A DNA stretch of 64,000 nt, taken from positions 1-64,000 of the forward strand of contig NZ_JANZYP010000010.1 in assembly GCF_025506355.1 (NCBI RefSeq). The letters are read 5' to 3'. Below the pieces are notes generated by a model. That model was not told the DNA's origin. It saw only the letters and a program-made list of their open reading frames with translations, and did not search any database. Origin of the DNA: Sphaerisporangium corydalis. Its GTDB lineage: Bacteria; Actinomycetota; Actinomycetes; Streptosporangiales; Streptosporangiaceae. Of this stretch, positions 1 through 64,000 are shown in pieces; position 1 is the stretch's first letter, and each line of letters begins with the position of its first letter. The position numbers and the translations under genes are program-made.

Positions 1-156
1 CCACCCCCGAACCCCCCGAACCCTCGGCGGAGGCGAGGACGCGAGGACGCGAGGAGCCACCGGGGCAAAGCATGATCAGGCCGGGGACAAACCGGTGTCA
101 CGGGCACCCCGGAAGTCCGCTATTCTTCTTGCTGTCGCCGCGAGAGCGGACGACAC

Positions 157-238
157 GGCAGGTTGCCCGAGTGGCCAAAGGGAGCGGTCTGTAAAACCGT
201 CGGCTCAGCCTACGCAAGTTCGAACCTTGCACCTGCCA
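157..238 (+). tRNA. tRNA-Tyr (GTA)
   Basis: Class II tRNA with a 7-bp acceptor stem (GGCAGGT with ACCTGCC), a wobble-closed anticodon stem around loop CTGTAAA giving anticodon GTA, a long variable arm and T-loop TTCGAAC. CCA is not encoded directly after the discriminator A. The 3' half from base 186 is identical to a second copy at 21658-21715, so this gene is the integration site and its 3' end was probably supplied by the incoming element. Confidence 0.95.
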
Positions 239-243
239 CACCA
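186..243 (+). repeat. attL: left 58-bp direct repeat
   Basis: Starts in the tRNA anticodon stem and ends five bases past the discriminator base. It is identical to 21658-21715; flanking bases diverge at once (C versus T before, G versus A after). A degraded third copy lies at 23483-23533. Confidence 0.93.
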
Positions 244-250
244 GCGCAAA

Positions 251-287
251 GAGGCCCCTGACCAGCATGAACGTGGTCAGGGGCCTC
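251..287. terminator. Hairpin between tRNA-Tyr and int
   Basis: A 14-bp perfect stem (GAGGCCCCTGACCA with its complement) around a 9-base loop, between the tRNA and the convergent int stop at 362. It can serve both strands. A hairpin of related layout sits at the same place beside the remnant element (21722-21760), so it belongs to the element end. Confidence 0.8.
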
Positions 288-361
288 TTGCTATGTGTCC
301 GGTTGTCTACGGCTCGCGATGGCTCTCTACGGCTGATCGTTCCCAATACGTTCCCACGTGC

Positions 362-1744
362 CTACGAGGCCGTCGCGTCCCAGATACGGCGCATCGCTTC
401 CCCTTGCTGCCCGTGGATGCACGTGGCGTAGACCCGCAAGAGCACGTCTACGCTGTGCCCTGCCCACTCGGCGACCTGTGGAGCGGGCACGCCGGCGTTG
501 AGCCATGTGGACACGGCCGCGTGGCGTAGGGCGTAGGGCACATCCATGAGCGGTGAGGCGGCTTCCTCGGGGGTGAATGCCTTCTCTCTGGCCTCGTGGA
601 AAACCTTCAGATAGGCGCGGTCGGTCATCTCTCCCCCTCGGGGGCCGATGAACACGCGCCCATCGGGGCCGGTGCCGAACTCTTCCAGGTGCGAGCGCAA
701 GAGAGTGACCAACTCCGGATGGATCGGTACGGGTCGTGTCTCGCCGTCCGCTCGATGCTTGAGGGCGCGACGCTCCCGCGGCTGGCCGTTGTTAGTCCAG
801 CGGCTACCGGCGCGCGGTTCGGCGTTGGTGAGTCGCATTTCTCCCCATCCTTCGCCGGGCAGGCTTGTCAGGTGTGCGCGGCGAATGTCTATGACTTCCT
901 CCGGGCGTAGCGCGGCGTAGTACATGCACCCGAAAAATGCCTGCATTCGTTCGCCGCGCTTGCCGTGCTTGCGTACGGCCACGAGGAAACGGCGGGCTTG
1001 TTCCACGTTGATTACCGTACGCGGATCCACAGCGCTCATGGTCCGGGGTTTGGTCCACTTCACGCTTTTCAGCGGGTTCCCTGGCAGCGCGCCGATCTCC
1101 CGCGCGTATTCCATTGCGTTGTTGAGAACCATCCGCTTCCGGTTGGCAGTATTCGCGGCGGCCAATTCGCCGCTCTTAGTTCGGCTGATTCGATCGAGCA
1201 CGGCGCGGGCGAGTGTGGCACCTCTACCGGGTTCGCTGAGCGCAGCTAGCGGAATGGTGTGTTCTTCGAACCAGCGCAGCGCTTCGGCATGCTCGGGGGA
1301 CGGTTCGCTCTTGTCTCGAATGCGCGTGCTGTAAGCCCACCGGAGAGCGCCCCGGCGGGCATCCCGGGATGGTTGGCCGCTATCGCTGGTCAAGAGTGCT
1401 TCGGTGGCGTCGGTGAGCGCTTCGGCGATTCCGCGACGGTGATTCGGTGAGGCGTAGGGCCATTTCGTCTCTACGTAGGCGAGGGTGAAGGCATACCAGC
1501 TCAGGGGCGACTTCTCTCGTGCCCATGAAACGGGGCGCCCCGTGCGCATGTCGAATGCTTCACCCTCGCGTGAAGCAGTCATCAGCTTGGAGCGGAATGC
1601 GTCGGCTTGCGCCGCCTTCCTCAGGGTCTCTTTCCGCAGCTCACCCCCGACCCTCCATAGCACGCGGAATGAGGTGATGGTCCCCTTGGCGTTCTTGCGC
1701 GCCTCAATCTTGTACACGCGCACGTCGTACGTGGTGTCTTCCAT
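362..1744 (-). CDS. int: Tyrosine site-specific integrase
   Basis: 460-aa phage-type integrase expected to recombine attP with the tRNA-Tyr attB. The catalytic core is at the C-terminus: Arg280 in AALRPEEV, Arg407 in YALRHAA, His430 in WAGHS and Tyr439 in LLRVYA. The N-terminal ~220 residues look like arm-binding and SAM-like core-binding regions. The open frame continues upstream, but ATG 1744 is chosen because it overlaps the xis stop as TGATG, implying translational coupling. The gene lies next to attL, as expected. Its last ~150 residues are closely matched by the pseudogene at 21824-22280. Confidence 0.95.
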   Translation of the reverse strand: MEDTTYDVRVYKIEARKNAKGTITSFRVLWRVGGELRKETLRKAAQADAFRSKLMTASREGEAFDMRTGRPVSWAREKSPLSWYAFTLAYVETKWPYASPNHRRGIAEALTDATEALLTSDSGQPSRDARRGALRWAYSTRIRDKSEPSPEHAEALRWFEEHTIPLAALSEPGRGATLARAVLDRISRTKSGELAAANTANRKRMVLNNAMEYAREIGALPGNPLKSVKWTKPRTMSAVDPRTVINVEQARRFLVAVRKHGKRGERMQAFFGCMYYAALRPEEVIDIRRAHLTSLPGEGWGEMRLTNAEPRAGSRWTNNGQPRERRALKHRADGETRPVPIHPELVTLLRSHLEEFGTGPDGRVFIGPRGGEMTDRAYLKVFHEAREKAFTPEEAASPLMDVPYALRHAAVSTWLNAGVPAPQVAEWAGHSVDVLLRVYATCIHGQQGEAMRRIWDATAS

Positions 1745-1932
1745 CAGGCGGCAGAGTCCTCTCGGGCGTCTAGCCAGCGGTCCAGGTCGGTTCGGCGAAT
1801 CCGCAGTGAGCCGTTTGGGAGGGTGATGCAACGAGGGCCGTTCTTCTTGGCTCGCCATTCGTAGAAGGTTGAACGGGAGATCTGGAGTTCGGCACATACC
1901 TCGCGAACGGTGAGCTTGGCGGCCGTGAGCAT
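1744..1932 (-). CDS. xis: Excisionase-like helix-turn-helix protein
   Basis: 62-aa MerR/Xis-type winged-helix protein. Residues 7-30 (TVREVCAELQISRSTFYEWR) form the helix-turn-helix and the following residues, including LPNGSLRIRRTDLDRWL, the wing. Such proteins bias the integrase toward excision. It lies directly upstream of int and overlaps its start by one base; the upstream DUF3987 stop is only 18 bases away, so xis and int probably ride on the long replication/transfer transcript. Confidence 0.9.
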   Translation of the reverse strand: MLTAAKLTVREVCAELQISRSTFYEWRAKKNGPRCITLPNGSLRIRRTDLDRWLDAREDSAA

Positions 1933-1950
1933 TCGGCAGGCTCCCTTCGG

Positions 1951-3516
1951 TTATTGCTGTGCGCCAGACAGGCAAGGGTGAACGGTGTAGGCGGGGGAAG
2001 GGCGGCGGCCGGGGCCGGTACGTGGCGGTTCGGGTTCACGCTGGATCCAGCCGAGTTGTTCGAGTAGATCGAGCGGTGTTTCCAGGTCGGCCACCTTGCG
2101 GAATCGCTTGCTGGCCACCCCGCGGAATGCCTCGCGGACGGTGAAGCGTTCGGGGCGGGTGCGTTCGAGCCAGGTGTGGACGGTACGTGCGGCTTCTAGG
2201 TCGGGGTCGGCGCCCATGGAGTCGAAGGCGGCCAGGGCGTGTGCGGTGAAGTATTCGCCGAGGGTGGCGGCGGCGTTCATGGTGTCGGCGGTGATGGGGT
2301 GTCGCCAGCCGTCGTCTATGTGCGCGGCGAGGTGGATGAGGCCGGCGATGCGGGTGACGGCGCCGTCGAATTTGCCTGCCCAGTCGGCGATGTGGCCGAG
2401 GTCGCCGGAGTCGGGGCGTAGGCGGGGTTCGGTGCGGTGGCGGTGGGCGGTGAAGACCTCGGCGGCTTGGGGGGAGAGGGTGAGTCGGGCGGGGTCGTCC
2501 CAGTCGTGCATGCCGATGACGAGTTGCCGGAGGTTGGTCTCGTATCGGTCGGTGACGTGCTGTGGTACGGGCGGGGGGTCGATGCGGCGGTATCCGACGT
2601 TGCTTTTCGGCAGGCTGTAGAGGATGCGTCCCAGGAGGCCCTTGCCGCGGAAGCCGGGCATGTTGGCGATGTCGGCGATGATCTCGGGTTGGACGGCGAG
2701 ACCCAGGGTCAGCGCGGCGTGTTCTACGTGTTCGGTGCGGCCTCGCCGGTCAACGATGAGGGTGTCGCCGGCGTGGCCTTTGAGAAACAGGTCCAGGTTG
2801 GGGATTCCGGAGTAGCGGCCGGCGACGGTGGCGAAGATGCCGCCCTCGGCGCTGAGGACGGCGAGGCGTCCGCCTTGTTCGGCCAGCAGGCTGGCGGCGG
2901 CTTCGGGGGTGATGTCGTCGGCCACGAGACGCGGTTTGACCGGTATCTGGATGCTTTCCACGGCCAGTGCGGCGCTTTGGGCTTCGGCGACGGCGGACAG
3001 TGCGGCCTCGCCGCGCGCTGCTGTAGCGGCACGCGCGGCTTTATCGGCGGCTTCGACGGCGAGGCGGCGTGATACCTCGGCTTCAACGATCTGCGGTCCG
3101 ACCCTGTTGAACAGGGCCTTTTCGGCTTGCCGTAGGGGTGAGGTCATGTCGCGGAACACGGCCGACTTTCGCGAGCCGGGCGGCATGGCGACCATGACGA
3201 ACAGGTTGACCGGCTCGACCCACGAGCCGCGGACGTTGACCACGGCGCGTCCCCCGGCGGCGGTGGACAGTGCGGCCATGGCGACGCATCCCGCGAGGTC
3301 GAGCGGGGTTTGGGTCTCTTCGGCGACTGCGGTCATGTGGTCGGCGACCCAGGCGGGGAACACGTGCGCGGGGAAGGGCGGCAACTCGGCGCGTTGCCCG
3401 AGCGGCACGGGTGTGTCCCACACGTGCGGGCGTGCGTGCAGTTTGGCCAGCACCTCGCTGGCGCCGACCTGGTGAAGGATGGCGTCAGCGCTGATGTCGG
3501 GTCGGTCGGTGCTCAT
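1951..3516 (-). CDS. DUF3987-family replication protein
   Basis: 521-aa protein resembling DUF3987 (YfjI-like) proteins, which accompany Prim-Pol proteins in actinomycete elements and are thought to act as the helicase-like half of the initiator. Residues ~107-120 hold a P-loop-like PPGSRKS after a hydrophobic strand. An Ala-rich helical stretch (~140-185) and an RGKGLLGRILYSLPKS segment follow, and the C-terminus looks like a small winged helix (FTVREAFRGV). The start overlaps the Prim-Pol stop as ATGA, so the two are translated together. Family assignment is by remembered sequence pattern. Confidence 0.75.
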   Translation of the reverse strand: MSTDRPDISADAILHQVGASEVLAKLHARPHVWDTPVPLGQRAELPPFPAHVFPAWVADHMTAVAEETQTPLDLAGCVAMAALSTAAGGRAVVNVRGSWVEPVNLFVMVAMPPGSRKSAVFRDMTSPLRQAEKALFNRVGPQIVEAEVSRRLAVEAADKAARAATAARGEAALSAVAEAQSAALAVESIQIPVKPRLVADDITPEAAASLLAEQGGRLAVLSAEGGIFATVAGRYSGIPNLDLFLKGHAGDTLIVDRRGRTEHVEHAALTLGLAVQPEIIADIANMPGFRGKGLLGRILYSLPKSNVGYRRIDPPPVPQHVTDRYETNLRQLVIGMHDWDDPARLTLSPQAAEVFTAHRHRTEPRLRPDSGDLGHIADWAGKFDGAVTRIAGLIHLAAHIDDGWRHPITADTMNAAATLGEYFTAHALAAFDSMGADPDLEAARTVHTWLERTRPERFTVREAFRGVASKRFRKVADLETPLDLLEQLGWIQREPEPPRTGPGRRPSPAYTVHPCLSGAQQ

Positions 3517-4460
3517 GCCGGGTCCCGGGGTTGGCGTTGCCCGGAGTCGAGCCCGGATCGGATGGTGGCGAACGCTTCACCGGCGGTGAGCCCGATGATC
3601 TCGGCGGCGATTTGGAGCGTTGTCTCGGCCAGATGGCGGGGAAGTAGTCCGCCGCCGGTGAGCAGGCCGAGGGCGAATGCCGCGGCATTGAGTGTGTCGT
3701 TGCGGGTGCCGGGCTGTGCGGTCAAGACCTGATCGATCTCGCCGCGGAGCGCTCCCAGGGCGTACCCGGCGGCGCGGTCTCCGCCTGTCTTGGCCAGTAC
3801 GTCCCCCACGGAGGTACCGGCCGGTCGGGGGGCGGGCGTGGTTTGCGTCAGTCTCGTGGCCAGCCAGGCGGGCAGGGGTGCCGGGGTGGCGGGGTTGATG
3901 ACCTCGTAGGGGCCGGTGCCGTCTGGCAGGTCTACGTAGCTGCCGGGGCCGACGACGTAGCCGCCGGATCCTCGTGTGTCGATCAGCCAGCCGAGGCCAC
4001 GGCCGCGGTTGCCGGCGGTGTTGCCCAGTGTGGTTCCGGGCGGGGCGGTGTAGTACAGGTGGGTGCCGCCTCGGCGGGTGCGGACTTGGAAAGTCTCCAG
4101 CGTGGGGGACGGCTGTCCGGCTTCCTCGCAGACCAGGGCGAGCACGTCTGCCCCGTCGTTGACGCCGGGCCGATCCCATGCGGGCGGGGGCGTCTCGCCT
4201 GGCTTGGGGGTGTCCAGATCGAGCACCACGAGCCCGGACGGGCCGGTCGCAATCCCGATGTTGTAGGGCCGCCGCCCCCAGATCCGGCGGATGAGTTCGG
4301 GGTCGGTGGTGACGTGGCGCTCCCAGTCGGTGAAGCCCTTGAGGGGCACCTTGTTGTGCATGGTGAGGGGGAAGACGTGCCAGCCGCGGGCGGCGGCGGC
4401 CAGCGCGCAGGCGGCCAGGCGCGTCCGCGAGGTGGGTGATATGGGGTGGGCGGTGGTCAC
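3513..4460 (-). CDS. Bifunctional DNA primase/polymerase (Prim-Pol)
   Basis: 315-aa AEP-type primase-polymerase that can prime and extend DNA at an element origin. Motif I is the acidic VVLDLDTP following GIATGPSG; motif II is RRGGTHLYYT; motif III lies around IDTRGSGGYVVGPGS. GTG 4460 is chosen because AGGAG lies five bases upstream; a GTG at 4466 would overlap that site. The stop overlaps the DUF3987 start by four bases. With the neighbouring DUF3987 protein it forms a replication initiation pair, common in AICEs that lack RepSA. Confidence 0.85.
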   Translation of the reverse strand: MTTAHPISPTSRTRLAACALAAAARGWHVFPLTMHNKVPLKGFTDWERHVTTDPELIRRIWGRRPYNIGIATGPSGLVVLDLDTPKPGETPPPAWDRPGVNDGADVLALVCEEAGQPSPTLETFQVRTRRGGTHLYYTAPPGTTLGNTAGNRGRGLGWLIDTRGSGGYVVGPGSYVDLPDGTGPYEVINPATPAPLPAWLATRLTQTTPAPRPAGTSVGDVLAKTGGDRAAGYALGALRGEIDQVLTAQPGTRNDTLNAAAFALGLLTGGGLLPRHLAETTLQIAAEIIGLTAGEAFATIRSGLDSGQRQPRDPA

Positions 4461-4567
4461 GGTCACTCCTGTCGATTGACGGCGCTTGAGCGGGCTGCGA
4501 ACCGGGGCCGGACCCCCTCTTGCCGGCCTAGGAGGGCGGGCTCGTAGGCCATGGAGAGGGGGCCGTG

Positions 4568-5653
4568 TCATGCCGCGCGTTGCGCAAGGGTCGGCGCCGT
4601 GCCTGCCATGTGGGCGCCGAGTAGGAGTCCGTAGGCGTGGTGTGCCTGCTGGGGCACTGCGCCGTTGCCGATGATCCTCAGTTGCTCTGTACGGGGGAGG
4701 TCCAGGTCGGTGACGTGGCCAGAGGGGAGGCCCATCATCCACTCGCCGAACTCGGGGTTGAGGCGGCGGTTTCCCCGGGTGCCGGGTTCGGTGGGGCAGG
4801 GCGCGGGCCGTCCGGTGATGGTTTCCCAGCGGTGGATGGCGGGGCCGTAGTCGGTGCCGTCAGTGGCGATCCACCGTTCGTCCAGGCGTACGGCTTGGCC
4901 GGGCAGGTAGTACCGGCCGCCGCCGTCACGCTGGTTCGGCCCGCCGTGGGGGCCGTCCGACGCCTTCGGGGTGGGCAGCAGGTTGACCACCACTTCGTTC
5001 AGCGGCCGGCTGTTGACGCCGATCAGGTTGGAGGCGCCGGACTTCCAGTCCCGCGCCGCTTGGGCGAGGTGCCAGGGCCGCCAGTTCCGTCCGAAGTCGT
5101 CGGGGTCGGCATCAGCGGGATGGGCGACGCAGAACCACCGATCCCGCGCGTGCGGTGCCCCGACTTCGGGGTCACCAGCTCGTAGACATGTCCATCGCGC
5201 GTCATACCCGAGCGCGGCCAGGTCGGCGGCGACGACGTCCAGCCCGCGGGAGCGGATCGCCGCCACGTTCTCCAGGAACACGAGACGCGGTCGAAGGACG
5301 CCCACAGCCGCAGCGACGTTCTTCCAGATCTTTGACCAGCGGCCACCGATTCCGTCCCTTCGTCCGGCGTTGGAGATGTTCCGGCACGGGAACCCTGCCC
5401 CGACCACGTCCGGCCGGTAGAAGTCCCGTACCGCGTGCCAGTCGGCACCGGTGATGTCCCCCAGGTTCGGGATCCCGGGGTGGTGGGCGGCGAACACGGC
5501 CGCGGCGAACGGGTCGTTCTCGGCGAACGCCACCACGCGGGTGCCGATCCCCGCGCCGATCGCGATCTCCAGTCCGCCGTAGCCGGCGCACAGCGCCAGC
5601 ACCCGTTGCGCCGGTGCCTGAATGCGGGAGGGCGTGGCGGTGAGGGGGCTCAT
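4568..5653 (-). CDS. DNA (cytosine-5-)-methyltransferase
   Basis: 361-aa C5 methyltransferase. Visible motifs: I (LCAGYGGLEIAIG, SAM binding), II (FAENDPFAAAVF), IV with the catalytic Cys (GAGFPCRNIS), VI (FLENVAAI), VIII-like (GAPHARDRWF) and X (RIIGNGAVPQQ). The target recognition region is the variable stretch between VIII and X. ATG 5653 overlaps the polymerase stop as ATGA; the much longer open frame upstream is only the polymerase read in another frame. No restriction endonuclease is nearby, so it is an orphan enzyme, plausibly shielding the element from host restriction after transfer. Confidence 0.92.
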   Translation of the reverse strand: MSPLTATPSRIQAPAQRVLALCAGYGGLEIAIGAGIGTRVVAFAENDPFAAAVFAAHHPGIPNLGDITGADWHAVRDFYRPDVVGAGFPCRNISNAGRRDGIGGRWSKIWKNVAAAVGVLRPRLVFLENVAAIRSRGLDVVAADLAALGYDARWTCLRAGDPEVGAPHARDRWFCVAHPADADPDDFGRNWRPWHLAQAARDWKSGASNLIGVNSRPLNEVVVNLLPTPKASDGPHGGPNQRDGGGRYYLPGQAVRLDERWIATDGTDYGPAIHRWETITGRPAPCPTEPGTRGNRRLNPEFGEWMMGLPSGHVTDLDLPRTEQLRIIGNGAVPQQAHHAYGLLLGAHMAGTAPTLAQRAA

Positions 5654-7512
5654 GCGGCGGCCCTCATGCTCGCTGAGGTGCCGCCGGGCAGGTGACCCCA
5701 GTGGGCGCCGAGGATCTCGGCGTCGGCCACGATCGGCACTCCGCGGAAGGTCAGGGTCATGGCGTCTCGCAGGGCGGTGCGGAGGTGTTCGGCCTTGGCG
5801 GCGGGGGCTTGGATGATGACTTCGTCGTGGACGAACAGCCAGAGTTTGGCGGTGGGGTGGCGGGTGGCGAAGGTGTAGACGGCGGCGAGCAGGAGGTCGC
5901 GGGCGGTGGATTGGACCATGTAGTTGCCGTTTGCGTAGCCGCGGGCGGGGTCGGCGGGGATGCGGCGCCCGCTGGGGGTGGTCACCGTTTTCTCGGTGGC
6001 CAGGCGTGCGGTGTAGGCGATGACGTTCGGGTAGGTGGTGCGCCATCGGGCGATGACCTGTCGGGCGACGTCGGGGGTGACGCCGGTTTGATCGGCTAGG
6101 GCGGTGGCGCCGCCGCCGTACAGGGTGCCGAAGGTGCATCGTTTGGACACGGTGCGTTGTTCGGGGGTGAAGTTGGGGCCGTACATCAGGGCGGCGGTGG
6201 CGTCGTGGATGTCGACCCCGGAGGCGATGACGCGTTTGAGGGTGGGGTCGTCGGCCAGGGCGGCGGCTACCCGCACCTCTACTTGGGAGAAGTCGCAGGA
6301 GATCAGGACGTGCCCGGGGTCGGCGGCGAAGCACCTGCGGAGCCGGGGGTCGTGTTTCTTGAGGGTTTGCAGGGCGGGTGCGGTGATGCTCATGCGGGCG
6401 GTCTTGGCGCGCAAGGTGTTGATCTGCGGGTGGACCCGCCCGGTCGGGTCGGCGGCTTGGATGAAGGACTTCAGGTTGTGGATCAGGTTGGAGGTCCGTG
6501 CCATGGTCAGACGTGCGGCCACCAGCTTGGCCACCACGGCGGGCAGCGTGGTGGCGTGCTGCTCGGTCAGGGCGGTGAGGGTGTCGGCGGTGATCTGGAG
6601 GCGGTCGGTCGGGGTGCGGGGCATGCCGGTGATGCCGGCGGCGGTGAGTTGGGTGTCCAGCCAGGCGGCGAAGCGGGGTGAGGCGCCGCGGAAGCACAGG
6701 GCGGTGGTGATCCGCGTCTCTGCGGCGGCGTGCTCGCCCTGGACCTCGGCCAGGAGGGTTGCGGTATAGGGGCGGTCGAGTTGCAGGCCGCGGATGGTGA
6801 TGGCGGTGGCGCGGGCGGCGAGCCACTGTTCCATGTGGACCAGGTGGGTGAAGGCGCGGCAGCGTGCCAGTAGTGCCGGGAGCAGGCGTCGCGCGTAGAG
6901 GGCGTCCAGCCCGGCGTAGACGACGTACGCCTCATCGTGGGTGGGTAGGTGGTTCCAGCCCCAGACCAGCCAGGCGTTACCGGCGCGGTGGCCGGATGGT
7001 GCCAGGGCGCGCATGCGGTCGTGCAGTGCGGCCTCGGCGTCGCACAGGCCGTTGTCGAGGTGGCGGGCGGTCAGTTCCTTGAGCCCGTGGCCGGCGCGTT
7101 CGTCGGGGTCGATCAGCTTGGAGATCAGGTGGGTGTCGATGACGCGCTGTCCGAGGGCGATGCCGAACACCGCCCAGAGCGCTACGGGGTCGTAGTTGGT
7201 GTGGGTGACGAACCGCCGGGCGGGGTCAGCCAGGGTGGCGCGGATCGCGGCGTTCTGGGCGGGGTCGGCAGGGTCCAGGACCCACGCGTGGGTGGCGCTG
7301 GCGAACTGGACGAGTCGTACGGTGAAGCCGGGGGCGAACTGGCGGGGGCCCTTGTCGTTGATGGCGCTGGTCTCCACGTCCAGCCCCAGCATCTCCTCCC
7401 CGGCGGTGAACGCGGTGAACGCGCGGGGGTCGAATCCGGCGGGGGTGTGGACGGTCAGGGTGTGCCCGCCGATGACGCGCACGTAAGCGGCCGGGGGCGG
7501 GGCGCTGGTCAT
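5650..7512 (-). CDS. Family-A DNA polymerase (PolI-like, with 3'-5' exonuclease domain)
   Basis: 620-aa DNA polymerase I-type enzyme without the 5' nuclease domain. The N-terminal ~220 residues are a DnaQ-like exonuclease (LGLDVETSAI, THTNYDPVALW, YAGLDALYARR). The C-terminal half has polymerase motif A (SCDFSQVEVRVAAALA), motif B (RTVSKRCTFGTLYGGG) and motif C (LFVHDEVI). ATG 7512 overlaps the upstream 87-aa gene stop by ATGA and precedes recognisable exonuclease sequence. A dedicated replicative polymerase is more typical of phages than of small conjugative elements, and here it sits between SSB and the Prim-Pol block. Confidence 0.93.
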   Translation of the reverse strand: MTSAPPPAAYVRVIGGHTLTVHTPAGFDPRAFTAFTAGEEMLGLDVETSAINDKGPRQFAPGFTVRLVQFASATHAWVLDPADPAQNAAIRATLADPARRFVTHTNYDPVALWAVFGIALGQRVIDTHLISKLIDPDERAGHGLKELTARHLDNGLCDAEAALHDRMRALAPSGHRAGNAWLVWGWNHLPTHDEAYVVYAGLDALYARRLLPALLARCRAFTHLVHMEQWLAARATAITIRGLQLDRPYTATLLAEVQGEHAAAETRITTALCFRGASPRFAAWLDTQLTAAGITGMPRTPTDRLQITADTLTALTEQHATTLPAVVAKLVAARLTMARTSNLIHNLKSFIQAADPTGRVHPQINTLRAKTARMSITAPALQTLKKHDPRLRRCFAADPGHVLISCDFSQVEVRVAAALADDPTLKRVIASGVDIHDATAALMYGPNFTPEQRTVSKRCTFGTLYGGGATALADQTGVTPDVARQVIARWRTTYPNVIAYTARLATEKTVTTPSGRRIPADPARGYANGNYMVQSTARDLLLAAVYTFATRHPTAKLWLFVHDEVIIQAPAAKAEHLRTALRDAMTLTFRGVPIVADAEILGAHWGHLPGGTSASMRAAA

Positions 7513-7772
7513 CGGGCCTCCTGCGGGTGGCAGGCCGGGCAGGTCCACAGGACGGGGGCCGAGGCCGGGAGGACTTCCGGCGTGCGGCACCTCTGGCAGG
7601 CAGGCGGCCGGGGGCGGGGCAGGGCCGCGGCGAGCCACAGGTAACCGTCGCCGGCGAGTGCGGCGTCGCTGGCGGCGGGGTCGGCGCCCGCGGAGGTCAC
7701 ACCGGATATCGGGGTGTCGGTTTCGTGGTCGACGGTGAACAGGACGGCCTGATCGGCGGGTGTGGGTGTCAT
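7509..7772 (-). CDS. Small zinc-ribbon protein (87 aa)
   Basis: 87-aa protein of unknown function. The acidic N-terminal half (FTVDHETDTPISG) resembles no family I know; the C-terminal half has two Cys pairs, CQRC and CPAC, separated by 21 residues, typical of a zinc ribbon. A good AGGGAGA ribosome site precedes ATG 7772. The stop is embedded in the polymerase start (ATGA), so a polymerase accessory role is a reasonable guess, no more. Confidence 0.7.
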   Translation of the reverse strand: MTPTPADQAVLFTVDHETDTPISGVTSAGADPAASDAALAGDGYLWLAAALPRPRPPACQRCRTPEVLPASAPVLWTCPACHPQEAR

Positions 7773-7842
7773 GGTGGTGTCTCCCTTCGTCGGAGCCTCG
7801 GGGCGGGTGGGGTGCCGCCCCGAGGCGCGTTCAGGGGCAGGG

Positions 7843-8328
7843 TTAGAACGGGGGTTCGTCGCCGTTCCAGGAGCTACCGGGCGCGCCCGCCGCGGCCGGG
7901 GCGGGGGTGTTGGAGGCCCACGGGTCGCTCTGCGGTGTGGCCGGCGAACTGGCGTCGCCGTTGCGGGTGGCCTTGACGGGCTTGGCGGTGGCGAAGCGCA
8001 GGGAAGGGCCGATCTCGTCAACGGTCAGTTCCACGACGGTGCGCTTGTCGCCCTCGCGGGTCTCATACGAGCGCTGGGACAGGCGGCCGGTGACGATGAC
8101 CCGCGCGCCGCGGTTGAGGGACTCGGCGACGTGGTCGGCCATCTCGCGCCAGGCAGAGCAGCGCATGAACAGGGTGTTGCCGTCGTCCCACGCACCGGCT
8201 GCGCGGTTGAAGGTGCGCGAGGTCGAGGCGACGGTGAAGCCGGCCACGGCCAGGCCGCTGCCGGTGAAGCGCAGTTCGGGGTCGGTGGTCAGGTTGCCGA
8301 TGATGGTGATGGTGGTCTCGCCGGACAT
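7843..8328 (-). CDS. ssb: Single-stranded DNA-binding protein
   Basis: 161-aa SSB with an OB fold over residues 1-110 ([54 protein letters not shown]), a Pro/Ala linker and the acidic tip DEPPF used to recruit partner proteins. It is the element's own copy, expected to coat single strands during replication. Its first nine codons and upstream leader recur almost exactly at the start of the next upstream gene. Confidence 0.96.
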
Positions 8329-8603
8329 GAGCGGGTCCCTTCCGTTGGGTGATCAGGTCAGCGGACGTTGAGCAGGCGGGTACCGGTGCGGGGGCGGCGG
8401 CCGTTGCCGGCGCAGGTGGGGCACCGGGCGTCGGAGTGGGCGAACACTCGGCTCAGGCGGTAGCCGGTGCCACGGCAGGGGCGGCAGCGAACCTCAGGGC
8501 TGCGGGTCAGCGCGTGGCGGTAGCCGACGACGGCGAGCGCGACGGCCGGGGGCAGGGCGAACAGGGCGATGGTGATGGTGGTCTCGCCGGACATGGGCGG
8601 GTC
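8302..8603 (-). repeat. Duplicated translation-initiation segment (two 36-bp copies)
   Basis: Bases 8302-8337 and 8568-8603 match at 35 of 36 positions. Each covers a start codon, its first nine codons and the preceding 8-9 bases. One belongs to ssb, the other to the 78-aa membrane/zinc gene, and similarity ends abruptly on both sides. Confidence 0.85.
8358..8594 (-). CDS. Small TM plus CxxCxGxG protein (78 aa)
   Basis: Residues 1-9 (MSGETTITI) are identical to the SSB N-terminus, then one membrane segment (IALFALPPAVALAVVGY), then two DnaJ-type zinc motifs, CRPCRGTG and CPTCAGNG. ATG 8594 is chosen because the leader and first codons duplicate those of ssb. Function unknown; a membrane-tethered zinc-finger peptide. 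It shares layout with the 72-aa product at 8983-9201. Confidence 0.65.
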   Translation of the reverse strand: MSGETTITIALFALPPAVALAVVGYRHALTRSPEVRCRPCRGTGYRLSRVFAHSDARCPTCAGNGRRPRTGTRLLNVR

Positions 8604-8658
8604 GTCCTTCCATCGGGGCGGGTCGTGCGGGACGCCGGCGCGGCATTTCACGGGGTTG

Positions 8659-8958
8659 TCAGGGCGTGGTGGTGAGCAGTGCGGTCAGGTGGGCGCCGTT
8701 CGCGGTCACGAAGGCGAAACCGTTGCTGGTGGGGCGGAATCGGTCCAGGCGGATGCGGCAGGTGGTGCCACGCATGTCCCGCGGGTTGCCGTACGCGGGG
8801 TAGTCCACGACGCGCTGAACGTCGTCGGAGTTGGTCAGGGTGAGGCAGGTGGCGTGCTGGGTGTCGGTCGCGGTGACCAGGACGGTTCGGCCGAGGGCGC
8901 GCTGGTCGGCCCAGATGCTTCCGGGGGTGACGACGTAGATGGCGTGGATCGTGCGCAT
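8659..8958 (-). CDS. Hypothetical protein (99 aa)
   Basis: 99-aa soluble protein, start ATG 8958 preceded by GGAAGGACC. It looks like a compact alpha/beta protein (AIYVVTPGSIW, VLVTATDTQHATCLTL, GFAFVTANGAHLTALL). No catalytic motif or membrane segment is seen and I recognise no family. It lies among small genes between traB and ssb. Confidence 0.6.
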   Translation of the reverse strand: MRTIHAIYVVTPGSIWADQRALGRTVLVTATDTQHATCLTLTNSDDVQRVVDYPAYGNPRDMRGTTCRIRLDRFRPTSNGFAFVTANGAHLTALLTTTP

Positions 8959-8982
8959 GCCGGGGGTCCTTCCGGGGAGGGG

Positions 8983-9201
8983 TCAGCGGGTGCCGTTGTG
9001 GTGCAGGCGGCGGGCGTAGACGTAGAGCTGCCAGCCGATGCGGGGGCGCATGCCGGTTCCCTCGCAGGCGCGGCAGGTGCGGTTTCTGCCGGCGGGGCGG
9101 CATCGGTTGCAGGTTCCCCAGGGGGAGGCGTAGCAGAAACAGGTGTAACCGAGTGTGACGACGGGGAGGCAGAGGACTAGCAGGACGATGAGCGCGGTCA
9201 T
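8983..9201 (-). CDS. Small TM plus zinc-motif protein (72 aa)
   Basis: 72 residues: an N-terminal membrane segment (LIVLLVLCLPVVTLGYTCF) and a Cys-rich tail with CNRC and CRACEGTG. It matches the 78-aa product in architecture (one TM followed by CxxCxGTG-like motifs and a short basic end). Start ATG 9201; AGGAG lies six bases upstream. Function unknown. Confidence 0.62.
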   Translation of the reverse strand: MTALIVLLVLCLPVVTLGYTCFCYASPWGTCNRCRPAGRNRTCRACEGTGMRPRIGWQLYVYARRLHHNGTR

Positions 9202-9290
9202 GGTGGGCTCCTGGCCGGTTTCCGTGGTTTGCGCAGGTGGGCCGCTAGGCGTTAGGGCGCTGGTAGATCAGCGGATGGGGTGCTAGCGGG

Positions 9291-9330
9291 GGTGCTAGGT
9301 CTAGCGGAGGCGGGCGCTAGACCTAGCACC
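9291..9330. other. 16-bp perfect palindrome with GCTAG repeats; candidate clt transfer locus
   Basis: Two 16-bp arms (GGTGCTAGGTCTAGCG and its complement, 9291-9306 and 9315-9330) flank an 8-base spacer, 10 bases beyond the traB stop. Further GCTAG-type words occur at 9244 and 9282. There is no T-run, which argues against a simple terminator. TraB translocases bind short repeated sequences near their own gene, so a cis-acting transfer site is the best guess. Confidence 0.45.
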
Positions 9331-9340
9331 ATTTCGCGGG

Positions 9341-11608
9341 TCAGGATCCGGTCCCGGACCCCTGCTTTCCGTCACGCTGGGTGATTGCGGTGGTGATGTC
9401 GTCGCGGGTGATGCCGCGCCGGTTGGCGCCCTTGCCGCCGGTTTCGGGGGTGCCCCAGACCTGCCCGGTCTTGATGCCGTGCGGTTTGAGGGCGGTGGTG
9501 AGCTGGGCGGCGCGGGCGTCGGCCTCCAGCTCCATCCACGGCCCGTAGACCTCGGGCCGCAGTTCGGCGAGCCGTGCCACGACGATCTCGTTCCACACCT
9601 TGACCTCGGCTGGGCCGACCACCGACAGGATGTCGGCGAGAAGGTCGTGGGTCGGCGCCGTCACGGTGGGGCCCTCGCCGAGGGCGTGCCCGGTCAGGGT
9701 GCCCGCGGCCTTGCGCAGGGCGTGGGCGCGGTCGGCGATGAGCTGGGTTTGGGGGGTGTCCAGGTAGGCGGACTTGACCACTTTGGGCATCGGGGTGGCG
9801 CCGACCAGGTAACCGGTGCCGGCGTCGGCCTCGGGCACGAACACCGTGGCGCGGATCCCGTTCTTGTACGCGGAGGTGCCGAGGATCATGTCGTTCTCGA
9901 TCTGGCCGGCGACGCGCAGGCAGTACCGGATGGACACGTTGGCGCTGATGCCGGTGGGGAGGCTGTCCTTGTCGGGGCGCTGGGTGGCCAGGATCAGCAC
10001 CACGCCCAGGGCGCGCCCTAGTTTGATGATGAATTCGGCGTCCTCACCGGCCTTGGCGCCGTAGGTGGCGTGCGCGAACAGGTTCTGGCATTCATCGATG
10101 ATGCAGACCAGTGGGTGAAGTCCCAGAGAGCGTTTGTCGGCGATCTGCCGGGTGACGCGCTTGTCGGGGCAGAGGTCGGGCGGCAGGGTCTTGAGCGTGG
10201 CGGCGCGGCGCATGACCTCTTTGCGCAGCAGGGTCAGCGAGTCGGCGGCGTAGGCGATGGCCTCGTCGTGGATGCCGGAGACGTACCGGTGGCACACCTT
10301 CTCGTAGGGGTCCAGGTCGCCGGTGCCCTTCAGCTCGTGGAACCATCCCTCGGTGGTGGGGTCGAGCACGATGCCGGCGCCCAGTTCGCGCACGGTGGCG
10401 GTTTTGCCCTGTCCGGGGAGGGAACCGATCAGCACGTTGTGCTGGATGAGCGGCACCTTGACGGCACGGCCTCGGGGGTCGTTGCCCAGCGGGATGCCCT
10501 TGAACACGTCGTGGATGGTGGCCTTGAGCAGGGGCGAGGTGACGATGGTCTTGGACAGGTCCTTGTCGCCGACCCACAGGATCAGCCGCCCCTCATGGAT
10601 GGAGGAGTCGCCCTCAGGCCAGATGGCGCCGAGGGGCCGGCGCAGCGCACCGGACAGCCGGTCTCGTTTGTCCAGGACGTCTCCCACGGTCACGCCGTAG
10701 GGCAGGTCCAGGTCGGCGCGCCAGCCGGGGCCGTCGCGGGTGATCGGGGCGACGAACCGGATGGCGTCCTTGGGGTTCTTGGACATGGCCTGGGTGATGC
10801 CGGGGATGCTGAGCGCGGTCAACGCGCGGATGACGATGTCGCTGGTCAGCTTCTCCACCGTGGAGGCCAGTACGGCGCGCTCGATCAGCGGGCGGTCGGC
10901 GGGCTTGCCCAGGACGCCGAGGGCGGCCAGCGCCACGGCCAGCGTCCCCCACTGGGCGGCGGTCGGGGCGGCGGTCACGATCAGCGCCACGATCAGCAGG
11001 GTGATCAGCACGGCCAGCGCGATCGGGACCCGCAGCCGGACCCGCGAGTCACGCTGACGCGACAGCTTGAGGTAGATCTCCGGGTCGGCCTTCTGGACCG
11101 CGGCCACCCGCACCGGTTCGCCCTCCAGGTCGAACGTCCAGCGCACCATGCCACCCACCAGGCGGACCAGGCCGCGGGGGGAGCGGTAGGCCAGGCGTCC
11201 GGCGTACAGGGGGGTGTGGGTGAGCTGGTAGCCGGTGACGTGGGCGTAGTGCCGGCCCATCCAGCTCAGGGTGTGCACGGCCTCGGTGCGCGAGCGCAGC
11301 CACAGCGGGACGATCCGGCGGCGGGTGCTGGCCTTGCCCTCCAGTTCGGCCCACCAGTCGCGGCGCTCCCCGCCGGGCTGGTCGACCTGGACCGCGTCGC
11401 CCAGAACCCTCGCGCCGGTCGGGGTCTCGGGGTCGGTGGGGGTGGGGGCGTCCTCGGCGGGCGGGTAGGGGTGGCGTCCGGCGCGGGCGGTCTCGATCGA
11501 GACCACCTCAGCGACGGGCCCGTCATCGGGCATCTGGTCGTGGGGTTCGTCGGGGAACAGGTCCCAGTCGCGTGCGGGACGCTCGCCGGGGTCGTTGGGC
11601 TGGGTCAT
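9341..11608 (-). CDS. traB: TraB/FtsK-type DNA translocase
   Basis: 755-aa conjugal transfer ATPase. The N-terminal ~120 residues are soluble and acidic; about residues 190-235 form a hydrophobic hairpin (VPIALAVLITLLIVALIVTA and a following helix). The motor domain has Walker A GSLPGQGKT and Walker B LVCIIDECQNLF, then an RP-type arginine segment (ILATQRPDKDSLP). The C-terminal ~90 residues resemble an FtsK-gamma-like DNA-reading domain. Such proteins pump double-stranded DNA between mycelia without a relaxase. ATG 11608 overlaps the upstream membrane gene stop (ATGA). Confidence 0.9.
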   Translation of the reverse strand: MTQPNDPGERPARDWDLFPDEPHDQMPDDGPVAEVVSIETARAGRHPYPPAEDAPTPTDPETPTGARVLGDAVQVDQPGGERRDWWAELEGKASTRRRIVPLWLRSRTEAVHTLSWMGRHYAHVTGYQLTHTPLYAGRLAYRSPRGLVRLVGGMVRWTFDLEGEPVRVAAVQKADPEIYLKLSRQRDSRVRLRVPIALAVLITLLIVALIVTAAPTAAQWGTLAVALAALGVLGKPADRPLIERAVLASTVEKLTSDIVIRALTALSIPGITQAMSKNPKDAIRFVAPITRDGPGWRADLDLPYGVTVGDVLDKRDRLSGALRRPLGAIWPEGDSSIHEGRLILWVGDKDLSKTIVTSPLLKATIHDVFKGIPLGNDPRGRAVKVPLIQHNVLIGSLPGQGKTATVRELGAGIVLDPTTEGWFHELKGTGDLDPYEKVCHRYVSGIHDEAIAYAADSLTLLRKEVMRRAATLKTLPPDLCPDKRVTRQIADKRSLGLHPLVCIIDECQNLFAHATYGAKAGEDAEFIIKLGRALGVVLILATQRPDKDSLPTGISANVSIRYCLRVAGQIENDMILGTSAYKNGIRATVFVPEADAGTGYLVGATPMPKVVKSAYLDTPQTQLIADRAHALRKAAGTLTGHALGEGPTVTAPTHDLLADILSVVGPAEVKVWNEIVVARLAELRPEVYGPWMELEADARAAQLTTALKPHGIKTGQVWGTPETGGKGANRRGITRDDITTAITQRDGKQGSGTGS

Positions 11609-12609
11609 GATGGGGTCACCTCGTGCTCGTTCATGCGGGCGGGGTTGCGGGGCGCGGCCACTGTTCTTGGCGGATTGGGGGCCGCGTCCCGTACGGGGAC
11701 GGTCGGGGGCGGGGTGCGGTCGGACCGCGTCTGGTCGGTGCGGTCGGCGGGGGTGGGGTCGGCGGTCGGACCGTGCGGTCGGTCCGCGGCGGTCGGTGCG
11801 GTCGGGGCGGGGTCGGTCGGGGGTTCGGTCCGCAACCGGGCGAGCAGTCGTCCGGCGCGGTCGGTCGAGATGGACTGGCCGGTCTGGCGGACCGCGTCGC
11901 GGAGCCGGTCGCGGGTCAAGGTGATGCCGCGTGCGTCGTGGTCGGCCACGATGCGCCATCCCAGCGGCATGAACTCGTCCACGTCCGCGGGGGAGACAGC
12001 CGTACGGCGAGGCCGGTCGGCGGGCGTCTTAACGGGCTTGGCCGTGCGGGCTGGCTTGCGCGCTGGGGCCGGGCGCGGCTGGACCGGCAGAGGTGCGGGC
12101 GGCGGGATAAGGGTGGTCGGGCGGTCGGCGGTCTGTATCGCCTGGCGCAGGGCGGTGATGGTCACGGCGATGTTGCGCTGTATCGAGGCGGCGGCCTCGG
12201 CCACCACGATCAGCAGCACCGGTCCGCAGGAGTGGATCAGCACGCCGATCCCGTCGACTCCGGCGGGGTTCATGGCGGGGGTGGCGACGTTAAGCAACCA
12301 CGTCATCAGGCCGGCGGTCCAGCGCAGTGCGGTCAGCCATCCGTCACGCACGCCGTAGCGGTCCAGGGCGCGGCCACCCACCAGGGCGACGACCAACCCC
12401 ATGTCCACCATCGGCGACAGCATCCAGGCGATAGCGGGGTGGACGGCGTGCGCGGTGAGCAACCCGAACACGTTGCCCGCGCCGTAGACCATGACCCCGA
12501 CCGCGATGCCCCATACCGGGCGCCCGACGTTGCGGCTGGTGCGCTGCAACCCTTCGAGTTCCGCCTGAGCTTCGGCGCGGGTCAAGGTGGCAGCGTTCGC
12601 GCCGGTCAT
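11605..12609 (-). CDS. Spd-like membrane protein (DUF2637-type)
   Basis: 334-aa protein with about four membrane helices in residues 30-145 (VWGIAVGVMVYGAGNVFGLL, AWMLSPMVDMGLVVALV, a segment near TAGLMTWLLNVATP, VLLIVVAEAAASI), then a Pro/Arg-rich cytoplasmic tail with a small helical domain (PLGWRIVADHDARGITLTR) and a disordered end. This layout matches SpdB/DUF2637 intramycelial spread proteins encoded next to traB. Both ends overlap neighbouring genes by ATGA, placing it firmly in the transfer block. Confidence 0.75.
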   Translation of the reverse strand: MTGANAATLTRAEAQAELEGLQRTSRNVGRPVWGIAVGVMVYGAGNVFGLLTAHAVHPAIAWMLSPMVDMGLVVALVGGRALDRYGVRDGWLTALRWTAGLMTWLLNVATPAMNPAGVDGIGVLIHSCGPVLLIVVAEAAASIQRNIAVTITALRQAIQTADRPTTLIPPPAPLPVQPRPAPARKPARTAKPVKTPADRPRRTAVSPADVDEFMPLGWRIVADHDARGITLTRDRLRDAVRQTGQSISTDRAGRLLARLRTEPPTDPAPTAPTAADRPHGPTADPTPADRTDQTRSDRTPPPTVPVRDAAPNPPRTVAAPRNPARMNEHEVTPS

Positions 12610-12782
12610 GGCCGTTCACCTCCCGCGGGGCGGCGGTCGTGGATGGAGTGCGTCGAGCGGGTCATGCCGTGCTTGCGGGTGACCTCAAGGAAGCGTTCGT
12701 CGGACTTCTGAAAGGTGGGGAGCTTCTCCCCGTGGACGGTGATGCCGGGGCGCTTGCTGGTGTCGAGCTTGCGGGGCGTCAT
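12606..12782 (-). CDS. Small basic hypothetical protein (58 aa)
   Basis: 58-aa basic protein (TPRKLDTSKRPGITVHGEK, then KSDERFLEVTRKHGMTRST). No known domain recognised. It is tightly packed: its start overlaps the upstream zinc-protein stop and its stop overlaps the Spd-like gene start, each as ATGA. Coupling is the main evidence that it is translated. Confidence 0.6.
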   Translation of the reverse strand: MTPRKLDTSKRPGITVHGEKLPTFQKSDERFLEVTRKHGMTRSTHSIHDRRPAGGERP

Positions 12783-13165
12783 GCGGCCACCTCCGTGGCC
12801 TCGGCGCAGTCCAGGCAGGTGCCGAGGTGGCGCGGCAGCACGTAACCGGCGTCGGTGCCGCAGTCGGGGCAGGTGCGGCGGGCGGTGTTGGCCTTGTCCA
12901 GCGCGCGAAGCTGGGCGGGGGTGGCGGTGCGCTTGGGCAGGGCGAACCGCACGTCGTACAGGTAGGCGGCGCGGACGCCGGGGGCGCCGTGCCGGCGCGA
13001 GCGCCACAACACCTGTGCTTGCACCCCCTGCCCGCCGGGGCGCAGACCGGCGGCGGTGAGCTGCCGCAGGGTGGCCAGGTGCGGCGGGGCCATCCGCCAC
13101 GGCCAGGTCGGGATGCCGTACCGGGAACCGGTCGGGTCCCAGAACGCGGCGCGGATGCGACTCAT
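12779..13165 (-). CDS. Zinc-binding AICE accessory protein (RRQRL-type family, tentative)
   Basis: 128-aa protein. The N-terminal half has a Trp-rich stretch (IPTWPWRMAPPHLATLRQL, then TAAGLRPGGQG) that I associate with small 'RRQRL motif' zinc-binding proteins of Streptomyces conjugative elements, although that exact motif is absent here. The C-terminal half holds a zinc ribbon, CPDC followed by CLDC. Its start overlaps the upstream 61-aa gene stop as TGATG. Role unknown; position suggests transfer or replication support. Confidence 0.65.
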   Translation of the reverse strand: MSRIRAAFWDPTGSRYGIPTWPWRMAPPHLATLRQLTAAGLRPGGQGVQAQVLWRSRRHGAPGVRAAYLYDVRFALPKRTATPAQLRALDKANTARRTCPDCGTDAGYVLPRHLGTCLDCAEATEVAA

Positions 13166-13350
13166 CAGGCAGCCTTCCCGAGGGTGGCGTGGAATTCGCT
13201 GTCCAGGTCGGCGGCGTAGACGGCGCGCCGGCACGGGGCGCAGTGGAACAGCACCGGTCCGCCGTCCAGGGGGGCGTGGCAGCGTGGGCAGGGCTTGGCG
13301 GCGCCGGCGCGGGGCATCGTGCCGGTTGCGGGCGTGGCCGGTGCGGTCAT
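13165..13350 (-). CDS. Small zinc-ribbon protein (61 aa)
   Basis: 61-aa protein with CPRC and CAPC pairs (residues ~21-24 and 37-40), a minimal zinc ribbon, followed by a short helix. No family recognised. The start overlaps the Nudix gene stop (ATGA) and the stop overlaps the next zinc-protein gene (TGATG). Confidence 0.65.
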   Translation of the reverse strand: MTAPATPATGTMPRAGAAKPCPRCHAPLDGGPVLFHCAPCRRAVYAADLDSEFHATLGKAA

Positions 13351-14042
13351 CGCGGGTCGCCTCCCCTACCGGGCGCCACGGCGGCGGCCGTGAGGAATTC
13401 GGTGAGCATGGCCTGGTGGGCGGCGAAGATGACCCCGCGGTACGTCGCGTGGAGGTAGTCGGCCAGGATCGTGACGGTGTCGGCGCGCACCCACGCGGCC
13501 CGCTTGGCGTCGTCGGCCCCTGCCAGGGCGGGGAACGCCTCCCTGCGGTTGGTCCCCAGGTGGACTCGGGCGGGTACGGTCACCATCCACGCCTCATCGC
13601 TGGCGCGAGGATCGGGCACATACCGCGCCGGGAGCACCTGCCAGGTGACCCCGGGCAGGGTCAGCCCGGTTTCCTCGGCCAGCTCACGGATTGCGGCGTA
13701 GGCGGCGCTCTCGCCGGCCTCGACGTACCCGCCGGGCAGCGCCCAGCCGTGTCCGTCCCGTCGTTCGACCATGGCCAGCCACCGCCGCCCGTCCTGGTCG
13801 GTGGCGGTCACCACGGCGTCGGCGGCCAGTTGCTCGCCCCAGTGCCCCAGCTCGTTGCGGCCGTAGCGGATGCCGGTCGGCGCGTGGGGGTTGACCGGGC
13901 GGCCGTCGACCACACGGAACGGGATCGCGGCCTCGGCCTGCCGGATGGCCCAGTCGATCAGGGCGGGGTCGGCGATCGGGTCGGCCCACCCCTCCCGGAC
14001 GCCCTTGTCGAACACGTCGGGGTGTGTGTAGGTGCGGGTCAT
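13347..14042 (-). CDS. Nudix hydrolase
   Basis: 231-aa Nudix enzyme with the full box GGYVEAGESAAYAAIREL followed by AEETGL, giving the GX5EX7REUXEEXGU pattern. About 80 residues precede the Nudix fold and resemble the N-terminus of other actinobacterial Nudix proteins. Substrate unknown (a nucleoside diphosphate linked to another moiety). Nudix genes are a recurrent AICE component, as in pSAM2, where one is implicated in signalling within the element. Confidence 0.9.
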   Translation of the reverse strand: MTRTYTHPDVFDKGVREGWADPIADPALIDWAIRQAEAAIPFRVVDGRPVNPHAPTGIRYGRNELGHWGEQLAADAVVTATDQDGRRWLAMVERRDGHGWALPGGYVEAGESAAYAAIRELAEETGLTLPGVTWQVLPARYVPDPRASDEAWMVTVPARVHLGTNRREAFPALAGADDAKRAAWVRADTVTILADYLHATYRGVIFAAHQAMLTEFLTAAAVAPGRGGDPR

Positions 14043-14054
14043 GGCGACTCTCCT

Positions 14055-14936
14055 TCAGTACCGGCGCGGGCGGCGGAGGCGGGTAGTGGCCGGCTGTCGG
14101 CGGGGGGTGCGCACGTCGCCGGAGATGGAGCGGGCGTCCACCGTCAGGGCGCCGGAGGCGGCCAGCTCAGCGGGGGCGTTGATGGCGATGTCACCGGAGA
14201 TCGCTGAGGCGGTCAGATTGCCGGCGTCGGTGGCGTGGACGGTGATGTCGCCCGAGACGGTGCCCAGCCGCCCCGACCCGCCGAAGTCCTCGATCCGGAT
14301 GTCTCCAGAGGTGGTGACGGCGGTGACGGTCTCGGTGCGCCCGAGCCGGATGTCCCCCGAGACGGTTTGCACGTTGGCGTGGTCGGGGTAGTCGGCGCGG
14401 ATGTCGCCAGAGGTGGTGTGGGCGGTCAGCTTGCGGCATCCGTCCATGTCCAGGTCACCGGAGCCCGAGGTGTGATCCACCCACTCCAGCTCACCGCGCG
14501 CGGTCACCGGCGCGGACCTGGTACGGACGCGCAGGGCCGAACCGTGCGGCAGCCGGACCTCGGCGCGCACACCCTGCATGCCGGGCACGGGCTGCCCGTT
14601 GATGAGGTTCCCGGAGATGTGCATGGTCCCGCCGGAGACGAAGATCCCGGAGGCGACGTTTCCGGTGACGATCGTGCGACCGCCGTTGCCGGTGACGACG
14701 GTCACGCTGGGCTGGCTTGTGGTGGGGACGTTGACCGTGAGCACGCGGGTCTCGGCGGTGAGCGTGGCGGCGGTCATGGCGGTGGCGTCAGGGCCATCAG
14801 CGGGGGCGGTCAGGGTGACCTCGGCGCGGTCGGTATCGGTGACGGTCACGGTGATCTGCCCGTGCGGCATGGTCAGGTCCAGGACGACAGGACCGGGCAT
14901 GGGCGCGGACAGCGTCCGGGTGCTGGTGTCGTTCAT
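14055..14936 (-). CDS. DUF4097-type beta-repeat protein
   Basis: 293-aa protein with repeats of a TTSGDIR-like unit (TTSGDIRADY, TVSGDIRLGR, TTSGDIRIED, TVSGDITVHA, AISGDIAINA, SISGDVRTPR). This is the right-handed beta-helix-like pattern of DUF4097 putative adhesin/surface-fold proteins. No signal peptide or membrane anchor is present, so it is probably cytosolic. The N-terminal ~90 residues form a separate beta-rich segment. Start ATG 14936 lies 11 bases past the preceding zinc-ribbon stop. Its role in a conjugative element is unknown. Confidence 0.78.
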   Translation of the reverse strand: MNDTSTRTLSAPMPGPVVLDLTMPHGQITVTVTDTDRAEVTLTAPADGPDATAMTAATLTAETRVLTVNVPTTSQPSVTVVTGNGGRTIVTGNVASGIFVSGGTMHISGNLINGQPVPGMQGVRAEVRLPHGSALRVRTRSAPVTARGELEWVDHTSGSGDLDMDGCRKLTAHTTSGDIRADYPDHANVQTVSGDIRLGRTETVTAVTTSGDIRIEDFGGSGRLGTVSGDITVHATDAGNLTASAISGDIAINAPAELAASGALTVDARSISGDVRTPRRQPATTRLRRPRRY

Positions 14937-14947
14937 CGGGCGCCCGC

Positions 14948-15184
14948 TCACAGCGAGATCCGGTTGGTGCGACCGCACTCGCGGCAGTCGGCGAGCGTCT
15001 CGTCCTGGTTCGGCGACAGGGGGTCGGCGGTGGTCTTCTGGCAGTAGCCGCACACCCACTGGCCGAGGCCGCCGACGTTGCACCACGAAGTGGCGACGTA
15101 GACGGGGTAACCCTCGACGTAGGACTTCCACGACTTGCGGTGAGCGGGTACGGCCTTGTCCCTGCGAGGCTTGAACGGGGTCAT
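14948..15184 (-). CDS. Small zinc-ribbon protein (78 aa)
   Basis: 78-aa protein: basic N-terminus (TPFKPRRDKAVPAHRKSWK), an aromatic middle, then CGYC and CREC pairs forming a zinc ribbon (GQWVCGYCQKTT, ADCRECGRTNR). The start overlaps the WhiB stop as TGATG. Unknown function; one of several Cys-pair proteins in the same transcript. Confidence 0.65.
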   Translation of the reverse strand: MTPFKPRRDKAVPAHRKSWKSYVEGYPVYVATSWCNVGGLGQWVCGYCQKTTADPLSPNQDETLADCRECGRTNRISL

Positions 15185-15723
15185 CACGCGGCCTCCCGCC
15201 AAGCGGCCTCGGCCTCGGCGTCGATCTCCGCGGGCGTCATACCAGCCCACACACCCGAATCGGGGCGGACCTTCAGGGCGTAGATTCCGCAGACCAGGCG
15301 GGCCGGGCAGGGTGCGCAGACCTCCCGCGCCACGGCCTCCCGTGCGGCCTGATCCTCGGCGGACTCGCCGCCCTTGGGGCCGACGTGCAGCTCGGGGTCA
15401 TACACGCACTCGGCGTTCTCGGCGAGCACGCCCGGCGCACCGGCAATGGCCAGCGCCGAGGGATGAACAGGGGTGAAGGCGGCGCCGTAGGTCCAGGCCG
15501 CGGCACGGGCCAGCGTGACCAGGTCGGCGGCGTCCTCGGCGGTACCGCACACCTTGACCAGGCGGCCCTCGTACCGCTCGACGGCCGCCCATACCGGGCT
15601 GCCGCTGATGGATGTCCGCCGGTGAAGCTCAGCGGTCACCAGCTCCACGCCGACCGTGTGTCGGCGAGAAGCGCGCTGAGCCCTGGCTAATTTGCCCGTG
15701 CTGATCGGGACGGCTTCCGTCAT
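15184..15723 (-). CDS. WhiB-family iron-sulfur transcription factor
   Basis: 179-aa protein whose C-terminal ~70 residues match WhiB-like factors: one upstream Cys (NAECVYDPE), then EVCAPCPARLVC giving the CxxC-x5-C cluster, then the turn GVWAGMT (usually GVWGG). The four Cys should hold a 4Fe-4S cluster. The spacing between the first and second Cys is longer than in many chromosomal homologues. The N-terminal ~100 residues are an unrelated alpha/beta region. It sits near the start of the long element transcript and may regulate it or sense redox state. Confidence 0.85.
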   Translation of the reverse strand: MTEAVPISTGKLARAQRASRRHTVGVELVTAELHRRTSISGSPVWAAVERYEGRLVKVCGTAEDAADLVTLARAAAWTYGAAFTPVHPSALAIAGAPGVLAENAECVYDPELHVGPKGGESAEDQAAREAVAREVCAPCPARLVCGIYALKVRPDSGVWAGMTPAEIDAEAEAAWREAA

Positions 15724-15821
15724 GATGGAGGTACTCCTTATTGACTCGTACGGGTTGTGAGGAGCGAGAAGCGGTCCGTGTCTTGGCGGATGGGGGCCGC
15801 TTCTCCGCTTGCCTGGCTGAA

Positions 15822-15992
15822 TCAGCCGAGGTTGGAAGCGAAGGTCATCAGCGCGTCGGCGACGACCGTCAGCCCGTGGAACGCGTTGGTGGCCGTCACA
15901 GCGGCCTGTGCGGGCTGGCGGATGATGAAGAACAGCGCACAGACCATGAGCAGGATGGGAACGAGCCGGCGGGGCTTCGGCGTCTGGATCAT
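15822..15992 (-). CDS. Small membrane peptide (56 aa)
   Basis: A short frame starting at ATG 15992 with GGAGGG ten bases upstream. The product is a basic tip (IQTPKPRR), a membrane segment (LVPILLMVCALFFII) and a 30-residue tail ending FASNLG. It may be a membrane-anchored or secreted peptide. It is the first gene of the leftward transcript, directly downstream of the GntR-type operators. Confidence 0.6.
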   Translation of the reverse strand: MIQTPKPRRLVPILLMVCALFFIIRQPAQAAVTATNAFHGLTVVADALMTFASNLG

Positions 15993-16114
15993 TGATGCGG
16001 CCCTCCTGTAGCGGGAGTGCTGAGGTGCGGGTCCTGTTGGGCGGCCCGCCGCACCTCGGCTCTTCAGTTGACTGTTCGACTCCGGCTTGACGGGCAGGTA
16101 TGCTGCCCTTTTGA

Positions 16115-16194
16115 AACATCAAACGTTTGTCGATAGCCCCGATGATGGACCTGTCCCTGAGGCGTTGTCAATGAACATCAAACGTTTGGTGTTT
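16115..16194. promoter_or_regulatory. Twin operator for the divergent GntR regulator
   Basis: Two copies of AACATCAAACGTTTG (cores CAAACGTTTG at 16120-16129 and 16179-16188) lie 59 bases apart, about six helical turns, in the divergent region between the leftward operon and the GntR gene. The second is a longer palindrome, AACATCAAACGTTTGGTGTT. This is the expected layout for autoregulation and repression of the element transcript. Exact -35/-10 boxes cannot be assigned. Confidence 0.7.
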
Positions 16195-16248
16195 AGGAAT
16201 TTAGACTGGTAGCGCAGGAACCGGACTAACGGCATGAAAGAGGGATAA

Positions 16249-17013
16249 ATGAGTCAGCCGGGAAAGTTGGGCTTCCGTCAGATCGCTTCGCAGATCCGGC
16301 AGGAGATCGTGAACGGCGTCTATCCGCCTGCCACGGTCTTTCCCGCTGAGCCCGTGCTTGCCGAGAAGTACGGCGCATCGCGAAGCCTGGTCAACAGGGC
16401 GATGCAGGTACTAGCCGCAGAGGGCATGATCCGCCCTCGGCAAGGGAGGGGAACCTTGGTCACCTACATTCCGCCGATGCTGCACTCGCCGGCGCGCTAC
16501 TCCAGAGAAGCGCGCGAGGGTGGTCAGGCGCGCGGCGCCTTCGACGCGGAGGTGCGGGCAATCGGGCTGGAACCGCAGCACGAGATCACAACGGAAAGAG
16601 CCGTACCGCCGGACGATGTCGCCGACGCCCTCGGGCTGCCGCCGGGCGAGGAGAACGCCCTCGTTCGTCGCCGGCGCCTACTCGCGTCCAGCATTCCGGT
16701 GCGTCTGAACGCGTCGTGGTTCCCGCTGTCCATCGCCGAGGGGACGGTACTGGAGGAGGCGGGGCCGGTCATCGTCGGTGGCGTCAAGTCGGCGCTGGCC
16801 GAACTCGGCTACCCGCAGACGGAAGCAACCGAGCGCATCATCGTCCGGCCCCCTACGGACGCCGAGGCCGAAGCGCTGGAGATCAGCCCGGAGCGGACCG
16901 TTCTCGACATCTTCCACGTGGGCAAGACGGCGGATCAGCGAGCCGTGGAAGTGACCACGACCGTCACGCCGGCTCACTACCTGGTGATAGAGAACAGCTT
17001 CCCCCTCGCCTGA
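16249..17013 (+). CDS. GntR-family regulator with UTRA domain (KorSA-like)
   Basis: 254-aa HutC-subfamily repressor. Residues 5-75 are the winged helix (IASQIRQEIVNGVYPPAT, LAEKYGASRSLVNRAMQVL, GRGTLVTYIP); residues ~100-250 are a UTRA effector domain. In pSAM2-type elements such a regulator represses replication and transfer genes. Here it is transcribed away from the 20-kb leftward operon, with two matched palindromes between them, supporting the same job. GAGGGA lies 8 bases upstream of the ATG. Confidence 0.88.
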   Translation: MSQPGKLGFRQIASQIRQEIVNGVYPPATVFPAEPVLAEKYGASRSLVNRAMQVLAAEGMIRPRQGRGTLVTYIPPMLHSPARYSREAREGGQARGAFDAEVRAIGLEPQHEITTERAVPPDDVADALGLPPGEENALVRRRRLLASSIPVRLNASWFPLSIAEGTVLEEAGPVIVGGVKSALAELGYPQTEATERIIVRPPTDAEAEALEISPERTVLDIFHVGKTADQRAVEVTTTVTPAHYLVIENSFPLA

Positions 17014-17049
17014 CGTGCGGCCAGACACGACCCGATCGGAGACCATGCG

Positions 17050-18141
17050 ATGACAGCCACACTGCCGACGCACGCGCGAGCCCTGGGATTGACCGACCCG
17101 GATCAGCTACCCGCGTACGTGTACGACCTCGCCGAACTTGACGCCCACATGGCGACCGTGCGGGCCGCCCTCGGCGACATCGAGGTCTACTACGCAGTTA
17201 AGGCCAATCCCGATCCGAAGCTGTTGCAGGTGATCGCGCCGTACGTCGATGGCTTCGAGGTGGCATCAGGGGGAGAGCTTGCCCACGTGCGCACGTTCTT
17301 CCCTGAGACGCCGATCGCGCTGGGCGGTCCCGGCAAAACAGATGCTGAACTCTTCGCCGACGTGACCAGGTTGCACATTGAAAGCCCCAGCGAGATCCGC
17401 CGACTCTTCGCGGCCGGTCGCTCCGCGGACGTGCTACTCCGGGTCAACCTCGACATCCCGATCAGCGGGGCATCCCTGGCCATGGGCGGCGGCGCCACGC
17501 CGTTCGGTATGGATCCGGCGGGCATCTCCGAGTGCATCAAGCTGCTGGCCGGCCAGGACGCGGTACGACTGCGCGGCATCCACGCCCACCTCGCCAGCGG
17601 CCTGGAAGCGCCGGCCATGCTTGAGCTGGTGTCCGCGATTCTCGATTACGCTCGGGGACTCGGTGCCACCGAGATCAACCTCGGGGGCGGCATGGCCGTG
17701 TCCTACGCCGATCCTGACGCTCGCTTCGACTGGAAGACCTACGGCGAAGGGCTAGCCGCTCTACGGCGTCCGGGCGAGACTTTCCGCATCGAGCCGGGCC
17801 GGTCCTTGTCGGTCTACTGTGGCCGGTACGTCACGCGGGTCATCGACGTCAAGCGCGTGCATGGCGAGCTTTTTGCTGTGGTGGCAGGCGGTACGCACCA
17901 CATTCGGACGCCAGCGACCAAGGGGCACAGTCAGCCCATGGTCATTGAAGAGCCGGGGGAGCCGATCACGATCGTCGGTCAGCTCTGTACACCGAAGGAC
18001 ACCATGGCGCGACGCGTCCCGGTAAGTCTGAAGCCGGGGGATGTAGTGGAGTTCCTAATGGCCGGCGCCTACGCCTGGAACATCTCCCACCACGACTTCC
18101 TAATGCACCCGAAGCCGAACTTCCGCCACCTGAGAGGCTGA
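17050..18141 (+). CDS. PLP-dependent type III (fold) decarboxylase
   Basis: 363-aa alanine-racemase-fold decarboxylase of the ornithine/diaminopimelate decarboxylase group. Lys51 in YYAVKANP should bind PLP. A His-Ala-His motif (GIHAHLASG), the glycine loop INLGGGMAV, IEPGRSL for phosphate binding and QLCTPKDT near the active-site Cys are all visible. It is shorter than LysA (~420 aa). It starts 36 bases after the GntR gene and is probably co-transcribed. No amino-acid or siderophore genes are nearby, so the substrate is unknown; cargo of the element. Confidence 0.85.
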   Translation: MTATLPTHARALGLTDPDQLPAYVYDLAELDAHMATVRAALGDIEVYYAVKANPDPKLLQVIAPYVDGFEVASGGELAHVRTFFPETPIALGGPGKTDAELFADVTRLHIESPSEIRRLFAAGRSADVLLRVNLDIPISGASLAMGGGATPFGMDPAGISECIKLLAGQDAVRLRGIHAHLASGLEAPAMLELVSAILDYARGLGATEINLGGGMAVSYADPDARFDWKTYGEGLAALRRPGETFRIEPGRSLSVYCGRYVTRVIDVKRVHGELFAVVAGGTHHIRTPATKGHSQPMVIEEPGEPITIVGQLCTPKDTMARRVPVSLKPGDVVEFLMAGAYAWNISHHDFLMHPKPNFRHLRG

Positions 18142-18155
18142 GCCATTCACCCTCA

Positions 18156-18184
18156 AGAGGCCCGCGACAACCTGCGGGCCTCTT
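18156..18184 (+). terminator. Rho-independent-type terminator after the decarboxylase
   Basis: A 10-bp stem (AGAGGCCCGC with its complement) and 8-base loop, ending TCTT, 15 bases past the decarboxylase stop. It separates the GntR/decarboxylase unit from the lower-GC pair that follows. Confidence 0.75.
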
Positions 18185-18389
18185 CGCTGTTGCGGGAGCA
18201 AGCCAGTGCATCCACACGGACGTGCCGCACGACCGTCCTCAAGGATCTCGCGATGTGGCTTTGACCTGGCAAGACGCCCGGTCGGGAGTATGTCGATAGT
18301 CTACATGCAAGAAAGTCAAGATCAACTGAAGTTGCTGCGCTATGATCGTGGATCACGCAGAAGTATCTAGTAGCTAAGGAGACCCAACC

Positions 18390-19166
18390 ATGGAGACCAG
18401 CTCCCCCCGATGGGCCGTCACGCTCTTCGGCACTGATGCCGACAGGATCCGCGAAGCCGCAGCTACGAGCCTCGCCGAAACAGAAGACGCGATGCTCAGC
18501 GCTCACGCTGTTGGGCGTTCGAAGCATCAGTTCGCGGCGAGCGGTGCCCGTATGACCAATCAATTCGAACGTCTACTGGACAACATCATGGAACTCGACA
18601 TCCCCGGCACGCGGGTAGTTGAGCATCTTGCAGTCTTCTACAAACTAGTCCTCGTGCATGACGTGCTGCTCTTCCCTTACCGAGCTGACACGAAGGAAAG
18701 GGTGGAGCCAAGTGATAAGTGGCCAAAGAAAGTATCTAAGATAGTTAGAGAGCTGTTCGCCTTCGCGCCTGAGCGTCGATGGGAGACACCTTCTTTATTC
18801 GAAACGGGCGCGGATAATAAGGTAGAACTACGTGCCACGTTGGCAAGCTTGCCGGAAAGTACTCAGCTTGTCCTCGTCCCGTATGTGATGAACCTTTCGG
18901 GGCTTCGCGCGGCATGGTGGGGCCAGGCAGCGCTGGCAGGCAAGGGGAGCCTTCTGCAATGGGTCCATAAGCCAGAGTCGCTGCTTTCGCAGAATCAGAC
19001 TAGAGCGACTGGTGTGCCCCCGTACTCGGCTCATAGCTTTGATGCTGGCGACATGCCCGAGGCAAAGATGACTGTTAGGTCTGACGCTGAGCGCAAGTTC
19101 AACGTCCCGCCCGTAACGGAACAGGAAGCGTCACACTCTGACGTTATTGAGAACAATGAAGGATAA
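18390..19166 (+). CDS. Unknown 258-aa partner of an ImmA/IrrE protein
   Basis: 258-aa protein of no recognised family, with lower GC than its surroundings. It appears mainly helical (FERLLDNIMELDIPGTRVVE, HLAVFYKLVLVHDVLLFPY, KVSKIVRELFAFAPER) with a polar C-terminal tail. AAGGAG lies nine bases before ATG 18390, and a TATGAT hexamer at 18341 could be a -10 box. Its last 11 bases overlap the start of the XRE/ImmA-IrrE gene, so the two form one cistron pair. Effector or toxin of a two-gene module is a hypothesis from gene order only. Confidence 0.6.
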   Translation: METSSPRWAVTLFGTDADRIREAAATSLAETEDAMLSAHAVGRSKHQFAASGARMTNQFERLLDNIMELDIPGTRVVEHLAVFYKLVLVHDVLLFPYRADTKERVEPSDKWPKKVSKIVRELFAFAPERRWETPSLFETGADNKVELRATLASLPESTQLVLVPYVMNLSGLRAAWWGQAALAGKGSLLQWVHKPESLLSQNQTRATGVPPYSAHSFDAGDMPEAKMTVRSDAERKFNVPPVTEQEASHSDVIENNEG

Positions 19167-20319
19167 CCAGCCGTCGCTACCTGGAATTGATCAGGGTCGG
19201 GTTACTCCCAAAGTCGTCTGGGAAGGTTTCGACCCCAGTCGAGTAACTCAGGCCAGACATCTTATCGGCCTTACCAAGAAAGAAGTGGCTGAACGTATCG
19301 GCGTTTCAGCCGCAGCGGTTAGTCAATACGAAACAGGTAGCATTCGCCCGCGTCCTGAGGTGATTCCGCGCCTTGCCGAAGCATTGCGGGTACCCATTAA
19401 TTTTTTCATAGCCGGGAGGCCACACGGGAAGCTGGATCCATCGATGGCCCACTTCCGAAGCTTGAGGTCCACTTCGGGAATGCAACGGAATAAAGCGCTC
19501 GGATTTGCGGAGCAGGTTTGGGAGTTGACGTACGCTCTCGAAAAGAGAGTCCAGCTACCACCCGTAGATCTTCCTGGCTTCGCTGGAGGGGAGGTCCATC
19601 CGGGTTCAGAGTTGCCTCAGAACCCGATAGAGGCTGCTAAAGCATTGCGAAGCTATTGGCAGTTGGGAAGAGGGCCGGTAACCCATATGGTGCGCCGAAT
19701 GGAATCGCACGGAATCGTGGTTGTTACACCTGACGCTGACGAGTCCGCTTCTAAGGTAGATGCCTTCTCTAGTGCTAGTCTGCCGCGCCCTCTTGCCGTA
19801 CTGACCCCTAATCGGTCGAATGACGTATATCGACACAGATTCAGCGCCGCTCACGAGCTTGGCCATCTGGTTCTGCACGCTGTCGCTACAGGTGAGATTC
19901 AGCAAGAACGAGAAGCCGACACCTTTGCTGCTGAGTTCTTAACGCCACGGGCAAGCGTTCTGCCCATACTTCCTCGCCGAATCGATTTTTCGCAGCTTAT
20001 TGCTATTCAGCGTACGTGGGGCGTCTCTATCCATTCGCTGATATACAGATATCGAGAGTTTGGCCTGGTATCTGACGCGACCACTAGCCGAGCGTACCAG
20101 CGTTTGCGAGGTCTCCAGGGACAATCTGGATTCAGTCCGGAATCCACTGATGGCTACCCAGGGGAGCAACCGACCATGCTTCGGCGTGCATATGAGCTGG
20201 CTGAACAGCATGCCGGACTGACTGTCCCTCAGCTCGCATCAGAGTTGGCATGGGAGCCTGTTCGAGTCCGACAATTGTTGGGAATGAATAATATTCGCCC
20301 GGTTTTGCGAATAGTCTAG
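19156..20319 (+). CDS. XRE regulator fused to ImmA/IrrE metallopeptidase
   Basis: 387-aa protein of the COG2856 type. Residues ~28-85 are an XRE helix-turn-helix (LTKKEVAERIGVSAAAVSQY). The peptidase part carries the zinc motif HELGH at 233-237 and the downstream acidic segment EREADTFAAEFLTP. A ~90-residue C-terminal region follows. Such proteins cleave or bind a repressor or partner, and some act as the control half of toxin-antitoxin or defence pairs. ATG 19156 is preferred; a TTG at 19147 is in frame. It overlaps the 258-aa gene by 11 bases, is lower in GC than the backbone, and ends at a strong terminator. Confidence 0.85.
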   Translation: MKDNQPSLPGIDQGRVTPKVVWEGFDPSRVTQARHLIGLTKKEVAERIGVSAAAVSQYETGSIRPRPEVIPRLAEALRVPINFFIAGRPHGKLDPSMAHFRSLRSTSGMQRNKALGFAEQVWELTYALEKRVQLPPVDLPGFAGGEVHPGSELPQNPIEAAKALRSYWQLGRGPVTHMVRRMESHGIVVVTPDADESASKVDAFSSASLPRPLAVLTPNRSNDVYRHRFSAAHELGHLVLHAVATGEIQQEREADTFAAEFLTPRASVLPILPRRIDFSQLIAIQRTWGVSIHSLIYRYREFGLVSDATTSRAYQRLRGLQGQSGFSPESTDGYPGEQPTMLRRAYELAEQHAGLTVPQLASELAWEPVRVRQLLGMNNIRPVLRIV

Positions 20320-20332
20320 TATGAAGATGGAA

Positions 20333-20370
20333 GATGGGGGACTGTGAAAGCTTCTTCAGAGTCCCCCATC
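20333..20370 (+). terminator. Terminator after the XRE/ImmA-IrrE gene
   Basis: An 11-bp perfect stem (GATGGGGGACT with its complement) around a 16-base loop, 13 bases after the stop. It can also serve the convergent GIY-YIG gene. The trailing strand is not clearly T-rich. Confidence 0.75.
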
Positions 20371-20439
20371 CGCATATTTCCAGTATTTCTAGCCCTGTCT
20401 GTCACTAGTGGGGTTCGTGTGCCTTTCTCGAATCTGGCC

Positions 20440-20871
20440 TTAAAGGATCGCTGTCCCATCAGGCCGAGGTCCATGAAGGACTAGGTAAGAATTAGGCTGG
20501 TCGGGTATCTTTTCGTGTCGCATATAGAAAACGCGACCCGTGATATCGATGTAGCGCCCTAAGCTATTCCGATGCATCCATGCCTCTTCGCTTACCCAAT
20601 CTCGGCGAACTCGCTTGTGTTGTGGATTCCTTTTTCGGTCATTCATTAAAGGGTTCTCGGAGTAGATGGCGACGCTTTCTGCGGCATCTGCTTGGTCTCG
20701 ATTATTGTAAAGCTCAACCTCGATTCGAACGACCCTGTGCCACCACCGTTGAGTGAGGGCATGCCGTTTTAGGCGTCTGCCGAGGTTCTCCGTGATGCCG
20801 ATGTAGATGAGTTGATCACCGATTCCGTATAGGCGGTAGAGAGTCGTCGGGACTTGGATGGAGAGATTCAT
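20440..20871 (-). CDS. GIY-YIG nuclease
   Basis: 143-aa protein with a GIY-YIG fold: YRLYGIGDQLIYIGIT stands for the two signature strands, NLGRRLKRH carries the catalytic Arg, and AAESVAIYSENPLMN has the metal-binding Glu and the conserved N-P..N ending. The C-terminal ~50 residues are extra. Start uncertain: ATG 20871 precedes the domain, but no good ribosome site is seen; ATG 20901 is in frame. It lies between the ImmA/IrrE gene and the attR-proximal repeats. It might be a homing-type, defence or element-processing nuclease. Confidence 0.75.
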   Translation of the reverse strand: MNLSIQVPTTLYRLYGIGDQLIYIGITENLGRRLKRHALTQRWWHRVVRIEVELYNNRDQADAAESVAIYSENPLMNDRKRNPQHKRVRRDWVSEEAWMHRNSLGRYIDITGRVFYMRHEKIPDQPNSYLVLHGPRPDGTAIL

Positions 20872-20952
20872 GGGGAGGATGATGCCAGGCGACACCGACA
20901 TCCGTGTGGTCTGTGACGAACCTGGTAAGTTCTCCGCTGGTGGCCAGGGCAA

Positions 20953-21650
20953 TCGAGCGCTGGCTGCCAGGCGCGGGACGTGGTACTAGATAGGTGATCC
21001 CATCTTGTGCTGATCGGGTGTGTCATGCTGCTTTGGCGCTACGGTAGTGCTGACTAGCATGATGCTCGGTGAATGGGCTGACGATCGCGCAGCGTAAGCG
21101 CGTGAGTGGGAGCTGTGGAACTATAATCTGCTGACGGAACTGACAGAGCCGACAGAGTCCGTGCCGGGGCGTGTTCGCGCACCTCAGTGGGCGACGCGTA
21201 TCGTCGGACCCTACCCTGACAGAATTTGACAGAATTAGCCGCATGCCTGACACAATGGATTGCTCGACCATGCCCGGCTTTGCCGCCGAGGGCTGGATCG
21301 GATTCTGTCAGGTATTCTAGCTATTTTGTCGGATTTTGTCAGATAGCCTCAGACGCTATCCGAGCGTGGGTCTGATCTCGACGAACGTCGCGCAACCGTG
21401 GATTACGTCGGTTCCGTCAGTTCCGTCAGGAATCCTGGTACCCGAGTCGATAGCCTGCCGCCTCCGGAGACAGCGATTCGTAGGGCGATCCGACGCGCTA
21501 GAAGGCGCTGTGGCGGTCGCGCGGCGTTATCTCAGAGGTAACGTGTGGCCGCGAGCTTCACGCTCATAGAGGGGCGCTGAGACGTGAGTGTTTCCCGATG
21601 TGTTCCCATCGGCCGACGAGAACACACAAGCTTGCAGGTCAAAGTGTTTT
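20953..21650. other. Non-coding right arm of the element with short iterated repeats
   Basis: About 700 bases without a convincing gene, lower in GC, next to attR. They hold clusters of a TGACAGA/TCTGTCA word: three decamer-spaced copies at 21131-21160, exact tandem TGACAGAATT at 21217-21236, the inverted ATTCTGTCA at 21302-21310, two ATTTTGTC[G/A]G decamers at 21323-21342, and a 9-bp-spaced TTCCGTCAG pair at 21412-21429. Spacing near one helical turn suggests stacked protein-binding sites, for example integrase arm-type sites or a replication origin. Confidence 0.6.
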
Positions 21651-21657
21651 TGGGCTT

Positions 21658-21715
21658 GGTCTGTAAAACCGTCGGCTCAGCCTACGCAAGTTCGAACCTT
21701 GCACCTGCCACACCA
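21658..21715 (+). repeat. attR of the intact element / attL of the remnant
   Basis: A 58-bp copy of the tRNA-Tyr 3' half, identical to 186-243. The tRNA 5' half is absent, so no tRNA is made here. To its right the order seen beside attL (hairpin, then the integrase 3' end on the minus strand) is repeated, so this site also bounds the degraded second element. Confidence 0.93.
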
Positions 21716-21823
21716 AGCAGAAACGGCCCTTGACCAGCGTAAATGCGGTCAAGGGCCGTTCTCGTTGTGTCCGGCTGGGATCGGGTCTCTACGGCTGGCT
21801 GTGCCCAATGCGTGCCCAAGGAT

Positions 21824-22280
21824 TCACGGGGCCGTGGCGTCCAGGATCCGGCGCATGGCCTCCCCCTGTTGCCCATGGATGCACTTGGTGTAGACCCGCA
21901 AGAGCACGTCCACGCGGTGCCCGGCCCACTCGGCGATCTGAGGCGCGGGGGCGCCCGGCGTTGAGCCACGTGGACATCGCCGGGTGACGCAGGGCGTAGG
22001 GCGCATTCATGAGCGACGATGCGGCTTCCTCTGGGGTGAACGCCTGCTTTCGAGACTCGTGAAAGACCTTGAGGTACGCGCGATTAGTCATCTCACCGCC
22101 TCGCGGGCCGATGAACACTCGCCCATCAGGGCCGGTGCCGAACTCCTTCAGGTGGGAGCGAGTCGCGCCACCAGGTCAAGGTGAATCGGTACTGGGCGCG
22201 TCTCACCGTCCGCGCGGTGCTTGAGCGCCCGGCGCTCTCGCGGCTGGCCGTTGTTGGTCCAGCGGCTGCCGGCGCGTGGA
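21824..22280 (-). pseudogene. Integrase C-terminal fragment, frameshifted
   Basis: Reads as the last ~150 residues of an integrase very like the one at 362-1744, split over frames. RAGSRWTNNGQPRERRALKH lies near 22273-22214; VFIGPRGGEMTNRAYLKVFH and PYALRHPAMSTWLNAG are in a second frame; PAPQIAEWAGHRVDVLLRVY is in a third, ending at 21824. Breaks fall near 22160 and 21957. Upstream of about 22280 similarity stops abruptly, and the N-terminal two-thirds are missing. Not functional. Confidence 0.85.
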
Positions 22281-22590
22281 AGCTCCCGCAGGATCTCGCG
22301 CACCGTATGTATGTAGCCGAGACGCGACAATCAGCGACATCGTACTAATTCGCTATCTTCCTCGAGGTAACGCAACGCCCTAGCTTGGAAATGGCCAGGA
22401 CGGGAGACGGCAGGGGCCGAGCACTACGCGACTGCGGAATGATACTTACGAATGAGCCTGATCGAGGAGCGCGCCAATGCTAAGCGCAAGTTCTGGCCGA
22501 TCTCGTGACGCGGCGGTGCGACTCGAACATGTGAACCAATCGTAGTAACGGGAGTGTGGATTTCTCCCGTAGATAGCTTGCGTGGCCGCC
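22281..22590. other. Non-coding junction inside the remnant element
   Basis: About 310 bases between the truncated integrase and the membrane gene, probably the deletion scar. A 75-codon minus-strand frame (22424-22651) crosses it, but its product shows no domain and it overlaps the end of the membrane gene by 61 bases. I see no convincing gene here. Confidence 0.4.
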
Positions 22591-23199
22591 CTATCGCTTG
22601 CGTCTTTTCGTTATTAGAAATATTAACGCCAGGCATATTATGTGTCGCCATCCAATAAGCTCTGTGGCGTGCGCTAGGGCGCTTGTTGGCTTAGCGGTTC
22701 TTGGACGAAGGCGCTTCGGCTGCTTTTCGTTGATCTCCAATAAATGTTGCTCTGTTGAGTTGTTGACGAGTACGGGCTTTCTTGACTTCCTATACCAAAT
22801 TATCATGTAGCCCAAAGTAAAGCTGAGCCCGCTGCCAATCCACCATGGATACAGTAGCTGGGTAGCCTTTGATGCCAGGCAATCAGCCATGCGTGTTGCA
22901 TCGCGTACGTCCGGGCAGAGCTCCCAGCCGAGCTGTTGCTGTACCGGAAATGCGGCAATTAAAAGAGCGCTCGCGCCGATCACAGCACCTGTTGCAGCGG
23001 CTCTAAGCAGGGCAGTCAGCCAGTGTGTCGGTCTTTCAAATCTAAGGAATCCCCCGATGGTTAATAATAGCAGAGTGCCGATTATCGTGGTGGAAGTATC
23101 CCAGCCTCCATCTTCGGATAGAGTCGCAAGGCTAATGCTGATTGGAATTGCAATCAACGCCGCTGGATCGATCTTTGAATCATTAGTACGTGTAACCAT
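22591..23199 (-). CDS. Hypothetical membrane protein (202 aa)
   Basis: 202-aa protein with about four or five membrane segments (ALIAIPISISLATL, TTIIGTLLLLTIGGFL, AAATGAVIGASALLIAAF, WWIGSGLSFTLGYMIIWY and HIICLALIFLI near the end), a Cys-containing loop (WELCPDVRDATRMADCL) and a basic C-terminus. ATG 23199 is chosen because the open frame further upstream runs through the att repeat; ATG 23223 is possible. Lower GC than the chromosome. No family recognised; a passenger of the remnant element. Confidence 0.55.
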   Translation of the reverse strand: MVTRTNDSKIDPAALIAIPISISLATLSEDGGWDTSTTIIGTLLLLTIGGFLRFERPTHWLTALLRAAATGAVIGASALLIAAFPVQQQLGWELCPDVRDATRMADCLASKATQLLYPWWIGSGLSFTLGYMIIWYRKSRKPVLVNNSTEQHLLEINEKQPKRLRPRTAKPTSALAHATELIGWRHIICLALIFLITKRRKR

Positions 23200-23482
23200 G
23201 AGGATACGATAGGTGATCCACATGGCTGGCTGTGGGCTCTTTGCCCATCTGGCCTGCGCCCAAGTAGCCAAGCGAGACAGAAGCACACCAGCACGCCCAC
23301 GCTTCACCAGCCAATCAGCGGGCATTGCGCTGTAGGAGGACCCCCTGTCGGCCGCTCCTCGGCGGCTGGCCTGGAGGCCAACGTAGACATGCGTCGTATT
23401 CGCGTCGCGATACATGTTCGGTAAGTCAAAGACTGAGAGTTTTACCAGTTCAGAGGCCTGTTTGTGGTTCGGTGGACAGCAC

Positions 23483-23533
23483 TCTGTAAATCGTCGGCTC
23501 AGCCTACGCAAGTTCGAACCTTGCACCTGCCAC
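23483..23533 (+). repeat. Third, degraded att copy (attR of the remnant)
   Basis: Matches the tRNA-Tyr 3' half from the anticodon loop to the acceptor end, but with a one-base deletion plus a substitution at the anticodon stem (CTGTAAATCG instead of CTGTAAAACCG). It lacks the tRNA 5' half. A probable tRNA terminator follows 18 bases later, so this marks the original chromosome junction. Confidence 0.85.
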
Positions 23534-23551
23534 CGGGATTTCCCCCAGCTC

Positions 23552-23574
23552 AGAGCCCCGTAAGGGGCTCTTTT
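23552..23574 (+). terminator. Probable original tRNA-Tyr terminator
   Basis: AGAGCCCC / GTAA / GGGGCTCT followed by TTT: a compact intrinsic terminator just past the third att copy. Before either element integrated, it would have lain directly behind the tRNA-Tyr gene. Confidence 0.85.
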
Positions 23575-23794
23575 GCTTTCCAGGGGCATGCAGTCAAGCG
23601 CAGCGACCTTGAGAGCCGGTAGGCCGTCGTTGGGTCACAGAGAAACGGCCGTGAGTTACGCGGCCGTGGCGCGAGTCGTTAGGTGAACTGGGCCGGAGTC
23701 GGCTCCCTATTCGACTCGTCGCGTTGAGGCCGTACGCTCACCGTGAGTTGTAGCAGTCGGGTGCCAGGGTGTCGGACGTTCCGGTGGGCTGGGG

Positions 23795-24127
23795 TTAGCC
23801 GCGTGGGGCGTACATGATGATTAGTACGCCGATCAGGCAGATGGCTGCTCCGGTGATGTCCCAACGGTCGGGGTGGAATTTGTCCACCGCCATGCCCCAG
23901 GCCAGCGAGCCTGCGATGAACACGCCTCCGTAGGCGGCAAGGATGCGGCCGAAGTTGGGGTCCGGTTGGAAAGTGGCGACAAACCCGTACGCGCCTAGGG
24001 CCACGATTCCGGCGCCGACCCACAAGAGGCCACGGTGTTCCCTCACTCCCTGCCACACCAGCCAGGTCCCGCCGATCTCGGCGAGGGCGGCCACCAGGAA
24101 GAGCAGGAGGGAACGCGCGACAGTCAT
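23795..24127 (-). CDS. YnfA/UPF0060 family small membrane protein
   Basis: 110-aa protein with four membrane helices ([40 protein letters not shown], a segment around [35 protein letters not shown]). The [11 protein letters not shown] start, the QPDPNFGR loop and the DRWD motif match YnfA-type (UPF0060) small multidrug-resistance-like proteins; length is normal. It overlaps the MerR gene stop as ATGA, so it is the last gene of a three-gene MerR-controlled operon. Confidence 0.92.
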
Positions 24128-24744
24128 GGCCGGGCCGGTCGTTGTCGGTTTTCGGGCATCACACCCGGCCCCTGTCCGCCAACGAGGTCGCCATCCCGGC
24201 CCGATCCGCCAACGAATTCGTCATCCCGCCTCGATCCGCCAACGAGGTCGTCATCCTGGCCCGATTCGCCAACGAGGTCGTCATCCTGCCCCGATCTGCC
24301 GACGAAGTCGCCATCTCTGCCCGTGTCCGTTGGTTCGGAGAACGGCAGCGGGCAACAGGAGCTGCCCGCGCACGCCACCAGGTCGTCGCACCCGGCGTTC
24401 ACCGCCTGGATCAGTGTTTCCCGGATCGTCTGGAGGTCGGAGATCTTTCGCTCCACCTCTGCCAGCTTGCCCGACGATCGCGCCCGCAGGCCGCCGTCCG
24501 GTTTGCCGTGACGGTGTGCCGTCGTCTCGACCAGGCCGGTCACCTCGTCCAGGGTGAATCCCAGCCGCTGCGCGACCTTGATCACGCGGAGGACGGTCAC
24601 GGTATTCGGCGGGTACAGCCGATGGCCGCCGTTGGTGCGCTGCGGCTCCTCCAGCAGGCCCCGCCGATGGTAGTAGCGCAGCGTCTGGGCATTGACCCCC
24701 GCCGCTTCCGCGACCTCTCCCGTACGCAGCCAATTCCCGCTCAT
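24124..24744 (-). CDS. MerR-family metal-type regulator with repeat tail
   Basis: 206-aa regulator. Residues 5-75 form the MerR winged helix ([37 protein letters not shown]), a coiled coil follows (~85-120), then a Cys-rich metal or thiol site, [17 protein letters not shown]. The last ~60 residues are five degenerate decamers of the type [10 protein letters not shown], coded by 30-bp tandem repeats and absent from ordinary MerR proteins. It overlaps the 119-aa gene upstream and ynfA downstream, both as ATGA. A classical MerR promoter lies before the operon. Confidence 0.9.
24174..24323. repeat. Five 30-bp tandem repeats inside the merR gene
   Basis: Five diverged 30-bp units (24174, 24204, 24234, 24264 and 24294), each with a CCAACGAGGTCGTCATC-like core, code for acidic decamers in the regulator's tail. 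The length is a multiple of three, so copy number can change without breaking the frame. Confidence 0.85.
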
Positions 24745-25100
24745 GACGCCACCCGAGGAGCCGCGCCGCCAGCCACTGCCTGGGGAGCCGCGCCGCCCGC
24801 CCGGGACGCGAGCCCGTCGAGCACCGTGACGTGAGTCGCGGGAACGTGGATGTCCAGGGTCAGGATTTCACCGGCAGGAGTAAGGGTGAAGTCGAAGAAG
24901 GAGCAGCAGTTCGTCTCACGTGCCATCAGTTCGCGGGCGGTCTCCTCTATCTGTCGTCCGGCTTCCAGAGTCAGCCGAAGGTGTGTCGGTCCTACGCGTT
25001 CCAGGGCGCGCGACGCCGAGGCGAACAGGTCGTCGAACTCCGCCACCCGCAACGGACGGTCCTCGGTCGGAAGCGTGCATTCGGCCGGCGTCCAATCCAT
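24741..25100 (-). CDS. Hypothetical protein with Cys-Cys motif, first gene of MerR operon
   Basis: 119-aa soluble protein with an alpha-beta pattern and the motif RETNCCSFFDFTL, whose Cys pair could bind a soft metal or thiol-reactive compound. No family named with confidence; similar small proteins accompany MerR regulators in actinomycetes. GGAGGG lies four bases before ATG 25100. Its end overlaps the merR start by ATGA. An Ala/Gly repeat (GGAAPQAVAGGAAP) forms the C-terminus. Confidence 0.7.
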   Translation of the reverse strand: MDWTPAECTLPTEDRPLRVAEFDDLFASASRALERVGPTHLRLTLEAGRQIEETARELMARETNCCSFFDFTLTPAGEILTLDIHVPATHVTVLDGLASRAGGAAPQAVAGGAAPRVAS

Positions 25101-25159
25101 GGGCCCTCCAGGTGCCGAGGCCGCCGCCCGTCTTTCCCGCGAGCGTCGTCCCTTTCAGA

Positions 25160-25190
25160 CGGTAAGCCTGTACTCCGGTACAGGATGCAA
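25160..25190 (-). promoter_or_regulatory. MerR-type promoter with 19-bp spacer
   Basis: On the minus strand: -35 TTGCAT (190-185 of this kilobase), a 19-bp spacer holding the palindrome CCTGTAC-CGGA-GTACAGG (25167-25184), then -10 TTACCG (25165-25160). The over-long spacer with the operator between the boxes is the hallmark of MerR-activated promoters. It drives the 119-aa gene, merR and ynfA. Confidence 0.85.
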
Positions 25191-25255
25191 CCCCCGAAAC
25201 CATGGATGGCCCGAGCGGCGGCTTGACCTGCACCGGCACCGTTGTGGACAGTGCA

Positions 25256-26068
25256 CTAGGGCGTCCCGTCGCGCTCGCTTCCTTGGGTGAGGCGCTGGAA
25301 CTGCCGTTCGTGCACGCTCGCCACCCACTCCCAGCCGGGCTTGGCGGACGGGCCGACCCGCAGGTCGCTGGGATCGTGGCCGTCGCGCAAAGCGAGCACG
25401 TACGCTCGGTCCCGCTCGATCCGTGCGCGTACCTGATCGGCTCCGCCGACGGACCCGTGGCCGGGGACGACGACATCGACATCGCCTGCCACGCCGTCGA
25501 GCAGCCGCAGCGCGGCGAGGTAGTCCTCGATCGGGTCGGTGGTGCCGTTCAGGTCGAGCATCGGGATCAGGACGTCGGACAGCATGTCGCCTGCGATGAG
25601 GACGCCGCGCTCCTCGATCAACAGCGCCGCGTGGCCCGGGGCATGCGCCTCGTGCTCGATGATCCGGACCTCGGGGCCGTCCCACGGAATTCGCGCCGTG
25701 GCCGAGGGCAGGCCGGTGATGAGGCCGAGCAGGTCCAGCGGTACGTCGTCGGGGATGCCGAACCGGCGGGCGTCGATCCCGTTCGACAGCCGGGCCCTGA
25801 CGGTGTCCGCGCAGCGGGCCGTGCCGTAGCGGGGCGCTTCGCCGAGCCCGGGGTGCCAGAGCAGGTGATCCCAGTGCGGATGGGTGGAGAAGGCCACCAC
25901 GACGGTCTGCCCCGAATCGGACAGGTCGCGTGCGAGGCAGGCCAGTTCGTCCCCGTGTACCCCGGCGTCGACGAGCAGCACGCCGTCCTGGCCCTGCACG
26001 ACGACGGCGTTGCTCGCGCAGAACTCGCTCTGGTGGACCAGCACACCGTCCGTTACCTGCTTCAGCAC
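25256..26068 (-). CDS. MBL-fold metallo-hydrolase
   Basis: 270-aa metallo-beta-lactamase fold hydrolase with two-metal ligands THPHWDH (HxHxDH), a further His in HAPGHAALL, Asp in IAGDMLSD and a late His in VVPGHGSVG. The substrate cannot be told. It starts inside the end of the RibD-like reductase gene (7-base overlap), so the two form an operon divergent from the HxlR regulator. Confidence 0.88.
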   Translation of the reverse strand: MLKQVTDGVLVHQSEFCASNAVVVQGQDGVLLVDAGVHGDELACLARDLSDSGQTVVVAFSTHPHWDHLLWHPGLGEAPRYGTARCADTVRARLSNGIDARRFGIPDDVPLDLLGLITGLPSATARIPWDGPEVRIIEHEAHAPGHAALLIEERGVLIAGDMLSDVLIPMLDLNGTTDPIEDYLAALRLLDGVAGDVDVVVPGHGSVGGADQVRARIERDRAYVLALRDGHDPSDLRVGPSAKPGWEWVASVHERQFQRLTQGSERDGTP

Positions 26069-26658
26069 GGGTTGGCCTCCTTCACGTCCCGGACGGAGTA
26101 GTGATGCAGCGTGACGCCCTGTTCGAACGATCGCTGGTCGAGCAGGTCGAGCTCGATCGGCATGTCGTAGTCGTCGAACAGCGGCCTGCCGAAGCCGAGG
26201 ATCGCCGGGTGGGTGCAGAGCAGCAGTTCGTCAAGGAGGCCCGCCCGGAGCAGCTGCGTCGCGAGCGTCGCGCCGCCCACACTGATGGTGCCGTCGGTCC
26301 CGGCCCGCAGGGCGGCGAGTTGCTCGATCGCGTCGTCTCCGCCGATGATCCGGGTGTTGTGATCGGCGCTGAGGCGTGTGCGGGAGACGAGGATCTTGGG
26401 CTTGGCGATCCAGAGCTCGCCGTACTCACGCATGAAATCCGGCAGCGACGCGTCCTCGGGCGCCCGTGGCCAGTACTCCTCCATCGTCTCGTAGATGACC
26501 CGGCCGTGGACCATCAGCGCGAGCTCCCGCGTCCGCGCGTTGAACTCGCGATGCAGTTCCTCGGTGAGGCGCAGCCACTCGCCGGCACCGTTGTCCCCAG
26601 GAACCTGCTCGATCCGCAGGTCGAGGGACACGTTCATGAAATAGACGAAGCGGCCCAT
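26062..26658 (-). CDS. Dihydrofolate reductase/RibD C-terminal-like protein
   Basis: ~198-aa protein of the RibD C-terminal/DHFR-like fold: N-terminal GRFVYFMNVSLDLRIE, the LMVHGRVIYETMEEYW helix, ILVSRTRL and a phosphate-binding GGATLATQLL near residue 150. These uncharacterised NADPH-binding proteins are common in actinomycetes. AGAGGAG immediately precedes two consecutive ATGs; 26658 is taken as the start (GTG 26673 is possible). It is divergent from hxlR across one palindrome. Confidence 0.85.
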   Translation of the reverse strand: MGRFVYFMNVSLDLRIEQVPGDNGAGEWLRLTEELHREFNARTRELALMVHGRVIYETMEEYWPRAPEDASLPDFMREYGELWIAKPKILVSRTRLSADHNTRIIGGDDAIEQLAALRAGTDGTISVGGATLATQLLRAGLLDELLLCTHPAILGFGRPLFDDYDMPIELDLLDQRSFEQGVTLHHYSVRDVKEANPC

Positions 26659-26673
26659 CATCTCCTCTTTCAC

Positions 26674-26698
26674 TAGTGGTTGCGATTTGCAACTACTA
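26674..26698. promoter_or_regulatory. Palindromic operator between RibD-like gene and HxlR gene
   Basis: TAGTGGTTGC (26674-26683) and GCAACTACTA (26689-26698) form a 10-bp inverted repeat with one mismatch and a 5-base centre, between the two divergent starts. This is the expected place for the adjacent HxlR regulator to bind. Confidence 0.65.
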
Positions 26699-26731
26699 TA
26701 GGGAGGGCGAAATACCTGTCAAGGAGGAATC

Positions 26732-27268
26732 GTGCAACCACGGTCCGGGTGTCCGATCAACGCCGCCGTCGAAGTGCTCGGAGATCGCTGGACGTTGCTC
26801 GTGCTTCGCGACGTCATCTTCGGCGACCGCCGGTACTTCCGGGCGCTGCTCACCGGGTCGATGGAGGGCATCGCATCGAACATCCTCGCCGACCGCCTCG
26901 TACGGCTCGTCGAGGCGGGGCTCCTCACCCGTGGCACCGCGGCGCGGGGGCAGCGCGCTCGGTACAGCCTCACCGAAGCCGGCATCCGAACCCTTCCGAT
27001 CATCTACGCCCTCGGCGACTGGGGCCTCGACTGGCGCCCCGGCAGCGACGAGCTCCGGAGCCGGCAGGAGATCATGCGCGCTGAGGGTCCGGCGTTCGTC
27101 GAGGAACTCATGGACGAGCTCCGCGTCCGTCACCTCGGCGCCCCGCCGATGCCGCACGACGGCCCAGGCCCGCTCGAGCGCCTCGACGCCGCACTGCAGA
27201 GCGCGCGACCGCTGAGTACGCGACCGCTGAGTACGCAAGGGGCGCACAACGAATCGGACGGTCCATGA
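26732..27268 (+). CDS. HxlR-family transcriptional regulator
   Basis: 178-aa winged-helix regulator. The GCPINAAVEVLGDRWTLLVL opening and NILADRLVRLVEAGLLTR recognition region are diagnostic of HxlR, and the N-terminal Cys7 may be redox- or electrophile-sensitive. GTG start with AAGGAGG seven bases upstream. The C-terminus ends in a tandem 15-bp duplication coding RPLST twice (about 27207-27236). It is divergent from the RibD-like/MBL operon, which it likely controls. Confidence 0.9.
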   Translation: MQPRSGCPINAAVEVLGDRWTLLVLRDVIFGDRRYFRALLTGSMEGIASNILADRLVRLVEAGLLTRGTAARGQRARYSLTEAGIRTLPIIYALGDWGLDWRPGSDELRSRQEIMRAEGPAFVEELMDELRVRHLGAPPMPHDGPGPLERLDAALQSARPLSTRPLSTQGAHNESDGP

Positions 27269-27329
27269 CCTCGCCCAGCACCGCACCCGCACAGGTCCCA
27301 CCAGCCTGGGACCACGCGGGCCGATGGGG

Positions 27330-27893
27330 TCAGCGATGTCGGCGGTACCGCAGCTCCACGATCCCGCTGCTGGAGGGGGCGCTGGAGACCAGGTCGAGCT
27401 GGTAGGACCTGGGAACGCCGTCGAACAGCCGGGTGCCCTCGCCCGCGACGTAGGGGAACATGCTCACGTGGAGCTCGTCGATCAGGTCGAGCCGCATGAG
27501 CGACCGCCAGAGGCTGACGCCGCCCCAGACGATGATGTGGCCGTCACCGCCCTGCCTGAGCTTGTCGACCTCCTCTGTCGTGTCGCCGGCGGCGATGGTG
27601 GTGTGGGCCCAGTCGGCGGTCGTCAGGGTCCGGGAGAAGACGACCTTGCGACCGGCGTTCAGGATGCCGGAGAACGGGTGGTCGGTGGCCGTCGTCATGG
27701 ACGCGCCGATGGACTCGTAGGAGGTACGGCCCATGACGTGCGCGTACGCGCTCCGGAGAAAGTCGAGGTGCGCCGGGTCGTCGGGCTCACGGTTCTCGGG
27801 CAGGTCGAAGCAGAACTTCCAGAAATCGGTGTCCTCGTCGGCGAGAAGGCCGTCGAGGGAGTAGTTGAACACTGTCGCTATCAGTTTCCGCAT
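27330..27893 (-). CDS. Second dihydrofolate reductase family (RibD-like) protein
   Basis: 187-aa RibD-C/DHFR-fold protein (RKLIATVFNYSLDGLLA, HVMGRTSYESIG, KVVFSRTLTTADW, GHIIVWGGVSLWRSLMRLDL). It has the usual length and NADPH-binding glycine motif, and differs clearly from the copy at 26062. It is convergent with hxlR. Enzymatic role unknown. Confidence 0.88.
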   Translation of the reverse strand: MRKLIATVFNYSLDGLLADEDTDFWKFCFDLPENREPDDPAHLDFLRSAYAHVMGRTSYESIGASMTTATDHPFSGILNAGRKVVFSRTLTTADWAHTTIAAGDTTEEVDKLRQGGDGHIIVWGGVSLWRSLMRLDLIDELHVSMFPYVAGEGTRLFDGVPRSYQLDLVSSAPSSSGIVELRYRRHR

Positions 27894-28190
27894 GATCAGA
27901 ACTCCGTGGTCTCGGGTCGTCTGGGGGTCGTGCTCACTGGGGAACGGGCCGCGGCGCTCGCGTGGCAGCGGCGGCTGTGGCCTGTCGCCTGGGGTTCAGA
28001 CGCCATTGCCGCCCGAAACTCATCGGCATGAAGCGCGTGGCGTCGCCGCCCAGGGCTGGGGGCGGGCCGAGGTGACCACGTCGTGCGGCCGGCCCAGGGG
28101 GATGCGGCTGATCTCGCCGAGGCGGTGAGCTCGCTGAGCGGACGAAAGGGGACGCGTCGGAGCGCGGCTCAGATGACCTTGAGCAGCGGC
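27894..28190. other. Intergenic region without a gene
   Basis: About 300 bases between two same-strand genes. The only structure seen is a 16-bp word, AGATGACCTTGAGCAG, at 28171-28186 repeated at 28193-28208. The second copy codes for the last residues of the DJ-1-like protein, so the first looks like a duplicated gene end. Confidence 0.5.
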
Positions 28191-28880
28191 TTAGATGACC
28201 TTGAGCAGTTGTTCGGCCAGGACGGCTGCCGAGGCGGGGTTCTGTCCGGTGAACAGGTTGCGGTCGACGACCGTGTAGGGCTGCCACATCTCGCCCTTGG
28301 TGAAGTCGACGCCCAGGTCGATGAGCTCGTCCTCCAGCAACCAGCGGGCCTTCGGGCCGAGCCCCACCGCGTTCTCCTCATCGTTGGTGAACGCGGTGAC
28401 CCGGTAGCCGGCGAACGGCGAGACACCGTTGATCCTGGTCGCGAGCATGGCGGCCGGGGCGTGGCAGACGATGGCGAGGGGCTTGCCGGAGGCGAGCGCC
28501 GCGGTCAGCAACCGGCCGGCATCCGCGTCGAGGCACAGATCCTCCATGGGGCCGTGGCCGCCGGGGAAGTAGACGGCGTCGTAGTCCTCCAGACGGGCGT
28601 GCGCCAACCGGATCGGCCGCCGCATCACCTCCGCGGAGCGGATGACCTCCTCGAGATCGATAGCGGCCTGGGCGCTGCCGGCCATCTCGGGCCGCAGGCT
28701 CATCATGTCCACGGTCGGGACCACCCCGCCGGGGGTCGCGACCACGACCTGGTGACCGGCCTCGGTGAGCGCCTTGTACGGGGCCGCGAACTCCTCGGCC
28801 CAGAATCCCGTCGCGTGCCGGGTGCCGTCCTTGAGCGTCCAGTACGCCGCCCCGCTCATCACGAAAAGCACCTTCGCCAT
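28191..28880 (-). CDS. DJ-1/PfpI family protein (class I glutamine amidotransferase-like)
   Basis: 229-aa DJ-1 superfamily protein with the nucleophile elbow AIVCHAPAAM (reactive Cys), upstream Glu in WAEEFAAPY and FPGGHGPMED. The longer form with cap segments resembles Hsp31/HchA-type glyoxalases or chaperones more than plain PfpI. ATG 28880 is preceded by a GGGGGCGG stretch. Monocistronic as far as can be seen. Confidence 0.88.
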   Translation of the reverse strand: MAKVLFVMSGAAYWTLKDGTRHATGFWAEEFAAPYKALTEAGHQVVVATPGGVVPTVDMMSLRPEMAGSAQAAIDLEEVIRSAEVMRRPIRLAHARLEDYDAVYFPGGHGPMEDLCLDADAGRLLTAALASGKPLAIVCHAPAAMLATRINGVSPFAGYRVTAFTNDEENAVGLGPKARWLLEDELIDLGVDFTKGEMWQPYTVVDRNLFTGQNPASAAVLAEQLLKVI

Positions 28881-28987
28881 CGGACAGCCGCCCCCTCGTC
28901 CGCAGTAACCCGGTCGCCACAAAGCCCTGACCAGGACGTTCATCCCCCATCATGATCGAGGCCACACCGCCGCTCCGGTTCGAAGAA

Positions 28988-29080
28988 TTATGCGTAGGCG
29001 GCTTTCCGGGACTTCATGTGAATCTCGGGCTTGGGTGGTTTTGCTTTTCGCTTTCTCGGACCTTTCGCTACTCTGCTCAT
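28988..29080 (-). CDS. Tiny basic peptide (30 aa)
   Basis: A 30-codon frame with GAGGGAG ahead of ATG 29080. The peptide is strongly basic (RVAKGPRKRKAKPPKPE), which could bind nucleic acid, or this could be chance. The leader region and absence of competing genes make translation plausible; no family is recognised. Confidence 0.4.
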   Translation of the reverse strand: MSRVAKGPRKRKAKPPKPEIHMKSRKAAYA

Positions 29081-29195
29081 CGTGTTCTCCCTCGTTAAAA
29101 TTGCTCCCGTACCCACTACGAGTGACAGCTTTTCGCCGGAGTCGAGCGAAGCCCAGGTCAATCGCCCCACTCGATATGCGCCGTACAGTTCGCCT

Positions 29196-29603
29196 ATGTC
29201 TCTTCTCAGAAGCCTGGCCCCCATCAAGGCGGGTCAGGTAACCGTCAGCAAGATGTTCATGGCGTTGATCATTCTTGTCTCGGCGGTGGTGGGTGGGGTG
29301 GTGACGAGCCTCCTGCCGCGCGGCGACGTCCCGCTGATCGTCGCTGAAGGGCATGCTCAGCTCACCATGCGAGGGTCGGGCTCGTTCCAGCCGGATGATG
29401 GAGTGACGGCGTTACTTCCGGCCAATGTGTGGTGGACCGACAGTGGCGGTGGCGAGCATGTTGGAGGCCGTCCCTCGTGTCTTTGGGACGAGAAGAACAA
29501 GGGCAATGAGAACAAGTGGTCCAGGGTGGAGGCCGGTTATCGGTGGATGAAGATGCCGAGCGGTGGATCGTATCCCCTGGTCGCCTGGCTCAGGTGCCCT
29601 TAG
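29196..29603 (+). CDS. Hypothetical membrane-anchored protein
   Basis: 135-aa frame with one membrane segment (MFMALIILVSAVVGGVVTSLL at ~20-40) and an exported, Trp-rich C-terminal part (ANVWWTDSGGGEHV, PSCLWDEKNKGNE, AGYRWMKMPSGG). Start uncertain: ATG 29196 or 29254, neither with a strong ribosome site. No family recognised; GC is a little lower than its neighbours. Confidence 0.5.
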   Translation: MSLLRSLAPIKAGQVTVSKMFMALIILVSAVVGGVVTSLLPRGDVPLIVAEGHAQLTMRGSGSFQPDDGVTALLPANVWWTDSGGGEHVGGRPSCLWDEKNKGNENKWSRVEAGYRWMKMPSGGSYPLVAWLRCP

Positions 29604-29640
29604 CTTCCGGAATATGAGCAGCAGGCGGTCGGGTGGGGGG

Positions 29641-30162
29641 TCAGGAGGCGAGGAGGTCGAAGTGGAAGCCGATGAGGAGGAGGGTCGCGGCGACCAGGCG
29701 TAGGGGGGCGGCAGTGGGGTGTCTGAAGCCGTCGGCCGTCCAGTGGACCAGGGCGGTCAGGGCGAACCAGATCGCGCAGCCGGCGCCGGTGCCGGCGATG
29801 GCGGCGACGATCACCAGGGTGATGTTGGCGGGTGTTTCGAGCTTCGAGCCGGTGAGGTGCCACAGCGGGTAGTTACGTAACGCGACGTAGATCGCTGCGG
29901 ACATGCCGATGATCCCCGCGGCGATCAGGGTGACGAAGTGGACGACGAGGTTCGTCTCCGTGGGGCGGTCTATTTGGACCTGGGCCGCCCGCAACCGCGT
30001 GGGGCCGACGATGTCGAGCACGATGGTCGCCCCGCTCGCGAAGGCTGTGATCTTGCCGAGGCGACCCAACCAGATCATGGGCATGCCCAGCAGGTCGTTG
30101 CCCAGCGTCGACCTGCCCTCCGACCACATCCGCCATGCGTCGAAGTAGCTGATGTCAGGCAT
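29641..30162 (-). CDS. Hypothetical integral membrane protein
   Basis: 173-aa protein with four predicted membrane helices (ITAFASGATIVLDIVG, VVHFVTLIAAGIIGMSAAIY, ITLVIVAAIAGTGAGCAIWF, LRLVAATLLLIGFHF) and a soluble N-terminus. No catalytic motif or known family. Convergent with the preceding hypothetical gene. Confidence 0.6.
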   Translation of the reverse strand: MPDISYFDAWRMWSEGRSTLGNDLLGMPMIWLGRLGKITAFASGATIVLDIVGPTRLRAAQVQIDRPTETNLVVHFVTLIAAGIIGMSAAIYVALRNYPLWHLTGSKLETPANITLVIVAAIAGTGAGCAIWFALTALVHWTADGFRHPTAAPLRLVAATLLLIGFHFDLLAS

Positions 30163-30281
30163 GACCGGAGCCTAGAAGTCGCGGAGGTGGTTGCCTAGCG
30201 GATGGTGAGGGATCACCCGTGCCGGTACTGAATGCCCGTCGCGATATCCCCGCGTAATTCAGGGCGGCCGGAGGCCGCGGG

Positions 30282-30917
30282 TCAGGAGCACTCGCGCATG
30301 ATGTCCGCCAGTTCGTCGGGTCGCATCGGCGGTTCGGGTAGGGGGTGGGCCGCTGAGGCGCGTAGGCCGTCGAGCATGAGGGCGAGCTGGCGGCGCCATG
30401 CCTGCGGCCTGACGTGGGCGGTGGCCTCGACCGTGCGGGCGGTTCCCCAGGTCACGAAGGCCATGTCCTCGAGGGTGACGTCGCTTCGCAGTGCTCCGGA
30501 GTCGCGCGCCCGCTCGATGATCTGCTTCATCAGCTCGTACCCGCGCACGTGGCCCTCGGTCGGGGGTGCCTGGGGGACGCGGCGGCAGACGAGGTCGTTG
30601 TAGCCGCGGTCGGCGGCCTGCAGTTCGCAGATCCGTTCCAGGAAGTGGACCAGGCACTCCCACGGATCGTCCATGGCCAGGGCCTGCTCGGCGAATCGCA
30701 CCACGGTCCCGGCGCGGTCGGCGAAGACGGCTCCGATCAGGTCGGCGCGGTCGGGGAAGTGGTTGTACAGCGTGCCGCTGCTCACCCCGGCCGTACGGGC
30801 GATCTCGTCCAGGGAGACGTCCAGCCCGCGCGCGGCGTACAGCTCCTGGGCGGCCTTGATCAGCAGGTCACGGTTGCGCTGCGCGTCCTTCCTCAGTGGC
30901 TTCGCGCGAGTCGGCAT
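30282..30917 (-). CDS. TetR-family transcriptional regulator
   Basis: 211-aa TetR repressor: DNA-binding domain at residues ~8-60 (LLIKAAQELYAARGLDVSLD, EIARTAGVSSGTLYNHFPDR) and an all-helical ligand domain. It is divergent from an SDR gene, with two inverted repeats of the same TAAGTTG word between them, so autoregulation plus control of the SDR is likely. Confidence 0.92.
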   Translation of the reverse strand: MPTRAKPLRKDAQRNRDLLIKAAQELYAARGLDVSLDEIARTAGVSSGTLYNHFPDRADLIGAVFADRAGTVVRFAEQALAMDDPWECLVHFLERICELQAADRGYNDLVCRRVPQAPPTEGHVRGYELMKQIIERARDSGALRSDVTLEDMAFVTWGTARTVEATAHVRPQAWRRQLALMLDGLRASAAHPLPEPPMRPDELADIMRECS

Positions 30918-30932
30918 GAGAGCGATCCTACC

Positions 30933-30993
30933 TAAGTTGACCGCATTCCCAACTTATGGCTACGCTCCAAGAAGTTGACGGTACAGTCAACTT
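30933..30993. promoter_or_regulatory. Two TetR-type operators
   Basis: TAAGTTG(10)CAACTTA at 30933-30956 and AAGTTGAC(6)GTCAACTT at 30972-30993 share the half-site AAGTTG. They sit between the divergent tetR and SDR genes. Confidence 0.7.
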
Positions 30994-31025
30994 ACGGAAA
31001 TCCGATCGAGGAGCTGACCTCTCGC

Positions 31026-31748
31026 ATGCCCAGAACCCTCGCGATCTTCGGTGCCGGCCCCGTCCTGGGCCTGTCCCTCGCCCGCCGATTCGGCAGTGAA
31101 AGCTTCCGCGTCGCACTCGTCGCCCGTACCACCGAGAATCTCGGCCATCTCGTCGCCAGGCTCGCCGAGGACGGCATCGAGGCGGCCGGTTTCGTCGCCG
31201 ACGTCTACGACCGCGAGCAGCTCGCGGGTGCCGTCGCGGCCATCACCGCGGAATACGGCCAGATCGACGTGGCCGAGTTCAGCCCGGGGGGCGGCGACAT
31301 GGGCGAGGGCATCAGGCCCGTGCTGGACGTCGACCCCGAGAATCTGCAGTTCATTCTCGACCGCTTCCTGCTCTCGGGTGTGGCCCTGGTCCGGGCCGTG
31401 CTGCCGGGCATGGTCGAGCGCGGCGACGGCGCGATCTTGTTCACCGCGGGACAGTCCGGCGTCCACCCGGCGCCGTTTCTCGGCAACATCGGCATGGCGC
31501 AGGCGGCGCTGCGCAACTACTACTCCAACCTCAACCGTGTGGCCGCCGGCCAGGGGGTCTACGTCGGCGCCGTCAACGTCGGCGCGCTGATCGAGGGCAG
31601 CGTGCCGCACCGGGCGATCATGGCGTCCACCGAGCCGCTCGGGTTCGAGCCGGAGGTGATCCACCCTGACGTGTTCGCCGAGAGCTTCTGGGACCTGTAC
31701 GCCAAGCGCGACCGCGTGGAGGCTCTGGTCGGCTCGTTCGGCCAGTAG
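31026..31748 (+). CDS. Short-chain dehydrogenase/reductase family protein
   Basis: 240-aa Rossmann protein. The N-terminal nucleotide motif is IFGAGPVLGLSLARRFG; an acidic FVADVYDREQ follows, but the usual catalytic YxxxK is not evident (NIGMAQAALRNYYSNLNRVA occupies that region), so activity may be altered. ATG 31026 has GAGGAG about 14 bases upstream; an in-frame start at 30975 would lie inside the operator. Likely repressed by the divergent TetR. Confidence 0.8.
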   Translation: MPRTLAIFGAGPVLGLSLARRFGSESFRVALVARTTENLGHLVARLAEDGIEAAGFVADVYDREQLAGAVAAITAEYGQIDVAEFSPGGGDMGEGIRPVLDVDPENLQFILDRFLLSGVALVRAVLPGMVERGDGAILFTAGQSGVHPAPFLGNIGMAQAALRNYYSNLNRVAAGQGVYVGAVNVGALIEGSVPHRAIMASTEPLGFEPEVIHPDVFAESFWDLYAKRDRVEALVGSFGQ

Positions 31749-31791
31749 GACCTGCGAGGGGCAGGCAAGTCGAGAGCAGTACGCAGATTAG

Positions 31792-31859
31792 AGAGCACTG
31801 CTCTTGACTGTGACGGGTTGTCGGGGCATGCTTGTTCTTGAGCGAGAGCAGTGCTCTCG
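31792..31859 (+). promoter_or_regulatory. Promoter bracketed by two matching palindromes
   Basis: A -35 TTGACT (31804-31809) and -10-like CATGCT (31827-31832), 17 bases apart, are flanked by AGAGCACTGCTCT (31792-31804, overlapping the -35) and CGAGAGCAGTGCTCTCG (31843-31859). The second palindrome lies between promoter and gene. No regulator gene is adjacent; the TetR at 30282 has a different operator. Confidence 0.6.
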
Positions 31860-31884
31860 TAAGGAATCTGCCGAGGAGCCTGCC

Positions 31885-32328
31885 ATGACCCGCTACATCG
31901 AACCGAGCCGTATGGACCACCTGTTCAACCGCACGGTCGCGGGCCTCACCCGGCTCGGGGTCAGTGTCTGGGGTTCTCGGATCCTGTACGTCCGCGGCCG
32001 GTCCAGCGGCGATTGGCGGACCACGCCGGTGAACGTGCTGACCCTGGACGGCACCCGGTACCTGGTCGCGCCTCGCGGCATCACCCAGTGGGTGCGCAAC
32101 GTGCGCGTATCCGGTAACGGCGAACTGCGCGTCGGCCGTCGCGCCGAACCGTTCACCGCCACCGAGCTGTCCGACGACGAGAAGCCGGCCATCCTGCGGG
32201 CGTACCTGAAGCGCTGGGGCTGGGAGGTCGGCAGGTTCTTCGAGGGGCTCGACGCGAACGCGTCCGACGAGCAGGTGCGGGCGATCGCTCCGGGCTTTCC
32301 CGTCTTCCGGATCGACCAGGGGGCCTGA
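31885..32328 (+). CDS. Deazaflavin (F420)-type nitroreductase family protein
   Basis: 147-aa split beta-barrel protein resembling the F420-dependent DDN/DUF385 family: LYVRGRSSGDWRTTPVNVL with the conserved RxSGxxR-type start, YLVAPRGITQWVRNVR for cofactor-phosphate contact, and RVGRRAEPFTATEL. GAGGAG lies eight bases upstream of ATG 31885. Substrate unknown; quinone or nitro-compound reduction is typical. Confidence 0.85.
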   Translation: MTRYIEPSRMDHLFNRTVAGLTRLGVSVWGSRILYVRGRSSGDWRTTPVNVLTLDGTRYLVAPRGITQWVRNVRVSGNGELRVGRRAEPFTATELSDDEKPAILRAYLKRWGWEVGRFFEGLDANASDEQVRAIAPGFPVFRIDQGA

Positions 32329-32383
32329 ACCCTCCGCTGGTGGATGCCGGAAGGCGGGGGATGGCCGTGGCGAGTCACAGCGG

Positions 32384-33196
32384 TCAGGTCGTCAGGGAGA
32401 GGAGCAGGGCCCCCGCGATGGCGATGCCGTAGCAGGTTGCGGCGAGGGCCACGATTCGGGTGCGGCGGTGTTCGGTCCAGGATGTGCGGGTCAGCAGCCA
32501 GGCCAGGGCCGGGAGGACCAGGATGCCGTGCAGGCTGATCCCGTGGACAGGCTTGAGGAAGCCGCCGAGCTGGTAGGCCAGTCGCTGGTGGCCGGTGTTG
32601 ACCAGGGTCACCCCGCGGGCGATCATGGCCGCGCCGGAGGCCAGGCCGATGAGCAGGGTGACGAAACCGGCGCGGATCGCCAGCCGCATGCTCGGCGGCT
32701 GGTCGGGGTCGGTACGCAGGGCGTGCGCGGCGAAGGTGACCAGCACGGTCACCAGGACGGCGCCGCCCACCGCGAGCATCAGCGAAACCGACCTGTTCAC
32801 CGTGGTCTCGGTGTTGAAGTGTGACGGGACATGCCGCCATGCCTGGAGCGTGGTGCCGCCGACCTCGACGACGCAGTCGGCGGCGAAGACCGCGAGCAGG
32901 ATCGTCCGGGTGCGCGGGCCGACGCGCAGGTAGGAGGTCACCCAGGTGATCGTGATCAGGGTCAGGCCGAACGACAGGCCGAACGTGGCCGGCTTGCGCC
33001 ACGACACCGGCCCCTCCCAGGGCCCGCCGCTCACCGCGAACACCCCAAGGTGGAACACTCCGGCCACGAGCAGGGCCGCTCCCACGACGTAGCAGGCGCG
33101 CTCGACCCCGCGGGCGTCCGTCCAGGACGACGCCAGCGCGGCGAGGCCCCGGCGGAGTGCCGTCTCGTTCGTACGGTCGGCCGCTGCGGTGGTCAT
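32384..33196 (-). CDS. Polytopic membrane protein of unknown function
   Basis: 270-aa protein with about seven membrane segments (VVGAALLVAGVFHLGVFAV, PATFGLSFGLTLITITWVTS, TILLAVFAADCVVEVGG, LMLAVGGAVLVTVLVTFAAH, FVTLLIGLASGAAMIARG, GILVLPALAWLLT, IVALAATCYGIAIAGALLL). Conserved-looking His and Trp residues sit in loops. Similar uncharacterised proteins occur widely in actinomycetes. ATG 33196 has CAGGAG nearby. Confidence 0.7.
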   Translation of the reverse strand: MTTAAADRTNETALRRGLAALASSWTDARGVERACYVVGAALLVAGVFHLGVFAVSGGPWEGPVSWRKPATFGLSFGLTLITITWVTSYLRVGPRTRTILLAVFAADCVVEVGGTTLQAWRHVPSHFNTETTVNRSVSLMLAVGGAVLVTVLVTFAAHALRTDPDQPPSMRLAIRAGFVTLLIGLASGAAMIARGVTLVNTGHQRLAYQLGGFLKPVHGISLHGILVLPALAWLLTRTSWTEHRRTRIVALAATCYGIAIAGALLLSLTT

Positions 33197-33361
33197 GGGC
33201 ACTCCTGGGGTGGGGCGGTGATCGCCCACCCCAGGCTGGTCGTCCTTTTTCGGCCCTGAGGAGGGAGCGAACCGGTCGCCTCTCACGCTGCCGAATGCCC
33301 GGCGCCCGCGCATCGTGCGGCGGGCGGCTCCCGGTGTACGCCGGGGGGAGTATCCGAGGGG

Positions 33362-33766
33362 TCAGGGGAGGTTGCCGCGCCAGTAGGTGCCGCAGACGCG
33401 GAGTTTGGCGGTTCGCTTGAGTACCTGGCGGACCTGGCCGAACGAGATCTCGGTGCCCCAGTACTGGTGGATGACGGCGGTGACCGTGGTGCCCTTGCCG
33501 TTCCAGATGCGGACCGGGATGACGTGGCGGCCACGGTAGGCGCCGTCGTACCAGATGTCCGCCACGGGCTGCCGGTTCTGGGTGCGCTTCTTCACCTGGA
33601 GCGTGTGCCGGCCGTCCCTGCTGACGAGGGTGATCGGCGACAGCCCGGGAATGTAGGTCGACTGGCGGCAGGCGGCCGCCTCGGCCGGGAGCGTTCCAAC
33701 AACGGGGAGCAGGGTGGCCGCTCCCAGGGTCAGGGCCGTCAACGAGCGTGCCAGCCGAAGACGCAT
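33362..33766 (-). CDS. Small secreted protein
   Basis: 134-aa precursor with a Sec signal peptide (LRLARSLTALTLGAATLLPV, cleavage near AEAAA). The mature part of ~105 residues is basic and beta-rich with two Cys (ACRQSTY and LRVCGTYW) that may form a disulfide. No family recognised. Probably exported to the cell wall or medium. Confidence 0.65.
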   Translation of the reverse strand: MRLRLARSLTALTLGAATLLPVVGTLPAEAAACRQSTYIPGLSPITLVSRDGRHTLQVKKRTQNRQPVADIWYDGAYRGRHVIPVRIWNGKGTTVTAVIHQYWGTEISFGQVRQVLKRTAKLRVCGTYWRGNLP

Positions 33767-33947
33767 CGCCGTTCTCCTCGCGTTTCGATGTCGTGGGTCT
33801 CCCGGAGGACCGGCCCAGACGCTCTGGGACGGGCGGGGGCCGGTCCTCCGGGAGGCGGTGAATGGCGAGTGCAGCGTAAATCGGGGAGCCCGCGCGAAAA
33901 ACAGCATTCGATGGGTTCTCGGTGCGGATTCTCAGGGGCGCGGGGTG

Positions 33948-34799
33948 TCAGCCGTTGGCGAGGGCCTGGACGCGGGAGAAGTCGCCGTTGAAGAGGTCCT
34001 GGTCGCCGGGGAAGGTTCCGTGGTCGGCGAACTGCCAGATGGTCTGGTAGCCCCAGTTGTACGGCATCGGGCCGGGCGAGCCGTTGTAGTTGGCGAGCAT
34101 CAGCGGGTTGGTGGAGGAGAAGTCGCCGGAGTTGCCGGTGCACTGGCTCCACCAGCTCGTCGCGGTGTAGATGACCGGCCAGCGGGTGGTCCTCGCGTGG
34201 TACTGGTTGCTGAAGGAGAGGATCCAGTTGACCATGCCGGCCGCCGAGAGCCCGTAGCAGGTCGCGCCGTACGGGTTCCACTCCATGTCGAGCAGCCCGG
34301 GAAGCGTCCTGCCGTCCTTGGACCAGCCGCCGCCGTGCGCGATGAAGTAGTCGGCCTGGGCCGCGCCTGACGAGGTGTTCGGGGTGGCGAAGTGGTACGC
34401 GCCGTGCACGATGCCGACGTTGTAGGCGCCGGTGTACTGCTGGCTGAAGTACGGGTTGACGTAGCTGGTGGACTCCGTCGCCTTGACGTAGGCGAACCTG
34501 GCGCCGTTGGCGGCGACGCTGGACCAGTTGACGTTGCCCTGCCAGCCGCTGACGTCCAGGCCGGGGGTCTGCGCGGCGAACGGCCGGATGACCACGTCAC
34601 CGTTCCGCGGTGGTTCGTGCTTGGCGACCTGCGATCCCATCCAGTCCATCTCGGGATGGGTGACGGGGTTGACGGGGGTGGGGGCGGCCACGGCGGCGGG
34701 GGCGCCGAGCGTGACCGTCATGGCGGTCAGCGCCAGAACGGCGAGTGCCTTGGCGCGGGTGGTGAGGGCAGGGCGGGGCGATTGGGCGGGTGATGCCAC
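33948..34799 (-). CDS. Secreted GH25 lysozyme (1,4-beta-N-acetylmuramidase)
   Basis: 283-aa precursor: signal peptide at residues ~15-40 (AVLALTAMTVTLGAPAAVAA) and a GH25 catalytic domain from ~75 (PGLDVSGWQGNVNW, FAYVKATESTSYVNPYFSQQ, GAYHFATP, LPGLLDMEWNPYG with acidic catalytic residues, VIYTATSWWSQCT, IWQFADHG). It cleaves muramic acid linkages in peptidoglycan. No cell-wall binding repeats. Likely used in remodelling or competition. Confidence 0.92.
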   Translation of the reverse strand: MASPAQSPRPALTTRAKALAVLALTAMTVTLGAPAAVAAPTPVNPVTHPEMDWMGSQVAKHEPPRNGDVVIRPFAAQTPGLDVSGWQGNVNWSSVAANGARFAYVKATESTSYVNPYFSQQYTGAYNVGIVHGAYHFATPNTSSGAAQADYFIAHGGGWSKDGRTLPGLLDMEWNPYGATCYGLSAAGMVNWILSFSNQYHARTTRWPVIYTATSWWSQCTGNSGDFSSTNPLMLANYNGSPGPMPYNWGYQTIWQFADHGTFPGDQDLFNGDFSRVQALANG

Positions 34800-35177
34800 G
34801 TGATCCTCCGAGGGGGGTGTGCCCGGGGAACGGTCGCGAGACCGCGGCGGGTGTCCGTTCGGTGGCCGGATCGTGGTTGGCCGTGCGCCGCGGTGTCGGC
34901 AGAGCGGGTGGGCTCCTTTAAGGGGATAAGACCGATTTCCTTAGTAAATATCCTTCATCCGCCTCATGATGAAAGGTGTAAAGTTTCCTAACTATCCCAG
35001 TCTGATTGGCAGATCCGGCACCCACCGCAGGTCGTGAGGGGCGGACAGGCCAGGAGTGGCTTCGAGGTCCTGGGCCGATGGCGGGCTCCCCGCGCGAGGC
35101 GGTCAAGGGGTGGCTGGAGCGGGGCTGGATCTGGGGTGGACGGCGATGGGACATCGTTGGACATACCCCACTTTCGG
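34800..35177. other. Intergenic region upstream of the marR gene
   Basis: About 380 bases between the divergent lysozyme and marR genes. It holds an AT-rich stretch at 34918-34999 that could contain the lysozyme promoter and upstream region. No gene, RNA motif or clear repeat seen before the operators at 35178. Confidence 0.45.
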
Positions 35178-35213
35178 TTGCCTCGGGCAATAATATATAT
35201 TTGCCTTAGGCAA
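35178..35213. promoter_or_regulatory. Twin MarR operators
   Basis: TTGCCTCGGGCAA (35178-35190) and TTGCCTTAGGCAA (35201-35213) are palindromes with centres 23 bases apart. They enclose an AT-rich TAATATATAT that can act as the -10 region, directly before the marR gene. A clear autoregulatory layout. Confidence 0.75.
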
Positions 35214-35229
35214 CCAGATGGAGGCGGTC

Positions 35230-35796
35230 ATGGCGTCGAAGGAGAGCTGCGGCGAGCTGCTGGTGCGGTTGAGCGACATGGGCACCGTGATCAAGGCCGT
35301 GAAGCGGGACCTGCCGTTCGTCGGCCCCCGTACCGGCCTGGCCCTGCTGGTGGCGCTGCACAGGTGCGGTGAGCTGCGCATGGGCGAGCTGGCCGACCTG
35401 TTCGACGTCGACCAGTCCGTGATCAGCAGGCACGTGGCCGACCTGGAGGAACGCGGCTGGGTCGAGCGCGTCCCCAACCCCCGTGACGGGCGGTCCTGGT
35501 ACGTCCGGCTCACCTCCGACGGCCGGCAGGTCACGGAGAAGTCGCTCGCACGAGTCCGCGATCTCCTGGCCAGCACGCTCGACGACTGGACCGACGAGGA
35601 GATCATCAACCTCGCCGGCCTCCTCGCCAGGCTGCGCGACAGCTTCGACGCCCACCGGGACCGTGCCGCCGCGCACCACTCCCGCATGCCAAGGACGGCC
35701 CCCCCACCGCCCCCGACTCCCGCGGTCTCCGCGGTCCAGGCACCGGAGGTCACCACGGCCGCCGGCGCCGCCCAGGTAGTGAGAGGAATTCGATGA
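35230..35796 (+). CDS. MarR-family transcriptional regulator
   Basis: 188-aa regulator with a MarR core (GELADLFDVDQSVISRHVAD, LEERGWVERVPNPRDGRSWY, LTSDGRQV). An unusual ~45-residue Pro/Ala-rich C-terminal extension (RTAPPPPPTPAVSAVQ) follows. ATG 35230 has GGAGG upstream; ATG 35218 is an alternative. It overlaps the MFS gene by four bases (ATGA), so regulator and pump are one operon behind the twin palindromes. Confidence 0.9.
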   Translation: MASKESCGELLVRLSDMGTVIKAVKRDLPFVGPRTGLALLVALHRCGELRMGELADLFDVDQSVISRHVADLEERGWVERVPNPRDGRSWYVRLTSDGRQVTEKSLARVRDLLASTLDDWTDEEIINLAGLLARLRDSFDAHRDRAAAHHSRMPRTAPPPPPTPAVSAVQAPEVTTAAGAAQVVRGIR

Positions 35797-38315
35797 CAAC
35801 CGCAGTACCGGCCGGGGTGCGGGAGGCGGCGCCTGAGGCGGCCGCGCCGATGTCGCACCGGGAAATCTTGGAAGCGCTGTCGGGACTGCTACTCGGCATG
35901 TTCGTGGCGATCCTGTCGTCCACCGTCGTGTCGAACGCCCTGCCCACGATCATCGCCGACCTGCACGCGGACGAGACCACGTACACGTGGGTGATCACCG
36001 CGACGCTGCTCGCGACCACGGTCTCCACCCCCATCTGGGGAAAGCTCGCCGACCTGGTGAGCAAGAAGATCCTGGTGCAGCTCGGGCTGGTGATCTTCGT
36101 CGTCGGCTCGGCCATCGCCGGCGTCTCGCAGAATCCCGGGATGCTCATCGGCGCCCGCGTGATCCAGGGCCTCGGCGCCGGCGGTCTCACCGCGCTGGCC
36201 CAGGTGATCATGGCGGCGATCATCTCGCCGCGCGAGCGGGGCAGGTACTCGGGCTACCTCGGCGCGGTCTTCGCCCTCGCCACCATCGGCGGCCCGCTCA
36301 TCGGCGGCGTGATCGTGGACACGTCCTGGCTCGGCTGGCGGTGGTGCTTCTACGTCGGCGTGCCGTTCGCCCTCATCGCCCTGATCGTGCTGCAGAAGAC
36401 GCTGCACATTCCGGTGTACAAGCGCGAGGTCAGGATCGACTGGGCCGGCGCGACGCTGATCACCGCGGCGGTGTCCCTGCTGCTCGTGTGGGTGTCGTTC
36501 GCGGGCAACAAGTACGACTGGATGTCGTGGCAGACCGGCGCGATGGTCGGCGGCTCGCTCGTACTGGCGCTGCTGTTCCTTCTCGCGGAGTCCAGGGCCC
36601 GCGAGCCCATCGTCCCGCTCCGCCTGTTCCGCAACAGCGCGATCAGCCTCGCCGTGGTGGCCAGCCTGCTGGTGGGCGTCGCCCTGTTCGGCGCGACCAC
36701 GTTCCTGAGCCAGTACTTCCAGCTCGCGCGGGGTGAGACGCCGACGATGGCGGGGGTCATGACCCTGCCGATGATTCTCGGCCTCGCGCTGTCGTCGACC
36801 ATCGTCGGGCAGATCATCACCCGCACCGGCCGCTGGAAGATCTTCCTCGTCATCGGCGGCGTGTCCCTGACCGCCGGCCTGGGGCTCATGGGCTCCCTGC
36901 GGTTCGACACCCCTTACTGGCTGATGGCGATCTACATGTTCCTCGTCGGCATGGGCGTCGGCATGACCATGCAGAACCTCGTCCTGTCCGTCCAGAACCA
37001 GGTCAGGCCGGAGGAGCTCGGCGCGGCCAGCTCGGTCGTCGCGTTCTTCCGCACCCTCGGCGGCGCGGTCGGCGTGGGCGCGCTCGGAGCCGTGCTCGGC
37101 CACCGGGTCATCCAGTACCTCGACGAGGGCCTCGCCAGGCTGGGCCTGCACACCACCCTGACCAGCGGTTCTGTTCCCCACCTCGCCGACCTGCCCCTCC
37201 CCGTGCGGCTGGTGGTCCAGGGCGCCTACGGGCACGGCGTCGGCGACGTGTTCCTGTACGCGGCGCCGTGCGCGCTGCTGGCCCTGGTCGCCATCCTGTT
37301 CATCAAGGAGATCCCGCTGCGCACCGCCAGCGCCGAGGAGATGCGCAACGCGGGCACCCCGGAGGACGGGAACAACGGCTCGGGCCCCGGCCGTCACGCC
37401 CAGCGTGAGGTCCCGGAGCGGGTCACCGTGCCGGCCGACTCCGCGTACGGCACGCAGGAGCCCGTGCCGGTCGGCGCCTCGGTCGCGGCGGCGGAATCGG
37501 ACGTCCCGGTCACGACGGAGGCGTTCGTCCCCGCCCAGGCGGGCTTCATGGAGCCCCTGGAGGGCGGCGGCGTCCGGGGGTTCGTGCGGGGCGTCGGCGG
37601 GACCCCGGTGGTCAACGCGACCCTGACCCTGATCGATGTGCGCGGCGCCCAGATCGGCCGCGCGGTCACGCGGGACAGCGGGGAGTACGGCCTGTGGGTG
37701 CCCGGCGTCGGCACCTACGTCCTGATCGCCTCCGCGCTCGAACACGACCCGCAGGTGGCGACGCTGGCCGTCGGTGAGGCGCCGCTGGACTTCGACCTGG
37801 TGCTGAACGGGTCGGGCAGGCTGGCCGGCACCGTCCGCGACCCGGAGGGCAAGCCGGTCGTCCAGGCGACGGTCATCGTGACCGACGCGCGCGGCGAGGT
37901 GGTGACCACCGGCGTGACCGGCCCCGACGGCGCGTACGGCTTCGCCGGGGTGGCGGCGGGCAGCCACACCCTGGCGGTGAGCGCCGCGGGGCACCGTCCG
38001 GCCGCGCTGCCGGTCGAGGTCGGCACCGGACAGACCAGGCTGGACGTCGAGCTGCTGCCGACCGTCCGGGTGCGGGGCACGGTGCGCCTCAAGGACGGCG
38101 GCCCGCTCGCCGACGCGCGCGTCACGATCCTCGACGGGTCGGGCAACGTCGTCGGCTCGGCGACCACCGGGCAGGACGGCGAGTACGGTTTCACCGACCT
38201 CGCCGGCGGCCGGTACACGGTCGTCGCCACGGGGTACCCGCCGGTGGCCAGCGCGCTCGACCTCACCCGCGAGGGCGACGACGCCTACGACCTGTGGCTC
38301 GGATACCCCGAATGA
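35793..38315 (+). CDS. DHA2-type MFS drug exporter with carboxypeptidase-regulatory repeat tail
   Basis: 840-aa protein. Residues ~25-510 are a 14-helix drug:H+ antiporter of the DHA2/EmrB-QacA type (motif A-like GKLADLVSKK, motif C-like VFALATIGGPLIGGVI). A linker (~510-600) leads to three beta-sandwich repeats of the carboxypeptidase-D regulatory-like type, each beginning VRGFVRGVGGTPVVNATL, LAGTVRDPEGKPVVQATV or VRGTVRLKDGGPLADARV. Transporters of this class normally end near 500 residues. With 14 helices the tail should lie on the cytoplasmic side. Co-transcribed with marR. Confidence 0.9.
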   Translation: MTTAVPAGVREAAPEAAAPMSHREILEALSGLLLGMFVAILSSTVVSNALPTIIADLHADETTYTWVITATLLATTVSTPIWGKLADLVSKKILVQLGLVIFVVGSAIAGVSQNPGMLIGARVIQGLGAGGLTALAQVIMAAIISPRERGRYSGYLGAVFALATIGGPLIGGVIVDTSWLGWRWCFYVGVPFALIALIVLQKTLHIPVYKREVRIDWAGATLITAAVSLLLVWVSFAGNKYDWMSWQTGAMVGGSLVLALLFLLAESRAREPIVPLRLFRNSAISLAVVASLLVGVALFGATTFLSQYFQLARGETPTMAGVMTLPMILGLALSSTIVGQIITRTGRWKIFLVIGGVSLTAGLGLMGSLRFDTPYWLMAIYMFLVGMGVGMTMQNLVLSVQNQVRPEELGAASSVVAFFRTLGGAVGVGALGAVLGHRVIQYLDEGLARLGLHTTLTSGSVPHLADLPLPVRLVVQGAYGHGVGDVFLYAAPCALLALVAILFIKEIPLRTASAEEMRNAGTPEDGNNGSGPGRHAQREVPERVTVPADSAYGTQEPVPVGASVAAAESDVPVTTEAFVPAQAGFMEPLEGGGVRGFVRGVGGTPVVNATLTLIDVRGAQIGRAVTRDSGEYGLWVPGVGTYVLIASALEHDPQVATLAVGEAPLDFDLVLNGSGRLAGTVRDPEGKPVVQATVIVTDARGEVVTTGVTGPDGAYGFAGVAAGSHTLAVSAAGHRPAALPVEVGTGQTRLDVELLPTVRVRGTVRLKDGGPLADARVTILDGSGNVVGSATTGQDGEYGFTDLAGGRYTVVATGYPPVASALDLTREGDDAYDLWLGYPE

Positions 38316-38385
38316 CCGGAATGCCGCCGGTTACGGGTCACGTGGGGGCCGGGCGTGCCCGACACTGAGGGGAGGAGGAGGCGGA

Positions 38386-38877
38386 ATGATGTCTGACACC
38401 CAGACGGTGGCGCCCGTCGACGCGTCGGTCCCCATCGAGGAGTACGAGGCGTACTGCGCGGTCGAGCATCAGCTCGGCGTCCTCTTCCGGCGCTCCCGCG
38501 CCCTGTCCGCCGAGATGGGACGCCAGGTGCATCCCGAGCTGGAGCCGGGCGCGTACGGGCTCCTGGTCCGCATCGGGGACGCGGCGCCCGCCCGGCCGAG
38601 CGACCTGGCGGCCTACTTCGGCGTCGGCAAGGCCACGATCAGCCGCCAGCTCAAGGTGCTCGCGGAGCTGGGCCTGATCGGGCGCGAGCCTGACCCGCTG
38701 GACGGCCGCGCCCACCTGCTCGGGCTCACCACCGAAGGGCGCGAGCGGCTCGACCGGGCGCGCTCGGCCCGGCAGAAGCGCTTCTACGCGCTGCTCGGCA
38801 CCTGGCCCGAGAAGGACGTGCGGCAGCTCGGCCAGATGCTCGCCCGCTTCAACGCCCTGGCCGACAAACTGGACTGA
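38386..38877 (+). CDS. Second MarR-family regulator
   Basis: 163-aa MarR protein (RPSDLAAYFGVGKATISRQL, GLIGREPDPLDGRAHLLGLT, EGRERLDRAR). It follows the MFS gene by 70 bases with AGGAGG ahead of the start, so it may belong to the same transcript. It differs clearly from the upstream MarR. Confidence 0.9.
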   Translation: MMSDTQTVAPVDASVPIEEYEAYCAVEHQLGVLFRRSRALSAEMGRQVHPELEPGAYGLLVRIGDAAPARPSDLAAYFGVGKATISRQLKVLAELGLIGREPDPLDGRAHLLGLTTEGRERLDRARSARQKRFYALLGTWPEKDVRQLGQMLARFNALADKLD

Positions 38878-38894
38878 CACCTCGCACGGCCCGT

Positions 38895-38930
38895 CCGTCC
38901 ACACCGCGTACCTGCCGGCGGTGTGGACGG
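38895..38930. terminator. Bidirectional hairpin between convergent genes
   Basis: A 13-bp perfect stem (CCGTCCACACCGC with its complement), loop of 10, between the marR stop and the SPFH gene stop. Between hairpin and SPFH gene, a ~16-bp GGTCATTTGGTGGGGA word occurs twice (about 38933 and 38955), so the gene end appears duplicated. Confidence 0.75.
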
Positions 38931-38958
38931 TCGGTCATTTGGTGGGGAGAGCGGTGGG

Positions 38959-39927
38959 TCATTTGGTGGGGAGGGCGACGCCGCCGCTGTTGCCCGGCGC
39001 GTAGACCGTGATGCCCTGGGGGAGCGCCTTGAGCTTCTCGATCTCGGCGCAGGTCTTGCACCGGTCGTACCCGTCCTGCCGTGCCTTGTTCGCGTCGGCC
39101 TGCGCGCGGGCCTGGGCGACGGCCGCCTGGGCCTCGGCCACTCCGGCGAAGGCCGCCTGCGCCCGGTCGACCGAGGCCTGGACCTGGGCCGGCAGCGAGA
39201 CCTTGACCAGGTTGAAGCGCAGGTCGATCAGGAAGTTCGCGCCCAGCATCTGCCGGAGGTCGCGCTCCAGCGTGCTGTTGACGGCGTTCTGGACCTTGAT
39301 GAGGTTGGCGTTGTTGTCCTGCGGCGCCAGCCGCACCGGCTTCTGGGCCGCGCCGTTCTCCACGAAGGCGCAGGAGGAGACGAGCTCGGCGCAGCGGAAC
39401 ACCCCGATCTGGCTGCGCAGGGCGTTGTCCACGACCGGCCGGATGGCCTGGCCGAAGAAGCTGGACCAGCCCTCCTCACCGTCGTAGGGGTAGCGCATCT
39501 CGTTGTCCTGGCCGCGGAAGCGGCGGGTGCCGAACTTGTCGTCGAACAGCTTCAGGGTGTCGTGGTCGAGGTTGAGCGTGAAGTACAGCGTCCCCTCGAT
39601 GCCCATGTTGACGCCGTCGCCGCTCGGGACGGTCACGACGTCGACGCCGAGCAGCGTGCTGCGCTTGGGGTCGGCGGTGATGGTGTAGAACCGCTGCTGG
39701 GCCGGGTACTTGTGCACCTCCGACCACCAGCCCGTCCACGTGACGCCCGACGCGGGGTCGATCACCTGGCGGACGAGGTTGTCGTCGAGCGGGCCGCCGT
39801 CGCGGACGACCGCCACCTCCCCGCCGTTGGTGCTCTCCCAGCCGCCGAACAGGCCGAACAGGGTGACGATGGCCGTGACCAGCGCCGTCGCGACGGCGAC
39901 GAAGATCAAGGTGGGGCGTAATGACAT
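38959..39927 (-). CDS. SPFH/prohibitin-domain membrane protein
   Basis: 322-aa protein with an N-terminal membrane anchor (LIFVAVATALVTAIVTLFGLF) and an SPFH/band-7 domain (GGEVAVVRDGG, IEGTLYFTLN, FGQAIRPVVDNALRSQ, INVNLVKVSLPAQVQ-like region near 240). It ends in a helical Ala/Gln-rich coiled coil (~255-300) and a CKTC pair. Such proteins form membrane microdomain scaffolds. No NfeD partner is seen next to it. Confidence 0.85.
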   Translation of the reverse strand: MSLRPTLIFVAVATALVTAIVTLFGLFGGWESTNGGEVAVVRDGGPLDDNLVRQVIDPASGVTWTGWWSEVHKYPAQQRFYTITADPKRSTLLGVDVVTVPSGDGVNMGIEGTLYFTLNLDHDTLKLFDDKFGTRRFRGQDNEMRYPYDGEEGWSSFFGQAIRPVVDNALRSQIGVFRCAELVSSCAFVENGAAQKPVRLAPQDNNANLIKVQNAVNSTLERDLRQMLGANFLIDLRFNLVKVSLPAQVQASVDRAQAAFAGVAEAQAAVAQARAQADANKARQDGYDRCKTCAEIEKLKALPQGITVYAPGNSGGVALPTK

Positions 39928-40215
39928 CGGTGCCTCCTAGAACCGCTCGTGCCGAAGGGGTGGGCTTCGTCGTATGATCTCCCTTCAAGGTAGATTTCGT
40001 TGAACAATACGACAAGCCCCTGATATGACCATTTACTTACGGTCTTTCTGGCGAACGGGCGCGTGCGGGTGGGGCCGCCCGATACGGTGGAACCGAGGTC
40101 ACGGGGGATCACGTCGCAGGTCAGTGGGCCTGGTGCCGCTGGCGGGACGTTTGGTGTCATAGCGATGCGTGTCACTTCCTGACACCTATGGGGATTGGGC
40201 ATAATCTGTCCCGCT

Positions 40216-40434
40216 ATGGAGACGCGCTGGGTCGGGCCTGACGGCTACGAGATCACACCCGCGACGCGTGGTGATCGCCAGGTGCTCCGCCTCCGACGGC
40301 ACGGCGAACTCGTGGTCGACTGCTTCAGCATCGACGAACTCCGTCAGTTCGTGAACCTCGCCGAGCTGTGCGAGGTGATCACGGTGCCGTTCGGCAGCCG
40401 TTCCCCGCGCGGGCGGCAGGAAGCGCTCCGCTGA
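40216..40434 (+). CDS. Hypothetical protein (72 aa)
   Basis: 72-aa protein (TRWVGPDGYEITPATRGDRQ, VLRLRRHGELVVDCFSIDEL) that looks like a compact beta-alpha fold. No family recognised. It lies between the SPFH gene and the tRNA pair. ATG 40216 is chosen over the one at 40195 because the product then begins with a regular strand. Confidence 0.6.
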   Translation: METRWVGPDGYEITPATRGDRQVLRLRRHGELVVDCFSIDELRQFVNLAELCEVITVPFGSRSPRGRQEALR

Positions 40435-40640
40435 TCGCTGACGACGGGTCCGCGCCGGGCGTCTTCGCACGTCCGGCGGCGGCTCCTGCCAGGCCGCTCG
40501 CGGACAGGCCTGGGGGCACCCACAGTGGGGTCCCCATAAGGGTTCCCGGATGGGCGTTCTGATTCGCATCGGTCGCGGGGTCCGTGTATGGTTACACCTG
40601 TCCGCAGCGCGGCGCGGTGACGCGAACGCGAGCGAGACCG

Positions 40641-40713
40641 GCCCCTTTAGCTCAGTCGGCAGAGCGTCTCCATGGTAAGGAGAAGGTCTACGGTTCGATT
40701 CCGTAAAGGGGCT
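40641..40713 (+). tRNA. tRNA-Thr (GGT)
   Basis: Seven-bp acceptor stem (GCCCCTT with AAGGGGC), D-arm, anticodon loop ATGGTAA with anticodon GGT, T-loop TTCGATT; CCA not encoded. It is intact and followed by ordinary chromosomal sequence. Confidence 0.95.
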
Positions 40714-40929
40714 CGACAGCGTAAATGCCCTCTCCCGGATTGTCGGGTGGGGCTTTTCGCTTGTGGGTATCGGCGCGTGCAGACCAGTCGCCTGAAATGG
40801 GGAATTGCGGGGGCCCAGCGATCAGGCATACTGGGAGCACCCAGCCCAGATCGGGCACGCGAAACCGCGTACGCGATCGTCGTACAGGTCAGGTATCCTC
40901 TAGAGGCCGGTCGAGTTCACCGGCCCTGA

Positions 40930-41003
40930 AGCGGAGTAGCTCAGTCAGGCAGAGCAAGCGGCTCATAATCGCTGTGTCGCCGGTTCAAGTCCGGCCTCCG
41001 CTA
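40930..41003 (+). tRNA. tRNA-Met (CAT)
   Basis: Acceptor stem AGCGGAG with CTCCGCT, anticodon loop CTCATAA with anticodon CAT, T-loop TTCAAGT; a fully paired acceptor first base pair argues for the elongator form. It precedes rpmG, the usual actinomycete order. Confidence 0.93.
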
Positions 41004-41081
41004 CTACCCTGCCCGGTCCCTCTGTGAAGAGTGGCCGGTTCGGGTTGTCCATGTGTCCCAAACGTAGAAAGGCACTCCCAC

Positions 41082-41246
41082 GTGGCTGCCACCGACGTTA
41101 GGCCGAAGATCACGCTGGCCTGCCAGGAGTGCAAGCACCGCAACTACATCACGCGGAAGAACCGGCGCAACGACCCGGACCGGCTTGAGCTGAAGAAGTA
41201 CTGCCCCAACTGCAAGTGCCACCAGGCGCACCGCGAGACGCGCTAG
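41082..41246 (+). CDS. rpmG: 50S ribosomal protein L33
   Basis: 54-aa L33 with the zinc ribbon intact: CQEC and CPNC pairs in [20 protein letters not shown] and [14 protein letters not shown] start; the open frame upstream is incidental. GAAAGG precedes it. It follows tRNA-Met and is followed by the MaoC pair, as in many actinobacteria. Confidence 0.96.
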
Positions 41247-41655
41247 GGAAGTACTGCCGGCGGCTCCTCACCCGGCCGGGCACCGACCTGCCCCTGCCGG
41301 AAGGCCCGCTGCGCGGCGCGCTTGGCCGTTCTCGGGCCAGGCGCGCGATCGGCGTTCTACCCCCGGAAAGCTGATCCGCCCTTCCACGCGGCAAGGCCGA
41401 TCTCGTTTCGACGTCCGATGATTCGACGTTCGCTGCGGGAAGATCTTCACGACGCGGGAAGCCGGTTCGTCATGTCACGCGGGATGATCCGCTTTGCCAT
41501 GCGACGAACCCGGCCGTCCTGCCGTGCGAGGGAAGCCGATCCGTGCCGTGACGCGTTCGTCGGCGACTGCCGAACGTTGTTCTGTTACCGTCGGGCTCGT
41601 CAGCTGCGCGTTCCGAGAGGGCTCAGCTTCGCGTTTCCGAAAGGGCACCGGCACG
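41247..41655. other. Non-coding region between rpmG and the MaoC genes
   Basis: About 410 bases with no convincing gene. The promoter for the MaoC pair should lie near its right end (around 41570-41620, TTGTTC with TACCGT about a spacer too short to be certain). No structured RNA motif recognised. Confidence 0.4.
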
Positions 41656-42105
41656 ATGGCATTGAACCGTGATTTCGTCGGACGGACGTACCCGTCGTCC
41701 ACCTCCTACGAGGTGGCCCGCGTCAAGATCAGAGAGTTCGCCGCCGCGATCGGCGACCACAATCCGATCTACCGCGATCCCGAGGCCGCCAAGGCGGCGG
41801 GCCACCCCGACGTCGTCGCGCCGCCGACGTTCCCCATCGTGTTCAGCCTCTCCGGCGCCGGAGAGGCGCTCGCCGACCCCGAACTCGGCCTCGACTTCGC
41901 GATGGTGGTGCACGGCGAGCAGCGCTTCGAGTACGAGCGCCCGATCTACGCCGGTGACGAGCTGCTGTGCACCTCGACGATCACCGAGATCCGCAGCGTC
42001 GGCCGCAACGAGCTGCTGACGGTCACCAGCGAGGTCACGACCCTCCAGGGCGAGCCGGTCTGCAAGACCTACAACACCATCATCGAGCGCGGAGGGGCGG
42101 CGTAA
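41656..42105 (+). CDS. MaoC/FAS1-like dehydratase subunit (HadA/HadC-type, UPF0336)
   Basis: 149-aa hot-dog protein (NRDFVGRTYPSSTSYEVARV, IREFAAAIGDHNPIYRD with the hydratase-like His, VVAPPTFPIVF). It matches the UPF0336/HadA-HadC group, subunits of (3R)-hydroxyacyl-ACP dehydratases acting with the next protein. Spacing to the second gene is three bases, so the two are co-translated. Confidence 0.9.
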   Translation: MALNRDFVGRTYPSSTSYEVARVKIREFAAAIGDHNPIYRDPEAAKAAGHPDVVAPPTFPIVFSLSGAGEALADPELGLDFAMVVHGEQRFEYERPIYAGDELLCTSTITEIRSVGRNELLTVTSEVTTLQGEPVCKTYNTIIERGGAA

Positions 42106-42108
42106 CCC

Positions 42109-42537
42109 ATGACCGCGACCGTGAAGTACGACGAGGTCGAGATCGGCCACGCGATCCCCGCCGCCGAATACGCCGTCCACCGCGTCAACCTGGTCATGTA
42201 CGCCGGGGCGTCGGGGGACTTCAACCCGATCCACTGGAACGAGCGGTTCGCCAAGGCCGTCGGCCTGCCGGACGTGATCGCGCACGGCATGTTCACCATG
42301 GCCGAGGCCGGCCGGTTCGTCACCGACTGGGCGGGCGACCCGGGGGCGGTCCTGGACTTCGGCGTCCGGTTCTCCTCCATGGTGGTCGTCCCGGACAACG
42401 AGGACGGGGCGGTGATCACGGTGAGCGGAGTCGTCGAGGAGAAACTGGACGACAATCGCGTGATCGTCGCGCTCACCGCCAGGTCCGGCGACTCCCGCGT
42501 CCTGTCCAAGGCTCGCGCGACCGTCCGCCTCGCCTGA
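42109..42537 (+). CDS. MaoC-type (R)-specific hydratase subunit (HadB-type)
   Basis: 142-aa MaoC protein with the full hydratase motif YAGASGDFNPIHWNERFA (catalytic Asp and His) and a VIAHGMFTMAEAGR helix. It pairs with the upstream subunit in a fatty-acid-synthase-II-like 3-hydroxyacyl-ACP dehydratase. Order rpmG–hadA–hadB is conserved in actinobacteria. Confidence 0.92.
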   Translation: MTATVKYDEVEIGHAIPAAEYAVHRVNLVMYAGASGDFNPIHWNERFAKAVGLPDVIAHGMFTMAEAGRFVTDWAGDPGAVLDFGVRFSSMVVVPDNEDGAVITVSGVVEEKLDDNRVIVALTARSGDSRVLSKARATVRLA

Positions 42538-42606
42538 CCGTCCCCGCGCGAGCCCGTGTCCCGGCGCTGCCTGAATGCTTCCGTGTGAGCTGGGTACGGG
42601 GGCGGG

Positions 42607-42975
42607 ATGAACGAGCCGTCGAAGCAGGAACGCGTAGCCGCTGATCAGCGTGCGGAGACCAGGCCGGACGTCGGCGAGGGCACCCGCGCGGAGGCGGGGC
42701 CGGAGAACGTGATCGCCTCCCAGGTGCTCTGGGATTCGAGCCTCGCGACGTCGCGGCTGGACCAGGAGATCGCCGTCCCTCCGGCGGAGAACGACGAATC
42801 GGCCGGGAAAGCCGAGACGCCGGTGTCGAAGGCCGAGAAGTCGGGGTCGGCGGAAGAGAAGGACGTGCCGGTACACGAGGATCACAAGGACGCCGAGGCC
42901 GACCACCACGAGCGCGAATCCCGCTCGCCCGCCGACCGAGCCCGCGACCTGCGCCGCCCGAACGTCAATCACTGA
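42607..42975 (+). CDS. Hypothetical acidic, disordered protein
   Basis: 122-aa Glu/Asp/Lys-rich protein without hydrophobic core (KAEKSGSAEEKDVPVHEDHK). No domain recognised. GGGGG lies upstream of ATG 42607, codon use is normal, and it may be the tail of the hadAB transcript. Existence as a protein is plausible, not certain. Confidence 0.45.
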   Translation: MNEPSKQERVAADQRAETRPDVGEGTRAEAGPENVIASQVLWDSSLATSRLDQEIAVPPAENDESAGKAETPVSKAEKSGSAEEKDVPVHEDHKDAEADHHERESRSPADRARDLRRPNVNH

Positions 42976-43086
42976 CCCGTCCCGACGGAACGGCCGAGGC
43001 CGGCCCGGACGATCGACGGGCCACCGAGGTTGGCCGATCTCCTTGACCGTCCCGACGGGACGGCCGAGGTCGGTCCAGGCGTTCGA
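42975..43086. repeat. Two copies of a ~43-bp direct repeat
   Basis: Units beginning GACCCGTCCCGACGGAACGG (42975) and GACCGTCCCGACGGGACGG (43044) continue with GCCGAGG(C/T)CGG(C/T)CC and end in TCGAC. Each contains the small palindrome CCGTCCCGACGG. They fill the gap before murB. Confidence 0.7.
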
Positions 43087-43256
43087 CCGTCTCTGCGGGA
43101 GGGCCGGGGGTCGGTCTAGGCTGAGGGCCGGCGCGTGGTGTTCGCGCGCCGGGCTCGCCACCGCCGGGCTCGCCCGCGGGGTTCGTCCATCTAGATCGTT
43201 CTTCTGGTTCATCCTTCGGGTTCGTCCGCCGGATCCGTACGCGCTGGGGAAGGTGC

Positions 43257-44468
43257 ATGGCTGACCGTGTGGCAGGGGTGCGGCTCGCGCCGTACACCAC
43301 GTTGAGAGTGGGCGGGCCCGCCCGCGCCTTCGCCGAGGCCCATTCGGGCGAGGAGCTCGTCGCGCTGGTGGCGGACGCCGACCGCGTGGGCGAGCCGGTG
43401 CTCGTCCTCGGAGGCGGCAGCAACCTGATGGTCTCCGACGAGGGGTTCGACGGCCTGGTGATCCGGGTCACCTCGCGAGGAGTGGACGTCAGGGACGACG
43501 GCGACCGGGTCGTGGTGACCGCGCAGGCGGGGGAGGACTGGGACGCCCTGGTAGCCCGCGCCGTGGCCGAGGGCTGGTCCGGGATCGAGTGCCTGTCCGG
43601 TATCCCGGGCCTGGTGGGGTCGACCCCGATCCAGAATGTCGGCGCGTACGGGCAGGATGTCTCACAGACCGTCGTCGGCGTGCGGGTGTACGACCGGCAG
43701 GCGCGCGAGCTGCTCGACCTCGACGCCGGGCAGTGCGGTTTCGCCTACCGGCACAGCGCCTTCAAGGCGGATCTCGCCCGCTACGTGGTGGTGTCGGTGA
43801 CCTACGCCCTGGAGAGGTCGGTCAGATCGGGGCCGGTTGGGTACGCGGAGCTGGCGGCCAGGCTCGGGGTCGAGATCGGCGACAGGGTCACCCTGCGCGA
43901 GGCCCGTACGGCCGTGCTCGCCCTGCGCCGGGGCAAGGGCATGGTCCTGGACGCCGCCGACCCGGACACCTGCAGTGCCGGCTCGTTCTTCACCAACCCG
44001 ATCCTGACCGCGCCGGAGGCGGCCGAGCTGGAGCGCCGGGCCCCGGGGTTCCCCCGCTGGGCCGTGCCGGGGGGCGCGGTGAAGGTGCCCGCGGCCTGGC
44101 TGATCGAACATGCGGGCTTCCCCAAGGGCTACCGGCGCGGCCCGGCGCGGATCTCCACCAAGCACACACTGGCGCTGACCAACCCGGGCGGCCTGGACCT
44201 CACCGGCTTTCCCACCGACCCCGAATCCCAGACCAGGGCCGCCCCAGCCATCGAGCCCCACGCTCACACCGACACCCAGGGCCACCCGCCCGGTCCGCAC
44301 GCGGGTCCGCACGCTGGCCCGCACGGCGGTTTGCACGCTGGCCCGCACGGCGCCCCGGCGACGGCGGCCGACCTGCTGGCCCTCGCCAGGGAGGTCGTGG
44401 AAGGCGTCGACACCAAGTTCGGCGTCACCCTGGTCAACGAACCCGTGATGATCGGCCTCCACCTCTAA
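43257..44468 (+). CDS. murB: UDP-N-acetylmuramate dehydrogenase
   Basis: 403-aa MurB, which reduces UDP-GlcNAc-enolpyruvate in peptidoglycan synthesis. FAD-binding motifs TTLRVGGPARAF and LVLGGGSNLMVSDEGF, the NVGAYGQ loop, catalytic Ser in CSAGSFFTNP, AAWLIEHAGFPKGY and the final catalytic Glu in LVNEPVMIG are all present. A ~50-residue insert (about 320-370) rich in Gly-Pro-His-Ala (GPHAGPHAGPHGGLHAGPHG) interrupts the C-terminal domain and is unusual for the family. Confidence 0.95.
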   Translation: MADRVAGVRLAPYTTLRVGGPARAFAEAHSGEELVALVADADRVGEPVLVLGGGSNLMVSDEGFDGLVIRVTSRGVDVRDDGDRVVVTAQAGEDWDALVARAVAEGWSGIECLSGIPGLVGSTPIQNVGAYGQDVSQTVVGVRVYDRQARELLDLDAGQCGFAYRHSAFKADLARYVVVSVTYALERSVRSGPVGYAELAARLGVEIGDRVTLREARTAVLALRRGKGMVLDAADPDTCSAGSFFTNPILTAPEAAELERRAPGFPRWAVPGGAVKVPAAWLIEHAGFPKGYRRGPARISTKHTLALTNPGGLDLTGFPTDPESQTRAAPAIEPHAHTDTQGHPPGPHAGPHAGPHGGLHAGPHGAPATAADLLALAREVVEGVDTKFGVTLVNEPVMIGLHL

Positions 44469-45251
44469 CACCAATCGCCGTACCACTCCCCACTCCCTCG
44501 GCGCCCCAACGAACCGCTGAGGCGGAGGGGCGCCGGGCCAGAGGTCGGGAGGGGCGTGGACGCTGTAGGTCGCCGGGCCCGGTCGGTAAAGGTCCTCGCT
44601 TCGCTCGGGCAGTTTTTAGGGCCTCCCGGCATGGCTGGTGTCCGCTTCCCCACCCTTCCGCGCCCCCTCCACCTCTTCCACCGCTTCCGCTCCTCTACCC
44701 CTCCTGCCCCACCGTCCCTTGCGCCCCGACCCGTTCGCGCCGGGCTGATCCCCACTCGGCATCGTGGGTTTCTTGTTCGGCGCCGATGCGGTGGGAAGTG
44801 GCACGGTCAATTCGGCGCCGAACTACGGTGATCGACCGGAGCACGTCTGCCGAACCCAGCCTTTGTTCCCGGCAGGCAGGTAGAGCGCTATTGATTCGGT
44901 GGTCAAGAGGGCCGGTAGGCCGTGGAGAACACTGCCCGAGCCGAAGGCGAGGACCTTTGATGGTGAAGCAGGGGGTAGGCGCGACATGAACGGGGTCGGT
45001 GGGGCGGGCTAGGCGGTCGGGCCTTGGAGTGTCGTGGGCTGGTTGGGCTGGTAGGTCTTTGGTGTAGTGGGGGGATCGGTAGGGCCGGTAGGCCTTTGGA
45101 AACTGCCCGAGCCGAAGGCGAGGACCTTTTCAGGTGGGTTGGCGCCGAAGAGGGCGCCGGATTCGCCGTTCCATTTCCCGCCAGTTCGGCGCCGAGCGGA
45201 GATCTCGCGATCGAGGGTTGAGCAGGGTCTCCGTGAGGGAGCGGCAAGGTG
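44469..45251. repeat. 780-bp intergenic region built from dispersed repeats
   Basis: No gene seen. A word ACTGCCCGAGCCGAAGGCGA (then GGACCTTT) occurs at 44931 and 45102, both preceded by GGGCCGGTAGGCC, and in reverse complement at 44588-44616. A second family, TTCGGCGCCGA plus about 40 bases, occurs at 44776-44821 and inverted at about 45143-45195 (GGCGGGAAATGG versus GCGGTGGGAAGTGG). Such composite, mixed-orientation repeats look like small non-autonomous elements. Confidence 0.65.
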
Positions 45252-45818
45252 TCAGAGGAGGGGTTCGGCTAGGAGGAGGAGGCCGAAGATGGCGAAGGCG
45301 GCGGCGGCGCCGTAGCGGATGACCTTCTCGGGGAGGTGCTTGCCGATCAGTCGGCCGGCCAGGATGGCCAGCGCGTCGGCGGCGACCATGCCGACGGTGG
45401 AGCCGATCCAGGTGCCGAACCAGCCGTGCTGCGTCGCCAGCGTGATCGTGGCGAGCATGGTCTTGTCGCCCAGTTCGCTGAGGAAGAACGCCACGGTGAC
45501 CGCGACCAGCGCGCTGCCCGTGGTGCGCTGTGCCTTCCTGGACTCGTCGTCGCTCAGCTCGTCACCCCGCAGCGTCCACACGGCGAAACCGAGGAAGGCG
45601 ATGCCGGCCGCGATGGCGATGGCGGTCGTCGGGAGCGCGTCGCCGATGAGCCCGCCGAGGCCGACGCTGAAAAGGTGGACCACCGCCGTGGCGACGGTGA
45701 TGCCCGCGAGCACCGGCCATGGCCTGAATCTCGTGGCGAACGTCATGGCCATGAGCTGGCTCTTGTCACCCAGTTCGGCCACGAAGACGACGGCGAGGCT
45801 GATCCAGAACGCTTCCAC
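45252..45818 (-). CDS. GDT1/TMEM165-family manganese exporter
   Basis: 188-aa membrane protein with six helices and two copies of the family signature: VAELGDKSQLMAM near residue 15 and LSELGDKTMLATI near residue 110. UPF0016/GDT1 proteins move Mn2+ or Ca2+ out of the cytosol. GTG 45818 starts the protein right at the first helix. A yybP-ykoY riboswitch lies ~110 bases upstream, so expression should rise with manganese. Confidence 0.92.
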   Translation of the reverse strand: MEAFWISLAVVFVAELGDKSQLMAMTFATRFRPWPVLAGITVATAVVHLFSVGLGGLIGDALPTTAIAIAAGIAFLGFAVWTLRGDELSDDESRKAQRTTGSALVAVTVAFFLSELGDKTMLATITLATQHGWFGTWIGSTVGMVAADALAILAGRLIGKHLPEKVIRYGAAAAFAIFGLLLLAEPLL

Positions 45819-45927
45819 AGGGGGGTCGCCCTTCCTTGTCGTGCGACCGGGCCGGGAAGCGGGCACCTGAGGGAGTTCGGGGTGCGTCGACCTCGGCCCG
45901 GCAGCGTGATCGTGCAACTGCTGCCGG

Positions 45928-46020
45928 ACCGAAGGTCTCGTCCGCCTCGGAATCGAGGCCCGCGCGACCGGGCTTTCGCCAGCATGTCGATCACGCGATT
46001 GGGACTACTCCCCTTCGGTG
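45928..46020 (-). ncRNA. yybP-ykoY manganese riboswitch
   Basis: On the minus strand: 5' P1 arm and conserved ACCGAAGGGGAGTAG (about 46019-46005), then ATCGACATGCTGG matching the TCAACATACTG region, and the closing GACGAGACCTTCGGT (about 45942-45928). ACCGAAGG and CCTTCGGT pair to form P1. A CCGGCAGC hairpin (45898-45927) follows at once and may be the expression platform. It sits upstream of a GDT1-family exporter, a known partner. Confidence 0.9.
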
Positions 46021-46169
46021 TTTCACTCCAACCTTAACGGATCGCTCCAGCCAGCTTTCCGGCAAGACCGGGTAAAGGACGCTCGTGTCGCGACGTGGCG
46101 GGCCGGAACCCCGTGCTCGCAGGGCACCGCGCACCAGGTAAAAATCCGCGAGCTGGATGGTGCGGGGGG

Positions 46170-49076
46170 TCAGGTGAGGAGGGAGAGGCGGTGGGCGGCG
46201 GCGGAGGCTTCGCCTCGGGTGGAGACGCCGAGTTTGCCCAGGATGTTGGAGACGTGCACGCTGACCGTCTTCGCGGAGATGAACAGCTCCGACGCGATGT
46301 CCCGGTTCGACCGCCCGAGGGCCACCAGCCGGAGCACCTCCAGCTCCCGAGGCGTCAGGTCGGCACTGGCCAGGCCGTTCCCGCCGGACGGCACGGGGGC
46401 GGTGGCGAGGCTGACGCCGACGCGCCGGCACAGGGTCTCGATCTCGGTGATCAGCGGGCGGGCGCCGAGCGCGTCGGCGATGGGGTAGGCGTCGCGCAGC
46501 CGCGCCGACGCCCCCTCCCGGTCGCCCAGCCTGGCCGCCGTCGCGGCGGCCTGCGTGAGGGACACGGCCCGGGGGTAGGGCCGCCCGAGGACCTCCCAGG
46601 CCGAGGCCGCCGCGTCGAAGTCGCCTGAGCACATCAGCCGGTACGCCTCGGCGACCGGGCCGTCGGAGGTCATGGTCGCGACCAGCGCGTCCGCCCTGGC
46701 CCGGACGGCCCGCGCGGCATCGGGGGCGGCCGTGGCCGCCGCGTCGCAGACCAGCCGGTTCTGCGCCATGGCCCGCCAGCCGAGCATGGCCTTGCTGGAG
46801 TGGGCGTTCCCCGTCGGCGAGAGCAGCTCGTCCGAGGCCTTGAGCGCCTCGAACGGATCGCCCTTGAGCAGGTGGAGCTCGACGACGAGGCGGACGTTGG
46901 TCATCCACTCCTGCGCGTACTCCTGGGGCTCGCCGTGCAGGGCGCCGACCTCGCTGAGCAGGCGCTCCAGAAGCTCGACCTCCCCGCGCCCTGCCGCGAT
47001 CTCGCACCGGACCCGGAGGAGGTGCTCGCGCGTCCTCGGGACGGGGTCCATGGTCAGGGCGTGTTCGACGACCTCGACCACTTCGTCCCACCGGCCGAGC
47101 GCTTCGAGGGCCTCGGCGCGGTTGTTGGCGGTGAACATCCCTGAGACGCGGTAGCGGCCGTACTTCTTGGCCAGCGCCTCGCCTTCCAGGGCGAGGTCCA
47201 CGGCCTGCTGGGAGCGGCCGAGGTTGTTGAGCGCGTCCACGTTGTTGGCCATGGCACGCAGGACGATCTGCGCCGAGCGGAGGTTCTCGCCTATCGCGAC
47301 GGCCCGCTCGTTGGTCTGCAGCGTCGCCTCCAGGTCGCCCGCGAGGGACTGCCCGAGCGCCAGGTTGGTCAGCAGCTCGGCCTCAAGGCGGTCGTCGCCG
47401 ATGCCGCGCGCGATCTGGAGCGCCTCCTCGGTGAGGGCGGTGCCCTCGACCGTCTGGTTGGTGAACATCAGGAACGAGCCGAGCCGGTGGAGGACCCGGG
47501 TGCGGGTGGCGCTGGGGCCGGGCACCAGCCGCTCGGCGTACCGGAGGTCGTCGAGGCCGCCCCTGCGGCCCTTGTCCACCTTGAGCTGGGCCCGGCGGAC
47601 GAGAAGGTGGGCGACGCGCTCGGGCTCGGTGTTCTCGTCCAGCTCGGCGAGCGCGCCCTTCACGAACTTCATGCCGCGGTCGGTGTCACCGCTGATGATC
47701 GCGGCCTCCGACGCCATCTCCAGCACGGTGACGTGGTCGGCGCCGATGCGCTCGGCGGCGTCGGGGACCCGGTCCCACAGGGACAGCACCCGCTCGAGGA
47801 GCTGCATCTGCTCGGTGTAGGCGAAGGCGTTGACCGCCTTGCCCGCGGCCTCCCAGGCGGAGATGAGCGCCCAGTGGTGGTCGCGGGCGGAGAACCAGTG
47901 ATGGGCGATCTCGATGGCGGCCCGGCCGGGGGGCACGAGCTTGCGGTCGCGGTCGATCTCCTCGGCGAACCGGGCGTGGATGCGGTTGTGCTCGCCGGGC
48001 AGCATCTCGTCGTGCACGGCCTCGCGGATGAGGGAGTGCCGGAACACGTACGCCCGCCCGTCGGACACCTGGATGACGTTGCCGGCGATGGCCGGCCGCA
48101 GGGCGTTCTCGAGGTCGACGTCGGACAGGTCGGTGACGGCCGCGAGCAGTTCGTGGCCGAGCCGGTTGCCGCCGGCCGCCGCGATGCGGAGCACCCGCTG
48201 GGTCTCCTCGGGCAGCCGCTCGACCGATCCGATGATCAGGTCGTGGAGCGACTCGGGGAAGCCGCAGTCGTCGTCGCGCTCGACCAGGGCCTCGACGAAC
48301 AGGGGGATCCCCTCGCTGCGCTGGTACACGTGCGTGACCCAGGCGAACTCGGGCACGCCACCGCGTATCCCGGCGATCTGGGCGGCGACCTCGCTCTCGC
48401 TCAGCCGGGGCAGGTCCAGCCGTACGACGCCCTCGACCCGGCTCAGCTCGGCGAGCACCGGGCGCAGCGGGTGCTGGCGGTGCAGCTCGTCCGAGCGGTA
48501 CGTCATGATCATGAGGACCGGCGCGGTCCTGAGGTTGCGGCTGAGGAAGGCGATCAGGTCGCGGCTGGACCGGTCGGCCCAGTGGATGTCCTCGATCACC
48601 AAGATGACCGAGCGGCGCTCGGCGAGCCGCTCCAGCAGGGTGAGGAACTGCTCGAACAGGCGGGCCCGGCCCGTGTCGGTCTCTCGGTCGCCGCTCGGCT
48701 CGCCGAACTCGGGCAGCAGCCGCGCGAGGTCGCGCGCGGCGCCGTCGGGGAGCAGCGCGGCCACCTCGGCGGCGCTCATCTCCTTGACGAGCTGCCGGAG
48801 GGCCGCGGTGAACGGCGCGTAGGCGAGGCCTTCCGTGGAGAGTTCCACGCATCCGCCGATGAGGATGTGCGCCCCGATGCAGGCGGCGTCCTCGGCGAAA
48901 CGGGTGACCAGACGGGTCTTGCCACCACCGGCCTCACCACCGAGGAGCACGGCGGACGCGGCCTGCTTGCGTGCCTGCTCGAAAGCGTCGGAGAGTGTTT
49001 TGAGCTCTGCTTCCCGTCCTACGAAAACCGGACTGACCATCCGACCCATCATGTCTGCAAGCATGTCATGACCCAT
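46170..49076 (-). CDS. Large ATP-binding LuxR (LAL-type) regulator
   Basis: 968-aa LAL regulator. An N-terminal AAA/NB-ARC-like ATPase has Walker A GGEAGGGKTRL (~46-56) and Walker B VILVIEDIHWAD (~157-168), then a TPR-like helical middle (~420-870), and a C-terminal LuxR helix-turn-helix (LTPRELEVLRLVALGRSNRD, ISAKTVSVHVSNILGKLGV). Such proteins activate secondary or sugar metabolism. The start could be ATG 49076 or the in-frame Met before VSPVFVGRE. Target unknown; no pathway genes are adjacent. Confidence 0.93.
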   Translation of the reverse strand: MGHDMLADMMGRMVSPVFVGREAELKTLSDAFEQARKQAASAVLLGGEAGGGKTRLVTRFAEDAACIGAHILIGGCVELSTEGLAYAPFTAALRQLVKEMSAAEVAALLPDGAARDLARLLPEFGEPSGDRETDTGRARLFEQFLTLLERLAERRSVILVIEDIHWADRSSRDLIAFLSRNLRTAPVLMIMTYRSDELHRQHPLRPVLAELSRVEGVVRLDLPRLSESEVAAQIAGIRGGVPEFAWVTHVYQRSEGIPLFVEALVERDDDCGFPESLHDLIIGSVERLPEETQRVLRIAAAGGNRLGHELLAAVTDLSDVDLENALRPAIAGNVIQVSDGRAYVFRHSLIREAVHDEMLPGEHNRIHARFAEEIDRDRKLVPPGRAAIEIAHHWFSARDHHWALISAWEAAGKAVNAFAYTEQMQLLERVLSLWDRVPDAAERIGADHVTVLEMASEAAIISGDTDRGMKFVKGALAELDENTEPERVAHLLVRRAQLKVDKGRRGGLDDLRYAERLVPGPSATRTRVLHRLGSFLMFTNQTVEGTALTEEALQIARGIGDDRLEAELLTNLALGQSLAGDLEATLQTNERAVAIGENLRSAQIVLRAMANNVDALNNLGRSQQAVDLALEGEALAKKYGRYRVSGMFTANNRAEALEALGRWDEVVEVVEHALTMDPVPRTREHLLRVRCEIAAGRGEVELLERLLSEVGALHGEPQEYAQEWMTNVRLVVELHLLKGDPFEALKASDELLSPTGNAHSSKAMLGWRAMAQNRLVCDAAATAAPDAARAVRARADALVATMTSDGPVAEAYRLMCSGDFDAAASAWEVLGRPYPRAVSLTQAAATAARLGDREGASARLRDAYPIADALGARPLITEIETLCRRVGVSLATAPVPSGGNGLASADLTPRELEVLRLVALGRSNRDIASELFISAKTVSVHVSNILGKLGVSTRGEASAAAHRLSLLT

Positions 49077-49430
49077 TACATCGATCGCCCTATTTATCAG
49101 CGCATAAGCGGTCCGTTTCGCCGCCGTAGGGGTCGGGAAACGGCCCCTGGCCGACCGGCGCTGCGGGCCGGTCGGCTCAGGGTGGCTGGGCGGCCCGGCC
49201 GGGAGGGAGGTTCCGGCCGGGCGTCACCGCCCCGGGTCTTTCCCGATGGGATCGACCCATGTCCAGGGGGTCTCGCCGCCCGGACGTGCGGTCAAGGGCA
49301 CTTTCGGTTCCGGTCGGGAAGGACCGGGACCGTCCGGGGCTCGTCCGTGCGGACGAGGGATACCCCGGACTCCAGGAGTTCGTTCGCTCCGCGCGGTGCC
49401 GGCGGGCGGTGCGAACCTGACGGAGCGCGA
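49077..49430. other. Intergenic region upstream of the LuxR gene
   Basis: About 350 bases with no convincing gene. Bases 49077-49120 are AT-richer and should contain the LuxR-gene promoter. GC-rich hairpin-forming words (CCGGCCGGGAGGG, GGTTCCGGCCGGG) occur near 49200; nothing else identified. Confidence 0.4.
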
Positions 49431-49601
49431 TCACGAGGTGCGGAGCTTGCCGAAGGCGGCGCGCAGACGCGGGTGCGAGCGCTCCCCGGACTCCTTGTTC
49501 TTGCCGTTGACGGCGAGGCGTGCGAGCCTGTGGTCGGCCGCCTCCTGCTGCAGTTCGGCCACTCGGCTGGTGATGAGCTGGTAGTGGATCTCGGGGGCCA
49601 T
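49431..49601 (-). CDS. Small hypothetical protein (56 aa)
   Basis: A 56-aa frame with an ideal AAGGAG nine bases before ATG 49601. The product starts as an amphipathic helix (APEIHYQLITSRVAELQQEA, then ADHRLARLA) and ends in a basic tail. It is a typical small conserved actinomycete protein, with function unknown. Monocistronic; the LuxR gene lies 350 bases downstream. Confidence 0.65.
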   Translation of the reverse strand: MAPEIHYQLITSRVAELQQEAADHRLARLAVNGKNKESGERSHPRLRAAFGKLRTS

Positions 49602-49850
49602 CTCGGTTCTCCTTGAGGTTGTTTCTGCTGATAACTCAAGAATCCGGCTAAGGCCCCCATGTCCACATCGGGCGGATGTCTTATCTCCTGGGGTACCTCG
49701 TCCTAGGACCGCCTACGACCCCCGCCTTGTGCCTTAGACGCGGGCGCGGCGCCTAGGCACACCCTCCGGATCATGCCTAGGCCGCCCGTGGGTCAGGGTG
49801 TTTCCGCTGGTCACGGCCCTGCGGCCCGGGACGCGCGGGTAGGGGGGTAC
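49602..49850. other. Intergenic region between small gene and tetR
   Basis: About 250 bases. CCTAGG-type words recur (CGTCCTAGGACCG near 49700, CGCCTAGGCAC near 49751, GCCTAGGCCGC near 49776), three palindromes within 90 bases that may be binding sites. No gene seen. Confidence 0.45.
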
Positions 49851-50531
49851 TTAGGTCAGCCAGGTGGCCGTCAGCCCGGTGTCGGGCGGCAGCGGGGTGG
49901 CCGAGGCGGGGCGCAGGGAGTCCAGCACCAGCGCCAGGTAGCGCTGCCAGCCGTCGGCGGGCCGCTCGGCCAGCCGCAGCGTGCTGACCAGCATGAACAC
50001 CAGCCGGGGCAGGTCGTCTCTGTGCAGGTCGGCCCGCACCAGCCCGGCCCGCTGGGCGCGTTCGACGACGGTGGACAGGGCGGTGAAGAACCGCGACTTG
50101 AGGCCGGCGGTGAGGGTGGCGGGCCCCTTGGCGGCCTGCAGGATGCCGAACTCCTCGCCGGCCATGGTCAGGGCGGCTTCGAGCACGGTCACCAGGGCCC
50201 GCCACGGGTCCTCGTCGGCCAGGGCCCTGACGATCGCGGGCTCGACACCTTCGGCGTAGCAGGTCTCCAGCACGGCCTGGAGCAGCTCCTCCTTGCCGGG
50301 GAAGCGCCGGTAGAGCGTCGCCACGCCGACCCCGGCCCTGCGGGCCACCTCTTCGAGCGGGACGTCGATGCCCGACTCGGCGAAGGCGTCGCGGGCCGCG
50401 CGCACGAGCCGCTCGGCGTTGCGCGCCGCGTCCGCCCGGAGCGGGCGCGGGCCGGTGGTGCCGCCTTCAGGGAGAGGCGGCCGGGCGGAGGCGGCCTCAG
50501 GTAGCGGGCGCGGGCCGGTGGTGCTGTCCAT
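49851..50531 (-). CDS. TetR-family regulator
   Basis: 226-aa TetR protein: a repetitive N-terminal tail in which TTGPRPLPEAASARPPLPEG resembles the next 12 residues, then the DNA-binding domain (ARDAFAESGIDVPLEEVARR, AGVGVATLYRRFPGKEELL) and a helical ligand domain. ATG 50531 is preferred over 50564, which would lie in the operator. It is divergent from a P450 gene it probably controls. Confidence 0.9.
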   Translation of the reverse strand: MDSTTGPRPLPEAASARPPLPEGGTTGPRPLRADAARNAERLVRAARDAFAESGIDVPLEEVARRAGVGVATLYRRFPGKEELLQAVLETCYAEGVEPAIVRALADEDPWRALVTVLEAALTMAGEEFGILQAAKGPATLTAGLKSRFFTALSTVVERAQRAGLVRADLHRDDLPRLVFMLVSTLRLAERPADGWQRYLALVLDSLRPASATPLPPDTGLTATWLT

Positions 50532-50548
50532 CGTGAACGATCCTAACA

Positions 50549-50562
50549 GATAGTGAACTATC
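50549..50562. promoter_or_regulatory. TetR operator before the P450 gene
   Basis: GATAGT-GA-ACTATC, a 6-bp-arm palindrome in the divergent tetR/P450 interval, with -10-like AT-rich sequence overlapping it. Confidence 0.65.
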
Positions 50563-50654
50563 ACTTGTGGTAGCCTCGAAGCGCACGGTCACCCAGTGGA
50601 ACCCGTCCTTGGCACCGACGCCAGGCACGTCCGCCTCACGAAAGGAACCGGGCG

Positions 50655-51854
50655 ATGACCGAAACCCCGCTCGCGCCGACCCATATCAGGCGAGACCGCT
50701 TCGACCCCGTCCCCGAGCTGGCCCGGCTGCGGGCCGAGGAGCCGGTCAGCCTCATCCAGTCCGTCTTCGGCCTCGACCGCGAGGCCTGGCTGATCACCCG
50801 GTACGAGGACGTACGCGAGGTGCTGGGGGACGCCTCCCGCTTCAGCAACAAGATGCGGTCCCCCTTCGCGCCCGGATCCGAGCCCGAAGGGCAGGCGTCC
50901 AGGCGGGCCGTGTCGGGCGTGCTCATCGGGTACGACCCGCCGGACCACACCCGGCTCAGGCGCCTGCTCACGCCCGAGTTCACCATGCGGCGGATGCGGC
51001 GGATGGAGCCGCGCGTCGAGGCCATCGTGGCCGAGCACCTCCAGGCGATGGAGGACGCCGGTCCCCCCGCCGACCTGGTGAAGTCCTTCGCGCTGCCCAT
51101 CCCCTCGCTGGTCATCTGCGAGCTGCTCGGCGTGCCGTACGGCGACCGGGAGGCCTTCCAGCGCCGCAGCAGCGCCCGGCTGAACGTCTTCGCCGACCTG
51201 GAGGAGCGGGTGGCGGTGATCGCGGAGTCGCAGGCGTACATGGGCGAGCTGGTGGCGCGGCAGCGGGCGAACCCGGGCGACGACATGATCGGCATGCTGG
51301 TGCGCGAGCACGGCGACCAGATCAGCGACGCCGAGCTGATCGGCGTCTCCGACCTGCTGCTGATCGCCGGTCACGAGACCACCTCCAACATGCTCGGGCT
51401 GGGCACCCTCCTGCTGTTGCTCAACCCTGACCAGCTCGCGCAGGTGCGCGACGGGGACCAGGTCGACCAGGCCGTGGAGGAGCTGCTGCGTTATCTGTCC
51501 ATAGTCCACACGGTCGTCCCCCGCACCGCCAAGGTGGACGTCGAACTGTCCGGCCAGAAGATCAAGGCGGGCGAGACGCTGATGCTCTCGATCCCCTCGG
51601 CCAACCGCGATCCCGCGTTCGGGGAGGACCTCGACCAATTCGACCCGGCCCGCGAGCTGGCGGCGCATCTCGCCTTCGGGCACGGTATCCACCACTGCCT
51701 GGGCGCGCCCCTGGCCCGGATGGAGATGCGCATCGCCTTCCCGGCCTTGCTGAAGCGTTTCCCCTCGCTGCGCCTGGCCGTGCCGGTCGAGGAGATCCCG
51801 TTCCGGTCGTTCTCGGTGGTGTACGGGGTGGAGTCCCTGCCGGTGGCCTGGTGA
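50655..51854 (+). CDS. Cytochrome P450
   Basis: 399-aa soluble bacterial P450. I-helix oxygen motif IAGHETTSNML, ExxR in VEELLRYL, and heme-ligand loop FGHGIHHCLGAPLAR with the thiolate Cys. Overall features resemble CYP105/CYP107-like enzymes. No ferredoxin gene is adjacent, so it must borrow redox partners. GAAAGGA precedes the ATG; divergent TetR next door. Confidence 0.95.
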   Translation: MTETPLAPTHIRRDRFDPVPELARLRAEEPVSLIQSVFGLDREAWLITRYEDVREVLGDASRFSNKMRSPFAPGSEPEGQASRRAVSGVLIGYDPPDHTRLRRLLTPEFTMRRMRRMEPRVEAIVAEHLQAMEDAGPPADLVKSFALPIPSLVICELLGVPYGDREAFQRRSSARLNVFADLEERVAVIAESQAYMGELVARQRANPGDDMIGMLVREHGDQISDAELIGVSDLLLIAGHETTSNMLGLGTLLLLLNPDQLAQVRDGDQVDQAVEELLRYLSIVHTVVPRTAKVDVELSGQKIKAGETLMLSIPSANRDPAFGEDLDQFDPARELAAHLAFGHGIHHCLGAPLARMEMRIAFPALLKRFPSLRLAVPVEEIPFRSFSVVYGVESLPVAW

Positions 51855-51993
51855 GAGTCCCTTTCCCTCGCCGGTTCTCCGCCCGGCGCGAGGCCGGGCG
51901 GGGGGCTGTGGGCGACATTTGCTGAAATGTCGTCTGACCTCTCGGCGGGTGGCCCGGTTTGGAACAATCACGCTGGTCGGCGATGCTGGTGAG

Positions 51994-53019
51994 GTGTCAA
52001 CTCTGACTCCCTCGTTCGCCGGGGTCGCGTCATCGAACGCGACCCTGCGGGCATTCCTGCAGGGCCTTCCCGGGGTCGATCGCGTGGGCGCCGACCAGCG
52101 CGCCGCGATGCTCGCCACCCGTTCCATCAAGACCACCGCCAAGGCACAGGCCATCGACCTGGCCATCTCCATGGTCGACCTGACCACTCTGGAGGGCGCG
52201 GACACCGCGGGCAAGGTGCGCGCGATGTGCGCCAAGGCCGTACAGCCCGATCCCGGCGACCCCTCCGTCCCCAAGGTGGCCGCCGTGTGCGTCTACCCGG
52301 ACATGGTCGCGGGCGCCGTACAGGCGGTCGGGCGGTCCGGTGTGCGGGTGGCCAGTGTCGCCACTGCCTTCCCCAGCGGCAGGTCCTCCCTCGACGTCAA
52401 GGTGACCGACACCGCGTTCGCCGTGGCCGCCGGGGCCGACGAGATCGACATGGTGATCGACCGGGGCGCCTTCCTGTCCGGCGACTACCGCAAGGTCTTC
52501 GAGGAGATCGTCGCGATCAAGGCCGCCTGCGCCCGCGAAGGCGGGCCGTCGGGGAACGGGACCGCCAAGTCCGGGAACGGGGCCGCCAAGAAGGGTTCCC
52601 CCGCCAAGGGCGACGCCCACCTGAAGGTCATCCTGGAGACCGGCGAGCTCGCGACGTACGACAACGTGCGGCGGGCGTCCTGGCTGGCGATGCTGGCCGG
52701 GGCCGATTTCATCAAGACCTCCACCGGCAAGGTCTCCCCGGCGGCCACCCTCCCGGTCACGCTGGTGATGCTGGAGGCCGTGCGCGACTTCCGCGCCCAG
52801 ACCGGGCGCATGGTCGGGGTCAAGCCCGCCGGCGGCATCCGCACCACCAAGGACGCCGTCAAGTACCTCGTGCTGGTCAACGAGACCGCGGGCCCCGACT
52901 GGCTGGACCCCGAATGGTTCAGGCTCGGCGCCTCCAGCGTGCTCAACGACCTGCTGATGCAGCGCCAGAAGATGGCGACCGGGCGCTACGCCGGTCCTGA
53001 CTACTTCACCCTCGACTGA
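51994..53019 (+). CDS. deoC: Deoxyribose-phosphate aldolase
   Basis: ~341-aa DeoC, which cleaves 2-deoxyribose 5-phosphate to glyceraldehyde 3-phosphate and acetaldehyde. The Schiff-base Lys is in DFIKTSTGKVS and a catalytic Lys in GVKPAGGIRT; RSIKTTAKAQAIDLAI marks the actinobacterial long form. GTG 51994 starts at the family's usual N-terminus; the open frame begins at 51919. A ~25-residue Gly/Ala/Lys insert (NGTAKSGNGAAKKGSPAKGD) sits between two conserved strands. Co-directional with two aldehyde dehydrogenase genes, which could consume the acetaldehyde. Confidence 0.93.
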   Translation: MSTLTPSFAGVASSNATLRAFLQGLPGVDRVGADQRAAMLATRSIKTTAKAQAIDLAISMVDLTTLEGADTAGKVRAMCAKAVQPDPGDPSVPKVAAVCVYPDMVAGAVQAVGRSGVRVASVATAFPSGRSSLDVKVTDTAFAVAAGADEIDMVIDRGAFLSGDYRKVFEEIVAIKAACAREGGPSGNGTAKSGNGAAKKGSPAKGDAHLKVILETGELATYDNVRRASWLAMLAGADFIKTSTGKVSPAATLPVTLVMLEAVRDFRAQTGRMVGVKPAGGIRTTKDAVKYLVLVNETAGPDWLDPEWFRLGASSVLNDLLMQRQKMATGRYAGPDYFTLD

Positions 53020-53029
53020 GGCGGGCCCC

Positions 53030-54460
53030 ATGTTCGAATACGCACCGGCGCCCGAGTCGCGGGACATCGTCGACATCCGCCCCTCCTACGGCCTGTTCAT
53101 CAACGGCGAGTGGGTCGACTCCCTGGGGGACGAGCGCGACAAGACCGTCAACCCGGCGAGCGAGGAGGTGCTCGCGGAGTTCACCCTCGCGAGCGAGGCC
53201 GACGTCGACCGGGCCGTCTCGGCCGCGCGCAAGGCCTACGAGTCGGTCTGGGGCCAGCTCCCGGGCCGCGAGCGCGCCAAATACCTGTTCCGGATCGCCC
53301 GCATCATCCAGGAGCGCTCGCGCGAGCTGGCGGTGCTGGAGTCCCTGGACAACGGCAAGCCGATCCGCGAGTCGCGCGACGTGGACCTTCCCCTGGTCGC
53401 GGCGCACTTCTTCTACTACGCCGGCTGGGCCGACAAGCTGGAGCACGCCGGGCTCGGCGCCGACCCCCGGGCGCTCGGGGTGGCCGCGCAGGTCATCCCG
53501 TGGAACTTCCCGCTGCTCATGCTCGCCTGGAAGATCGCCCCGGCGCTGGCCTGCGGCAACACCGTGGTGCTCAAGCCCGCGGAGACCACGCCGCTGACCG
53601 CGCTCGCGTTCGCCGAGATCTGCCGCCAGGCCGACCTGCCCCCGGGCGTGGTCAACATCGTGACGGGCGCCGGGGCCACCGGTCAGGCGCTGGTCGGCCA
53701 CCCCGACGTCGACAAGGTCGCCTTCACCGGCTCCACCGAGGTCGGCCGCATGATCGCCCGCTCGGTGGCCGGGACTCGCAAGAAGGTGACGCTAGAGCTC
53801 GGCGGCAAGGCCGCCAACATCGTGTTCGACGACGCCGCGCTCGACCAGGCCGTCGAGGGCATCGTCAACGGCATCTTCTTCAACCAGGGCCACGTCTGCT
53901 GCGCGGGCTCACGGCTGCTGGTCCAGGAGTCGATCGAGACCGAGCTGCTCGACGCGCTCAAGCGCCGCCTCTCGACGCTGCGGCTGGGCGACCCGCTCGA
54001 CAAGAACACCGACATCGGCGCGATCAACTCGGCGGCCCAGCTCGCGAAGATCAGGTCGCTGACCGAGGCGGGGGAGCAGGAGGGCGCCGAGCGCTGGTCC
54101 CCGTCCTGCCCGATCCCGGACAAGGGCTACTGGTTCCCGCCGACCCTGTTCACCGGCGTCGCCCAGTCCCACAGGATCGCCCGGGAGGAGATCTTCGGCC
54201 CCGTGCTGTCGGTCCTCACCTTCCGCACCCCGGCCGAGGCCGTCGAGAAGGCCAACAACAGCCCGTACGGCCTGTCCGCGGGGGTGTGGACCGAGAAGGG
54301 GTCCCGCATCCTGTGGATGGCCGACAAGCTCCGCGCCGGCGTCGTCTGGGCCAACACCTTCAACCGCTTCGACCCCACCTCGCCGTTCGGCGGCTACAAG
54401 GAGTCCGGATACGGCCGCGAGGGCGGCAGGCATGGACTGGAGGCGTATCTCGATGTCTGA
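53030..54460 (+). CDS. Aldehyde dehydrogenase
   Basis: 476-aa ALDH with the complete active site: PWNFPLLMLAWK, catalytic Glu in LELGGKAANIVF, catalytic Cys in NQGHVCCAGSR, and NAD-binding GSTEVGR. It starts 10 bases after deoC and probably oxidises acetaldehyde or another aldehyde released by deoxyribose breakdown. C-terminal GGYKESGYGREGG is intact. Confidence 0.95.
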   Translation: MFEYAPAPESRDIVDIRPSYGLFINGEWVDSLGDERDKTVNPASEEVLAEFTLASEADVDRAVSAARKAYESVWGQLPGRERAKYLFRIARIIQERSRELAVLESLDNGKPIRESRDVDLPLVAAHFFYYAGWADKLEHAGLGADPRALGVAAQVIPWNFPLLMLAWKIAPALACGNTVVLKPAETTPLTALAFAEICRQADLPPGVVNIVTGAGATGQALVGHPDVDKVAFTGSTEVGRMIARSVAGTRKKVTLELGGKAANIVFDDAALDQAVEGIVNGIFFNQGHVCCAGSRLLVQESIETELLDALKRRLSTLRLGDPLDKNTDIGAINSAAQLAKIRSLTEAGEQEGAERWSPSCPIPDKGYWFPPTLFTGVAQSHRIAREEIFGPVLSVLTFRTPAEAVEKANNSPYGLSAGVWTEKGSRILWMADKLRAGVVWANTFNRFDPTSPFGGYKESGYGREGGRHGLEAYLDV

Positions 54461-54654
54461 GCCCTGTGAGCACCGCCGGGCACCCCGCAGATCCCGCCGG
54501 GGGCAGGCCACGCGCGGGCACTCCTTCGCGCGGGCCGGCCGCACGACCACGACCGGCCGCCAGGGCTGGTTCGCCCACCGCTGCGGGGTGAGCCGCTGCC
54601 GCCAGGTGTTCGCGCCGGTACGGCTCTCGCCGGAAGAGATGACCTGGAGAGGCG

Positions 54655-55527
54655 ATGACTGAGCCCAGCAGGCTCGCCGTACGCAAGACGTACAAGCTGT
54701 ACATCGGCGGGGCGTTCCCGCGTTCGGAGAGCGGAAGGTCCTACGTGGTGACCTCCTCCAAGGGCGACTTCCTCGCCAACGCCTCCCGGGCCTCGCGCAA
54801 GGACGCCCGCGACGCGGTGCAGGCGGCCCGCAAGGCCTTCCCCGGCTGGTCGGGCGCCACAGCGTACAACCGGGGGCAGATCCTCTACCGCGTCGCCGAG
54901 ATGCTGGAGGGGCGCCGCGCCCAGTTCGTCGCCGAGCTGGTCGACGCCGACGGGGTGTCGGCGCGCAAGGCGGGCGAGCTGGCCGACGCGACCGTGGACC
55001 GGCTGGTCTGGTACGCGGGCTGGTCGGACAAGATCGGGGCGGTGCGCGGTGCGGCGAACCCGGTCGCCGGGCCCTACTTCAACCTGTCCACCACCGAGCC
55101 GACCGGCGTGGTCGCCGTGGTGGCACCGCAGGGCGCGCCGCTGCTCGGCCTGATCTCGGTGATCGCCCCGGTGATCGTCACGGGGAACACCTGCGTGGTG
55201 GTCGCCTCCGAGCGCGCGCCGCTTCCGGCGATCACTTTGGCCGAGGTGCTGGCGACCTCCGACCTGCCGGGCGGCGTGGTCAACCTGCTGACCGGCGCGG
55301 CGCCCGAGCTGGCGCCGTGGCTGGCGTCCCACATGGACGTCAACGCGATCGACCTGACCGGCTGCGCCGCCGAACTCGCGGTGACCTGCGAACAACAGGC
55401 CGCCGAGAACCTCAAACGCGTCCTGCGCCCCCCGAACGCCACCCCCGACTGGCTGGCCACCCCCGGCCTCGACCGCATGACCGCCTTCCTGGAGACCAAG
55501 ACCGTCTGGCACCCCACCGGCATCTGA
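54655..55527 (+). CDS. Truncated aldehyde dehydrogenase-like protein (no catalytic residues)
   Basis: 290-aa protein with the N-terminal NAD-binding half of an ALDH (YKLYIGGAFPRSESGRSY, VAVVAPQGAPLLGLISVIAP, NTCVVVASERAPLPAITLAE). It ends before any catalytic Cys or the LELGG Glu segment. Its end (AFLETKTVWHPTGI) resembles an ALDH C-terminus, so the middle is missing rather than the end. It may be a structural partner of the full ALDH 195 bases upstream or a decayed duplicate; clean reading frame and codon use favour a maintained gene. Confidence 0.85.
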   Translation: MTEPSRLAVRKTYKLYIGGAFPRSESGRSYVVTSSKGDFLANASRASRKDARDAVQAARKAFPGWSGATAYNRGQILYRVAEMLEGRRAQFVAELVDADGVSARKAGELADATVDRLVWYAGWSDKIGAVRGAANPVAGPYFNLSTTEPTGVVAVVAPQGAPLLGLISVIAPVIVTGNTCVVVASERAPLPAITLAEVLATSDLPGGVVNLLTGAAPELAPWLASHMDVNAIDLTGCAAELAVTCEQQAAENLKRVLRPPNATPDWLATPGLDRMTAFLETKTVWHPTGI

Positions 55528-55580
55528 GCCCCGGCCCGCCGGCTCACCGCCGGCCCGGCGTCCGAACCCGGCCGGGCGGT

Positions 55581-58067
55581 TCACCGTGGCCGGGGGTTCT
55601 TGGTACGGCGGGTGGGGACGGCGGTGAGGGGGTCTTCCGGCCAGGGGTGGCGGGGGTAGCGGCCGCGGAGTTCGGCGCGTACGGCGCGGTAGCCGTCGCG
55701 CCAGAAGGACGCCAGGTCGGCGGTGACGGCGGCCGGGCGGCCCGCGGGGGACAGCAGGTGGACCACCAGCGGCACCCCGGCGACGCTGGGCGCGGCGTCC
55801 CAGCCGAACAGCTCCTGGAGCTTGGCGGCCAGCACGGGCTGGTCGCCGGAGTAGTCCAGCCGGATCCGCGACCCCGTCGGTACGGTGATCCGTTCGGGGG
55901 CCACCTCGTCCAGGCGGAGCTGCCAGGTCAGCAGCCGGCGGAGCGCCGCCGTCACGTCGACCCGTTCCAGGTCGGCGCGGCGGCGCAGGCGGGGCAGGGG
56001 CAGCCAGGAGGCGGCCGCGGCGAGCAGGCCGGCGTCGGACACGTCCGGCCAGGGGGCGCCCAGCACGCGGTGGCAGAACGCCATGCGGTCGCGCAGGGCC
56101 ACCGCGTCCGGGGTCCAGCGCAGCAGTGACAGCCCTTCCTGGCGCAGCCCGGACAGGATGGCCTCGCCGACGTCGGCGTCACGCAGCGGGACCGAGGACA
56201 GCTCGACCGCGCCCAGGCGCTCCACCCGCCGGGCCACGACGTCGCCGTCCCAGCGGACCTCCTCGGTCACCTGGTGGAACGGCCGCGCGGCCTCCCTGGC
56301 CACGTCCTCGTCGATGACGACGGCCTGCCTGATCCTGGCGGAGGCGGCGCCGGCCGGGCGGTCGGCCACGGCGATGGCCAGCCATTCGGCCGAGGCGAGG
56401 TGGGAGTCCCGGGGCAGGGTCGCGGCCGTGCCAGAGACCATGAGGTACCCGCCGGAGCGGCGGCGGGCCACCCGCTCGGGATAGGCCAGCGCCACCACCA
56501 TCCCCGCCACCACATCATCACTCCCACCATGCCCACTCACCCGGCTCCCGGCCCGGTTTCCGCCGCTTCGGGCGTGGGTGTCGGTGCCGTTCGTGGGCTC
56601 GGCGCCGCTTCTGAGGGACTGGGTCAGGCGGCGGGTCTCCTTGCGCCAGTCCTTCCAGTCGTTCCTCCGGGCCTCGCGCCACACCGCCACCAGGTCGTCG
56701 GGCGCGGAGTGGGGGAGGTCGCCGGACAGCAGCGCCACCACCTCGGCCGCCGCCGGGGGGCCGTCGATCAGGGCGCGGGCGAGCCGGGGGTGGACGCCGA
56801 CGCCGGCCATCCGGCGCCCGCGCGCGGTGACGCGGCCGTCCTCCAGGGCGCCGAGCGCGTGCAGCGTACGGCCGGCGACGGCCATGGACGCGGCGGGCGG
56901 CGGGTCGAGCAGCGACAAGGTCGAGGCGTCGGGGGTGCCCCAGAGGGCGGCCTGGAGGGCGAACCCCGTCAGGTCGGCCAGCGCGATCTCCGGTTGAGCG
57001 TGGTCGGGCAGCCGGTCGTGCTCGGCCGACGTCCAGCACCGGTAGACGGTGCCCGGCGCCTCGCGACCGGCCCGCCCGGCCCGCTGGGTGGCGGACGCCT
57101 TCGACACCCGCACCGTCGTGAGCGACCCGAGCCCCCTGCCCTGGTCGGTGCGCGGCTCGCGCGCCAGCCCGGCGTCCACCACCACCCGGACCCCGGGGAC
57201 GGTCAGGCTGGACTCCGCCACGGACGTCGCGATGATGACCCGCCGCCGCCGGCCCCGCGCCAGCACCTCGTCCAGGGTGCCGGCCTTGCCGTGGACCTGC
57301 AGGACGTCGGTGCCGGGAAGGTCGCCCAGCGCGCCGGCCACCCTCGCGATCTCCCCGACCCCCGGCAGGAAGCAGAGCACGTCGCCGGTCCGTTCGGCCA
57401 GGGCCCGGCGGACGACCCCGGCGACGTGCGCGAGCAGGGCGGGGTCGACGCGCATCCCGTGCGGGGGCGTCACGGGCCTTTCGGGGGGTGCCCAGACGAC
57501 CTCGACCGGGTGGGACGTGCCCGCCGCGCGCACGACGGGCGCGTCGCCGAGGAGCCGAGCCCAGGGGGCGGCGTCGGCGGTGGCCGAGGTGGCGACGAGC
57601 AGCAGTTCGGGGCGGATGGTGGCCCGGACGTCCAGCAGGAACGCGAGCGCGGTGTCGGCGTCCAGGTGGCGCTCGTGGCACTCGTCGAGCAGGACGGCGT
57701 CGATCCCGTCGAGGCCGGGGTCGCGCTGGAGGCGCTGGAGCAGCACCCCGGTCGTCATGACCTGCACGTGCCTGCCGGGACGGTGCTCGCCGCGTACGGT
57801 GAAGCCGACCTCCTGGCCGACCTCGGACCCGAGGAGCCACGCCATGCGGCGGGCGGCGGCGCGGGTCGCGATGCGCCGGGGCTCGGCCACGATCACCCGC
57901 CGCCGTGGGCCGTCCCCGTCGAGGCCGGCCAGCACGAGCGGGACCAGGGTGGTCTTCCCGGTGCCTGGGGGCGCGGTGAGGACGGCGGCGCCGCCGTCGC
58001 GCAGGGCCGCGAGCAGCTCCGGCAGGGCGTGCCTGACGGGCAGGCCGTCCGTCCGAGCGTCGTCCAC
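55581..58067 (-). CDS. hrpB: ATP-dependent helicase HrpB
   Basis: 828-aa DEAH-box helicase. Motif I APPGTGKTTLVPL, Ia EPRRIATRAAARRMA, II DECHERHLD, III VATSATAD, V-VI TSVAESSLTVPGVR and QRAGRAGREAPG are in order, followed by HA2/winged-helix and a C-terminal HrpB domain. GTG 58067 has GGGAGG eight bases upstream; the frame opens at 58097. Length is normal for HrpB. Confidence 0.95.
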   Translation of the reverse strand: MDDARTDGLPVRHALPELLAALRDGGAAVLTAPPGTGKTTLVPLVLAGLDGDGPRRRVIVAEPRRIATRAAARRMAWLLGSEVGQEVGFTVRGEHRPGRHVQVMTTGVLLQRLQRDPGLDGIDAVLLDECHERHLDADTALAFLLDVRATIRPELLLVATSATADAAPWARLLGDAPVVRAAGTSHPVEVVWAPPERPVTPPHGMRVDPALLAHVAGVVRRALAERTGDVLCFLPGVGEIARVAGALGDLPGTDVLQVHGKAGTLDEVLARGRRRRVIIATSVAESSLTVPGVRVVVDAGLAREPRTDQGRGLGSLTTVRVSKASATQRAGRAGREAPGTVYRCWTSAEHDRLPDHAQPEIALADLTGFALQAALWGTPDASTLSLLDPPPAASMAVAGRTLHALGALEDGRVTARGRRMAGVGVHPRLARALIDGPPAAAEVVALLSGDLPHSAPDDLVAVWREARRNDWKDWRKETRRLTQSLRSGAEPTNGTDTHARSGGNRAGSRVSGHGGSDDVVAGMVVALAYPERVARRRSGGYLMVSGTAATLPRDSHLASAEWLAIAVADRPAGAASARIRQAVVIDEDVAREAARPFHQVTEEVRWDGDVVARRVERLGAVELSSVPLRDADVGEAILSGLRQEGLSLLRWTPDAVALRDRMAFCHRVLGAPWPDVSDAGLLAAAASWLPLPRLRRRADLERVDVTAALRRLLTWQLRLDEVAPERITVPTGSRIRLDYSGDQPVLAAKLQELFGWDAAPSVAGVPLVVHLLSPAGRPAAVTADLASFWRDGYRAVRAELRGRYPRHPWPEDPLTAVPTRRTKNPRPR

Positions 58068-58339
58068 AGCAGTGCCCTCCCGGCGGTCTCCCCGCACACG
58101 AGGCTATGCCGTCGGCCCGTCGGCGGAGACCACGGCCGATCCGGTCGTAGGGCGCCAAACGGGAGGAACTACCATATGACATCTAATGACTAACTATGGT
58201 GAACTTTGGCTGACCGCAGGTCGGCCGGTCCGGGACCGGGACCTTGCGGGAAACCGGAAACATCCGGACCGGCAACTGTCGCGATCCGGCACTCGCCCGG
58301 CGCTCCCGTGAACGTCATGATCCTCACGAGGAGGCGTTG

Positions 58340-59398
58340 ATGGCGTGTCATACCTTGGTGGCCCCCGCCTACGAGCCGGAGGTGACCGCCCCGCTCAGCG
58401 ACCCCCCGCCGGCCGGGCCCGCGCGGCGTACCGGCGCCGGACGGCGGGCGCTCACCCGGGCGCTGGTCGCCGCGGCCGTGGTCGCGGTGGTCGTGCTCTT
58501 CCGCGACCGGCTGCCCAGCCCGGGCGAGGTCTGGCGCCTGATCACCGCCGCGCACCCCGGCTGGCTCATCGTCGCGGTGCTGGCCGAGTCGGCGTCCATG
58601 CGGGCCTTCGCCCGGCTGATCCGCCACCTGCTGGTCGCGGGTGGCGCCCGGCTGACGCTTCCCCGCGCCCTAGCGGTCACCTACGCGCGCAACGCGGTGT
58701 CCAACTCGCTGCCCGGCGGCCAGGTGCTCAGCGTGGCCTACACGACGCGGCAACTGCGGCGCCTGGGCGCCTCGACCCCGCTGATCGCCGCGACGCTGCT
58801 GCTGACCGGCGTCTTCTCCACGCTGACCTTCATCGCGCTCGGCGCCGTCGCGCTGGTCGCCGAGCCCGCGACCCGGGTCACGGCGCTGTGGGGCTTCCTG
58901 GCCGCCGGGCTCGTCGCCGCGGCCCTGGTGCGCTTCCGCCCGAGGTGGCCGGGACGGTGGCTCGCCGGGCGCGGCGCCAGGACGGCGGCGGTGCTCGCAC
59001 AGATCAAGGGCGCGCGGGCGGCGATCTCGCTGACCCCGCGCGACCGTCTCACGCTGCCCGCGCTCGCCCTGCTGAACTGGCTGCTCGACCTGGCGTGCCT
59101 GGCGGCGGTCTGCGCCGCCGCGGGCGTCTCGGTCGGCCCCCACACGGTGCTGCTCGGCTACGTCGCGGCCAAGGCCGCGGGCGTGCTGGCGCTGGTGCCA
59201 GGCGGGCTCGGCGTCGCGGAGGTCGGCATGGCCGCGACCTTCGTCAGCGCGGGGATGACGGGGGTGGCCGCGGCCGCCGTGGTGGCGGTCTACCGCCTGA
59301 TCTCCTACTGGGCGGTGCTGATCGTGGGGTGGACCGCCTGGCTGGCGCTCGGCCTCATCGTGCCTGGAGGGCGTCCAGAGCGACGGCCATCGCGATGA
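58340..59398 (+). CDS. Lysylphosphatidylglycerol synthase TM-family (UPF0104) protein
   Basis: 352-aa protein with about eight membrane helices (ALVAAAVVAVVVLF, WLIVAVLAESASMRAFARLI, LIAATLLLTGVFSTLTFIAL, ALALLNWLLDLACLAAVCAA, AAGVLALVPGGLGVAEVGMA, ISYWAVLIVGWTAWLALGLI). NSLPGGQVLS and VPGGLGVAE are conserved marks of the UPF0104/AglD flippase-like family. No synthase domain is attached. ATG 58340 has GAGGAGG upstream. Its 3' end overlaps the convergent LURP-like gene by 44 bases. Confidence 0.88.
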   Translation: MACHTLVAPAYEPEVTAPLSDPPPAGPARRTGAGRRALTRALVAAAVVAVVVLFRDRLPSPGEVWRLITAAHPGWLIVAVLAESASMRAFARLIRHLLVAGGARLTLPRALAVTYARNAVSNSLPGGQVLSVAYTTRQLRRLGASTPLIAATLLLTGVFSTLTFIALGAVALVAEPATRVTALWGFLAAGLVAAALVRFRPRWPGRWLAGRGARTAAVLAQIKGARAAISLTPRDRLTLPALALLNWLLDLACLAAVCAAAGVSVGPHTVLLGYVAAKAAGVLALVPGGLGVAEVGMAATFVSAGMTGVAAAAVVAVYRLISYWAVLIVGWTAWLALGLIVPGGRPERRPSR

Positions 59399-59945
59399 CC
59401 AGCCGCCGGTCGAGGCGGGGGTCCTGGATGTCCACGAGGTAGCGGTCGCGAAGCCCCCACTTGCGGTCCACGGAGAACGCGATCTGGGCGCCCGCCTTGA
59501 AGTCGAAGTGGTACGGCAGCCACGACAGCGAGTCGACGAACCGCCGCAGCAGGCTGACGAAGACGTTGCGCTCCTGGCCGGTGAACGTCGTCATTCCCGG
59601 CTGCTGGAAATGCCAGGTCGAGCGGATGAGCGACGCGGCGAACTCCTTCTTGAAGAACCCGATCGGCTGCCCGGCGTGGTCCAAGATGTCGTATCCGCTG
59701 CCGAGGTCGATCACCTTGCGCGCCTTGAACCCGGCGAGCACGAACTGCCGCGTGTCGTCGGTGTACAGGGTGACCTGCTCCTTGAACGCCATCCGCTTCT
59801 GCTCGGCGAAGGCGACCATCGGACCTTCCGACCCGTCGGGCTGTTCCAGATGGACCACATAACGGTTCACCATCATGGTGATCTTCTGGCGAACGAGCAG
59901 GCGGCGCTGCGCCTGCAGGGTTGGGAGGTCCACTTTGCTCTCCAT
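59355..59945 (-). CDS. LURP-one-related/scramblase-like protein
   Basis: 196-aa protein of the phospholipid-scramblase/LURP-one beta-barrel fold (QKITMMVNRYVVHLEQ, MAFAEQKRM-like segment, GSGYDILDHAGQPIGFFKKE, IAFSVDRKWGLRDRYLVDIQ). Short, normal for the family; function unknown, possibly membrane-associated. It converges with the UPF0104 gene. Confidence 0.85.
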   Translation of the reverse strand: MESKVDLPTLQAQRRLLVRQKITMMVNRYVVHLEQPDGSEGPMVAFAEQKRMAFKEQVTLYTDDTRQFVLAGFKARKVIDLGSGYDILDHAGQPIGFFKKEFAASLIRSTWHFQQPGMTTFTGQERNVFVSLLRRFVDSLSWLPYHFDFKAGAQIAFSVDRKWGLRDRYLVDIQDPRLDRRLVIAMAVALDALQAR

Positions 59946-60091
59946 CGTCAGGGGATTGCCACCCTAAGGGTTTTACCGCGCGTGCATCGCGTGCCTCGCA
60001 CGGTGAACCGTACGACGAATGACTTTCCCGGAACGGGGCAGGGGACTCGATCGTTGGGAGCAATGAGAAGCCAACCGGGGGAGGAGACTCT

Positions 60092-60283
60092 ATGTACAGG
60101 TCGAGAGAGCACAAGATGATCGCGGGTGTCTGCGGCGGCATCGCGGAGAGCTGGGGCTGGACGCCCACGATGGTGCGTCTCTTGTTCCTGCTGTCCTGCA
60201 TCCTGCCCGGGCCGCAGTTCATCATCTACCTCATCATGTGGGCCTTCATTCCCAAGGCCCCGGCCGTTTCCGGCCGGTACTGA
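60092..60283 (+). CDS. PspC-domain small membrane protein
   Basis: 63-aa PspC-type protein: YRSREHKMIAGVCGGIAESW and a membrane helix (LFLLSCILPGPQFIIYLIMW). In this family the domain is linked to envelope-stress responses. GGGGGAGGAG precedes the ATG. Confidence 0.92.
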   Translation: MYRSREHKMIAGVCGGIAESWGWTPTMVRLLFLLSCILPGPQFIIYLIMWAFIPKAPAVSGRY

Positions 60284-60338
60284 GCCCGCCGCCCATCGGG
60301 CGCCATAAACGTCCACTCGTAGGACGTATGCTCGACAT

Positions 60339-61001
60339 GTGAGCGAGCGAATCGTACGGGCGCGGCCCCTGGCCCTGCTCCAGGACGACCTGGTCGACTA
60401 CGAGAAGGCCATGGAACGCATGACCGAGCTGGTCGGCGCGCGGCAGCGCGACGACCGGCCGGACACCCTGTGGCTGCTGAGCCACCCTCAGGTCTTCACG
60501 GTCGGCAAACGGACCGCCGCCGAGCACCTCCCCGACCCCGCACACGGCATCCCCGTGATCCCGACGGGCCGGGGCGGCCAGCTCACCTACCACGGCCCCG
60601 GGCAGCTCGTCGGCTACCTGATCGTCAAGCTCCGGGCGGACGAGGGCGTCGTCGACTACGTGCGCGAGGTGGAGCTCCGGCTGGTCGAGGCGCTCGCGCG
60701 GCTGGGCGTCGCGGCGGAGCGCCGCGAGACCCCGCCCGGCTCGGAGCTGCTGACCGGTGTGTGGACGCGCGACACCGGGCGGAAGATCGTCTCGATCGGC
60801 ATGCGGTCCAGCAGGGCGGTCACCAGCCACGGCTTCGCGCTCAACGCTGACGGCGACCTCGACCCGTGGCACTACGCCGTGCCGTGCGGCATGCCCGAGG
60901 TGGACATGACGTCGCTGGCCCGCGAGCTGGCCGGGCCGCCGGACGCGGAGCACGTCCGCGCGGTCGTCGCCCAGGCGTTCGAGGCCGCCCCCGAATCCTG
61001 A
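60339..61001 (+). CDS. lipB: Octanoyltransferase LipB
   Basis: 220-aa lipoyl(octanoyl) transferase: RGGQLTYHGPGQLVGYLI, RKIVSIGMRSSRAVTSHGFA with the catalytic Lys, and the nucleophile Cys in PCGMPEVDMTSL. It moves octanoyl from ACP to lipoyl-domain proteins. GTG start. lipA is not in the window. Confidence 0.95.
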   Translation: MSERIVRARPLALLQDDLVDYEKAMERMTELVGARQRDDRPDTLWLLSHPQVFTVGKRTAAEHLPDPAHGIPVIPTGRGGQLTYHGPGQLVGYLIVKLRADEGVVDYVREVELRLVEALARLGVAAERRETPPGSELLTGVWTRDTGRKIVSIGMRSSRAVTSHGFALNADGDLDPWHYAVPCGMPEVDMTSLARELAGPPDAEHVRAVVAQAFEAAPES

Positions 61002-61070
61002 GGCGCCGCGCCTCCCCGAGCACGCGCGCGGCCCGAGGCCCGCGCGGAGCACGCACATCCCGAGCCGGGC

Positions 61071-61113
61071 ACGCGTACGGCCCGCGCCGAAGCCGGGCGC
61101 GGGCCGTACGCGT
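61071..61113. terminator. Strong hairpin between lipB and the permease gene
   Basis: An 18-bp perfect stem (ACGCGTACGGCCCGCGCC with its complement) and 7-base loop in the gap between convergent lipB and APC permease genes. Serves both strands. Confidence 0.85.
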
Positions 61114-61118
61114 GAGGG

Positions 61119-62684
61119 TCAGACCAGCGGCTCGGGGGAGGACGTGTCCATCGGGACGTCGTCGACGTTGCGGCGGGGCCCGGTGAACCAGTTCTTCGCC
61201 GACAGCGCCCACCACAGGCCGATGCCGATGAGCACCGCACCGACCGCGAGCGGCGCGTAGTTGACCGACGCCCAGGCGAAGTCCTTGTTGCCGGGGACGC
61301 CGGCCGGGACGATCGGCATGATGAAGTACAGCGAGATGACGGCGATCTCGATCACCGCGATCCAGCAGAACACCTTGTACTTGGCGCCCAGCGTCCACGG
61401 ACCGGGCTTGAAGGCGGCGCCCATGCGCAGCCGCAGCCAGATCGGGATGAGGAACGCCAGGTAGAGCCCGATGACCGCGATCGACACGACGGCGAGGAAC
61501 GCGACGGGCGTCGTAGTGCCGGCCGGCGCGTACAGCGCGGGGATCGTGATCAGCAGGGCGACGACGCAGCCGGCGATGATGGCGTTGACCGGCGTCCGGT
61601 TCTTGTCGACGCGCGACCACAGCCGCCACCCGGGGACGGCGCCGTCACGCGAGAACGCGTAGGTCATGCGGGACATCGAGGTGACGCAGCTCATCCCGCA
61701 GAAGAACTGGCCGATCGTCGAGATGCCGAAGATCACGGTGGCCAGGCCGGGCGTCAGCGAGGACGTGAAGATCGCGCCGACGAAGCCGAACTCCTTGTTG
61801 ACCGCGTCCACGTCGGTGGCGGCGAACAGGAAGGCCAGCAGCAGGATCCAGCCGCCGATCGCCGAGTAGAAGATCGACTTCCACAGGCCCTTGGCCGCGC
61901 TCATGGCCGCGCCCTGGGTCTCCTCCGACACGTGGGCGCACGCGTCGAAGCCGGTGATCGTGTACTGGGTCAGCAGGAACCCGAGCGGCAGCACGTACAG
62001 CCAGAAGGACGGGCCCGAGGCGCCGTTCCCGAACCCGGAGTTGTTGAACTGCTCGAACAGGAAGCCGACGTTCTGGTGCTTGGACGGGCCGAAGATCAGG
62101 ATGAGCACGACCGCGGCCGCGCCGAACACGTGCCACCACACCGAGATGTTCTGCAGGATCGAGATCAGCCGGTGGCTGAAGATGTTGATCAGCGCGTGGA
62201 GCACCAGCACGATCGCGAACAGGATGAACGTCTGCTGCAGCAGGGGGCCCTCGGCCCAGCTGTCGCTGAACCGGCCGATCGTGATGTTCAGGAACGTCGC
62301 GCAGCCGTAGTCCACCGAGGCGGTGACCGCGATCAGCCCGATCAGGTTGAGCCAGCCGGTGAACCAGCCGTGGATCGGCTTGCCCAGCTTGGCGGCCCAC
62401 CAGTAGATGCCGCCGGCCGTCGGGTAGGCCGACACCAGCTCGGACATGCAGAAGCCGATGATGAGAATGAACGCCGAGATCAGCGGCCAGCCGATGGAGA
62501 TGGCGATCGGCCCGCCGTTGTTCCACGCCTGGCCGAACGTCGTGAAGCAGCCGGCGAGGATCGAGATGATGGAGAACGAGATCGCGAAGTTGGAGAAGCC
62601 ACTCCAGCTACGCGAGAGCTCCTGCTTGTACCCGAGTTCGGCCAGACGTTCTGCGTCGTCGTCGGTGTAGGACTGCTGGGCCAT
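61119..62684 (-). CDS. APC-family amino acid/GABA-type permease
   Basis: 521-aa transporter with about twelve membrane segments. The N-terminus YKQELSRSWSGFSNFAISFS and the loop FDACAHVSEETQGAAMSAAK are typical of the bacterial amino-acid/GABA permease branch. GGAGG is upstream. It is next to a choline/ethanolamine kinase-like gene and a DAO-type oxidase, so an amine or methylated glycine derivative is a plausible substrate. Confidence 0.92.
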   Translation of the reverse strand: MAQQSYTDDDAERLAELGYKQELSRSWSGFSNFAISFSIISILAGCFTTFGQAWNNGGPIAISIGWPLISAFILIIGFCMSELVSAYPTAGGIYWWAAKLGKPIHGWFTGWLNLIGLIAVTASVDYGCATFLNITIGRFSDSWAEGPLLQQTFILFAIVLVLHALINIFSHRLISILQNISVWWHVFGAAAVVLILIFGPSKHQNVGFLFEQFNNSGFGNGASGPSFWLYVLPLGFLLTQYTITGFDACAHVSEETQGAAMSAAKGLWKSIFYSAIGGWILLLAFLFAATDVDAVNKEFGFVGAIFTSSLTPGLATVIFGISTIGQFFCGMSCVTSMSRMTYAFSRDGAVPGWRLWSRVDKNRTPVNAIIAGCVVALLITIPALYAPAGTTTPVAFLAVVSIAVIGLYLAFLIPIWLRLRMGAAFKPGPWTLGAKYKVFCWIAVIEIAVISLYFIMPIVPAGVPGNKDFAWASVNYAPLAVGAVLIGIGLWWALSAKNWFTGPRRNVDDVPMDTSSPEPLV

Positions 62685-62733
62685 GGAGGCCTCCTTGCGT
62701 GGCGCGGTTACGCGGTGATGCGGGTTTCGCCCA

Positions 62734-63729
62734 TCAGGCCGGGGCAGCCGATGGCGGGGGGTCGGCCGGGGTTTCCGGCTGTGGAGGGGGTGGTGGTGAC
62801 GCGGGGGGCCGTCGCCGGCCCCGGACGTCGTCGATGAGCGGGCCGAGACCGGGATCGGTGAGGTCCCGTACGGCTTGCGCGAACTTGTCGGCGGCTTCGG
62901 CGTGGTAGTCGAAGTCGGCTGCCGCGGCCTGCTCGGCGAGCAGGCCGTGATGGACGCTGAACCACAACGTCCAGGTGAAGTTGGACATAGTCAGATAAAG
63001 CTGGACCCTTGACGCGGGATCATCGCCCCCGAAGTAGGCGCGCGTCAACCGCCCGACCATTTCCCGGTCGTAATCCGCCTCGGCGGCGATGTCCCCCAGC
63101 TCGAAGGCCGGATCGTTGTTCCCGGAGAGCTGGTAGTCGACGATGCGGACCGCCGACCCGTCGAAGATGAAGTTCTCCGGCAGCAGGTCGTTGTGGCATG
63201 GGACGGACGCCGGCCGGCGCACGTCCAGCGCGGCCTCGATGTCGGCCACGACCGGCAGCCAGTCCTCGAAGCCCTCGGGGACCTCCAGCCCGTGGGCGTG
63301 GCAGAGCGCGAGCAGTTCGTCGAGCTTGCGGAAGATCGAGAACTCGGTCGCGAACCTCGGCCCGGCGTGCAGGCGGCGGCAGGCCTCGGCGATGCCTTCC
63401 GTCATCGCGGGATCACGGACGGCCGCCGCGTCGAGGGTGGGGCCGTCGATGTACTCCAGCAGCACCGCGTCGGGGAGCTCCAGGAGCACCCCGGCGCCGA
63501 CTCCGGCTTTGGCGGCCCTGACGGTGTTGACGATCTCCAGGTCGAGGGGGATGCCGAGCCCGGCCTCGGACACGCGCGGGTCGAGGATCCGCAGCAGCCA
63601 GCGGTCGCCGGCCTCGGTGTCCACCCGGACGATCCGGTGGCTCAGCCCGCCCTTGATCTGGGTGGGGACGACCGGCCGGCCGGCCCAGGCCGTGACACGT
63701 TCGAGCGCCGGGCCGAGGAGATCTGGCAC
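62734..63729 (-). CDS. Choline/ethanolamine kinase-like phosphotransferase
   Basis: 331-aa APH/choline-kinase-fold protein. Nucleotide loop GGLSHRIVRVDT, catalytic CHNDLLPENFIF (HxDxxxxN) and metal-binding VRIVDYQLSGNNDPAFELGD are all present; the C-terminus is a Pro-rich disordered tail. Likely phosphorylates an amino alcohol or similar amine. Same strand as the permease, divergent from the DAO gene. Confidence 0.88.
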   Translation of the reverse strand: MPDLLGPALERVTAWAGRPVVPTQIKGGLSHRIVRVDTEAGDRWLLRILDPRVSEAGLGIPLDLEIVNTVRAAKAGVGAGVLLELPDAVLLEYIDGPTLDAAAVRDPAMTEGIAEACRRLHAGPRFATEFSIFRKLDELLALCHAHGLEVPEGFEDWLPVVADIEAALDVRRPASVPCHNDLLPENFIFDGSAVRIVDYQLSGNNDPAFELGDIAAEADYDREMVGRLTRAYFGGDDPASRVQLYLTMSNFTWTLWFSVHHGLLAEQAAAADFDYHAEAADKFAQAVRDLTDPGLGPLIDDVRGRRRPPASPPPPPQPETPADPPPSAAPA

Positions 63730-63741
63730 GCGGGCCTCCTT

Positions 63742-63759
63742 TGGTCTACCTTCAGACCA
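63742..63759. promoter_or_regulatory. FadR/GntR-type operator
   Basis: TGGTCT (63742-63747) and AGACCA (63754-63759), a palindrome of FadR-type TGGTNN..NNACCA shape, in the divergent kinase/oxidase region. The regulator gene is not in the window. Confidence 0.55.
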
Positions 63760-63800
63760 TTGATCTGATTCTGCGGGCTGGGTGTTACACGGGGGTACCG

Positions 63801-64000
63801 ATGGTGAAACTTCCCGCCGAGGCGCAGGCCGTGGTGGTCGGCGGCGGCGTCGCGGGATGCAGCGTCGCCTATCACCTGGCCCGGCTCGGCTGGACGGACG
63901 TCATCCTGCTCGAACAGCACGAGCTGACGGAAGGCACGACCTGGCACTCGGCCGGTTTCGTCGGCCAGCTCAGGTCCACCGTCACACAGACTCGCATGAT
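63801..64000 (+). CDS. DAO-type FAD-dependent oxidoreductase (5' part)
   Basis: The first 66 residues of a flavoprotein cut by the window end. AVVVGGGVAGCSVAYHLARL is the FAD dinucleotide motif, and TTWHSAGFVGQLRST matches dimethylglycine/sarcosine dehydrogenases, in which that His can carry the flavin. It is divergent from the choline-kinase-like gene, so methylglycine or choline-derived amine oxidation is likely. Confidence 0.88.
   Translation, partial: MVKLPAEAQAVVVGGGVAGCSVAYHLARLGWTDVILLEQHELTEGTTWHSAGFVGQLRSTVTQTRM

Follow-up and report, generated by a model that had tools for sequence, protein, structure and literature searches.

A candidate optional replicase cassette, built around a phage-like family-A polymerase, in an integrated conjugative element of Sphaerisporangium corydalis

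Why would an integrated conjugative element carry a DNA polymerase of its own? The question is raised by a locus in positions 1 to 64,000 of contig NZ_JANZYP010000010.1 of Sphaerisporangium corydalis (the window), which the original prediction described as a conjugative element with a replication set that includes a family-A polymerase. The element (186-21715) is bounded by two identical 58-bp att copies on the + strand and integrated in tRNA-Tyr (157-239, + strand, located with ARAGORN): copy 1 (186-243) starts inside the tRNA gene and copy 2 (21658-21715) forms the right end. Head to tail on the - strand lie genes for SSB (7843-8328; PF00436, 2.6e-28; NF005851, 3.1e-65), a small zinc-ribbon protein that we call Zn87 (7509-7772), the polymerase (polA, 5650-7512), a C5-cytosine DNA methyltransferase (4568-5653; PF00145, 6.9e-27; phrog_363, 4.8e-52), the archaeo-eukaryotic primase Prim-Pol (3513-4466; PF09250, 8.1e-42), a DUF3987 protein (1951-3516; PF13148, 1.7e-108; phrog_2373, 7e-66), a 62-aa Xis-like HTH protein (1744-1932; recognised via its counterpart L009:14310-14525, HTH_17, 3e-12) and a 460-aa tyrosine integrase (362-1744; PF00589, 2.5e-7). 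DUF3987 proteins are predicted to act as helicases (PMC5862659), and we assign the window protein as a predicted replicative helicase; PDB sequences gave no match to the DUF3987 profile or to the window Prim-Pol at E 0.1 and 0.01. These domain matches confirm the expected grouping of Prim-Pol, DUF3987, SSB, polymerase and methyltransferase.

Upstream, also on the - strand, are a small DnaJ-type zinc protein (8358-8651; PF00684, 2.1e-4, below cut-off), an FtsK/TraB-like double-strand DNA translocase (9341-11608), a 334-aa protein common to polymerase-free elements (11605-12609; 69% identity over 287 residues to the L111 copy), a Nudix hydrolase (13347-14042; phrog_1198, 5.8e-13) and a WhiB-like regulator (15184-15711; PF02467, 7.9e-10). 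The translocase is identified as an FtsK/SpoIIIE-type Tra by phrog_1358 (2.6e-23); the TraB model scored below cut-off (0.0011), and the Pfam FtsK model gave no match. With its tyrosine integrase, tRNA-derived direct repeats at either end, FtsK-type Tra and replication protein of Prim-Pol type, the element is, judged by its gene content and ends, a tRNA-Tyr-integrated actinomycete conjugative element (AICE) of the Prim-Pol class.

The polymerase looks like an intact, phage-like family-A enzyme. The 620-aa protein matches family-A polymerase (PF00476, 4.7e-52), 3'-5' exonuclease (PF01612, 6.5e-6) and phrog_17 (1.8e-102), and its bit scores fall far under the cut-offs for full cellular PolI. Pfam shows the exo1 and pol domains only, with no 5' nuclease domain, in agreement with the earlier description of a phage-like, PolI-like enzyme lacking that nuclease. 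Missing catalytic metal ligands had been named as grounds for abandoning the idea; by alignment the ligands are present. Motifs A, B and C, whose roles we take to be those generally assigned to them, and the exonuclease ligands are invariant in 9/9 aligned polymerases. The dN/dS of PolA (0.21-0.37 in the five pairs computed) indicates that it is under purifying selection. No conserved clamp-like motif was found within PolA, the loose matches in 3 of 10 clade members lying at differing places.

The window PolA belongs to a clade of ten with support of 100/100, which leaves out the 2 host, 8 phage and 6 other sequences in the tree. In the first tree, two sequences were identical and four long ones were unsure in placement; support was unchanged after five sequences, three of them long branches, were removed. 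Prim-Pol and Zn87 are found near the polymerase in all ten members and SSB in nine, with a C5 methylase nearby in five and a PAPS-reductase-like gene in two. For one member (L007) the polymerase lies at a contig edge, and the remainder of a Zn87, together with SSB and an FtsK-like match, sits at the end of a second contig in the same genome. A single ORF joins PolA to Prim-Pol in L009, a fusion known from one metagenome assembly and with ambiguous codon usage in its linker. As to the source of PolA, host PolI can be ruled out because it is only 30% identical and falls outside the clade in both trees. Plasmid-borne copies are also rejected as close relatives: 106 of 72,556 plasmid records matched, five with at least 80% of the query covered, and the two longest matches among those listed have 31.6 and 32.5% identity. 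The plasmid match in a M. intracellulare record is phage-like by annotation, and the Nocardia and Nonomuraea records are unannotated. A scan of viral_contigs with PolA returned one locus, at 31%.

The Zn87 ORF, overlooked in the earlier description, overlaps polA by 4 bases and encodes a CxxC..CxxC zinc ribbon with QAVLF near its N-terminus; it matches nothing in Pfam or PHROG at E 0.01. A QxxLF motif, resembling beta-clamp-binding peptides (consensus QL(S/D)LF; PMC11139829), occurs in the tail of 7 of 11 Zn87 copies. It is missing in two (L011, L012), and two more (L009, L010) lack the Gln. QxxLF was found in 5 of 9 Zn87 tails versus a maximum of 2 of 9 over 100,000 shuffles, a test that overstates independence since the copies are related by descent. 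The background frequency is 49 in 483,913 residues, and 10 of 466 small predicted proteins of the PolA/Prim-Pol loci examined have the motif anywhere. Among the CDS adjoining phage-type polymerases it occurs in 2 of 31 (a 32nd listed CDS is a PolA): Manatee gp47 has QNGLF at residue 15, near the N-terminus, and pM018 has an internal QIGLF at residue 81. Structure prediction gives block pLDDT values of 49-61 for the first 40 residues of Zn87, and its dN/dS (0.37-0.69, three pairs) indicates weaker constraint than for PolA. We tentatively propose that Zn87 is a polymerase partner whose QxxLF tail tethers PolA to the beta clamp of the host; we give this link rather less than an even chance, and it is the weakest step of our scheme.

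How widespread is the polymerase? Within the host's family we examined 96 Prim-Pol loci and found PolA in 6, contrary to the possibility, raised with the original prediction, that most AICEs already carry it. The 90 loci without PolA were drawn from the better of at least 150 Prim-Pol matches and examined as stretches of up to 20 kb, so that some may have PolA farther away; no Zn87 turned up in these stretches. One clear orphan relic, a Zn87 without PolA (G052), exists in the sampled family. The helicase slot is variable (DUF3987, RepAM or unknown type); a DUF3631 initiator lies beside Prim-Pol in L005, L006, L008 and L009, and the window has DUF3987 and not the RepAM type. Three slot profiles were used, and 32 of the 96 loci gave a match to none of them; one of these is L007, which is cut by a contig end. 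The window integrase, DUF3987 and Prim-Pol are closest to those of polymerase-free elements (75, 79 and 65-68%), in a lopsided comparison of 90 PolA-less with 9 PolA-containing loci, and the best match of PolA (81%) is in a RepAM-type element. From the variable helicase slot and these affinities, PolA-Zn87 appears to behave as an optional cassette. SSB is not specific to it, since 13 of the 90 PolA-less loci have an SSB and the one closest to that of the window is in a PolA-less locus (66% vs 63%). By our own profiles, FtsK is present in about 82 and integrase in about 72 of the 96 loci, both approximate because one seed each (L023:1262-3760, on which the FtsK of L023 itself rests, and L012:12252-13688) has no independent support. 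The distance from FtsK to Prim-Pol is 3.6-5.8 kb in 9 PolA-containing loci versus a median of 895 bp (range 4-4240 bp) in 77 PolA-less ones, a difference that is partly trivial as the cassette sits in between.

On balance, we lean slightly towards an optional replicase cassette, comprising Zn87 and the phage-like exonuclease-polymerase, that would extend a Prim-Pol/helicase replicon and might be clamp-tethered via Zn87. The basic replicon would consist of Prim-Pol and a swappable helicase or initiator, here DUF3987; the cassette would be accompanied nearly always by SSB and often by a DNA-modifying gene. Once the element has excised, DUF3987 would open the circle, Prim-Pol would lay primers, SSB would coat the single strands and the dedicated polymerase would extend and proofread the primers, making extra circles ahead of FtsK-type double-strand transfer. 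Both the copying role of the polymerase and this order of action are what we infer from the genes. The tail of Zn87 would hold the polymerase on the host's beta clamp, and the host would supply clamp loader, 5' nuclease and ligase. The original prediction spoke of host-independent copying, which is not supported: among the ORFs scanned within 362-16122, Pfam, PHROG and other profiles revealed neither a clamp or clamp loader nor a ligase or 5' nuclease, the SSB has an acidic tail, DEPPF, at its end, and the QxxLF motif of Zn87 points to use of the host clamp. A wider version, in which Prim-Pol, helicase, SSB, PolA and Zn87 form a portable replisome with Zn87 as adaptor and with clamp, loader, primer removal and ligation coming from the host, has perhaps one chance in three.

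There is an even chance that Zn87 is just an ordinary DNA- or RNA-binding zinc ribbon whose QxxLF is fortuitous or another short motif. The four copies without the full motif fit this, as do the small CxxC proteins lacking the motif that adjoin some phage polymerases; against it, Q, L and F are fixed in an otherwise variable tail in which positions 2-3 change (AV, PA, AS, IG, LS). Rather unlikely, at perhaps one in four, is that the polymerase is no replicase and instead accessory cargo for repair or escape from host defence, with the methylase or PAPS-type gene as an establishment module; it could fill gaps after double-strand transfer or synthesise while the host replisome is blocked. That 90 of 96 loci lack it does imply that replication itself can proceed without it, which leaves repair or evasion of host defence as a possible function, and a DNA-modifying gene is often near. 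The constant linkage to Prim-Pol, including one natural fusion, and the nearly constant SSB argue the other way, and no repair gene was recognised beside PolA among the neighbouring ORFs scanned.

Very improbable, by our estimate, is that the region is the replication module of a prophage, satellite or phage-plasmid. Actinophages often encode such family-A polymerases (PolA matches 2386 of 50,697 phage records), and DUF3987 and SSB have phage relatives too. However, all matches are below 60% identity; near-full-length ones reach at most 35.3% among those listed and partial ones 38.7% over 42% of the query, which also rejects a recent capture of PolA from a phage. All 8 phage sequences lie outside the AICE polymerase clade, Zn87 has no phage match at E 0.01, the tRNA att ends resemble those of AICEs, as do the FtsK-like, WhiB and Nudix genes, and no capsid or tail gene was seen among the ORFs scanned (362-16122).

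The optional replicase cassette would be a rare addition to the standard set of replication genes and may allow an element to copy itself with a private polymerase on the host clamp. If Zn87 does link a phage-type polymerase to that clamp, this would be an unusual route to family-A processivity. What a private polymerase is worth to a conjugative element could be tested directly on natural sets of related elements, some having the polymerase and others lacking it, and further elements of this sort could be sought with Zn87 as a compact marker.

How does the element compare with known systems? Like most actinophage PolI-like polymerases of phrog_17, its enzyme combines exonuclease and polymerase without a 5' nuclease in about 600-620 aa, but it is about 35% identical to them, forms a separate clade and comes with a Zn87 that has no match there. 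The phage T7 family-A polymerase uses thioredoxin as a small processivity partner, whereas Zn87 is an element-encoded zinc ribbon proposed to recruit the host clamp. Pipolins and other self-synthesizing elements, as outlined in PMC9710591, are likewise integrative elements with their own DNA polymerase; theirs is a primer-independent family-B enzyme, and among the ORFs scanned within 362-16122 we found family A instead, with a separate Prim-Pol and FtsK-type transfer. Among 40 Prim-Pol AICEs, one, Fdat2245 of the Frankia symbiont of Datisca glomerata, is mentioned in a single published sentence as having a DNA_pol_A protein (Ghinet et al. 2011, PMC3218068). Titles and abstract openings of the literature searched gave no account of the cassette beyond that sentence. 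Given this precedent, a polymerase-bearing Prim-Pol AICE is not wholly unreported. Five genomes (f17/g84), which we presume to be relatives of Fdat2245, have one strong DNA_pol_A match each; in two of them there are additional partial or broken pieces, and the single stretch inspected around these in each gave no match to Prim-Pol, integrase or FtsK. With the Prim-Pol AICEs of the SLP1, RepAM and RepPP types, as that survey outlines them (PMC3218068), the window element shares tRNA integration, integrase, Xis, Prim-Pol and FtsK-like Tra; it differs in having DUF3987 where they have a RepAM or SCO4618-like gene in the helicase slot, and in adding SSB, Zn87 and a family-A polymerase.

Each of the protein families that the original prediction had assigned to the conjugative element is present where it was placed. 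The element extends from 186 to 21715, flanked on both sides by a 58-bp repeat that starts inside tRNA-Tyr, and also encodes three proteins that the original prediction lacked: an excisionase (Xis), an FtsK-like protein (9341-11608) and a small zinc-ribbon protein, Zn87 (7509-7772). The end of Zn87 overlaps the start of PolA, the family-A polymerase with 3'-5' exonuclease (5650-7512, reverse strand); catalytic residues are intact in all nine polymerases aligned. Immediately past the FtsK-like gene lies a perfect 16-bp inverted repeat (9291-9330), a candidate terminator or replication/transfer site. A 36-bp direct repeat (97%) is present at the SSB start (8302-8337) and inside the preceding small ORF (8568-8603), which has the look of a duplicated SSB start. 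Beyond the right end, we observed a third att copy of 42 bp (23492-23533) and an ORF (21789-22118) that by eye resembles the C-terminus of the element's integrase; judged from these sequences, 21715-23533 is probably what is left of another element that used this tRNA-Tyr site.

In 84,980 species genomes, a scan with a PolA pattern that reaches close relatives only yielded 8 loci with 61-81% identity. In a host-family sample (297 genomes, E <= 1e-60), 8 genomes have a match, of which 6, including our own, belong to the same clade and 2 are at 35%. A class sample (394 genomes) gave 3 matches, i.e., our own, G478 (64%) and one at 37%, and 1 of 35 genomes in the family of G478 has a match. Merging overlapping finds by identity and position leaves ten members (the window, L005-L012 and L023), which form one long-stemmed group in the PolA tree (support 100/100), with 2 host sequences, 8 from phages and 6 others outside; the clade holds when five sequences are dropped. 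As a separate observation, a phage-type PolA occurs with a C5 methylase that is in two pieces and reaches 61% identity to that of the element (L027:17011-17950).

Zn87 and Prim-Pol accompany PolA in all ten loci (L007 is truncated by the contig end), with Zn87 approximately 1.2 kb from PolA in L012. SSB is present in nine; for L007, it is found on another contig of the same genome. The window and its nearest relatives have the order SSB-Zn87-PolA-(methylase, nothing recognised or PAPS-like)-Prim-Pol-helicase-Xis-Int, with the PAPS-like gene ahead of Zn87 in L009 and no match for Xis or integrase (Int) in L008. The order is methylase-Zn87-PolA-SSB-Prim-Pol-590-aa protein in L010-L012 and SSB-Prim-Pol-Zn87-PolA-DUF3987-Xis-Int in L023. 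In L009, from one metagenome assembly, PolA and Prim-Pol share a single stop-free reading frame (9992-12994). The helicase/initiator slot is occupied by DUF3987 in the window and L023, by DUF3631 (RepAM) in L005, L006, L008 and L009, and in L010-L012 by a family of approximately 590 residues, encoded on the integrase side of Prim-Pol, without a Pfam match, or a PHROG match in the two tested, making it a candidate new replication protein.

Within the host's family, Prim-Pol is found in 114 of 297 genomes (E <= 1e-12). Among 96 loci examined (90 further Prim-Pol loci plus the 6 with PolA), RepAM is present in 42, DUF3987 in 22, SSB in 18 (5 with PolA, 13 without) and PolA in only 6. From its rarity, it seems that in related elements the polymerase's work falls to host enzymes. 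Zn87 occurs in all 6 PolA loci (five by profile, L007 by partial match), while its profile finds none in the 90 others. Family-wide, 9 of 297 genomes match Zn87: the 6 with PolA, two weak matches and one clear orphan (G052, L182 about 10119-10403), likely a relic, as no other element protein matches in its 20 kb.

The window's integrase is 75% identical to that of the nearest PolA-less element versus 51% for PolA-containing ones, with corresponding values of 79% versus 43% for DUF3987, 65-68% versus 56% for Prim-Pol and 66% versus 63% for SSB; the closest relatives of the Nudix and 334-aa proteins are also PolA-less. The comparison is lopsided (90 versus 9 loci) and favours PolA-less relatives, but the integrase and DUF3987 gaps are large nonetheless. 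The methylase (67%) and FtsK-like protein (79%) have their closest relatives in PolA-containing elements, and PolA and Zn87 were found only there among the loci compared. We read the element as a mosaic in which PolA-Zn87 would be an optional block, with the transfer gene on one side and the Prim-Pol replicon on the other. SSB accompanies this block but also occurs without it.

Zn87 (87 residues) consists of a variable tail, a better conserved middle in which most copies follow GDGYGWLA, and a CxxC..CxxC ribbon, whose first pair is missing its second Cys in L023; at E 0.01, Zn87 has no match in Pfam, PHROG or phages. The tail carries QAVLF in the window, QPALF in L005, QASLF in L006, L008 and G271, QIGLF in the G052 orphan, QLSLF in L023, PAVLF in L009 and PAALF in L010, with no motif in the tails of L011 and L012. 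Beta-clamp-binding peptides have the consensus QL(S/D)LF, and that of Hda is located in a disordered N-terminus (PMC11139829); QLSLF is the form in PolC (PMC3919608). QxxLF is scarce in the 1672 proteins predicted for these loci (49 occurrences over 483,913 residues; anywhere in 10 of 466 small ones), and the structure model has low confidence in the tail. We regard the tail as carrying a putative clamp-binding motif, a lead and not a demonstration. A clamp tether of this kind would account for Zn87 and PolA travelling together, and for how a phage-type enzyme might serve a 21.5-kb circle.

For DUF3987, a role as replicative helicase has been predicted from its taking the place of known helicases beside primases (PMC5862659); alongside Prim-Pol, SSB and PolA as a proofreading enzyme, it would provide the element's fork-side activities. 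Host-independent copying, as originally proposed, is not supported: no clamp, clamp loader, ligase or 5' nuclease was found among the ORFs scanned, which lie between 362 and 16122, so that the element most likely still depends on its host. Nor is a polymerase in a Prim-Pol AICE new in itself, since one sentence in Ghinet et al. 2011 (PMC3218068) notes a single such element with a DNA_pol_A domain. New, as far as the literature searched shows, are a defined PolA clade with its small partner Zn87, their behaviour as a cassette that combines with one or another occupant of the helicase slot, the fusion of PolA to Prim-Pol and the proposed clamp motif.
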